Below are positions 1-37,585 of a DNA stretch of 37,585 nucleotides, one piece after another. The notes under the pieces were generated by a model. That model ran no database searches. It was given only the letters and a program-made list of their open reading frames with translations, and was not told where the DNA came from. Each line of letters opens with the position of its first letter. The first letter of the stretch is position 1. The translations under genes and the position numbers were made by a program. The DNA is from Nitrospirales bacterium (GTDB lineage Bacteria; Nitrospirota; Nitrospiria; Nitrospirales; UBA8639): NCBI GenBank assembly GCA_029261235.1, contig JAJDBS010000149.1, forward strand, positions 1 to 37,585, in the 5' to 3' direction.

Positions 1-920
1 TTTTCGATGCCATGGCAATAGCCCATCGTCCGAATCATTTCCAAATCAAACTTCGTCCGTTGCTCAATACGTTGCGCCTCTAACAATTGGTTCGTCTTGC
101 GAAAATACGCAAGGCGTTCCTCTAACTCCTCTTCAATCCCAGTGATCGCCCGCTCATACCGTTCAGGCGCAATCACATAATGGCTCTTGGGGTAAATCGC
201 GATTTTCGGAAGCTTACGCAGAACGGTGCCCGTCAACGGATCGATTTCATACAGCGCCTCCACCTCATCACCAAATAACTCCACTCGTACAGTGTTGGAA
301 TCCGAGGACGCAGGATAGATTTCAATGACATCGCCACGCGCTCGAAACATCCCACGCTGCAACTCAAGATCATTACGCGAATATTGAATTTCGACCAGCT
401 TCGCTAAGATCTCCTCTCGTCGAATCTCCATGCCTGGTTCAAGATAGAGCAACATCTCATGATACACCTCTGGTGACCCTAGTCCGTAAATGCACGAGAC
501 AGACGCCACAATAATAATGTCATTGCGTTGCAGCAGAGTCGTCGTGGCGGCATGGCGCATCTGATCGATTGTGTCATTAATAGCCGAGTCTTTGGCGATA
601 TAGGTATCAGTCGTAGGAATATAGGCTTCCGGCTGATAGTAATCGTAATAACTCACAAAATATTCCACGGCATTGTCAGGAAAAAACGATTGAAACTCCT
701 GATACAACTGAGCAGCTAAGGTCTTATTGTGCACCACGACCAATGTCGGCCGTTGCACATTGGCAATCACATTGGCCATCGTAAACGTCTTGCCAGATCC
801 GGTGACTCCTAAGAGCACTTGATGCTTAAGGTTTTCCTCGAGACCCGCGGTCAAGGCGGCAATGGCCTTACCTTGATCGCCCTTAGGGGCGTAGTCAGAT
901 TGTAGAGAAAAAGTACTCAT
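1..920 (-). CDS. uvrB: UvrABC system protein B (excinuclease subunit), 5' part only
   Basis: UvrB is the damage-verifying helicase-like subunit of nucleotide excision repair. It is loaded by UvrA and recruits UvrC. The reading frame is open from an ATG at 918-920 (minus strand) to the left edge, giving about 306 N-terminal residues of a protein usually near 670. Visible signatures are the Walker A motif GVTGSGKT near residues 38-45, the following NKTLAAQL helicase segment, and the [18 protein letters not shown] beta-hairpin that inserts between DNA strands. An AGAAGG sequence sits a few bases before the ATG. The C-terminal half and stop lie outside the window. Identification is firm; no oddities are seen in the visible part. 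Confidence 0.97.
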
Positions 921-1116
921 GATTGGCCTTCTGCCAATGTAACACAGGCAGAAGAGATGAGGCAGAATGAGGAAAACCTGTGAGAGGTTTCGAAGCCGTT
1001 TAAAAAAGAGTCAAAGACTTCGTCTCTATTGGTAGCCCAAAAATATCTGTTGCATTCTACGTTAACAGATGACGAATTTCGCCTCTGCAATACACCAAGT
1101 AAAAAAGAAGGAAAAG

Positions 1117-2796
1117 TTAAAACAGACCAACGATCTGGCCGTTGTCATCCAAGCCAATCGCTTGTGCTGCAGGAACTCGTGGCAAGCCGGGCATGGTCAT
1201 AATGTCACCAGTGATAGCCACGACAAATTCTGCGCCCATGGCTAGGCGCACTTCGCGCACCGGAACGGTAAAGCCAGTCGGTGCACCTTTCTGGGTAGGA
1301 TCGGTAGAAAAGCTGTATTGTGTTTTAGCCATACAGACTGGGAAATGGCCATAACCATTACGCTCTAACTCCGTGAGGCGAGCCTGAGCTGTGGGTGGAA
1401 TCTCCACATCATCCGCACCATAAATCTCTCGAGCAACCACGCGCATTTTTTCGGCCAATGAAATATCGTCTGGATACAACACCGAAAAATTCGAGGGCTC
1501 CGAATCGACAATATTTCGAACAGTTTCAGCCAAGGCTGTCGCACCTTTTCCGCCTTCAGCCCAATGATTGGACAGAACCATGCGAACGCCAAGTTCTTGG
1601 CATGATCGTTCAATCAATTCCAACTCCGCTGGAGTATCACTCGCAAATTGATTGATAGCCACGACGGCCGGCACGCCAAATTTCTTCACATTCTCCAAGT
1701 GCCGCAAAAGATTCGGAAGCCCGAGCTTCAGAGCGACTAAATCTTCCTTCTCCAACGTTGTTTCCTGAGCACCACCGTGAAGCTTCAGGGCTTTCACCGT
1801 CGCAACCACAACTATACAAGCTGGCGTGAGGCTGGCTTTCCGACACTTGATATTGAAAAATTTTTCCGCCCCGAGATCAGCACCGAACCCAGCCTCAGTA
1901 ACCACATAATCCGCCAACTTCAGCGCTATTTTTGTGGCCACAATGGAATTACAGCCATGCGCGATATTTCCGAATGGTCCACCATGAATCAACGCGGGAT
2001 TATGCTCCAGCGTCTGGACAAGATTCGGATTCAATGCATCTTTAAGTAAAGCAATCATGGCTCCCTGGCCTTTGATGTCTTTAGCAAAAACCATCTGCTT
2101 GTCAGCTGTTCTTCCCACCTTGATATTGCCTAATCGTCGCTCCAAATCTTTCATATTTGAAGCCAAGCAAAAAATCGCCATGACTTCCGAAGCCGCGGTA
2201 ATATCAAAACGGCCTTCACGAGCGTAACCATTGGATTTTCCACCCAACCCCGTCACAATGTTGCGGAGGGAGCGATCATTGACATCTTGCACTCGCCCCC
2301 ATGTGACTCGTCGCGAATCAATGTTAGGTGCATGCCCCCAATGAAGATGGTTGGAAACCATGGCGGCAAGGAGGTTATGCGCCGCCGTAATGGCGTGAAA
2401 ATCTCCGGTAAAATGCAGATTGATGTCGGTCATCGGTGCCACTTGAGCATAGCCACCGCCACAGGCTCCGCCTTTCATTCCAAAACAGGGCCCAAGACTT
2501 GGCTCCCGGATCGCCACAATTGCTTTAGCACCTATGCGATTGAGACCATCAGCCAACCCAATTGAGGTGGTGGTTTTCCCTTCGCCTGCTTTTGTAGGCG
2601 AAATCGCTGTCACAAGAATGAGCTTTCCATCCTGTTGATCGCCAAGAGAGTCCATTGTCGACAGCGGAATCTTGGCTTTGTATTTCCCATACAACTCGAG
2701 AAGGTCGGGATCCAGTCCCAATTTGTCGCGCGCAATTTCCGCAATAGGCAGCAATCGGGCTTGGTTGGCAATTTCAAGATTTATTGATGAACTCAT
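1117..2796 (-). CDS. fhs: Formate--tetrahydrofolate ligase
   Basis: This enzyme makes 10-formyl-tetrahydrofolate from formate, THF and ATP in the cytoplasm, feeding one-carbon metabolism. At 559 residues it has the usual family length. The ATP-binding loop [12 protein letters not shown] is at about residues 67-78, followed by the family segments [34 protein letters not shown] and, near the C-terminus, [15 protein letters not shown]. The start is supported by GAAGGA six bases before the ATG. A candidate 18-residue ORF lies 27 bp upstream on the same strand and may share its transcript. The downstream neighbour uvrB is 196 bp away, so a common operon is uncertain. No missing key residues were seen. 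Confidence 0.97.
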
Positions 2797-2823
2797 AGCT
2801 GTTCCTTCAAAAAATAAATCGAA

Positions 2824-2880
2824 TCATAGCAGGATATCTCCAAGATCTTCATCCTCATATTCCATGTAAGCCATATCCAT
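2824..2880 (-). CDS. Candidate 18-residue acidic small ORF upstream of fhs
   Basis: A short frame, MDMAYMEYEDEDLGDILL, begins with ATG at 2880 and ends in TGA. It ends 27 bp before the fhs start and is preceded by GATGAGG with about eight bases of spacing, a reasonable ribosome-binding site. The product would be strongly acidic (seven Asp/Glu in 18) and hydrophobic at its end. It matches no family I recognise. It could be a genuine small protein, a translated leader that affects fhs expression, or a chance ORF in a short divergent promoter region. Size alone makes the call uncertain. Confidence 0.35.
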   Translation of the reverse strand: MDMAYMEYEDEDLGDILL

Positions 2881-2915
2881 TGGTATTACCTCATCAATTT
2901 TGTTAAGACTCTACC

Positions 2916-4262
2916 ATGCGACATTTTCTGACTCTAATATATGTGCTTGTTTTTGTGTTGACCGGAAGCCTGTCCCTTGTCTCAGCGGAAGATTTCCATG
3001 TTGGTCAACAGGTCGTCCTGGAGGCCAAAAAACCTATCGGCGTGCCGCTTCATCGTGAACCTTCTCCCAGCTACCTCAAGCATGTTCCCAGCGGGACAAC
3101 GGCGACCATCGATCGTAAGGCTCAAGGCGGCCATTGGCTATCGATCACCTTAGCTTCAGGAGATACGAGTTGGGTCCATAAAAAATATATTCGGGCACAT
3201 ACTGTCAAAGCTGCCCCCACACCAATCGTTCCAAACACACCTTCTACTCAAAAATCTTCTACGGCATCAACGATAACTCTCGGAGGTGAAGATCGAGTCT
3301 GGACCGACAAGGCTCAATGTCAGGCAGCTATTCAAAAAGGCCTCCGCATGGCTAATTCTTCGTCAGCGAAATTACGGGTTGCCAGTTGGAATGTGCGGTG
3401 GTTCCCAGTGGGCTCTGCACCAGGACAGCATCAGGTCTCTGCTGAGCCTACCGATTTGGATTGGTTAGTTTGCACTATTCGGTGGATGCAAGTGGATATT
3501 CTGGCTTTTCAAGAAAGTCTGGCTACGCCGGAAGCCACACAGGCCTGGAAAACTCTCACGAACAAGTTGTCAAAACAAACGGGCCATACCTGGCGGTGGC
3601 AACGACAATCTTGTGGGCGTCCAGACAATCACCACGTCGGATTGTTATGGAATGATTCCCGAGTGGCCTTATCTCAAACTGGGAGCCTTTGGCAATTCAA
3701 CGCGAAAGCGACATCAGCTCGAGACGCTTGCAAGTCTGGGTTACGACCTGGCCACTATGCCTTTGTTAAATCTCGGCAAAATGAAGGTGTAGATTTTCAT
3801 CTTATTGCCGTGCATTTAAAATCAGGGCCTACGGTGTTTGCCGTCGAGCAACGGCAAAAAGCCCTCAACCGTATTGATAAGGCCGTGGCACCTTTGCTAA
3901 AGAAAGATCACGATGTGGTCATTCTTGGAGACTTTAATACCATGGGGGCAGGAGATCGGCAATCACAAAAATCCGAGCTCAAATACCTCAATCGATTTGT
4001 CCGTAAAGAAAAACCGGGATTTTCAGACCTCCCGGTGACCCCCCAATGCTCCCATTATTTTCGTGGACGCGGAGGACAGCTAGATCATGTCTTGGTGGCC
4101 AAGAATATGGAAGAAATCACCGTCAAGTCTGTTCAGGTTACCGGGTATTGCGCTCTGGCTCAGTGCCAACGTATTCGAGGGGATTATCCGCTTGCCTACC
4201 GCCGTTTATCGGACCATTGCCCCCTTGTCTTGGAAATTACCAATACAGACGATGATGACTAA
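2916..4262 (+). CDS. Secreted SH3-domain endonuclease/exonuclease/phosphatase family protein
   Basis: A 448-residue exported protein. Residues 1-24 form a signal peptide ending near VSAED. Residues about 28-92 look like a bacterial SH3 domain (VGQQVVLEAKK to SWVHKKYI), followed by a Thr/Ser/Pro linker. From about residue 150 there is a DNase-I-like (EEP) metal-dependent phosphoesterase fold with the expected catalytic positions: N159 in SWNVRWFP, E200 in LAFQES, D339 and N341 in LGDFNTMG, a QLDHVLV segment, and D433-H434 in SDHCPLVL. The family includes nucleases and phospholipid or sugar phosphatases; the substrate cannot be told from sequence. The signal peptide points to the periplasm or outside. 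It diverges from fhs and converges on the cation transporter gene 27 bp away. Confidence 0.88.
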   Translation: MRHFLTLIYVLVFVLTGSLSLVSAEDFHVGQQVVLEAKKPIGVPLHREPSPSYLKHVPSGTTATIDRKAQGGHWLSITLASGDTSWVHKKYIRAHTVKAAPTPIVPNTPSTQKSSTASTITLGGEDRVWTDKAQCQAAIQKGLRMANSSSAKLRVASWNVRWFPVGSAPGQHQVSAEPTDLDWLVCTIRWMQVDILAFQESLATPEATQAWKTLTNKLSKQTGHTWRWQRQSCGRPDNHHVGLLWNDSRVALSQTGSLWQFNAKATSARDACKSGLRPGHYAFVKSRQNEGVDFHLIAVHLKSGPTVFAVEQRQKALNRIDKAVAPLLKKDHDVVILGDFNTMGAGDRQSQKSELKYLNRFVRKEKPGFSDLPVTPQCSHYFRGRGGQLDHVLVAKNMEEITVKSVQVTGYCALAQCQRIRGDYPLAYRRLSDHCPLVLEITNTDDDD

Positions 4263-4289
4263 GCCAAGGAAGCCATCCATAATTCACGC

Positions 4290-5228
4290 TCAGGACTCGC
4301 TGTCTACCTCTTTGGCCTTGCTGACTCGACGGGCCTCGGCTTCCACAAACACTCTCTGCACAAGCGGATGCTCTGCCTTGATTCTCACGTCCAATTGAGC
4401 CACGCATTCTTCAACGACTTCAGACGTGACTCCATCCAAAAAATCCACACTAATATTGACGAGAATAAATTCTGGCCCCATATGCATCGTGAGCACTTCA
4501 TTCACATGCGTCACACCTGAAAGTTGTGTGGCCATCTCCCGAATGCTCTGCACCACTTCCTGGTTAGCACTTTCTCCGATGAGTAGCCCTTTGGTTTCAT
4601 AGGCTAACCAGACTGCCGTTCCGCCCAGGATCAAACCAATGATGACCGTGGCGATCCCATCCAAGTAGACAATCCCTGTGACTTGCCCCAACCAAATCCC
4701 CAAAAACGCGACAACCAAACCCAGTACAGCCGCGGAATCTTCAAACAACACCATAAAAATAGTTGGGTCTTTTCCTCTTTGGACAGCCTGTACATAAGAC
4801 CATTTGCCTTTGGCTCGAGAAAATTCTTTGAAGGCAAAAAACCAGGCCCCACCCTCAAAAATCAACGCGAGACCCAAGACGACATAATTGATCATGGGGT
4901 TCTCGACAGGCTCGGGATGGAAAATGTGGTGCACCCCTTCATAGAGCGATATGCCTGCCCCTAAGGCAAAGATGAGAATCGCGACCACGAAACTCCAAAA
5001 ATACACTTCCTTGCCATGGCCAAACGGAAATTTTTCATCGGGGGGTCTTTTGGCTTTGTGCAAGCCAAGGAGTAAGAGGCATTGGTTCCCCGTATCAACG
5101 AGGGAATGAATGCCTTCCGCTAACATCGCGGAACTCCCCGTGACGATGGATGCGGCGAATTTAGTCACCGCAATCAACGCATTGCCAATGAGCGCTGCAT
5201 AAATGACTTTTTTTGAAGAAGATGCCAT
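4290..5228 (-). CDS. Cation diffusion facilitator family transporter
   Basis: A 312-residue inner-membrane divalent-cation/proton antiporter of the CDF family, probably exporting zinc or a similar metal. The frame could extend 23 residues upstream, but ATG at 5228 is chosen because GAGAGGGGG lies just before it and the protein then starts with the usual MASSSKKVIYAAL. Features are the TM2 HxxxD site in GIHSLVDTGN, the loop KRPPDEKFPFGHGKE, the TM5 segment LFEDSAAVLG, and a C-terminal cytoplasmic domain with alternating strands and helices. The HSLVDTGN plus PFGHGKE pattern fits the ZNT9-like/YdbO subgroup. Metal specificity is inferred only from family. The gene stands alone between a convergent gene and a long spacer. 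Confidence 0.93.
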   Translation of the reverse strand: MASSSKKVIYAALIGNALIAVTKFAASIVTGSSAMLAEGIHSLVDTGNQCLLLLGLHKAKRPPDEKFPFGHGKEVYFWSFVVAILIFALGAGISLYEGVHHIFHPEPVENPMINYVVLGLALIFEGGAWFFAFKEFSRAKGKWSYVQAVQRGKDPTIFMVLFEDSAAVLGLVVAFLGIWLGQVTGIVYLDGIATVIIGLILGGTAVWLAYETKGLLIGESANQEVVQSIREMATQLSGVTHVNEVLTMHMGPEFILVNISVDFLDGVTSEVVEECVAQLDVRIKAEHPLVQRVFVEAEARRVSKAKEVDSES

Positions 5229-5583
5229 GAGCCCCCTCTCTATCTCAGCCGTCACACGAATCAACAAATAGAAATAGGAAGATGGGACTGTACCCAAATT
5301 CCCAGCCGAAAGTCTGTGGTCTTATCGCTTTATCTTCTTCGTCGAATGATCAGTTATTCATACACATTCTAGTCCTTCCGCTTGAAGACCAAGGCTTTCT
5401 TCCTTGTTACAGACTTGGAACTCAGCATAGAACTCAAAATGAGCTTCCCATGTCATTCAACAAAAATTCCCCAAAAACCTCATTTTGTACGACCTATCGC
5501 AACCATATTAGACAATCTCATATATTGCATGCCAAACCCTTCATCGTCATCATATCTTGACATACTCAATACGTTTTAACCTC

Positions 5584-5600
5584 TACGATTTAAAATCGTA
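5584..5600. promoter_or_regulatory. Perfect 8-bp-arm dyad, possible operator
   Basis: TACGATTT, one central A, then AAATCGTA: an odd-length perfect palindrome of the size bound by dimeric regulators. It lies about 40 bp before the candidate small ORF and 366 bp before the WD40 gene. No regulator gene is adjacent, so function is unproven. Confidence 0.3.
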
Positions 5601-5640
5601 TTCGTGTTTCGCACCTTACTCAACATGGGGAGGCATATTG

Positions 5641-5721
5641 ATGACGACACCAACCAAAACCAACGATGATGTTGCTATTTGCCAAAATGCCGAAAAAAAG
5701 ATTGGAACATTGTCTTGTTGA
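5641..5721 (+). CDS. Candidate 26-residue small ORF
   Basis: ATG at 5641 is preceded by GGGGAGG with seven bases of spacing, the best ribosome-binding site in this spacer. The product would be 26 residues with no hydrophobic segment. It begins MTTPTKTNDD, contains two Cys, and ends LSC. I recognise no family. It may be a small protein, a leader peptide or chance. Confidence 0.25.
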   Translation: MTTPTKTNDDVAICQNAEKKIGTLSC

Positions 5722-5925
5722 CGTATTGCAATATCCTCTTGACTCGAACCTATGGCCCATTTTCTAGCAGAGAAGAAGCCCACGTTTTTGGATGGTGCAG
5801 AACTTGAATAACGAAATTTTTAGATTTTGAGCTACGGCTCAAATCCGGTCTGTATCATCTCGGGATGCCCAACTGCAGTGCAGCCAGTTAATAATTGATC
5901 ACGTCAATAACGAGTAAAATCCTCC

Positions 5926-5931
5926 TATAAT
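5926..5931 (+). promoter_or_regulatory. TATAAT -10 box before the WD40 gene
   Basis: A consensus TATAAT lies 35 bases before the ATG at 5967. The matching -35 position is poor (GTCAAT with a 17-base spacer), so it is either a weak promoter or one helped by an activator. AAGGTG upstream of the ATG is a modest ribosome-binding site. Confidence 0.35.
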
Positions 5932-5966
5932 AGTGTTCAACCCTCCATAAGGTGTAAAGTTTAATT

Positions 5967-8900
5967 ATGGCACCGACTCATCATCAAAATTCCACCAGCA
6001 ATCCCAATAACAAGGGAAGAGATCTGTACTATGTCCAACGCCCTGCAGATGCCGAATTACTTGATCACTGTCAGAATGCAAGGCCTACGTATATTCTCCA
6101 GTCTCCTCAAATGGGGAAAACCAGCCTGATTGCTCATACAATCGAACAGCTCAATGCCAATACGCATCAGGCCGTGCGCATTGATCTCAGTCAATTTCCA
6201 CTTTCTCAACGAGAAGAAGACTGGTTTTATTATATCGTACGGATCCTGGATGACCAGCTAGACCTCACGACCGATGCAATCAGCTGGTGGTCGAAACCTT
6301 CAGTATTTGCACTGCCCCCATACATCCGACTGACTAAATTGATGACTGATGTCATTCTCCCGGAAATGACCATGCCGATTGTGTTGTTCATTGATGAGGT
6401 TGAACGCACGATGACGCTCCCCTTCCGTGACCACGTCTTTGAATGGCTCACCTCAATGTACGAATCACGCGCCACGAACTCTATCCTGTATCGCATCTCC
6501 TTCGTGATCTCTGGCATGGCGAACCCTTCAGAGCTCATCCCTGATGGAGGCCCATTATTGTTTCAATGGAGTCATCGTGTCGTGCTCTCAGATTTCACAA
6601 CAGAAGAAACGCTCGTCTTGGCTGTAAAACTGAGCTTCCATGAGGATGATACCGCAGAGATCGCGGAGTGGGTCTTCAAATGGACACATGGGCATCCATA
6701 CCTCACGCAACTACTCTTCCAGATTCTGGAGGAACAACACCGCACGGTCTGGCTTGAAAAAGAGGTTGATGAATGTATCCAGGGTTTTATCATGAGTCCA
6801 GAAGGTCTACATGAACCACACTTTCAATTCATTCGAACGGCCTTAACGGAACCTGACGCCAATGGCGTCAATTTGCTTAACGCCTACTCGGACCTCCTCA
6901 AGGGTAAAACAAAAAACCTGAAGTCCAATCAAACTTCATTAGAACAACTTCGATTAATTGGGATTCTTCGTCAGGATGACGATGATACTCACGCCGAGAT
7001 TGTCATTCGCAATGCCCTGTATCAGGAAATTTTTTCGTTGAGCTGGGTGAAACGGCACTTGTTCCCTCAGGGCGCTGTAACCTCATCTCCAACATCCCAA
7101 GCTGGGACCTGGTACGTCACAGCATTTCAGCCCTCTAATCTTATGGCAGCCAGCCTATTCCTACTAGGCATCGGACTACTAATCTGGTTCTTTAGTCCCC
7201 AATCTACGGAGACCTTCGTTGAGACCACAAAAAATGACGCAACTGTTCCAATTGAAGCTCCTCGTATTCCCAACCAGTCCACGGGAACAGAAAATACACC
7301 AGAAGCGCTCTCAGAAGCTCAGAACAAAATAGAAGAGCTCGAAGCTGCGATTGTTCGTCATCAATACCTTGCAGCATCGGAGATTGAAGGTACATCGCAC
7401 AACCGAGAAGCACTTGAAGAGGCTCAAGAAAAGATACAAGTACTCGAATCGACGATCGCTCGTTATCAAGACCTTTCAGTAGATAAAGCTGAAAGTTTAG
7501 TTGACCAACGTACCCAGCTGAATGCCCAGCTCGCCTCAAAAGAGGAAACCTTATCCACAGCACAGACTCAAGTCGAAACTCTGAAGGCTGAGATTAGCGA
7601 GCAACAACATGTGCATGGTCAGGCAATTGCCACGCTTCAAATCGAACGCGACCAACTAGCCACCCAAAGGACAACCGTCGCAGTAAATTTGCAAGCCGCA
7701 CTTGAAGAAGTGAAGACCTTGCAGATGGCAGTTCTGAAAAAATCCTCTCTGTCTCCTTCAGAAATGAATCAGTTAGTCGCCGACCGCTCAAAGTTAGACA
7801 CCCAACTCCATGCAGCTCATACAGAACTGGCCCTCGCCTCTGATCGTACAAGAGAGTTGGAATCTCTCCTCTCGCAACAACAACAATTGGTCAAACATGA
7901 GAGTCAACTTCGGCAGGAAGATCGAACTGGCTTAGAAACACAGATTCACGAACTAGAAGCCAGAATTACGGACACCCGCCAAACACTTTCGACAACAGAA
8001 GCAAAATCACAAGAACAAGCCACCCTTGCGCAGACCGAACTGCGCCGTCTCCGAAAAGATCTCACGCACTATCAAGAACGTCTGGCTACCAGCCAACAAG
8101 AGCATTCTGCCCTTACCACTCAAACGGTCGAGATCAAAGACACCGTAAAACAAAAGAACCAAACCATTGAGGAAGAACAGGAAAAAGTCGCCAAACTACA
8201 GACCCAACTAGCCCAATTAACACAGGAACTTAACTCAGCGAAAACCCAAGTGGCCAACTTAGACGATCAACTTTCAACGGCAGAGATGAAGGTAGCACAG
8301 AACAAAAAGACCTTAGAGGCTATTCATGCATCATCCTCGGAACAAAATCGTCGAACAGGAGAAAAGACCACTGAATTGGCGCTAGTCCGCTCCACACTCC
8401 AGACACAGTTACAAGAAAAGCGGACAGCCTTAATCAAGGCACAGGAACATATTGCGCAACTCACTGAAAACGCGGCGAATATGTCAGCGACGGAGACTAA
8501 TCTTAAGAAAACTTCAAAAGAACGTGACGACTACGCACAAAAGCTCCAAAGCACCGAGCAACAATTGTCTGAGGCCCAATCCCAGAACCAATTCACTCAA
8601 CAGCAAATGGCTAAGGCTCAAACCAAGATCCAAGGCCTTGAACAATCCTTACGTACCGCTTCATCCAAAGCTACAAACGAGGGATCAGATAGCCTCGATT
8701 CTTCAACATCTGAACAATCTGCTCAATCCAATTCTGCTCGTCAGGGGGACATCGTCAAAGTCGTATCAATGATCACGGCTCAACTCACACAATCGCCAAG
8801 CCCAATACAATCAAAAACAACGAAGTTACTTTGGGCTCGCCAAGCGTATGAATTGAACCTCCAAACAACAGGCGCGCATTGGTCCACAATCGATCGTTCT

Positions 8901-10082
8901 CTTCGCGACGGGCTCCACGCATCTCCGATTCAACTCAAAGGCGTCTCTAGTAAAATTCATACGTTAACATTCGATCCGTCTGGCGACCACGTGATTGCTG
9001 GCACAAGTGATGGGAAAATGCTCGTATGGGCCATAAACCAGCCACTACAGTCACCTAAAATATTCACAGGACACACCGCCAGTGTGTTGACGGCAGCCGT
9101 AAGCCCAGATGGACAACACATTGCCTCTGGAAGCCTCGATTCCACCATTCGTTTATGGGAAATTTCCGAACCAACAGCCTCTCCGCGCATTCTTCAAGCG
9201 CATCAAAAGGGAGCAACAACCCTTGCGTTTCGCCCAGATGGGAAAGAGCTAGCATCTGGCAGTCAAGACCACACGATTCGATTATGGGACCTCATCAATG
9301 AAAAACCCCAACCAGTGACGCTGGGCACTCATGCTGGACGAGTGAATGCGATCACCTATACCCCCGATGGCAAAACCCTGCTTTCCGGCGGTGATGATCT
9401 GGCGCTCCGCGTCTGGGATCTCCAACGAAAGGATAGTCCTCCCAAAATTCTGAAGGGACACCGACAGAGCATTGCCACCATCTCGATTCACCCATCTGGA
9501 TGGATGGTTGCCACTGGCAGTCGAGATCGTCAGATTGGTCTGTGGAACCTTCGCCAATCACTCGCTCCTCCAACTTTTTTGTCAGGATCGAAAGGACGAG
9601 TCTCACATGTTCAATTTAGTACAGATGGGACATCCCTCGCTTCCGTGAGTTCTGATAAATCCTTACGAATTTGGAATTGGCAGGAACCTAAGCAGCCGCC
9701 CATTCAATTTCCTGGGCACAAAGGCACGTTAGAAGCTATGGCTATCAGTCCTGACGGGAGAACGATTGCCGTCGGTGGGAGTAGCCAGAGCGTGACACTC
9801 TGGACCGGGACAAGACAACTGGCACATACCGTATGTGATACGGCAAGAGAAAACCTCTCTTTTTCGGAATGGAAGCAAATGGTGGGAGAAAATATTCCTT
9901 ATGAACGTACCTGCCCCAATCTCCCATTACACCCGACCTTTTTAGAAGAGGGAAAGAAGTTGGCTCGACAAGGCGCCCACAAGAAAGCTAGAGCAATATT
10001 TGAAAGAGCCAAACAATTGGACCCCTACTTGAAAATTGACCTAGATACCGAACTTAAGAAACTCTCCGCCAAATCATCTTAA
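5967..10082 (+). CDS. Membrane protein with ATPase domain, long coiled coil and WD40 propeller
   Basis: A 1371-residue multidomain protein. Residues about 20-360 resemble the AAA-like/nSTAND ATPase domain found before WD40 repeats in bacteria: Walker A SPQMGKTS (K51) and Walker B PIVLFIDE (D143-E144). One membrane span lies at about 391-411. Basic residues precede it and acidic ones follow, which suggests the ATPase is cytoplasmic and the rest periplasmic. Residues about 440-910 are a very long Gln/Glu/Lys/Leu-rich coiled coil. Seven WD40 repeats (about 989-1283), each ending like IRLWDL or LRVWDL, should form a complete propeller. The tail, with CPNLPLHP and a half-TPR-like EEGKKLARQGAHKKARAIF, is typical of bacterial WD40 signalling proteins. 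The role is unknown; envelope sensing, scaffolding or STAND-type defence signalling are all possible. It stands alone between long spacers. Confidence 0.88.
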   Translation: MAPTHHQNSTSNPNNKGRDLYYVQRPADAELLDHCQNARPTYILQSPQMGKTSLIAHTIEQLNANTHQAVRIDLSQFPLSQREEDWFYYIVRILDDQLDLTTDAISWWSKPSVFALPPYIRLTKLMTDVILPEMTMPIVLFIDEVERTMTLPFRDHVFEWLTSMYESRATNSILYRISFVISGMANPSELIPDGGPLLFQWSHRVVLSDFTTEETLVLAVKLSFHEDDTAEIAEWVFKWTHGHPYLTQLLFQILEEQHRTVWLEKEVDECIQGFIMSPEGLHEPHFQFIRTALTEPDANGVNLLNAYSDLLKGKTKNLKSNQTSLEQLRLIGILRQDDDDTHAEIVIRNALYQEIFSLSWVKRHLFPQGAVTSSPTSQAGTWYVTAFQPSNLMAASLFLLGIGLLIWFFSPQSTETFVETTKNDATVPIEAPRIPNQSTGTENTPEALSEAQNKIEELEAAIVRHQYLAASEIEGTSHNREALEEAQEKIQVLESTIARYQDLSVDKAESLVDQRTQLNAQLASKEETLSTAQTQVETLKAEISEQQHVHGQAIATLQIERDQLATQRTTVAVNLQAALEEVKTLQMAVLKKSSLSPSEMNQLVADRSKLDTQLHAAHTELALASDRTRELESLLSQQQQLVKHESQLRQEDRTGLETQIHELEARITDTRQTLSTTEAKSQEQATLAQTELRRLRKDLTHYQERLATSQQEHSALTTQTVEIKDTVKQKNQTIEEEQEKVAKLQTQLAQLTQELNSAKTQVANLDDQLSTAEMKVAQNKKTLEAIHASSSEQNRRTGEKTTELALVRSTLQTQLQEKRTALIKAQEHIAQLTENAANMSATETNLKKTSKERDDYAQKLQSTEQQLSEAQSQNQFTQQQMAKAQTKIQGLEQSLRTASSKATNEGSDSLDSSTSEQSAQSNSARQGDIVKVVSMITAQLTQSPSPIQSKTTKLLWARQAYELNLQTTGAHWSTIDRSLRDGLHASPIQLKGVSSKIHTLTFDPSGDHVIAGTSDGKMLVWAINQPLQSPKIFTGHTASVLTAAVSPDGQHIASGSLDSTIRLWEISEPTASPRILQAHQKGATTLAFRPDGKELASGSQDHTIRLWDLINEKPQPVTLGTHAGRVNAITYTPDGKTLLSGGDDLALRVWDLQRKDSPPKILKGHRQSIATISIHPSGWMVATGSRDRQIGLWNLRQSLAPPTFLSGSKGRVSHVQFSTDGTSLASVSSDKSLRIWNWQEPKQPPIQFPGHKGTLEAMAISPDGRTIAVGGSSQSVTLWTGTRQLAHTVCDTARENLSFSEWKQMVGENIPYERTCPNLPLHPTFLEEGKKLARQGAHKKARAIFERAKQLDPYLKIDLDTELKKLSAKSS

Positions 10083-10084
10083 CA

Positions 10085-10101
10085 CGTAGACAGAGTCTAC
10101 G
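10085..10101 (+). terminator. Short hairpin after WD40 gene
   Basis: CGTAGAC, loop AGA, GTCTACG: a perfect 7-bp stem starting three bases past the TAA. There is no T-run behind it, so termination would be weak or the hairpin may only stabilise the transcript end. Confidence 0.3.
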
Positions 10102-10155
10102 ATGAGGCAGAAAACGCGTCGCTGATGCAACCTCCTGACATTCGCACATAAAACA

Positions 10156-10266
10156 TGTTGAAAAAATCCACCAGCAACGTTCTCCAAATTTTCCATCCTC
10201 GCGTATAGAGATTTACGTTCTGCGCGTCAAAATGACTGTGGCCTGGCTGGACGGATTTATTGACCA
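10156..10266. repeat. Degenerate copy of a ~112-bp palindromic (MITE/REP-like) element
   Basis: The left end TGTTGAAAAAATCCACCAGC is partly complementary to the right end GGCTGGACGGATTTATTGACCA, and the whole is about 111 bp. The first 14 bases, TGTTGAAAAAATCC, are identical to the reverse complement of the right end of the copy at 21022-21134, and GCCTGGCTGGACG matches that copy's other arm. The middle has diverged. The ends resemble a repeat I associate with Nitrospira chromosomes. Confidence 0.55.
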
Positions 10267-10583
10267 ATGCCTCCAGCAAATCATGCCAGTTCCCTCTGAT
10301 CAATATACGGGCCATTGGAATGAGAGATCCCACAGTCCAATGATAGAACGAAGTCAGTATTTCAATAGTGAAAAAGTTTGGAAGGTTTTTAGAGGAGTGG
10401 AATCGGCGAGACGCCTGGGTCTACTTTGCTCAACATTAGATAGGAACTGAAGCTAAAAATCTTAGACGCGATTTCTGCAGCTACACTGAACATCTCTGTA
10501 CAGACGTCAGACCACCTAAACTCTTCAGCGAGAAAAAATCAGTAGTTTATAGATTGTTCCACTGGGTATAGTCCATCATTTCT

Positions 10584-10628
10584 CGTTGGGAAAGTTAGAA
10601 ATACGTTTATGTACGATCATTCCCAACG
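10584..10628 (-). terminator. Inverted repeat downstream of the FecR gene
   Basis: CGTTGGGAA (10584-10592) and TTCCCAACG (10620-10628) form perfect 9-bp arms around 27 bases, directly after the minus-strand stop at 10637. No clear T-run follows, so the call as a terminator is tentative. Confidence 0.3.
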
Positions 10629-10636
10629 TATTGCTC

Positions 10637-13384
10637 TTATTGAATTTGAATAGAGCCTCCAGGGGCGACCGACAAGATGGCTGCATCCTGTCCAACATTC
10701 AGGGCATTCACACTCCCATCAGAAAACGTACCGAGATCGACGAATGGATTGAACCCATTAGGCGCTGAAAAATCAGCTGGACTTCCCGCAACCTGCCATC
10801 CAGGATTAGCAAAGGGGGCAAAACACCCGCCGCCTGCACAGAGAGAATTCGTGACATTCACGACATTCGTTCCTGTACCAAAATCAACTAAGGCCCCATT
10901 CGTTAGAGAAAATATTGACCCTGCCCCGACATTCACAAACGTTCCACCAACAAGAGTCAAGGTACTGTTACCTTGTACAGATAGAAGATTGCCAATTACA
11001 TTAAGTTGAGCCCCACCGGTCACATTGAACAAATTCCCATTCACCATTAAGGAACTAGCATTTAGACTCACTAGCCCATCACCAGGCACTAACGAAGCCT
11101 CTAGCCGTGCATTTTGACCAGCCACTCTCCCAAAATCTGACGCAGTCGTCACACTACTACGAATCATGGCGATCAAAGGAGACGATGCCTCGAGAAGAGA
11201 TTGCAGTGCTTGCTCCATCACATTAGATTGGCCTTGTGGGGCCGTTGACCCAACCATGACTCCTGTCGTCACTTCAGCGCTCCCGTCAATCACTTCAATA
11301 ATGGGAGCAACATCACTTCGAAGGATATCAACGCCAGTACTATCTGTTCCAATAACTGACGATGTCACAGGCCCCCGTAACGTTCCGTCCAAAACAGCAA
11401 GTAACGCAGTCGTCAACGTATCACTCGCCCCTTGAATATTGCTGCCTTCTAGAATACCCAGAATACGGTCTTCGACATTCACCAACGCAGGCTCCCCCAA
11501 TTCTCCCAAGATAGAAACAGCCGCTCCTTGTATAGCTTGGCCAAGCCTCGGAGCTAACCCTAAAAAACTCGCATTCGTTTTTTCCTGGAGAGCAAGCTTC
11601 ACTTGTGTGTTCCCGAGAACAACACCTTTCTTCAAAGTGACGACCCGATTATCCCCAGGCGTAGGATCAAGCGACGAAGCGCTACGAACCTGAATCGATG
11701 CATCAACCCCTGCACCGGCTTCCGGTTTTGGGTCAGGTGTTTCAAGTCCACCCAACCCTGCAGCCAATATAATTTCATAACAGGAGCCTGGAGAGACAAG
11801 ACAAGGAAACTCGGCATTCGCCTCAGGCAACGCGGCTAAGATATTTTCGGGATCCAAGGGTTGTCTAGCGAATTGGGTTAAGTGCTCAAGTTGGTTCAAT
11901 CGGCCCGGAGCGCGAGTATTCACACTGTCTGTCCCTAGTTGAACATCAGAATTTTTCACCTGTTCAAAATCTGGGAAAGTAAACTGAAACGCACCAAATT
12001 CTAATGGTAATTTTTGGTTGGAAGGACTCCGGAGTCCATTAGGACTAAGATTCGTCACAACTAAAGAATTCTGCGGTGCTTTGCCCAAATGCGGTGCTGT
12101 GGCTAATAGTCCGCTATCAGCGAGAAGCAATTCTTTGTCAGCAGTAAAGTCTCCTTTGACGAATGTGAGCGACCCCCAACCACCGGGCATTTCCACACCT
12201 GGTACCAACAGAGCTTGCTGTTGGATATTCCCCGATAGCAAACCAGGAGGAGGGCTGTCACGAGAAGGGAAAATGCCAACGAGAGGTGGCTCAACTCGAA
12301 CACCGGGCGTGGGCATCCCGCCAATTGGACCTCCTGGTCCACCACCGGGATCTGGCGGTGTGCCCGGATCTGGCGGCGTGCCGGGATCTGGTGGTATGCC
12401 AGCTATAGGATCTACCCCAGTTGTCGGCAAGATCGTACCGCTAAAATTCTGAGCTCCTGGTTCCATACCATCAGTTGAAGCAGCAAGCGAAATTCCAGTG
12501 ATTGCTAAGACAACTTGTTCATCCACCTCTGGGGTTTTCGAATCTGCACCTACCAGCGCTTTTTCCAAAGCTAACGCCAGTCCAACCTGTGTCGTCTTCA
12601 CCTCTTTTTGTATGGCTTCTGGAATGTCACAATGTGACCCCACAGCACAGATAGCCCGCCAATCAGCAATCTGATATTCATCACCAATTGCACGGAGTGA
12701 TCCGTTTAAAAAACCAACACATTGTCCAGCTGGGACTTCTTTGTGTTGGCGAATACCCGCCTGTAATCCTGGGAAGTCTAGCTCCAGCGTCCCTTCTTTC
12801 GCACAAAATGTTTCTAACAGCGCCACCTTACTAGATTGATGTGATTGAGCCCGAAGACGCGTCAGAATCAAATAGCCATCTCTGGGAATATCGTTGCTCA
12901 CCGTATCACCTAACGTCGGCTGGACATCCGCCGTAATCAGCCCACCATCTGTCGTCGCACGAATATTGGGGGTGGAAACCGTGACGGAAGTTGGCGTTGT
13001 GCCTTTCATTGGCAGAGACCATTCCAAGGCTCCTACTTGCAAATTCACAGACAGGCGACCATCGCTCTCCTTGTCTAATATGGCCTCAGAATATTCTTGG
13101 ACCGTGAGAAGCCCTTGGTTCTCCACTAACAGTTCGGCTATAGATTCTTCCTCTGTGGTAATAACATCACCTGCCTCGAGAGAAGACTTATACTCTGGGG
13201 CATAACCGAGACGGTCATTGGTTTTCGGAGTGATGGTCACAATGCCGCGCAACCCTGCGATACGTGCCTGGCTATATGTACCCTCTTGGGCAAACGCTTC
13301 GGCTGCCTGCAGCACCACGATCCATGATGGTCCGATAATCTGGAGCATGACCAAGGTGCTAAAAAGGATTTTTTGAATAATCAT
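10637..13384 (-). CDS. Secreted FecR-domain protein with Pro-rich linker and beta-helix-like C-terminus
   Basis: A 915-residue exported protein. A signal peptide ends near AEAFAQ (residues about 28-33). Residues about 40-170 match the FecR domain pattern: GDVITTEEESIAELLV, a SVNLQVGALEWSLP strand pair, then VSTPNIRATT. Here FecR is not next to a sigma factor or TonB receptor, so classical iron signalling is unlikely. A Pro/Gly linker with PPDPGT repeats follows. The C-terminal third is rich in Gly/Asn/Val/Ser and has repeating short strands (GNLLSVQGNSTLTLVGG, VDFGTGTNVVNVTN), suggesting a beta-solenoid surface domain. Similar FecR proteins often accompany TPR-barrel proteins such as the one at 15076. 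The ribosome-binding site is weak (TAAGAAAAA). Export and surface location are inferred. Confidence 0.82.
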   Translation of the reverse strand: MIIQKILFSTLVMLQIIGPSWIVVLQAAEAFAQEGTYSQARIAGLRGIVTITPKTNDRLGYAPEYKSSLEAGDVITTEEESIAELLVENQGLLTVQEYSEAILDKESDGRLSVNLQVGALEWSLPMKGTTPTSVTVSTPNIRATTDGGLITADVQPTLGDTVSNDIPRDGYLILTRLRAQSHQSSKVALLETFCAKEGTLELDFPGLQAGIRQHKEVPAGQCVGFLNGSLRAIGDEYQIADWRAICAVGSHCDIPEAIQKEVKTTQVGLALALEKALVGADSKTPEVDEQVVLAITGISLAASTDGMEPGAQNFSGTILPTTGVDPIAGIPPDPGTPPDPGTPPDPGGGPGGPIGGMPTPGVRVEPPLVGIFPSRDSPPPGLLSGNIQQQALLVPGVEMPGGWGSLTFVKGDFTADKELLLADSGLLATAPHLGKAPQNSLVVTNLSPNGLRSPSNQKLPLEFGAFQFTFPDFEQVKNSDVQLGTDSVNTRAPGRLNQLEHLTQFARQPLDPENILAALPEANAEFPCLVSPGSCYEIILAAGLGGLETPDPKPEAGAGVDASIQVRSASSLDPTPGDNRVVTLKKGVVLGNTQVKLALQEKTNASFLGLAPRLGQAIQGAAVSILGELGEPALVNVEDRILGILEGSNIQGASDTLTTALLAVLDGTLRGPVTSSVIGTDSTGVDILRSDVAPIIEVIDGSAEVTTGVMVGSTAPQGQSNVMEQALQSLLEASSPLIAMIRSSVTTASDFGRVAGQNARLEASLVPGDGLVSLNASSLMVNGNLFNVTGGAQLNVIGNLLSVQGNSTLTLVGGTFVNVGAGSIFSLTNGALVDFGTGTNVVNVTNSLCAGGGCFAPFANPGWQVAGSPADFSAPNGFNPFVDLGTFSDGSVNALNVGQDAAILSVAPGGSIQIQ
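12345..12398 (-). repeat. Three 18-bp tandem repeats encoding PPDPGT units
   Basis: Three imperfect 18-bp units (12345-12362, 12363-12380, 12381-12398) inside the FecR gene, differing by one to three bases, encode the PPDPG-type linker. The unit length is a multiple of three, so copy-number change would lengthen or shorten the linker without a frameshift. Confidence 0.85.
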
Positions 13385-13855
13385 TTTTTCTTAGCTGATG
13401 GGTGATTTCTATGTGCGTTCCTATCGACCAAGACCTGTTCTCAGCATATCATAAGCATTCATGGCTTACCCTGGGAGTTTCTATCAAATTTGTAAACTTC
13501 ATGTCTATTACGCGAAAGTGGTACACAAACGCAGCTCAAGATGATCACATGACGTCTTTTTCCTGCCCCTTTCCTCCCCTTTCCTCGAATTTCCAAAGCA
13601 ACTGACTCGTTATGTCATGATGCTAGACAACTAGCAGATCAGCACCTAACGACAACTACGCATTCCATGAAATACAACTAAGGCTCAGCTCTAATTTCTT
13701 CCCATCGCTCCCGACGCGGCAGCAGACCACATCAATTCTTCTCTCGTTCATACCGAAAAAGCTCAGCATGTGGGGAGTGCCTTAACCGCGGCCTCATGCA
13801 TTAACAATATCGAAGCGCCGTTTTTATGACTAGAATCAATGAGTTCGTTGAGGAA
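13385..13855. other. Divergent intergenic region, no feature recognised
   Basis: About 470 bases lie between the divergent FecR and lipoprotein genes and should carry both promoters. I see no convincing -35/-10 pair, only pyrimidine-rich DNA with a duplicated CCCCTTTCCT near 13565-13585. A 67-codon frame here looks non-coding. Confidence 0.4.
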
Positions 13856-14194
13856 ATGTTAAAAAAACTGCTGATCGTCGCAGGACTTTGTCTCGGTGTG
13901 GTCTCTATGGTCGGGTGCTCTCAACACGGCCGGTATATGGAAACCCATGACATTGTTCACCTCAATGTGGTCTTTTTAGATGACAAGAGCATACAAGACA
14001 TGTGGAAATCCAAGACGGGACAACCTGGTACGCAATTTCAACCATGGCTGCGGGGGGATATGGCTTCAATCAAAACAGTCCGGGGATTTTATGATTTTTC
14101 GACAGAAACCCTTTACTGTCCAAAATGGAATTTTGAAGTCTGTGGGCACGAACTCCATCACGCGGCGTTGGGGCACTTTCATCCCAACCACTAA
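13856..14194 (+). CDS. Small lipoprotein with HExxH motif
   Basis: A 112-residue protein starting MLKKLLIVAGLCLG with a lipobox-like VGC, so probably a lipoprotein anchored through the Cys near residue 21. The frame is open 10 codons further upstream to an ATG at 13826. ATG at 13856 is preferred because it gives a normal signal peptide and has TGAGGAA just before it, although the spacing is short. The C-terminus has CGHELHHAALGHFHPNH: HELHH fits the zinc-metalloprotease HExxH pattern (H98, E99, H102), with further His residues as possible ligands. It is very short for an active peptidase, so metal binding without proteolysis is also possible. I recognise no named family. Confidence 0.7.
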   Translation: MLKKLLIVAGLCLGVVSMVGCSQHGRYMETHDIVHLNVVFLDDKSIQDMWKSKTGQPGTQFQPWLRGDMASIKTVRGFYDFSTETLYCPKWNFEVCGHELHHAALGHFHPNH

Positions 14195-14235
14195 ACGCTA
14201 CCGATTACATCTTATTCTTCACGTTCCTCACACCC

Positions 14236-14772
14236 TTAGGGTTCCGTAGCAGAATCATTGCGTTCTTCATTGAGAAACGGTTTCAACTGATCATACGATT
14301 GACGGAGTAAAATCGCATCGTGATCCCACGCTTCCATGAACAGAGCCAATCGAGCCTTTTCATACATGCCAGGCATCCAAGCCATCGCAAAGAGATTTCC
14401 CTCGTCTGACCAATACACTTGCATCACGGACAATTGCTTACCCAAGGCATTCGTCACGAGATAGCGTGAGCCTACATCCGAATGCGGTGATTTCCCTGGG
14501 AATCCTGTTTGCATACGAATGCCTCCGAAAGCATAGGTGACATACACATGTATCTTGGAAGGATGTTTGGCCCGAATACCAGCGTCGACTTGATCACATT
14601 CATAGCCTAAAAACTCTAAGTGTTCGATGATCGCCTCTTTGGGAGGGGAAGACTCAGCATAGCCCCACGAATACGTGAGCAGACAGAGGAGGCTGCCACA
14701 TACAGCAACCAACCATCTCCCCTCTCCACCAGAATGACACCATCGACTTCCCCGCTCCGTCTGATTCACCAT
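14236..14772 (-). CDS. Secreted hypothetical protein, possibly YbjN-like
   Basis: A 178-residue protein. The frame is open to 14868, but ATG at 14772 is chosen because GGGAG lies seven bases upstream and the protein then begins MVNQTERGSRW, followed by a hydrophobic segment (WLVAVCGSLLCLLTYSWGYA) that acts as a signal peptide or anchor. The mature part has an alpha/beta pattern: a first helix EAIIEHLEFLGYECD, strands KIHVYVTYAF and GSRYLVTNALG, a strand with NLFAMAWM, and a terminal helix LLRQSYDQLKPFLNEE. This resembles the YbjN/type III chaperone-like fold, but no diagnostic motif confirms it. It converges on the HExxH lipoprotein gene with a 41-bp gap. Confidence 0.7.
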   Translation of the reverse strand: MVNQTERGSRWCHSGGEGRWLVAVCGSLLCLLTYSWGYAESSPPKEAIIEHLEFLGYECDQVDAGIRAKHPSKIHVYVTYAFGGIRMQTGFPGKSPHSDVGSRYLVTNALGKQLSVMQVYWSDEGNLFAMAWMPGMYEKARLALFMEAWDHDAILLRQSYDQLKPFLNEERNDSATEP

Positions 14773-15075
14773 CGACTCACTCCCTTTCATTGCCCATTTG
14801 ACAATCTTGTACGTTATCTTCTTATGAAATAGAAATGAGCCACGATACAGATATCTTCCAAATTTCACTCACAACCCAAAGCAATCATGATGTCGCATTT
14901 CGAGTCAATTCAAATTGACCAATGCCCTGATTCTTTCTAAACGCTTGCTCTTATTGTAGGCGCCGTTCTAACCTGATGTAAATTTTTCTATTGGGCTTCC
15001 CCCCAATACTCATATTTATCCAAATCATCAGATGACAATCATTTTAAAAATCCCACTTCTCGAATAGGACCTGAT
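14773..15075. other. Divergent spacer, no feature recognised
   Basis: About 300 bases between the YbjN-like gene and the TPR-barrel gene, presumably holding two promoters. Apart from the ribosome-binding sites at each edge I see nothing that I can support. Confidence 0.4.
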
Positions 15076-16743
15076 ATGCGTAACCATAGTCTTCATCTTC
15101 AAAAATTTTCTTGCTTGTTCCTTACAATTATTGTGTTTACGGCGGGGAGTTGGAGTACACCAGCTGCATGGGGCCAACGAGCAGATGCCAATGTTCTCGC
15201 AGCCAATGCAGCCATTGCCTATGACGACAAACAATACAATGAGGCTATGGCTCTGTTAGATCAAGCGCTCGCGCTAGATCCACAACACGAGCGGAGCTTG
15301 TTCTATAAAGGTGTGGTCCACCTCGCGCAAAAAAGACCAGAAATCGCCATTGGATATTTGGAAACCGTCCATCGACTGCGACCGGCCGACTTAGACATCA
15401 AAAAACACCTAGGCATTGCTCATTTCGCAGTCGGAGATTATGACCGCGCCAAACCATTCCTGGACGAAGTGTACAAACAAAACCCTGACGGAGAAAACAT
15501 CGGTTATTATGTTGGATTTCTCCGGTATCGTGACAAACAATATGCGCAAGCCGTCGACGCCTTTGAACAAAACCAAAGTCCTGATCCTGACATGCAGCAA
15601 TTGAACGGGTTTTATCAGGGACTCGCACTCGGGGTCTTAGGGTTACCAAACGAAGCTCTTCGTGAATTGGAGCAAGTACAACGAACGCAAACAATTTCTC
15701 CCCTCACGCAAGCCTCTATCCGTATTCGGGAAGCCCTTTCAGCAGAACAAGAGTCCAACACACAAAAACGGTTTCGACTTCAAATCAGTGCTGGAGGATT
15801 CTATGACGACAATGTGAGAATTAATCCTGACTCTGTTGGTGACATTCCTTTCACGACCAACAACCCCAACCCCCTGATCAAGACGTTACAAAGACGGGAT
15901 GCGGCGGCGTATGGGGCACTCGGTTCCTTACGAGCAGACTATTCTTTCTTGCGGCAAGGGCCATTTGAAGCCACTGCCACCTATTCATTTTTCCAAACCC
16001 TGTATGGTGAGGATTTCGATGAATTTAATATACAAGACCATTTAGTCGGGTTGTCAGGCTTCTACCGAAACGTGATCGCCGATCTCCCCTTTCAACTTGG
16101 CGCGCAATATACCTATGACTATTTATTCTTAGGCTCCGACGGGTTCTTGGCTCGTCATACACCGACAACGAGTGCCACCCTCATTGGGCCGACATTCACG
16201 GTACCTGGCGTTGGGACTGTCGGGAATATCACGACTGCACTGTACCGTTACCAGGTTCAAACATTTTTCCGGGAGGTCGGGAACGATGATGTTCGATTTA
16301 GAGGAGAGCTTCGTGACGGATACAACAACACTATTGGCCTGATGCATGCTTTTCGTCTAGCGAGCGACAAGCTCTTGTTACGAATTGGCTATCAGTATGA
16401 CAACGAAAGCACTGAGGGTGCGGCGTTTTCTTATCGGGGGCATCGACTTCTATCAGGCGCTCAGCTTCAACTTCCTTGGGGAAACATGAGCTTGCGCTAC
16501 GACTATGATGTCCATTGGCGCAATTACAAAAATAGACAAACCACGGTCTTCTTCACAAACCGGAATGGGCGACTTATCAAGCGGGATGACCGGCAGCAGA
16601 CCCATCTTGTTCAATTGACAAAACCCCTCCCAAACAATTTCTCACTCACCGCGCAATACCAAGGAATTCGTAGCAAATCAGATATTCCCTTATACGATTA
16701 CCAAAAAAATTCCTATACGATTATTCTCACCTGGACTTACTAG
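15076..16743 (+). CDS. TPR-repeat outer-membrane beta-barrel protein
   Basis: A 555-residue exported protein. A signal peptide ends near AAWGQ (about residue 34). Residues about 40-225 carry tandem TPR motifs (NAAIAYDDKQYNEAMALLDQ, then RSLFYKGVVHLAQKRPEIAI, HLGIAHFAVGDYDRAKPFLD). From about residue 230 to the end, alternating aromatic strands (RLQISAGGFYDDNVRI, ATATYSFFQTLYGED, LSLRYDYDV-like) finish with YTIILTWTY, a typical outer-membrane barrel C-terminus. A periplasmic TPR domain plus C-terminal barrel is the plan of Slam-type surface-lipoprotein translocators and some polysaccharide porins. Whether it exports the nearby FecR protein is only a guess. AGGA six bases before the ATG supports the start. 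Confidence 0.85.
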   Translation: MRNHSLHLQKFSCLFLTIIVFTAGSWSTPAAWGQRADANVLAANAAIAYDDKQYNEAMALLDQALALDPQHERSLFYKGVVHLAQKRPEIAIGYLETVHRLRPADLDIKKHLGIAHFAVGDYDRAKPFLDEVYKQNPDGENIGYYVGFLRYRDKQYAQAVDAFEQNQSPDPDMQQLNGFYQGLALGVLGLPNEALRELEQVQRTQTISPLTQASIRIREALSAEQESNTQKRFRLQISAGGFYDDNVRINPDSVGDIPFTTNNPNPLIKTLQRRDAAAYGALGSLRADYSFLRQGPFEATATYSFFQTLYGEDFDEFNIQDHLVGLSGFYRNVIADLPFQLGAQYTYDYLFLGSDGFLARHTPTTSATLIGPTFTVPGVGTVGNITTALYRYQVQTFFREVGNDDVRFRGELRDGYNNTIGLMHAFRLASDKLLLRIGYQYDNESTEGAAFSYRGHRLLSGAQLQLPWGNMSLRYDYDVHWRNYKNRQTTVFFTNRNGRLIKRDDRQQTHLVQLTKPLPNNFSLTAQYQGIRSKSDIPLYDYQKNSYTIILTWTY

Positions 16744-16751
16744 TTTCTGCC

Positions 16752-16795
16752 GAGAGACCACTGGTGAATGACCCAATGATTCCCAGTGGCCTCTC
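16752..16795. terminator. Hairpin after TPR-barrel gene
   Basis: GAGAGACCACTGG pairs with CCAGTGGCCTCTC (one A/C mismatch) around an 18-base loop, eight bases past the TAG. It has no T-run of its own; a better intrinsic terminator for the same strand lies at 17012-17046. Confidence 0.5.
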
Positions 16796-17006
16796 TCAGT
16801 GCTTCACCGTTCAAAATCATTTTTTCCAGAAGGCCACAAGTTGTCTGCATTGGCATTGATGACACGCAACTCAAAATGAAACCTCGGATTCCCTGCTCAT
16901 TCATCACCACCCTCCCAAGCTCACCCTACGCATGACGTAGAATACATTTCCGCTGTGTTAACAGAAGGCAGCTGAGTTATTTAGTATTTTGTCTACTCTT
17001 GCTAGC

Positions 17007-17567
17007 TCAAGGGCCCTCCCTGAAACAGGAGGCCTTTTTCTTTTTTGCTACCCACTGTCCAATAAGCCAACAAGCGACCGGAATTCCAATCCAGACAAGT
17101 TCACTGAGCAGCACTCCAAGCCCCAAAGAGGAGAAAAATGACGTCAGGCCTATGGGAGAAACCGCAATGGGTCTCCAGGGAAAGAAATAGCGCGTAGCAT
17201 CAAATGGCGCAAAGAAGGCCACACCTAAACCACCATCGGTGAACGCATCTAAAAAACCATGCGACAATGTCACCAAGCCAAAATAGACAGCTAATATCCC
17301 ATATTGCGAGCTCCAACGAGGAAGAGACGGAACGGCCAATTTCGGCATCACCAATCCGATGAACACGGCAAACAATATTGAATGAGTCAAACCTCGATGG
17401 CCCCATACGTGTTCATAAGGAATTCCGAACACTAGACCCAACACATCAGCATCCGGAAAAAGACAACACAACACGGTGAGCACCCAAAACCGTGTTGTAG
17501 CCCATGCTGGGTTCAAGGTTTTGCCCATCGCATAGGCAACGGCCATATGTCCAAAAGCTGATGCCAT
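17007..17567 (-). CDS. YdjM-family inner-membrane metal-dependent hydrolase-like protein
   Basis: A 186-residue membrane protein of the YdjM/DUF457 family, often annotated as a metal-dependent hydrolase although no reaction is established. Family hallmarks are FGHMAVAYAMG at the N-terminus, LFPDADVLG near residue 40, the HRGLTHS motif near residue 57, and LSHGFLDAFTDGG near residue 105, which together supply conserved His and Asp in or near four to five membrane segments. AAGGA seven bases before the ATG supports the start. The last codons overlap a terminator acting on the opposite strand, which explains the odd basic, Cys-containing C-terminus KKKKASCFREGP. Confidence 0.9.
   Translation of the reverse strand: MASAFGHMAVAYAMGKTLNPAWATTRFWVLTVLCCLFPDADVLGLVFGIPYEHVWGHRGLTHSILFAVFIGLVMPKLAVPSLPRWSSQYGILAVYFGLVTLSHGFLDAFTDGGLGVAFFAPFDATRYFFPWRPIAVSPIGLTSFFSSLGLGVLLSELVWIGIPVACWLIGQWVAKKKKASCFREGP
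17012..17046 (+). terminator. Rho-independent terminator inside the YdjM gene end
   Basis: On the plus strand GGCC-c-TCC-c-TG, loop AAA, CAGGAGGCC forms a GC-rich stem with two bulged C's, followed at once by TTTTTCTTTTTT. It would stop plus-strand transcripts coming from the TPR-barrel gene and lies wholly within the last codons of the minus-strand YdjM gene. Confidence 0.7.
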
Positions 17568-17675
17568 CCATGTTCCTTTAGCTTAACTTCTTGATATCAT
17601 CTAAAAACAATCACTCACGCAACTGTTCCCAGAATGTTGCAACACTGGATCATCGACTTTTTAATTAGCTAACTC

Positions 17676-19649
17676 ATGCCCCTTATGTCACAAAACCGTT
17701 CGAATCAAATTTTCCAACGTTTCCATCACCACACACGAAATTGCTACCTTCGTCGCATAACAATCCTGATCTTCCTCTCACTTGTCCTCGGATCACTCAT
17801 AGGATGCTCCCCTCTGTCCAGAGACCAATCAGACGCACAGAATACAAGCCTAGACTCGCCCGTGACATCAGATCAGACGGCCAACTATTCCTGGAAACGT
17901 ACCTCGAAGTATCTCACGATGCGAGATGGCGTCAAGATAGCCATTGATTTCTACTTGCCTGATGAGCTTGAACCAGGGCAACAGGTGCCAACGATGTTGC
18001 ACCAAACGCGCTACTGGCGATCATTTGAGTATCGCTGGCTTATTTCACTCTTCAAAGACGACCGTCCTCGCGGAATCATTGGAAATTATGCTGAGCGTTT
18101 TCTCCAGCAGGGCTATGCGTGGGTCGATGTCGATGTGCGAGGCTCTGGCGCATCATTTGGCACTCGCCCCATGGCCTGGTCTCCTGATGAAATTAAAGAC
18201 GGCGCTGAAATTGTCAATTGGATTGTGTCCCAACCATGGTCGAATAGAAACGTTGGAGCAATGGGGATTTCGTATGGAGGCGGCAGCGCTGAATTATTAC
18301 TGGTCAATCAACATCCAGCCGTCAAAGCGGTCGCTCCCATGTTCTCAGGATTCGATCATTATTCCGAAATTGCGTTTCCCGGCGGCATCCATTTGAATTG
18401 GTTTACCGAAACCTGGAGTTACATTAATAACACACTGGACCACAATGAACTCCCATTCGCTGGCTGGATCGCCAATCTCTTCGTACGTGGCGTTCATCCC
18501 GTTGATGAAGACTCTGACTATGAGCTCATGAACATGGCGGTAAAAGAACATGAAGTCAATTGGAGCCCGTTCATTGAAGCCTCAGGGATTACTTTTCGGG
18601 ACGATCCACCACCCTCACGACAAGCTCCGAACATTGATGCATTAAGTACCCAAACCTTCGCCAAGGAAATTGAACAATCCGGCGCAGCGATCTATAGCTA
18701 TAGTGGCTGGTTTGATGGAGGCTATGGCTTAGCTGCCATTAAACGTCACCTCCACCATAAAAATCCTAATAACAATTTAATACTTGGACCTTGGGACCAT
18801 GGAGGAAAGCGACTGATCAGTCCGCATGCAATAGGACCCGCCAAATTTGATCATGCCCGAGAATTAATCCAGTTCTTTAATCAACACGTTAAAAATCATC
18901 AAACTCACAACCACGTTGTACCCTCTATCCAGTACTACACGATGGGAGAAGAACAATGGAAGACCTCAAAATTTTGGCCGCCTAAATCTTCTCCGACCAC
19001 CTTTTATCTTCAAGAACAGAGGCATCTCTCTCAACAACTTCCACCACAACACACCAAACCCGATATCTATCATGTCGACCCCACGGCAGGAACCGGTCCA
19101 AATTCCCGGTGGAACACGTTGGTAGGCATTTCATTGAAAGACCCGTACCCGGATCGTAAAGAACAAGATAAAAAGTTGGTGCATTATACAACGTCCCCGC
19201 TTCCCGAAAATCTCGAAGTCACCGGGCACCCCGTTGCCACCATCTATCTATCAGCCAATGCTACCGATACAACGCTCTTTGTCTATTTAGAAGATGTATC
19301 ACCGGACGGATCAGTTCATTATGTCACCGAAGGTGAACTACGAGCCTTGCACCGCAATTGGCAACCCGTCGAAAAATCGACAGAACCAACACTCTCAATT
19401 CCTCATCACACGTATCGACGAGCAGATGCTGCTCCTCTAATTCCAGATGAAGTGGTTCCATTAACTCTAGACCTACTCCCCGTCTCGTACCAATTCAAAA
19501 AAGGCCACCGCATACGCGTCGCGTTGGCAGGAGCCGACAAAGATCACTTCCAACAGTTGGACGGCCCACCACCAACGTGGAAGATTTGGCATCAATCCGA
19601 TCAACCCTCACACGTAACATTGCCTGTTGTTCCAAATACTTCCAATTGA
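17676..19649 (+). CDS. CocE/NonD family serine hydrolase lipoprotein (X-Pro dipeptidyl-peptidase-like)
   Basis: A 657-residue alpha/beta hydrolase of the CocE/NonD (peptidase S15-like) family, acting on esters, amides or Xaa-Pro peptides. Residues 28-44 are a signal sequence with lipobox LIGC, so Cys44 is probably lipidated and the enzyme faces the periplasm or outside. Visible catalytic features are VDVRGSGASFG, nucleophile S199 in GISYGGG, D347 in SGWFDGG and H375 in GPWDHGG, in the family order, followed by a C-terminal jelly-roll domain ending with YQFKKGHRIRVALAGAD. No ribosome-binding site is clear before the ATG; ATG at 17685 is an alternative. The next gene starts five bases after the stop, so the two are probably co-transcribed. 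Confidence 0.92.
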   Translation: MPLMSQNRSNQIFQRFHHHTRNCYLRRITILIFLSLVLGSLIGCSPLSRDQSDAQNTSLDSPVTSDQTANYSWKRTSKYLTMRDGVKIAIDFYLPDELEPGQQVPTMLHQTRYWRSFEYRWLISLFKDDRPRGIIGNYAERFLQQGYAWVDVDVRGSGASFGTRPMAWSPDEIKDGAEIVNWIVSQPWSNRNVGAMGISYGGGSAELLLVNQHPAVKAVAPMFSGFDHYSEIAFPGGIHLNWFTETWSYINNTLDHNELPFAGWIANLFVRGVHPVDEDSDYELMNMAVKEHEVNWSPFIEASGITFRDDPPPSRQAPNIDALSTQTFAKEIEQSGAAIYSYSGWFDGGYGLAAIKRHLHHKNPNNNLILGPWDHGGKRLISPHAIGPAKFDHARELIQFFNQHVKNHQTHNHVVPSIQYYTMGEEQWKTSKFWPPKSSPTTFYLQEQRHLSQQLPPQHTKPDIYHVDPTAGTGPNSRWNTLVGISLKDPYPDRKEQDKKLVHYTTSPLPENLEVTGHPVATIYLSANATDTTLFVYLEDVSPDGSVHYVTEGELRALHRNWQPVEKSTEPTLSIPHHTYRRADAAPLIPDEVVPLTLDLLPVSYQFKKGHRIRVALAGADKDHFQQLDGPPPTWKIWHQSDQPSHVTLPVVPNTSN

Positions 19650-19654
19650 ACCGA

Positions 19655-20548
19655 ATGGTAGTCAGGATCAAACGACTTACTCTTAAACAACCTCGCCGAC
19701 GAAAGAGGAATAAACGTCGAATAACGCTCACGACTCTAAGGCGTTTCGTCCACCAATGTTGGAGAGCACTTCGTACTCTCATGAAGGCGGTGCTGGCCTT
19801 ACCGTCACTCATTCGTATCATCGTAATCCCAGCCCTCCTGTTCCTCCTGTGGTTTGGCGTCAACTGGACCTATCATGCGCTCAATAAACCGAGCGAAGTC
19901 CTCTTTCCCCTAGACCACTCGCTCAATAAACACCCGATCGAAACCTGGAAGGAATATGAATCGCTCTTCCGTGAACATGCGACCGCCATCATCACCCCTG
20001 AATTTCTGGCGGCACTCGCGCAAGTCGAGGCAGCAGGCAATCCCGTCGCCCGGACATACTGGCGATGGCAACGATCGTGGAATCCACTGGAATGGTATCA
20101 ACCGGCTTCAAGCGCGGTGGGCATGTTTCAGATTACGAACGGAACCTTTCAAGAAGCCAGACGCCATTGTATCCACAATCACGTAGTCGTTGAGGACGGC
20201 GCATGGCACAACTTGAAATCATGCTGGTTCAATAGCCTGTACACCCGCATCGTCCCAAGCCATGCCATTGAATTGACTTCGGCACTACTTGATCGCCGAG
20301 TGACAGAGTTGTTAGGCACACAACGACTCAAAACGACCCCGCTCCTACAACAGCAGGATTTGGCCGCAATCATCCATCTCTGCGGTGCGGGAGCTGGGAA
20401 GGCCTATACCGCACGCGGGCTCAAGTTGAGTTCACGACAACGATGCGGAGATCACGACGTACGCAAATATCTGGTGCGCATCAATTCATTAAAAATGAAC
20501 TTCAAGAAGCCTGAGGCAAGAAACAAAACGATCAGACGAGCAAGATAG
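19655..20548 (+). CDS. Membrane-anchored lytic transglycosylase-like (SLT domain) protein
   Basis: A 297-residue protein. The frame is open upstream to a GTG at 19577 inside the previous gene, but ATG at 19655 avoids that overlap and sits five bases after its stop. The N-terminus is very basic (RRRKRNKRR), followed by one membrane span at about 49-70. The outer domain resembles lysozyme-like lytic transglycosylases that cleave peptidoglycan: E125 in AQVEAAGNP takes the place of the catalytic Glu in the usual ESxxNP motif, followed by SAVGMFQITNGTF (the usual GLMQI/MPxT region) and AIIHLCGAGAG. Cys residues occur in HCIHN, LKSCWFN and HLCGA. Substrate and activity are inferred from the family. 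Confidence 0.8.
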   Translation: MVVRIKRLTLKQPRRRKRNKRRITLTTLRRFVHQCWRALRTLMKAVLALPSLIRIIVIPALLFLLWFGVNWTYHALNKPSEVLFPLDHSLNKHPIETWKEYESLFREHATAIITPEFLAALAQVEAAGNPVARTYWRWQRSWNPLEWYQPASSAVGMFQITNGTFQEARRHCIHNHVVVEDGAWHNLKSCWFNSLYTRIVPSHAIELTSALLDRRVTELLGTQRLKTTPLLQQQDLAAIIHLCGAGAGKAYTARGLKLSSRQRCGDHDVRKYLVRINSLKMNFKKPEARNKTIRRAR

Positions 20549-21155
20549 CCTTCTCTTCCAAGTACAAGTTTTCAATCCCTGAACGTCAAAAAACTATGAC
20601 TTACTCATTCAGTATCAGTGAGTCTCTCATGCTCCGTAATGTGCTGTGCTCTGCCTTTTTATGCGATGCGTATCCAGGCAAAACCCGTCAAGCCATGTAT
20701 TCATGACTTTCACTTTCAACTGAACATTACAACATTCAAATGCTTGATGGCATTAAGGTTAAGAAATGCTTGGGATAATCCGGTTAGATCTGTCTCTATC
20801 GATCAGGGCGAATGGCAAAAAAGTCAGAGCAGTTATTGACCATAGGCATCTTGAGACTCTTCTCAGAATTGGATTACATCATGGATTGGAATTAATAACC
20901 AAAACTTCATGGATTGTTTGCATTCAAAAGCCGCATGAGTGTGCATATGGGAATATTGAATAATACCAAGCTCCAAAGGCACATTTCCCCAAGACGACTT
21001 TTGCACGCAAGAGTTTCGGAACTGTTCAAAAAATGTCATCCAGCGAGGCTGAAGCCTTTTTTTCGCGCGGAGCGGACCTTCTGTACGTGAGCACGGGAAA
21101 AGGGCTAAACACTGCTAGCGGATTTTTTCAACAGGCTCAATATCCATGTCTCAGC
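20549..21155. other. Convergent spacer with one repeat element
   Basis: About 600 bases between convergent genes. The only structure I can support is the palindromic repeat at 21022-21134. The two short plus-strand frames (20618-20839, 20766-20963) have no recognisable product and no ribosome-binding sites. Confidence 0.5.
21022..21134. repeat. 113-bp palindromic MITE/REP-like element
   Basis: Terminal inverted repeats CTGTTCAAAAAAT and ATTTTTTCAACAG differ at one position. Internal arms AGCCTTTTTTTCGCGC and GCACGGGAAAAGGGCT are also complementary with a few mismatches or G-U pairs, so the whole folds back on itself around a GGACCTTCTGTACG core. It carries no ORF. No target-site duplication is evident. 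It lies 21 bases past the acyl carrier protein stop and could also act as the operon's terminator. A diverged copy is at 10156-10266. Confidence 0.7.
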
Positions 21156-21407
21156 TCACGAGGCTCTCTTCTCTAAGTACTGTGTGATCGCTTGAAGGGT
21201 ATTCAGTTCTGTGATCAACAGAGTCGGATCTAATTCCACGCCGAATTCATCATTGATCAAAGCCATCCAATAGACCGAACCCATAGAATCAATGATTCCG
21301 TGTTCGAAAAGATTGACATCCCACAGAAGGTCAATCTGCTCACCATTTAGGAGCCCATTCTCTCTCGCTAAACACTGCAACCGGCTTTTGATGTTATATT
21401 CGCTCAT
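21156..21407 (-). CDS. Acyl carrier protein
   Basis: An 83-residue carrier protein, last gene of the lipid operon. The phosphopantetheine attachment Ser is S41 in HGIIDSMGSVYW, followed by a LINDEFGVEL helix and a final helix LNTLQAITQYLEKRA. The spacing LFEHGIIDSMG is closer to stand-alone carriers such as DltC or siderophore/FAAL partners than to the fatty-acid-synthase AcpP (DSLDTVE). Its likely role is to accept the acyl group from the AMP ligase encoded first in the operon and present it to the reductase-aminotransferase fusion. It starts 27 bases after the LolA-like gene. A dedicated phosphopantetheinyl transferase is not seen in the window. Confidence 0.9.
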   Translation of the reverse strand: MSEYNIKSRLQCLARENGLLNGEQIDLLWDVNLFEHGIIDSMGSVYWMALINDEFGVELDPTLLITELNTLQAITQYLEKRAS

Positions 21408-21434
21408 TGACCAGGGTTCCCTAGTACCCCTCTA

Positions 21435-22214
21435 TCAGCGGACCCGCTCTAAGGCTGACTTTGAAAAATTGCGTTGCGTGAAGCCTTGGGAGAATTCATA
21501 CCCCGGTGTTGTCAAAATAGTCACATCACCGGTTTGATGATTGGTCATCATCATTTTTCCTGGACGCCAAAACTGGCCTTTATAGGCAACCCAATCTTCT
21601 GTCTCTAAGGTCTTGAGTAACTTGCTCTTCCGATCAAAATAGACCACTCGAAGGGGCTGATTCGTCTCCTGATCTACATAGGCTTCCTTGCGACTGTAAG
21701 CAGAGTACTCGCTAATGGGAATTCGTTCGATATGGTCTACGCGCTTTCCACGATACTCACGTTCTCCAAGGTATTGATACGTATAATCGTTCACGTCTTC
21801 CCCGACCAAATCCTCGTATATGAACTCCGTCCCCATAAACCGTCCCGTACGGTCACGGGATCCAATACGTTTGATTCGTTTAAATGCTGGCATGTACAAC
21901 CACTGATCATCATCGGCATCAAGATCTTGGTGAGTGAGTAAGGCTGTCCCTTTAACATCACGGGGAAATTTAAAAATCACCAGCGTTTTATCCCCTTGCC
22001 CACCACTCCCTTCCAGGACCTGCATTCTGATCTCCCGTCGTGACGTTCGACCAGTTTTTGTTTTCAACAGCATTTCCATGTTTGAAGCAAAATCTTCAAA
22101 ACCTGTGTCGAGCTGTTCTCTATCCATGTAGACTTGCTTGCCTTTATCTTCCGCTGCCACGAACGCCGCGAGTGCAGGAATGAGAGATAGCACAAGCATG
22201 AAAATTTTCAACAT
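21435..22214 (-). CDS. LolA-like outer-membrane lipoprotein-sorting protein
   Basis: A 259-residue periplasmic protein of the LolA-like family that accompanies RND/MMPL exporters. A signal peptide runs to about FVAAED (residue 22). The mature part has the family pattern: SRREIRMQVLEG, LVIFKFPRDVKGTALLTHQD, DDQWLYMPAFKRIKRIGSRDR, FIYEDLVGEDVNDYTYQYLG, YVDQETNQPLRVVYFDR and a last strand GDVTILTTPGYEF. ATG at 22214 is chosen over a TTG at 22232 because AAGGA lies nine bases before it. It starts 22 bases after the exporter gene. By analogy with LolA it would carry a hydrophobic product across the periplasm between exporter and outer membrane; this is inference from context. Confidence 0.85.
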   Translation of the reverse strand: MLKIFMLVLSLIPALAAFVAAEDKGKQVYMDREQLDTGFEDFASNMEMLLKTKTGRTSRREIRMQVLEGSGGQGDKTLVIFKFPRDVKGTALLTHQDLDADDDQWLYMPAFKRIKRIGSRDRTGRFMGTEFIYEDLVGEDVNDYTYQYLGEREYRGKRVDHIERIPISEYSAYSRKEAYVDQETNQPLRVVYFDRKSKLLKTLETEDWVAYKGQFWRPGKMMMTNHQTGDVTILTTPGYEFSQGFTQRNFSKSALERVR

Positions 22215-22236
22215 AGCAGAATATCCTTCCAAGGTT

Positions 22237-24558
22237 TCAACCCACGAGCACCTTTCGCTCGTGTAACCATTTCAGCATAATCGGGAGAAGTAATAAGTCG
22301 GCAAGCAATGCACTACAGATTCCTATAGCAAAGAACACGCCAAAAAATGCACTAGGCAGAAAATCTGAGACTGCCATGGTAAAAAACCCTCCCACGAGGA
22401 TCAAAGAAGTGGAAATGATCCCTTGCCCGGTCACATCTAGAGATTTTTTAAGAGAAGCCTCTAAAGGCAAACCATTGCTCAGCTCATCACGAATTCTAGA
22501 TAGCAAGTAGATACTGTCATCTACCGCCACCCCAATCACAGCTCCTCCAAGCAAGCAGGTCGCGATGTTGACGGTCACGCCGAACCAGGCCATCAGGCCA
22601 AGGGTGATCAAAATAGGGAGAAAACTCACTGCGAAGCCAAGTAAACCAAGGACAACAGATCCCAAAATAAACGGCAGTAAAATCAGCAAAATGATGCTCG
22701 TGGCCAGAACGGAAAATACTTGGGTATAGACCACCTGATGATCCATATTGGCCCATAGAACGTTCGTGCCGGTAATATTCACAGTTAGATCAGGAGGCAA
22801 CGTGTTCTCTCGAATGGTCTCCAATTGATGTCGGAATTCATTGATGGCTTTCGTACTCATGTAATCGGTCAACACCACAAGTTGCACGTACTGATTACTT
22901 CCGCTGATAAGATCAGGGACGTCGTCGTTTCCGCTAGCCTCTGCCAGCAGAAGGAGTTGACTCACTTGCGAACTACCGTAAGCGCGAAAAATCTGTTCCG
23001 ATGTTTCGGAGCCATTAAAAGCTTTATCTACCTCGCGAAGCAGATTGGTCACCGAATTTACTTTCAAGACTTCTGGCATAGCACTCACCCTATCCTCAAA
23101 CAATAGAAGGGTTTTAAAATTATCGGAGTTGGCATAACTGTCCTGATCGGGAAATTCGATCATCACGTTCACGTAGGATTGAGGAAATTCCGAATCCTCA
23201 AATTTCTGATAGTCAGTCGGAGTCCGACTGCTTTCACGAAAGAAATGCACGTAATCAGTATCGGCTTCCAATTGGAGAAGACCGGTGAGGCAAAACCCCA
23301 GTAGAAAAATGGCCAGAATGGCGTAAATTCGTCGATGATTGGTCGTATCAAGGATACGAAGCATGAACTGATGACGCCATCGACGCGCAGGGGCCTGCGA
23401 TGGATTTCTGTGGCTCCACAAGCGGTGGAGCAGAATCGGCGCCAGAAACATCGTCAGAATCCACGCCAGAAAATTTCCGAAGGCTGCCAGCAAGCCAAAC
23501 TGGCGAACGGGCATAACGGTACTGATACCAAGTGAGGCAAATGCAATGATGGTTGTTGTCGCAGTCCAAAAACCAGGACGCCACAGTGTCGCTATCGTCT
23601 CCGCAAGAGCGGAATGTGCCTCCGAATGTCTCAGATTCACATGAAAGTCGTTAATGAAATGGATAATGTAGGATGTTCCCATAGAAACCACGACCGTTGG
23701 CAGCATGATCGTCACCATATTGAATGGAAGATCCAAAGCTGAAATAACCGCGATCGTGGGGAGGACCGTGCCCACGATCACCACAAGAAAGGGAATCAAA
23801 TCATATTTGGTGGGGAGCATGGCATAACCGCTTCCAACCAGAAGAATAGAAATCAGGGCGTAGAAAAGGAACATGTCACGCCTTGCCGCACGGTTTAATT
23901 CCGCATTGATTGTCGTCGTTCCGGCTACCCCAAAATCGGTTACCCGCGGGTAGGCTTCAGCAAGATCGTCAACGGCATCTATAAGGTTCATGCGATACGG
24001 GCGGGGATCGCTCAGGCGATTGTCGTTTTGGATTGCGATGATCGTGTGCTGATCATCACCTATTCGAAATATGTTGTTATGGAAAACTGGGTTCTGATGA
24101 AGGCGCAATCGGAGAAGTTCGACCTCTTCGTCATTAGGCACCAGACCCACTTGAGTTGGGTAAATGGGAGAATAGTACAGCGTTCCCTCTTCATCAAGTT
24201 CATTATCCTTGACATTCGTAAGAGAGATCACTCGCTTGATGTGCTCTATAGACTCCAGACGGTTCGTGAGGGCAGAAAGATCCCTTAAAAACTCCGCGTC
24301 GTAAATTGAATCGGTCTCAAGCCACAGATAGGTCCATTCCGTTTCACCAAACACGTCATTGAACAATTCGAGGTGTTGTCGCTCTGTATCACCAGAATCG
24401 AACCAAACGGCGACGGAATTATCGATGGAGAACCGAGTCACATAGATCGATAGAGAGGAGATGACAACAATGGTCCAAAGGACAAATACCACAGTTTGCC
24501 ATCTCAGAAGTCTATCGACAAACGTTCTGGCAGTATAGTGCTTCCAAGGAAAACTCAT
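22237..24558 (-). CDS. RND/MMPL superfamily lipid exporter
   Basis: A 773-residue inner-membrane transporter. It shows the duplicated RND plan: TM1 near residues 22-42, a large periplasmic loop to about 215, five membrane segments to about 390, TM7 near 412, a second loop, and five more segments to the end. Family landmarks are MLPTVVVSMGTSYIIHFINDF in the first half and CLLGGAVIGVAVDDSIYLLSR in the second, where the Asp pair probably carries the proton path. The length and lack of an adaptor protein fit MMPL/HpnN-like exporters of lipids rather than AcrB-type drug pumps. Only three bases separate it from the preceding ligase gene. The cargo is probably the lipid made by the operon. Confidence 0.92.
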   Translation of the reverse strand: MSFPWKHYTARTFVDRLLRWQTVVFVLWTIVVISSLSIYVTRFSIDNSVAVWFDSGDTERQHLELFNDVFGETEWTYLWLETDSIYDAEFLRDLSALTNRLESIEHIKRVISLTNVKDNELDEEGTLYYSPIYPTQVGLVPNDEEVELLRLRLHQNPVFHNNIFRIGDDQHTIIAIQNDNRLSDPRPYRMNLIDAVDDLAEAYPRVTDFGVAGTTTINAELNRAARRDMFLFYALISILLVGSGYAMLPTKYDLIPFLVVIVGTVLPTIAVISALDLPFNMVTIMLPTVVVSMGTSYIIHFINDFHVNLRHSEAHSALAETIATLWRPGFWTATTTIIAFASLGISTVMPVRQFGLLAAFGNFLAWILTMFLAPILLHRLWSHRNPSQAPARRWRHQFMLRILDTTNHRRIYAILAIFLLGFCLTGLLQLEADTDYVHFFRESSRTPTDYQKFEDSEFPQSYVNVMIEFPDQDSYANSDNFKTLLLFEDRVSAMPEVLKVNSVTNLLREVDKAFNGSETSEQIFRAYGSSQVSQLLLLAEASGNDDVPDLISGSNQYVQLVVLTDYMSTKAINEFRHQLETIRENTLPPDLTVNITGTNVLWANMDHQVVYTQVFSVLATSIILLILLPFILGSVVLGLLGFAVSFLPILITLGLMAWFGVTVNIATCLLGGAVIGVAVDDSIYLLSRIRDELSNGLPLEASLKKSLDVTGQGIISTSLILVGGFFTMAVSDFLPSAFFGVFFAIGICSALLADLLLLPIMLKWLHERKVLVG

Positions 24559-24561
24559 AGC

Positions 24562-26406
24562 TTATACATATGAGTTAAGGTCTAAGCGCTCTAACTCAAA
24601 CAAAAATTTAATCTTGTGCGTGGGCGTCCGTTCTAAAGGTTTTGGCAACAGATAGATCCGTTTTTTTGACAACCGAGCGGTTACCTCTGCAATAGATTCT
24701 GCATAGTCAATGGCTTCTTCAAATAACCCTCGTAACGCTTCTTGCTCAGGCACTCCTGTGGAGATTTGCTTTTGCCACTTGGCATCCTTCCGAATGCGGG
24801 GATAATCTGGATAGACAAAGACACTGAGGTCTGTATCTTCGGGACAAAGACGAGTCACCAAGGCATCTTTAACAAAGACGGATCGGACCATCATATTCGA
24901 CAAGTGCATGGGATCGACGTACGTACCATCATCCCAGCGAATCAATTCCTTTCGTCTCCCTATCAATCGCAATAGCCCTTGACTGTCAACCGAAGCCAAA
25001 TCCCCGGTATTGTAATAGCCGTCTTCATCGAGATGTTGATCGGCCGGTTCATGGAGATACCCCTTCATCAGCGTGGGGCCTTTCACGCAAAGTTCCCCAA
25101 CAGTGTAGGGAATGCCTGGAATAGTTTCCTCGTTGATGAGACGATAATCAAGAGGAGAAATGATTCGCCCACATGTCCCAGCATTAATATCGTTGAGTCG
25201 ATTACGAGAAATAATGCCAGATAGCTCAGTCGCGCCATAGATATCTATCACGGTCACTCCCAGCTTGCCGAAAATCTGGACCAGCGCCCCATCAAGCTTT
25301 GAGCTAGATGAAATGCCATAACTGAAGTACCCACCAAGCTTGTTGCGTAAGAAGACGCGCATCGCGGCCAACTTGGCCTTGTCCAGGGTACCAATGTCAT
25401 GGAGGTTGGCATGTTTTTCAATGCTGGTGAGATGCAGGTACAGATTATGAAGGACGGGTTTATTTTTCATTTCTTCTAGTACTTCTTTGAGCACATAAAT
25501 CCAAAACTTGGGCACAGCCATCAGAACCTTAATTCGCACACCTTGTCGCTTCAGTTTCGCAATTTCATTTTCTAAGACCTTATCCTCATCCGGTTCGCGG
25601 GTGAAATATGTCACCGCGAATCCACGGGTCTTCGTCACCAGGAATTCCACCAATGTTGCAATGTGCGTATAAGGCCCGATGTTGAGCAATTCTTCGTTGA
25701 TACGAAGATTGATCACATCAATGGCTTCGTTGACTTCACAGACAATATTCTGATGGGTGATTTGTACGATTTTCGGAAGTGACGTCGTACCTGAAGTTCC
25801 GTAATGGCCCAGCACGACATGAGGATCTTCCAGACGTGGGCTAGACACAAACGGGCCTGTAATATCAGTCTCTTCCACCAGCTGCGCAATACTGATTTCG
25901 TTGCCGCGCAACTCCTCTGGCTCGACACCCTGGTCTTCAAACACGGGCACCAAATCTGCTACCAAAATTTTGGTGGGTAGTGCCAACTCGTCGAGCAAAT
26001 TTCGCATTCGTTGAAGTTGCGCAACAGAGAGAAGGAGATAATCTGGTGGATTCATGGATAACAGATGCCGAAGTTCTACGACATTCATTTTGGTATCGAG
26101 TGGAAACAAGGTATTTCCAGTATAAAACGTCGCCAACGCTGTCATATCCCATTCCTGTCGGTTTTTGCATAATGTGGCAATGACGTGCTGTTTCTCTCTT
26201 TCACACTCGAAAAATCGGATCATCACCTTAATCCGCTCAAGGTAGATATCGTAATGCATCGCCTCATATGTGAAACCATTATCAAACCGAAGAGCAACCC
26301 CATCTCCATAGACTGGAAGATGGTCGTTTACGATGTCTGAGACCGCATTGATAGAATTGAAAGCCTTGAATTTTTTTGCAGCACAGGGATTACGCGAGAG
26401 TAACAT
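24562..26406 (-). CDS. AMP-forming ligase (acyl-CoA synthetase-like), second of the operon
   Basis: A 614-residue ANL-superfamily enzyme that activates a carboxylate as acyl-AMP and passes it to a thiol or amine. Core motifs: P-loop YGTSGTTSLPKIVQITH near residues 200-217, DIYGATELSGI, YYNTGDLASVDSQG, LIGRRKELIRWDDGTYV, and a C-terminal Lys region PTHKIKFLFE. The usual GK pair of the A10 motif is replaced by THKIK, with the Lys kept. An unusual insertion (LRNKLGGYFSYGISSSSKL) resembles long-chain acyl-CoA synthetases. AAGGAGCT lies six to seven bases before the ATG. It might activate a second acid for amide formation with an amine made by the preceding fusion; this is inference. Confidence 0.88.
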   Translation of the reverse strand: MLLSRNPCAAKKFKAFNSINAVSDIVNDHLPVYGDGVALRFDNGFTYEAMHYDIYLERIKVMIRFFECEREKQHVIATLCKNRQEWDMTALATFYTGNTLFPLDTKMNVVELRHLLSMNPPDYLLLSVAQLQRMRNLLDELALPTKILVADLVPVFEDQGVEPEELRGNEISIAQLVEETDITGPFVSSPRLEDPHVVLGHYGTSGTTSLPKIVQITHQNIVCEVNEAIDVINLRINEELLNIGPYTHIATLVEFLVTKTRGFAVTYFTREPDEDKVLENEIAKLKRQGVRIKVLMAVPKFWIYVLKEVLEEMKNKPVLHNLYLHLTSIEKHANLHDIGTLDKAKLAAMRVFLRNKLGGYFSYGISSSSKLDGALVQIFGKLGVTVIDIYGATELSGIISRNRLNDINAGTCGRIISPLDYRLINEETIPGIPYTVGELCVKGPTLMKGYLHEPADQHLDEDGYYNTGDLASVDSQGLLRLIGRRKELIRWDDGTYVDPMHLSNMMVRSVFVKDALVTRLCPEDTDLSVFVYPDYPRIRKDAKWQKQISTGVPEQEALRGLFEEAIDYAESIAEVTARLSKKRIYLLPKPLERTPTHKIKFLFELERLDLNSYV

Positions 26407-26459
26407 GAGGGAGCTCCTTTACATGACTTTCTTGTTATGGGTTTCGAGAGTCTCGACCG

Positions 26460-29450
26460 CTAAATTAACGATCTTGCTTGACTCAATACCTTGTCATCTA
26501 GTTTAAAGTCACCGAGAGAAAATCCATGTCGATCGGCCATGTCAACTGTGTGAAAAACTTGATCAATCTCCAATAGATTCTTGCAGAATGAATGATTACA
26601 TCCCTCAAATCCAACTAATAGCGTTTCCGCCACACAGCCATATGCCAATCTATCTCCAGGCATTCCCACAAAATTGATAGCAGAATCTTCTGGTAATCGT
26701 GCCAGACCACCGTCAAATGCATAAAAGTCAGCCTCTCTTCCTACTAACGTAGTACTCAAGTTTGACGGCACTGAGGCGCAACAGATGACGGACCCCATTT
26801 TCAAATTCTCTGGACTAATGAGATTGGCATCAGGAGAGTTTGTGGCCACAACGACGACATCACAAGAACGTAATATCGCGGGGTTCGTATGAAGTGCTAT
26901 ACCGCAACTCTCCATCGTTCCAAAATGTTCAACCAACACCGATTCGAGACATTTTCCCATGCCTGATGGTGGAGTAGGCGCCTGAAGACCGAAACGCAGC
27001 ATCGCCACGGCCTTGGAGAAATCACTCCCCTCCTGCATTGTTTTGGTTCTTAGGAAAGTAGAGAGTTCTCGTGCAAAACCCGTTAAGGTTGTGTCTTCCA
27101 GGTCAAGACCTTCTGCTGACTCTTGGTGAACAGCCTTAAAGATGCTCTGAAGGCAATGCTGACGAGCATAGTTTAATCTAAAGGTGCCCGATTCTCCTGA
27201 TCGACCGATCAGATATAGTTGCCCGGCATGTCTAGCCAAAACTTGGGAAAGTACGAGACCAATGTTGCCTGTCGCGCCGACAACAGCAACTGAGACCTCA
27301 CTGATTTCGATACCTCGCTCTTCAACAGCCTTTTCAATTCCCTGAAGCACAAGCGCCGCGGTATACGCGTTCCCTGTGGTGATCGGGACTTCATAGTCGT
27401 TAATTGTCGATCCATTGTTTGTGACGATAGAGGTATACGCTCCAAGTCCGACGACTGTTGTGGGGATATTGTCGTCTCCCAGCTCCCGCGCAATAGTCAC
27501 AGCATCTTGAATTTTGTCTTGAATTTCCTGAAGACGGGGGCCAGGCTTTAGGTTGGTCAGAGATTCGGGCAGAAAAGGTACAAACACAAGATTATTTTCC
27601 AACACGAATTCCTGAGATGTAATGTAACTGCTATGGGCATAGACCGGTTCCAAAAATCGTGAAAGCCGTTTCCACCACTGCTCCATGGCTGTTGCCTCCC
27701 ATTGATAGTGAGCGAATGATGGAAAGTAATAGTCGATGAGATGCCGCAGTTTTGTTGGATGCACCACGAAACCAGAGCGTGCATCGATATGATGTTGGCC
27801 TCTCGTTTCATCTACCTTCCACGTGACTGACATGGTTGTTGGATTATGGCGGTCTTCCTCGCGAACGGTCTGTCGGCTCAGGTGTCCCACAAGGCAAAAT
27901 TCGTTGTTGTGGGCAATGACCTGGAACACCTCGTCAAGGGCATGGATACACCGATCGATCTCTTCATTCGTGATGGTGCCTGGGGGTTGAAACCGTAATA
28001 TGGATTGTCGTTCCTTGCCCGGATTGCCTTTGAGCACAGTGGTCAGCGGTGCTAGCACTCGAATATGGTGGTATTCCAGGAGATAACTGGCAATCAACAA
28101 GGCCAAGACGCCCTGTTTGCCGGCTGCTCTAAAAAATGGGGCGTAATGATTGAGATGCGTCAGTTCAACCCCGATCATCAGCCCGCGACCCCTCACATCT
28201 TTAATAATGTCAGGATACCGTTCTTGAAGAGTGCATAATCTGTCTCGGAAGTATGCCCCTTTTTCGACGACCTCGTTAAGGAAACGGTTGTTCTCGCGCG
28301 TAAGAATATCGAGGTATTTAAGCGAAACATGGGAGGAGATCTCGTCTTCCCCAAAGGTAGACGTATGCAAGATTCCGAAGTCTTCATCATAAATGGATTT
28401 CTTGATAAGAGTGGCTCCAATTTTTACCAACCCTCCTCCCAAAGCCTTGCTTAGAGTAATGTATTCAGGTTCAATCCGAGAAAGTGGCGTTTGCGAAAAA
28501 GCACAGATGGCCCCAGTCCGACCGCTCCCCGTTTGAATTTCGTCAATAATGTACGGCACTTTGAGTTGGTCATGGAGACCTGCGAGCGTTTCAAGAACGG
28601 CATCCGGGACAATGAGGATCCCCCCTTCCCCAAGAATGACTTCCATGATAAACGCGATCACTTGGGTCATCCGCGCTGACCGTAATACTACTCGTCCATT
28701 CTCCAGAATGGGGTAATAGAACTGCACGTAATGATTCTTGACCGCATCCTCTAAGCGTTCAGGCTGATTTAAATCAATAAAAACTGGTTGAATAGAAGAC
28801 AGCCCTTCAAATGCCTCACGAAAACTTTTATTGAAGGTCACTTTTAATGACGAGGCCGTCTTCCCATGAAACGCCCCTTTAAAGGCTGCAACAGCGGGGT
28901 GATCTTGAACGCGCTCGAATTGAGCAAGGTTGTACTCGTCAAGATCATCACGGAATTTAGTGAGAGTGGCCTTGCCTTCAGGCAACTCCACGTCAAGCCC
29001 CTCTCGTTCGATACGGTGATACAGATCATTGAGAATACGGGTGTACTTTTCATAGGCACGGCGCACCGCGTCCAAATGCACTTTGTACGCGTGCTTCAAC
29101 GCCGCTTCCACGCTTTCGGTCCCGCTATTGGTGAAGTTCACGTAGTATCCCGTTTTTCCAGGTACGAGTTCATTCAGTCGTTGAGCGAGCGAAGCGGCCT
29201 CCGCACGCATCGAGACTTGCGCATTCATGGGAATGTTACGTGAGACCGCGTCAATGAGGGTCTGTTTCAGCTCAGGATGATTGTGGCCTGCTAGAACTGC
29301 CCCAAATCCACCGATCAGGTCAAGCACAGGAGGTCCATCCTGAGGATAAAGGTAGTTACCCTCCGCGCTGATATACTCCTGATCTAGTCGCAATGCAGTC
29401 AACAACTCAGCCAATTTTGGTTTGCAGTAGTCGTTATACAAATTTGGCAT
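26460..29450 (-). CDS. Fusion: class III PLP aminotransferase + acyl-ACP reductase (AAR-like)
   Basis: A 996-residue fusion. Residues about 1-480 are a class III aminotransferase: FTNSGTESVEAALKHAYKVH, GAFHGKTASSLKVTF, PLP-binding D303 in IIDEIQTGSGRTG, and Schiff-base K335 in LSKALGGG. Residues about 540-996 closely follow cyanobacterial long-chain acyl-ACP reductase: GLGAYTSIVTNNG, ITTGNAYTAALVL, the NAD(P) loop VAVVGATGNIG (G725, G728, G731), VVVVATNSP, and GCVAETLLVGFEG, where C939 aligns with the catalytic Cys of that family. The logical product is a fatty amine: acyl thioester to aldehyde by the C-terminal half, then amine by the N-terminal half. Its start overlaps the upstream ligase by 17 bases, implying translational coupling. 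A related plan (reductase-aminotransferase fusion) is known for TamH in tambjamine synthesis. Confidence 0.88.
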   Translation of the reverse strand: MPNLYNDYCKPKLAELLTALRLDQEYISAEGNYLYPQDGPPVLDLIGGFGAVLAGHNHPELKQTLIDAVSRNIPMNAQVSMRAEAASLAQRLNELVPGKTGYYVNFTNSGTESVEAALKHAYKVHLDAVRRAYEKYTRILNDLYHRIEREGLDVELPEGKATLTKFRDDLDEYNLAQFERVQDHPAVAAFKGAFHGKTASSLKVTFNKSFREAFEGLSSIQPVFIDLNQPERLEDAVKNHYVQFYYPILENGRVVLRSARMTQVIAFIMEVILGEGGILIVPDAVLETLAGLHDQLKVPYIIDEIQTGSGRTGAICAFSQTPLSRIEPEYITLSKALGGGLVKIGATLIKKSIYDEDFGILHTSTFGEDEISSHVSLKYLDILTRENNRFLNEVVEKGAYFRDRLCTLQERYPDIIKDVRGRGLMIGVELTHLNHYAPFFRAAGKQGVLALLIASYLLEYHHIRVLAPLTTVLKGNPGKERQSILRFQPPGTITNEEIDRCIHALDEVFQVIAHNNEFCLVGHLSRQTVREEDRHNPTTMSVTWKVDETRGQHHIDARSGFVVHPTKLRHLIDYYFPSFAHYQWEATAMEQWWKRLSRFLEPVYAHSSYITSQEFVLENNLVFVPFLPESLTNLKPGPRLQEIQDKIQDAVTIARELGDDNIPTTVVGLGAYTSIVTNNGSTINDYEVPITTGNAYTAALVLQGIEKAVEERGIEISEVSVAVVGATGNIGLVLSQVLARHAGQLYLIGRSGESGTFRLNYARQHCLQSIFKAVHQESAEGLDLEDTTLTGFARELSTFLRTKTMQEGSDFSKAVAMLRFGLQAPTPPSGMGKCLESVLVEHFGTMESCGIALHTNPAILRSCDVVVVATNSPDANLISPENLKMGSVICCASVPSNLSTTLVGREADFYAFDGGLARLPEDSAINFVGMPGDRLAYGCVAETLLVGFEGCNHSFCKNLLEIDQVFHTVDMADRHGFSLGDFKLDDKVLSQARSLI

Positions 29451-31170
29451 ATTGATCTTTTTCTCCTATGTCGGGAATCATTCCCTGAAGATAGCGTTCC
29501 AGAATAACCTTACGACGTTTCTTCCCACTTGATGTCTTTTCAATCGTTCCCTTTGCACATAACCTGATGGTCCCCACCATAAGACCGAAGTTTCGCATCA
29601 CGGCACCCTGAATCTGTGATCTCCACACAGACGCAGCCTCAAAAGCCATACGAGCACTCACCTCCACGATAAGAATTGGCTTAGTGAGCCCAGTGGCACT
29701 ATCCTCTGCGGCAATAAGACATGATCTCCCTGGCCCAAGGAATTCTAAGGTCTCCACGACAGATTCAACATCATCAGGAGAGATATTGGAGCCCCCAATG
29801 TTGATAATGTCATCTTGTCGAGCCACGAAAAATAGTTCACCATCGGCCACAAACCCAAGATCACCGGTTTTGAAAATCTGCCCATCAATTTTTTGAGTGG
29901 TCGCTTCAGAGTTGCGATAATACCCGGGCGTGACACAATCGCCATATATCCAGATCTCGCCTAGCCAACGGTCTGGTAGAACCTCACCTGCTTCATTGCG
30001 GATGGTGATGTCATAATCAAGGAACGGAGCTCCAACGGACACAACTCTATTAAATTGCTGCTGCCTTGCATCTGGCTCCAGAACTTGACCATCTGCTTCA
30101 ATGACAACAGCTATATTGCGAATTCGACCACGAGGCGTCACAGTGCATCCAAGAGTGTTCTCCGCCATGCCATAGGCAACGTGGAACTGAGAAGAAGTCA
30201 TCCCCAGGGGGCTGAACACATTGTAGGTCCGATCTAGAACGCTCGCGCTCAATTTTTCTGCCGCAAAGAAGATGTGGAGACCAGAGAGCTCAATAGCTGA
30301 AACATCTTTAGATTTTGAGAGAACGTTACATGCGGCCACCATAGCGGCATTAGTCGTAAAATTAAGGTCAGTGCCTGCTTCAGAAAGTAGCGTAAACCAA
30401 CGTTTAGGGTTCCGCATGTAAAACTCAGGGGAGGTTAAGATATTATTGATGCCCATATACAGCGGAAAGAGGACCCCACCAATCAATCCCAGATCATGGT
30501 TCATGGGCATCCAAGAACCAGCAGAACCGATCGGCTTGGCTGAAGTTTCTCGAGTCCCTCTGGCCATATGGCGCAGCTGATTCATCATCATGTTATGCGT
30601 AACGATCACACCCTTCGGATCCCCTGTACTTCCGGAAGTAAACTGCAGAATGGCAATATCCCCTGCGTCCGGAATTACCCGATCATCAACATAAGACATG
30701 CTTTCATCGTTGATGCATATGAGATGGCTGAGAGACATAATCGATGTAGAGGCTGCGACCCCGATCTCACCTAAAATACTTCGGTCAATGGAGTCATCAC
30801 ATATAAGAATAGAAAAATCGCAGACTGTATCAACTACCTTGATGTAGTTTTGGTAATGAGGACCACTTGTGACATGTGGCCTCAGAGGTACCGCAATCGC
30901 ATTTCGCCTCCAGAGTGCCAACAGTAAGATCACGTAGTCCGCACTATTCGCAAGAATGAGTCCGACGCAATCTCCAGCACCTATTCCCAAATCTTTCAAT
31001 CGGTTGGCACACATTCCGGCCAGAGCATCCATCTCTCTCAGACGTAGACGTCGTTCCTGCTGAGGGAAAAACCAGATGCTGTCTTCTCGTTCAGCACGAA
31101 GGGAAACGATTTCGTTGATGCTGTCAAAACTAGTTTCGTTGTTTAGCATTTTGGCCTGAAGCGTTTGCAT
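29434..31170 (-). CDS. Fatty-acyl-AMP ligase (FAAL)-like enzyme
   Basis: A 578-residue ANL enzyme, first gene of the operon. P-loop LQFTSGSTGDPKGVIVTH is near residues 175-192. SWMPMNHDLGLIGGVLFPLYMG is the segment typical of fatty-acyl-AMP ligases, followed by YGMAENTLGCTVTP, TGDLGFVADGELFFVAR and the C-terminal catalytic Lys region IEKTSSGKKRRKVI. FAALs transfer acyl-AMP to an acyl carrier protein rather than to CoA, which fits the carrier gene at the operon's end. Substrate length is unknown. No strong ribosome-binding site precedes the ATG at 31170; ATG at 31149 is an alternative. A long non-coding region lies upstream. Confidence 0.9.
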   Translation of the reverse strand: MQTLQAKMLNNETSFDSINEIVSLRAEREDSIWFFPQQERRLRLREMDALAGMCANRLKDLGIGAGDCVGLILANSADYVILLLALWRRNAIAVPLRPHVTSGPHYQNYIKVVDTVCDFSILICDDSIDRSILGEIGVAASTSIMSLSHLICINDESMSYVDDRVIPDAGDIAILQFTSGSTGDPKGVIVTHNMMMNQLRHMARGTRETSAKPIGSAGSWMPMNHDLGLIGGVLFPLYMGINNILTSPEFYMRNPKRWFTLLSEAGTDLNFTTNAAMVAACNVLSKSKDVSAIELSGLHIFFAAEKLSASVLDRTYNVFSPLGMTSSQFHVAYGMAENTLGCTVTPRGRIRNIAVVIEADGQVLEPDARQQQFNRVVSVGAPFLDYDITIRNEAGEVLPDRWLGEIWIYGDCVTPGYYRNSEATTQKIDGQIFKTGDLGFVADGELFFVARQDDIINIGGSNISPDDVESVVETLEFLGPGRSCLIAAEDSATGLTKPILIVEVSARMAFEAASVWRSQIQGAVMRNFGLMVGTIRLCAKGTIEKTSSGKKRRKVILERYLQGMIPDIGEKDQYAKFV

Positions 31171-31671
31171 AATTTATTGTTCTTCAAATTTAGTTAATAT
31201 CATCTCCGTGACTCGGGTATTAGCAAAAAGCAAGAACCTTGCCATCTTATTGATGACTGAGTACAGAGGTCATTGCATCGGCGAAACATATTGATTCTAG
31301 GGAAGCTCTTCATTCTTGGTAGGTTAGCTGAAGATCATCGCTATTTCGAAGAGCGTGCCTGTCAGATACACAATTAACCGATTAGATACATAGCAAAAAC
31401 AAATAGGAACGGCGAAATAGGGAGAGCTGCCCCACGTGAGATACCATGTAGTCAGAGTAGGCACTTCCGCAACGATCTGTAAAAATATTTTATACCGTGC
31501 GATAAGAATAACCCTCAACTTTAGCCAAATCCTGAATACTCTCAAGAGTGAGAGACCCTCGAGCATCACAAAGACTTAAAGCGTTATTTCAAAGTTTTAA
31601 GAATTAACTAACAAGCCTCTTTCAAACTAGGCTGGGGATTAAGCTAAGATTCCCGTGATTCTGGGATAAGG

Positions 31672-31780
31672 AGGAAGGATGAGAAAGTAACGGTTTACTC
31701 TTGAAGATAGTATCGAGCATTGACGAGAAGTCGAGACGTTGCCTGTTGAATTTTTCTCACAAAAGGCCCATATATGCTCT
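31672..31780 (+). pseudogene. Possible IS3-family transposase remnant
   Basis: GGAGGAAGG followed by ATGAGAAAG reads MRK, a stop, then RFTLED, close to the usual IS3 OrfA start MRKSRFTEEQ apart from the stop. A second frame just after it reads IVSSIDEKSRRCLL, similar to the OrfB segment IVDEFTRECLA. This would be an internally deleted, broken element. The similarity is short and could be coincidental. Confidence 0.3.
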
Positions 31781-32134
31781 AGAAGAATTCCATTTCAGGA
31801 ACCAACGAGAATGGTCAAAAAAGTCATTAAGCAGGGCAAAAGGGCGAGAACACCGCTGGTGCCTTTTTTCAATATTCCCAGATGATACGGTCACGGATGG
31901 ATGCTCCGGAGAATACAAGGATTTTTCGTCTAAAAAAGTGCTTGAGGTTTGCCGTCATGTATCCAGATCATTGACAAGGCCCGTGACCACTGGCCTTGAT
32001 GGCATTCGCCCTCAGCAGGTCTGAGGAGAAACACCCAATCAAGTAATCGAGCTGTATGCTCGGACAACACCACCTATCACCGGCTAATTGTGGAACAATG
32101 CCAGGAAAACCTCAACGCTAAGCCTCAGCTCGAC

Positions 32135-32156
32135 CGATCGATCGATCGATCGATCG
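32135..32156. repeat. (CGAT)5 tetranucleotide repeat
   Basis: Five perfect CGAT units plus CG, self-complementary, ending 13 bases from the stop of the outer-membrane barrel gene. It lies outside any supported gene, so it would not switch a reading frame. Confidence 0.85.
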
Positions 32157-32169
32157 CATAGTGGCATTA

Positions 32170-33450
32170 TCAGTAGACATAAGACAGCTGGAAGGCCACA
32201 TTGTCCGCATCTTCGAATGGCCTGAGAGAGTCTTCATTTGCAGCATCGATTATCTCGCCATACACCATAAACGTAATACGGTCGAAGAAACGCTCTTTAT
32301 ATTCGAGCCGCCACAATTGTGTTCCATTCGTCAGATCTACAATCACTCCGGCCAGTAGCTCTCCACCCCCAAAGTTATTACGTGACCAGCGAATTGCCGG
32401 AAAGAGATCGTTTTGGAATGGGCGAAAGCCTACGTCGTCTATATCCTGTTGAGAATTGTACAAATATTCAGTGATGATCCCAAAATCGCTGTCTCCAAAC
32501 ACCCCGAAAAAGGTGTATTCAAATCCTCCAACAAACGCGGTAAGATTATCAGGAACCAGATCTCGGCGGCGGAGGCTTCCATCAACCAACACCGAATTGC
32601 CCACAAAAGATCCAGCGATTCCAGTATCCTGGTATTGAATTTCGGCCTTGAGCAGCCAACTCCCTAAGCTCATTTGAATATCTCCGCTCACCTGTTGAAC
32701 TTCATAATACAAGGTCTCCGCTTTTCCGACACCTGGATTCAATGTGAGCACCGGGAATCGTTCATAACCATTGAAGTAAATCAAACCGATGTCAGCAGAC
32801 CCAAGCGTGCTCTTCCAGCGGAGGGCAAACTGGGGCCGAAGACGCTCAGCGGTATTCGTATAGAAACGATCCTCGTCGATATTGAAACCGCCAGCTAGAG
32901 GATTATAGGGATTGACCTTGTCAGGAAGAGTAGCAGGCGTGAAGTAAGGTAAGTAATACACATCAACGACCTGATCTCCGAGAAAACCCCTGACTCGGAT
33001 TGCCGGTTCTCCGATTTTATTTTCTCTAGGATCGAAGAAATCCACCCTGTAATCCTTTTGATTAAAGATGTCATTGAGATTAAAAGACTCCACTGCACCC
33101 CAGAAATGGGTTTGGTATCCGGCACGGACCTCGAAATATTCTGCAACATATTCGCCATAGATATCGTCGAGCGAAAGTAAATTGTATTCCGAATCATTGA
33201 GCCCAAGGCGGAATCGTGGAGCGATGACAGCCGCCCAGGAGCTTTTGTACTGTAGACCCAAGTCAGGTTTGACCTGGAGGAATGAAATCACGTCTTTCTG
33301 GGATCCACTCTGCGCGTCAGGGAAGAAGGCAACATGAGCTATCCCCGTAGCCTTGAAATCATATTCGAGTGGATAGCCCTGCTGTGTGGTAAAAAATAGG
33401 ATAAAGATAGTGAGGATCAGGCACATCATAGAAAAATACTCACGATCCAT
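32170..33450 (-). CDS. Outer-membrane beta-barrel protein (DUF1302-like)
   Basis: A 426-residue exported protein. A hydrophobic signal segment (MMCLILTIFILFF) ends near GYPLE. The mature part is a series of amphipathic strands rich in Tyr/Phe and Gly/Asp turns, with VRAGYQTHFWGAVESFNLNDIFNQKDY and FFDPRENKIGEPAIRVRGF typical of proteins that neighbour LolA-like and MMPL genes (DUF1302-like), and a terminal strand NVAFQLSYVY. It is on the same strand as the lipid operon but about 1 kb upstream. A role as the outer-membrane exit or receptor for the exported lipid is inferred from this partnership. ATG at 33429 is a second possible start. Confidence 0.8.
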   Translation of the reverse strand: MDREYFSMMCLILTIFILFFTTQQGYPLEYDFKATGIAHVAFFPDAQSGSQKDVISFLQVKPDLGLQYKSSWAAVIAPRFRLGLNDSEYNLLSLDDIYGEYVAEYFEVRAGYQTHFWGAVESFNLNDIFNQKDYRVDFFDPRENKIGEPAIRVRGFLGDQVVDVYYLPYFTPATLPDKVNPYNPLAGGFNIDEDRFYTNTAERLRPQFALRWKSTLGSADIGLIYFNGYERFPVLTLNPGVGKAETLYYEVQQVSGDIQMSLGSWLLKAEIQYQDTGIAGSFVGNSVLVDGSLRRRDLVPDNLTAFVGGFEYTFFGVFGDSDFGIITEYLYNSQQDIDDVGFRPFQNDLFPAIRWSRNNFGGGELLAGVIVDLTNGTQLWRLEYKERFFDRITFMVYGEIIDAANEDSLRPFEDADNVAFQLSYVY

Positions 33451-33610
33451 GACCGATTTCTTGAAGGAAAAAGATACGAGAAAATAAGGGCTACCATTCG
33501 AAATACAATACTCAATTTCTTCTCGACTAGAGTAGTTTTGGATCTATAGAGCTCAGTATGTATCACAATTCCATAAAAACCGATATTGTCCTACCTGCAC
33601 ATTGGTTTTT

Positions 33611-34258
33611 TCAAGATAATCGCGGCTTAATCAAAAAGACGCCATCTCGTATAGTCAACAGTACAGCAGAAATTCGCGGTTCTGCATGCACTAGGCGATT
33701 CAGTTTTTGAATGGCTTCGGTATTGGAATCTGGCGGTGGACTCTTCAACACGTCTCCGCTCCACAGCACATTATCAATCAGAATCACACCAGTCGGAGCA
33801 ACCAACTCCAAAGCCCGCTGAAAATAGTTCACATAATTAGCTTTGTCGGCATCAATAAAAATGAGATCGAATTGACCATCCACGGTTGCAAGGGTTTCCA
33901 GTGCCGGAGCGAGACGAAGTTGGATTTTTGAACCATGCGGACTTTCAGCCCAATACTTTTTGGCCAAAGTCGTCGATTCCGGATCAATATCACAGGTGAT
34001 GACCTCTCCCCCATCGGGAAGACTCTCCGCAAAACACAATGCGCTATAGCCAGTAAACGTGCCGATCTCTAAGATGCGCTTGGCACCAACACTCATAGCC
34101 ATGACCTTCAAAAAGGCTCCTTCCAAAGGCCCGACGACCATTTGAGGACATTCCATCGTACGATGCGTGTCTTCCCGTAACCGTCTACAAATATCCGATT
34201 CGTTATTCGAATGAGCTTCCGCATAGGCCTCAACCTCAGGTAACACCATTGGTTTCAT
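33611..34258 (-). CDS. SAM-dependent O-methyltransferase (caffeoyl-CoA OMT type)
   Basis: A 215-residue class I methyltransferase of the cation-dependent COMT/COG4122 group. Motifs are the SAM loop ILEIGTFTGYSAL, the acidic residue pair in ITCDIDPE, the metal-binding FIDADKANY, and DNVLWSGDV with the Asp-Asn pair that completes the metal site. The substrate is typically a catechol or similar vicinal hydroxyl; here it is unknown. AGGAGGGGG seven bases before the ATG is a strong ribosome-binding site. It lies 160 bp upstream of the barrel gene on the same strand, so a role in modifying the lipid product is possible but not shown. Confidence 0.92.
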   Translation of the reverse strand: MKPMVLPEVEAYAEAHSNNESDICRRLREDTHRTMECPQMVVGPLEGAFLKVMAMSVGAKRILEIGTFTGYSALCFAESLPDGGEVITCDIDPESTTLAKKYWAESPHGSKIQLRLAPALETLATVDGQFDLIFIDADKANYVNYFQRALELVAPTGVILIDNVLWSGDVLKSPPPDSNTEAIQKLNRLVHAEPRISAVLLTIRDGVFLIKPRLS

Positions 34259-34884
34259 GATCGCCCCCTCCTATAAAAATTTAATTTACAAATCAGCAAC
34301 GCATTCATTTTCCTCTTCAACATTCTTTCTCGGCAAGCATGACGAGGTGAAATGCTATGTCGTCATTTCGTTCAGCCCCTTGTTTTATCAAATCGGATGA
34401 ACTCCTCTTACAACGGACAGAAATAACGATGCGGAAAATATAGGATCATATAGAATCGATCGTTCCCGGCTCTTTCACGTGAAACACTGAATTGATCTGC
34501 TCCCCTAGTCCGACGCCTGCCGCCCGTCCCCAGGGTAGGACGCTCTTAACAATTGGCGAGCCTTGTTTGAGCGCAGCGAGTTGGCGCGGCTTCCTAAGCT
34601 TTGCGTCCGCCACATCTGATCAGACGGATGGGGCGTCAATGATTTTTCCTACTTTTCCCAAAAGAAAAGTAAGTCGTCTGCCTGGCCGAAACTCGGCATC
34701 TTCAGAAAAATCAAGAGATCGTTATTTCGAATAGCTCCCCGATAATACTTGTAGGAAATTGCGAGGAAAATGAGATCTTCGCTCTTGATGATAACTGAGA
34801 GTGTTTATTGCCAATTTCTGTACCGCTGACGTACAGTCCTACACGATACATCTCCCCACTTCATTATGAAAAAAGGATAGATCC
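34259..34884. other. Spacer with nested inverted repeat
   Basis: About 620 bases between divergent genes. The right part, 34490-34735, looks like a repeated non-coding sequence (see the hairpin inside it) rather than a gene, although an 80-codon frame runs through it. The left part shows nothing I can name. Confidence 0.45.
34621..34680. repeat. Nested inverted repeat (TACTTTTC/GAAAAGTA inside CAGACG/CGTCTG)
   Basis: TACTTTTC, loop CCAAAA, GAAAAGTA is a perfect 8-bp hairpin at 34650-34671. It is flanked by CAGACG (34621-34626) and CGTCTG (34675-34680), which are also complementary. From memory, stretches with GGCGAGCCTTGTTTGAGCG plus such an AAAAGTA hairpin recur between genes in many Gram-negative genomes. 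Confidence 0.5.
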
Positions 34885-36423
34885 ATGACCTCTCCAGCCT
34901 CACTTGATTCACTGAAATCCAAACTCCGAGAGATTCATCATCTCCACGATGCCGCAGCTGTTCTCTCGTGGGATCAAGAAACCTATATGCCAGACGGGAG
35001 TGGAGCCATCCGAGCCGAGCAGTTAGCAACTCTCCAAACATTGGCTCATAACCAATTTACCTCGCCCGAAGTTGAATCCCTGCTCGGCTCCTTCGTGGAT
35101 ATCGATACTGGCACGATCTTACCCAATCAAGAAACAACACTGAATGACACCGCACAAGCCTTGCTTCGGGAAACCTGGCGAGATTTTTCTCGGGCAAAAA
35201 AGTTGCCCTCTTCCTTCGTAAATCAACTAGAACGAGAATGCTCACTCGCCCAACAGATTTGGCAAGACGCTCGGAAGACGAACGATTTCCAGCGATTTCT
35301 CCCAAACTTAGAGCGCTTGGTGAGACTGAAACAACAAGAAGCCGAATATTTGGGCTATACCGATTCGCCCTACAATGCCTTATTAGATACCTTTGAACCA
35401 GGATCAACCGTCGCCCAGCTCCGCCCACTTTTTGCAGAATTGCGGACACATCTTATTCGTTTGCTAGACCAGATTCGAAATTCTCCGGTCCAGCCCAATA
35501 CCAGCCTACTCACACAATCGTTTGACACCTCCAAACAAGTAGACTTTGGTCGATTGGTACTCAAACAAATGGGGTATAACTTTCAGCGCGGGCGTCTGGA
35601 TCTTTCTGCTCATCCCTTTACCACAGCATTTCATCCCACGGATGCACGAGTCACCACACGTGTGTTTGAGCACGACATGCCCTCTTGCCTATTCAGTTGC
35701 ATCCACGAGGGAGGGCATGGTCTGTATGAGCAAGGGTTATCTCCCCAACATTATGGGACGCCACTAGGAGAGGCAATTTCTTTAGGCATTCATGAAAGCC
35801 AGTCGCGACTGTGGGAAAATAGCGTCGGCCGCTCACAAGCCTTCTGGAAGTACCTTTACCCGAAATTACAAGAAACCTTCCCTGAGCAACTTGGCGCGGT
35901 GCAAGCTGATGAATTTTATTTGGCCATCAATCGGGTAGAACCTTCATTGATTCGTGTCGAAGCCGACGAGCTGACTTACAACCTGCACATCATGGTGAGA
36001 TTCGAAATTGAGCTGGAAGTGATTGAAGGCCGCGTCGAGGTCGATGAATTACCTGAGCTCTGGAATGCCAAAATAGAGGAATATTTAGGGGTAACTCCAT
36101 CCAACGATGCTGAAGGCGTGCTGCAAGATGTCCATTGGTCGTTCGGCGCTTTTGGATATTTCCCAACGTACACTCTAGGGAACCTCTATGCTGCCATGTT
36201 GTTTCAGCAAGCGAAGAAAGACATGGCCGACCTGGAGCAGAATATAGGTCAAGGAAATTTTCTGCCGTTAAAAAACTGGCTCAATGATCGCGTCCACAAA
36301 TGGGGCCGGCAATATTCGGCGAGTGACTTGATTCAACGAGTGACAGGCCAAGCGTTAACCTCAGAACCTTTTGTCAAAGATCTTGAAGAAAAATTCGGGA
36401 ATCTGTACCAATTTTCGACTTAG
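34885..36423 (+). CDS. M32 family metallocarboxypeptidase (Taq carboxypeptidase type)
   Basis: A 512-residue cytoplasmic zinc carboxypeptidase that removes C-terminal residues from peptides, close to the usual M32 length. Zinc site HEGGH at H274-H278 with catalytic E275, and the third ligand E304 in GIHESQSRLWEN, which is the M32-specific HES motif. The N-terminus LKSKLREIHHLHDAAAVLSWDQETYMP and the segment AIRAEQLATLQTLAH are also typical, as is the C-terminal LGNLYAAMLFQQAK. AAGGA seven bases before the ATG supports the start. The gene stands alone; no key residue is missing. Confidence 0.96.
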   Translation: MTSPASLDSLKSKLREIHHLHDAAAVLSWDQETYMPDGSGAIRAEQLATLQTLAHNQFTSPEVESLLGSFVDIDTGTILPNQETTLNDTAQALLRETWRDFSRAKKLPSSFVNQLERECSLAQQIWQDARKTNDFQRFLPNLERLVRLKQQEAEYLGYTDSPYNALLDTFEPGSTVAQLRPLFAELRTHLIRLLDQIRNSPVQPNTSLLTQSFDTSKQVDFGRLVLKQMGYNFQRGRLDLSAHPFTTAFHPTDARVTTRVFEHDMPSCLFSCIHEGGHGLYEQGLSPQHYGTPLGEAISLGIHESQSRLWENSVGRSQAFWKYLYPKLQETFPEQLGAVQADEFYLAINRVEPSLIRVEADELTYNLHIMVRFEIELEVIEGRVEVDELPELWNAKIEEYLGVTPSNDAEGVLQDVHWSFGAFGYFPTYTLGNLYAAMLFQQAKKDMADLEQNIGQGNFLPLKNWLNDRVHKWGRQYSASDLIQRVTGQALTSEPFVKDLEEKFGNLYQFST

Positions 36424-36617
36424 CCCTACCTTCCAACTCTTCAAAATCTATCAATTTCAGAGGGCTATTTCTCGATATCGTGAAAATCCCTCGACACCTA
36501 GCAAAAAGACTTCCCGCGTCCTTATGTTTCTTTCATTATTGATTGAGCTTGCCGACGGCGGACTTCAATGCATCCGACAGCGGCAACTCTTTTTTTCTGT
36601 CTTAACAAAGGAGCGTA

Positions 36618-36944
36618 ATGATGAAATTCAGTTCCAAGCCTCTGACGACTCTAATTCTGGCTGCATGTCTGTCATTGGGTGTATTCCTTCCTGTTTCAGG
36701 GGCCATCGCTGCCATGAAAGCTGACCTGAATTCGGCAACGATGGAACAGTTGGAAGCCATTAAAGGCATCGGTCATGATACCGCACAGCAGATCTTGGAC
36801 TACAAACAAGAAAACGGGAAATTCACATCGATGGAGCAGTTAGAAGCCGTCAGCGGCGTGGGGAAAGTTCGCTTAGAAGCACTCCGTGAAGCCTTTATGG
36901 TTGGAACAACCATGAAGAATCATAAGAAAATGTCCATGAAATAG
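36618..36944 (+). CDS. ComEA-like helix-hairpin-helix protein, exported
   Basis: A 108-residue protein. A signal peptide ends near GAIAAM (about residue 33). The remainder is one double helix-hairpin-helix unit: ADLNSATMEQLEAIKGIGHD, then AQQILDYKQENGKFTSMEQL and VSGVGKVRLEALRE, as in ComEA, a periplasmic DNA-binding protein of natural transformation. The tail is short and basic (NHKKMSMK). AAAGGAG is present before two adjacent ATGs (36618 and 36621); the second has better spacing. No other competence gene is in the window, so a role in DNA uptake is not established; many bacteria carry such stand-alone proteins. Confidence 0.92.
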   Translation: MMKFSSKPLTTLILAACLSLGVFLPVSGAIAAMKADLNSATMEQLEAIKGIGHDTAQQILDYKQENGKFTSMEQLEAVSGVGKVRLEALREAFMVGTTMKNHKKMSMK

Positions 36945-36950
36945 TCATAC

Positions 36951-36990
36951 AGCCATTTCCCTTTCTTGATATGAGGAAAGGGAAATGGCT
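36951..36990. terminator. Perfect 15-bp hairpin between convergent genes
   Basis: AGCCATTTCCCTTTC and GAAAGGGAAATGGCT form a perfect stem around a 10-base loop, seven bases past the ComEA-like stop and 44 bases past the end of the convergent gene. No T-run follows on the plus strand, but the position and strength fit a bidirectional transcript end. Confidence 0.65.
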
Positions 36991-37033
36991 TGTCGACTCA
37001 TGACGTCTCATCACTGCAGAAAAAAATGTCGGA

Positions 37034-37585
37034 TTAATAGCCCATTGCCGTATTCAGTTTTTTCGCTTGACCCGCCGAAAGTGTAAATGCCTCTGTCGTC
37101 TCTACTCGAGAAGGCACCAACATAATCGTATGAAACGAAATATCTCGAATCGCCAGTTTTTGTTCAGGATCATCAGCTGGACTTAATTCTATCGCCTCCA
37201 CCGTTGCCATAATCTCACTGGTATCCTGAACCCCATATGTCTCAACGACTGTACGAATGATTTCCATGACCTGCTCATTCGCCTCATGACCCTCCACAAC
37301 TTTATCGATTAACGGCATGACATCTTCAGCATCTCCCGTCACATCAAAATTCTGAATCCGTTCTTTGCGACGTAAAAATAGTAAATCGTTATCGACATCC
37401 TTACTAAATGCCCCATAAGGAAAACGAACAAACTCCCAATGTAACCCCTTGAGGCCCTTCCCCAACATTTGCAACTCGGCCAGAAATAATAGCTGTTGGA
37501 GTTTCACATCACTCATCAAGCCGCCTGAATCTTCTATCGATTCCATCAAATGCAAGGTATAAATGAGAAATGCGCGGTCACTGGA
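37034..37585 (-). CDS. Panacea/SocA-like (DUF4065) domain protein, 3' part
   Basis: The frame is open from the stop at 37034 to the right edge (183 codons), so the start lies outside. The ATG-like codons inside (TTG at 37555) need not be the real start. The segment VKLQQLLFLAELQMLGKG, then HWEFVRFPYGAFSKDVDNDL, resembles the Panacea/SocA domain found in antitoxins and phage-related proteins, where KLQKLLYF and a GP(V/F)S turn recur. No toxin gene is next to it within the window. Family assignment is tentative; coding status is firm. Confidence 0.7.
   Translation of the reverse strand, partial: SSDRAFLIYTLHLMESIEDSGGLMSDVKLQQLLFLAELQMLGKGLKGLHWEFVRFPYGAFSKDVDNDLLFLRRKERIQNFDVTGDAEDVMPLIDKVVEGHEANEQVMEIIRTVVETYGVQDTSEIMATVEAIELSPADDPEQKLAIRDISFHTIMLVPSRVETTEAFTLSAGQAKKLNTAMGY

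Follow-up and report, generated by a model that had tools for sequence, protein, structure and literature searches.

The window, by which we mean the whole 37,585-nucleotide stretch of DNA from a Nitrospirales bacterium that was analysed, carries an inserted island (20538..33619, no strand assigned) with seven genes. With a probability of about 0.6, we read this island as a gained fatty-amine pathway combined with an exporter, acting along the whole of the following route. A fatty acyl-AMP ligase (FAAL) would activate a fatty acid and load it onto an acyl carrier protein (ACP). The reductase half of a fusion protein would hold the chain of this acyl-ACP on C939 and reduce it to an aldehyde, which the transaminase half, with PLP on K335, would convert into a primary fatty amine at the expense of an amino-acid donor. 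A second ligase would probably attach or prepare a further group. An MMPL/HAE3-like pump would then take the lipid that bears the amine out of the inner membrane, a LolA-like protein would carry it through the periplasm, and a beta-barrel would insert it into the outer membrane or pass it through. In this route, we infer the substrate, the step of the second ligase, the transport of the island's own product and the final product.

Gene layout and the inserted island

The central protein of a six-gene operon is a 996-aa fusion (26460..29450, minus strand), described here as TamH-like on the strength of profiles and conserved residues, with a class III transaminase in its N-terminal half and an acyl-ACP reductase in its C-terminal half. 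It is preceded by the FAAL-like gene (29434..31170; AMP-binding 1e-53, DIP2-like domain 8e-8) and followed by the genes of a second AMP-forming ligase (24562..26406; AMP-binding 6e-38), an MMPL/RND pump whose nearest NCBIfam model is HAE3 (22237..24558; MMPL 6e-27), a LolA-like/DUF1329-like periplasmic carrier (21435..22232; LolA_like 3e-54, DUF1329 8e-13, PDB 3bk5 3e-58) and an ACP (21156..21407; PP-binding 1e-10, DSM motif with S41), all on the minus strand.

The initial annotation of this locus had given the same ends for the six minus-strand open reading frames as the ORF list, and its family names agree with our family scans of all six. The overlap of 17 bases between the FAAL and fusion genes was recovered in a spacing check, as were the gaps of 3 bases between the second ligase and the pump and of 27 bases between the LolA-like gene and the ACP. 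The proposed gap of 22 bases between the pump and the LolA-like gene is reached with an ATG at codon 7 of the latter, and it shrinks to 4 bases if this ORF starts at TTG. A gap of 53 bases between the fusion and the second ligase had been passed over. The six named genes stand, but the set was incomplete: it missed a further gene of the same island (32170..33450, minus strand), which codes for a predicted outer-membrane beta-barrel and is our candidate for the outer-membrane part of the exporter, as judged by a structure model and by its linkage with LolA-like genes. Compared with shuffled sequence, there are fewer promoter-like sites and about as many terminator-like ones.

The borders of the island come from a comparison of the gap at this site with sister genomes. 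The counterparts of window positions 20537 and 33620 lie 64 bases apart in the sister genome G005, and in G007 a distance of 176 bases separates the counterparts of 20424 and 33620; the same site spans about 13.1 kb in the window. As sister genomes are without the whole stretch 20538-33619, the barrel gene and the operon are one island. The spacing of 999 bases between the barrel and FAAL-like genes nevertheless counts against our main reading. Three other sister genomes have different DNA at this site (about 1.5 kb in G013, about 1.5 kb in G018 and about 2.5 kb in G010), which is possibly a spot of repeated insertion. A contaminating contig is ruled out, since the sequences on either side of the island match sister genomes in the same order. 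Codon usage gave no signal of foreign origin (correlation of 0.92 with the flanking genes; GC3 of 0.488 versus 0.466), and a self-comparison of the window found no repeat common to both island ends.

Several other features of the window were recorded. Dispersed short repeats, of which the genus has many relatives, lie at 20947-21139, 31886-32071 and 34443-34709, and these three copies do not match one another. The stretch 5967-10082 codes for a protein of 1371 aa that has WD40 repeats and, at its N-terminus, an AAA-like domain, and 10637-13384 is a 915-aa ORF with no Pfam or NCBIfam match.

The biosynthetic core and its predicted product

Both profile and PDB matches, the latter including the FAALs 3pbk and FadD23, indicate that the nearest relatives of the FAAL-like ligase are FAALs rather than CoA ligases. 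Its best NCBIfam model is that of fatty acyl-AMP ligase, with a score under the cut-off, and the cut-off of no model was reached.

The N-terminal half of the fusion has class III transaminases as its relatives (Aminotran_3 5e-65), with PDB matches to CrmG (5dds, 1e-58) and PigE (4ppm, 3e-42). The C-terminal half resembles long-chain acyl-ACP reductases (TIGR04058, acyl-ACP reductase, 8e-21, under the model cut-off; PDB 6jzq, 1e-15). We aligned nine fusions, namely those of the window, of the genomes G211 and G385 from the same order, and of six plasmid records. The PLP lysine K335 in the SKALGGG stretch is invariant in all nine, and all three glycines of GxxGxxG and the catalytic cysteine C939 are likewise kept in 9/9. 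C939 aligns to position 294 of the 6jzq chain, and the cysteine at this position of the cyanobacterial reductase is its active residue according to the accessible text of PMC9594044. The window fusion has both marks of TamH-type fusions, a class III transaminase with the PLP lysine at its N-terminus and an AAR-like domain with GxxGxxG and the catalytic cysteine at its C-terminus. From the motif we infer that K335 is the counterpart of K340 in PtTamH.

PtTamH is the transaminase-reductase fusion of the tambjamine YP1 cluster of Pseudoalteromonas tunicata. Together with PtTamA, which consists of an adenylation domain and an ACP, it converts the C12 acid into the C12 amine in vitro with NADH and glutamate, as the available part of the report describes (PMC9594044). 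Because PtTamH and this ligase-ACP protein make a C12 amine, the fatty amine predicted for the island rests on a known reaction. Acyl-ACP-dependent, NADH-specific formation of a fatty amine is a mark of TamH-type fusions, and the fusion of the window may share it. The series of ACP loading, aldehyde formation and amination put forward in the initial annotation is indeed the PtTamA-PtTamH reaction of that partly accessible source (PMC9594044), and the conservation of the catalytic residues in our alignment is consistent with it. An assignment of the fusion to PigE (NF053554) was rejected at 316.7 bits against a model cut-off of 850; the fusion is also far under the AAR model cut-offs. It is predicted to act like TamH and not like PigE.

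The second ligase is less easily read. Its TSGTT...PK stretch is kept in all three members of the order, and K598 of the window protein, which we align to the last ligase motif's catalytic lysine, is replaced by asparagine in G211 and G385. The best plasmid match among the matches listed is only 24-26% identical. Luciferases and coumarate ligases are the best PDB matches and do not tell the substrate, and the structure model was too poor for a reading of the fold (mean pLDDT 41). An amide-forming step by this ligase is possible; no analysis here supports an amide product.

Four of the genes, those of the FAAL, the fusion, the second ligase and the ACP, keep the order of the window in G211 and G385. 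In G211 their products are 41%, 54%, 58% and 36% identical to those of the window, respectively, and the gaps are 0, 10 and 24 bases; in G385 the FAAL gene is cut by the contig end, and the second ligase is 59% identical. Since four genes keep their order in G211 and the same four do so in G385, the six-gene grouping is not due to chance. The sharing of the core genes with these two genomes also rules out that the core is a single-genome oddity.

The fusion was found in 3 of the 235 genomes of the order, the window's own counted, and in 1 of the 20 genomes of the genus, which is the window's own. Among 295 sampled genomes of the phylum, two have it at full length (the window's and G211); G192 and G269 match part of the transaminase only and were left out of the relatives. 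Near-full fusions occur in ten plasmid records, nine of which cover at least 80% and one, from Rhodovulum, 76%. Six of these records were taken for sequence, and the other four, all from Leisingera, were judged from coordinates. The Leisingera fusion runs on into an AMP ligase (1395 aa), and the Paraburkholderia fusion begins with an ACP-like stretch, identified by alignment and not by a domain scan, and a FAAL-like gene comes after it. That the parts of the core are joined differently elsewhere speaks for one pathway. One scan of a named genome collection matched only part of an aminotransferase, and the phylum of G432, the genome of the Maribacter locus L006, gave 0/247 matches, an empty answer that is uninformative by the tool's own statement.

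The fatty amine may be no more than the tail part of a larger metabolite, the head of which is made by genes located elsewhere and activated by the second ligase. We regard this as possible, at somewhat worse than even odds. PtTamH itself contributes to tambjamine, a metabolite whose head comes from a pathway of its own, the second ligase accompanies the core in 3/3 cases, and other biosynthetic genes adjoin the fusion in Leisingera and Photobacterium DA100. The island, however, contains no other biosynthetic gene, and no bipyrrole-type set is present among the window ORFs scanned.

It is rather doubtful that the fusion uses a shorter or decorated acyl-ACP and yields an amino compound other than a plain fatty amine. 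The fusion shares about 25-30% identity with its relatives outside the order, which counts against our main reading, and the alignment shows insertions in the window-type fusions. Furthermore, the fusion also matches PigE and CrmG, which act on other aldehydes. Its partner ligase is nevertheless FAAL-like, and long-chain acyl-ACP reductases are the closest matches to the reductase half of the fusion, both of which favour a fatty amine.

The exporter genes and their linkage

The model of the barrel protein (mean pLDDT 68) shows the strands of a barrel and a helix at the N-terminus. Its nearest solved folds are porins, with the alginate exporter AlgE giving the highest listed TM-scores (0.55), and it has no Pfam match. 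Homologues of the barrel occur in 31 of the 235 genomes of the order and those of the LolA-like protein in 45. In 30/30 barrel-bearing genomes, a count that leaves out the window's own, the LolA-like gene adjoins the barrel gene and shares its strand, the matched parts being separated by 24 to 2483 bases. Unlike in these 30 genomes, the two genes are 9.9 kb apart in the window, which counts against our main reading. The nearest barrels are 55-59% identical and were found in other families within the order. Among plasmid records, a LolA-like match is present in 7/7 of those with a barrel match. A check of the neighbours in 8 of the 30 barrel genomes found an MMPL gene beside the barrel in 4/8 loci and none in the other four, two of which are on short contigs; these four loci count against our main reading. 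The MMPL protein of the window matches TIGR00921 (HAE3) at 3e-52; its 177.8 bits are below the cut-off of 351.9, yet this is its best NCBIfam match.

The three exporter genes are clustered in plasmid records of Halioglobus, Photobacterium GJ3 and Pseudoalteromonas rhizosphaerae. In Photobacterium DA100 the fusion, barrel, LolA-like and MMPL genes are on one strand and are accompanied by SDR and ketosynthase genes. LolA-like, fusion and MMPL genes are together in 5/5 Leisingera records, and the barrel gene is on the other strand in the single record examined for it (1 of 5). Export towards the outer membrane, as initially suggested, is supported by the barrel-LolA linkage and by this recurrence in Photobacterium DA100 and Leisingera. 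Separately, the Leisingera plasmid cluster L016 (1-30532) contains an acyl-homoserine-lactone synthase, pabB, 4-hydroxybenzoate 3-monooxygenase and an adenylating enzyme, and its transaminase-reductase-ligase fusion is flanked by LolA-like and MMPL genes.

Homologue searches across the 235 genomes of the order found no LolA-like or barrel match in G211 and G385, which have the core; this counts against our main reading and makes the exporter an addition to the core. The annotated neighbours of the Haematobacter and Rhodovulum fusions include no such exporter. The pump, carrier and barrel could then merely share the island and move another molecule while the amine stays in the cell. In keeping with this, most loci with barrel and LolA-like genes are without the fusion, and AmeABCD, a related exporter, serves hydrocarbon tolerance in the part of its description at hand (PMC6394551). 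We find this unlikely, as the pump and carrier genes are located between those of the second ligase and the ACP, at spacings of 3, 4 or 22, and 27 bases, and the fusion and the exporter meet also in Photobacterium DA100 and Leisingera. A fatty-amine pathway with its own exporter would connect a fatty-amine synthase of a characterised kind with an export route dedicated to it, in the window's order as well as in two classes of Pseudomonadota, and define a group of amine-lipid clusters. Furthermore, a barrel family that no Pfam model covers gains a clear partner in the LolA-like protein, and the hand-over of a lipid from pump to outer membrane becomes testable.

A much bolder conjecture, to which we give very little credence, is that these fusions supply surface amine lipids via the pump, LolA-like protein and barrel and, at its boldest, that the fatty amine is the exosortase acceptor for sorted proteins. 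In three Rhodobacterales (Haematobacter, Rhodovulum and Pseudorhodobacter) a VPLPA-CTERM protein over the model cut-off adjoins the fusion (L014 12508-13242, L017 16751-17461 and L018 16776-17468). These three proteins are homologous along their length, with 36-44% identity, and their wider surroundings differ. A scan of 14 sources for the VPLPA-CTERM pattern also matched the exosortase loci L022, L023 and L024, but no Leisingera, Photobacterium or Paraburkholderia locus, and no such protein was found by the pattern beside the window's island. An XrtD exosortase that scores over the model cut-off is encoded in the genome of the window. Exosortase content was rejected as a sign within the order because, with a match in 136/235 genomes, it is uninformative.

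Comparison with known systems

The closest counterpart of the biosynthetic core is the PtTamA-PtTamH pair, in which, going by the available text, an adenylation enzyme and an ACP feed a fusion of the same domain order and catalytic motifs, and PtTamH has the same two sets of relatives as the window fusion (PMC9594044). The ACP is fused to the ligase in PtTamA, whereas it is free in the window. The tambjamine cluster has genes for a bipyrrole head, which have no counterpart among the window ORFs scanned, and the accessible portion of its description contains neither a second ligase of the window's family nor a LolA/barrel exporter (PMC9594044). In a review of FAALs, a term search found tambjamine in a single place, a table, within the text available (PMC11837247). 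PigE of prodigiosin synthesis also combines transaminase and thioester-reductase domains in one protein, as stated in the part of the source at hand (PMC8341465); by profile positions, its reductase comes first and its transaminase second, the reverse of the window fusion.

The operon A1S_0112-A1S_0119 of Acinetobacter baumannii shares with the window a FAAL-like ligase, a free ACP, an RND transporter (A1S_0116) and a porin-related protein (A1S_0117), as far as its accessible description goes (PMC5376624). According to the same text, it has an NRPS and an acyl-CoA dehydrogenase where the window has the fusion and the second ligase, and its product, acinetin 505, is lipopeptide-like, unlike the amine predicted for the window. 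The A. baumannii locus found in our searches, taken to be this operon by its order and size, encodes a single protein with both MMPL and LolA-like parts, and a barrel gene comes next. Also of note is that the A. baumannii stretch L073 9018-12668 codes for a single chain in which an MMPL pump is combined with a polyketide-cyclase-like domain and a LolA-like domain.

AmeABCD of Castellaniella defragrans unites in one cassette an outer-membrane protein (AmeA), a LolA-superfamily (DUF1329) protein (AmeB) and an HAE3 pump (AmeD), and its deletion lowers monoterpene tolerance, according to the portion of the paper available (PMC6394551). A LolA/DUF1329-type periplasmic protein likewise accompanies an RND pump in the window. 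AmeA carries DUF1302 in that text, whereas the window barrel has no Pfam DUF1302 match; the latter does match the A. baumannii barrel (3e-9), which in turn matches a Haliovirga protein annotated as DUF1302. AmeABCD also includes AmeC; domain scans of the island found no further ORF with a recognised domain. As described there, AmeABCD serves monoterpene tolerance rather than the export of a lipid made by its neighbours.

Judged by their sequences, the barrel, LolA-like and MMPL proteins of the window resemble the exporters AmeABD and A1S_0116-0117. Regarding the initial statement that no described system has this exact set of genes, the fusion and the exporter proved to be each of a described kind, but, as far as literature searches reach, the statement stands for the whole combination of amine synthesis and exporter, of which they found no description. 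In summary, both halves of the island are known in kind, and their combination looks new.
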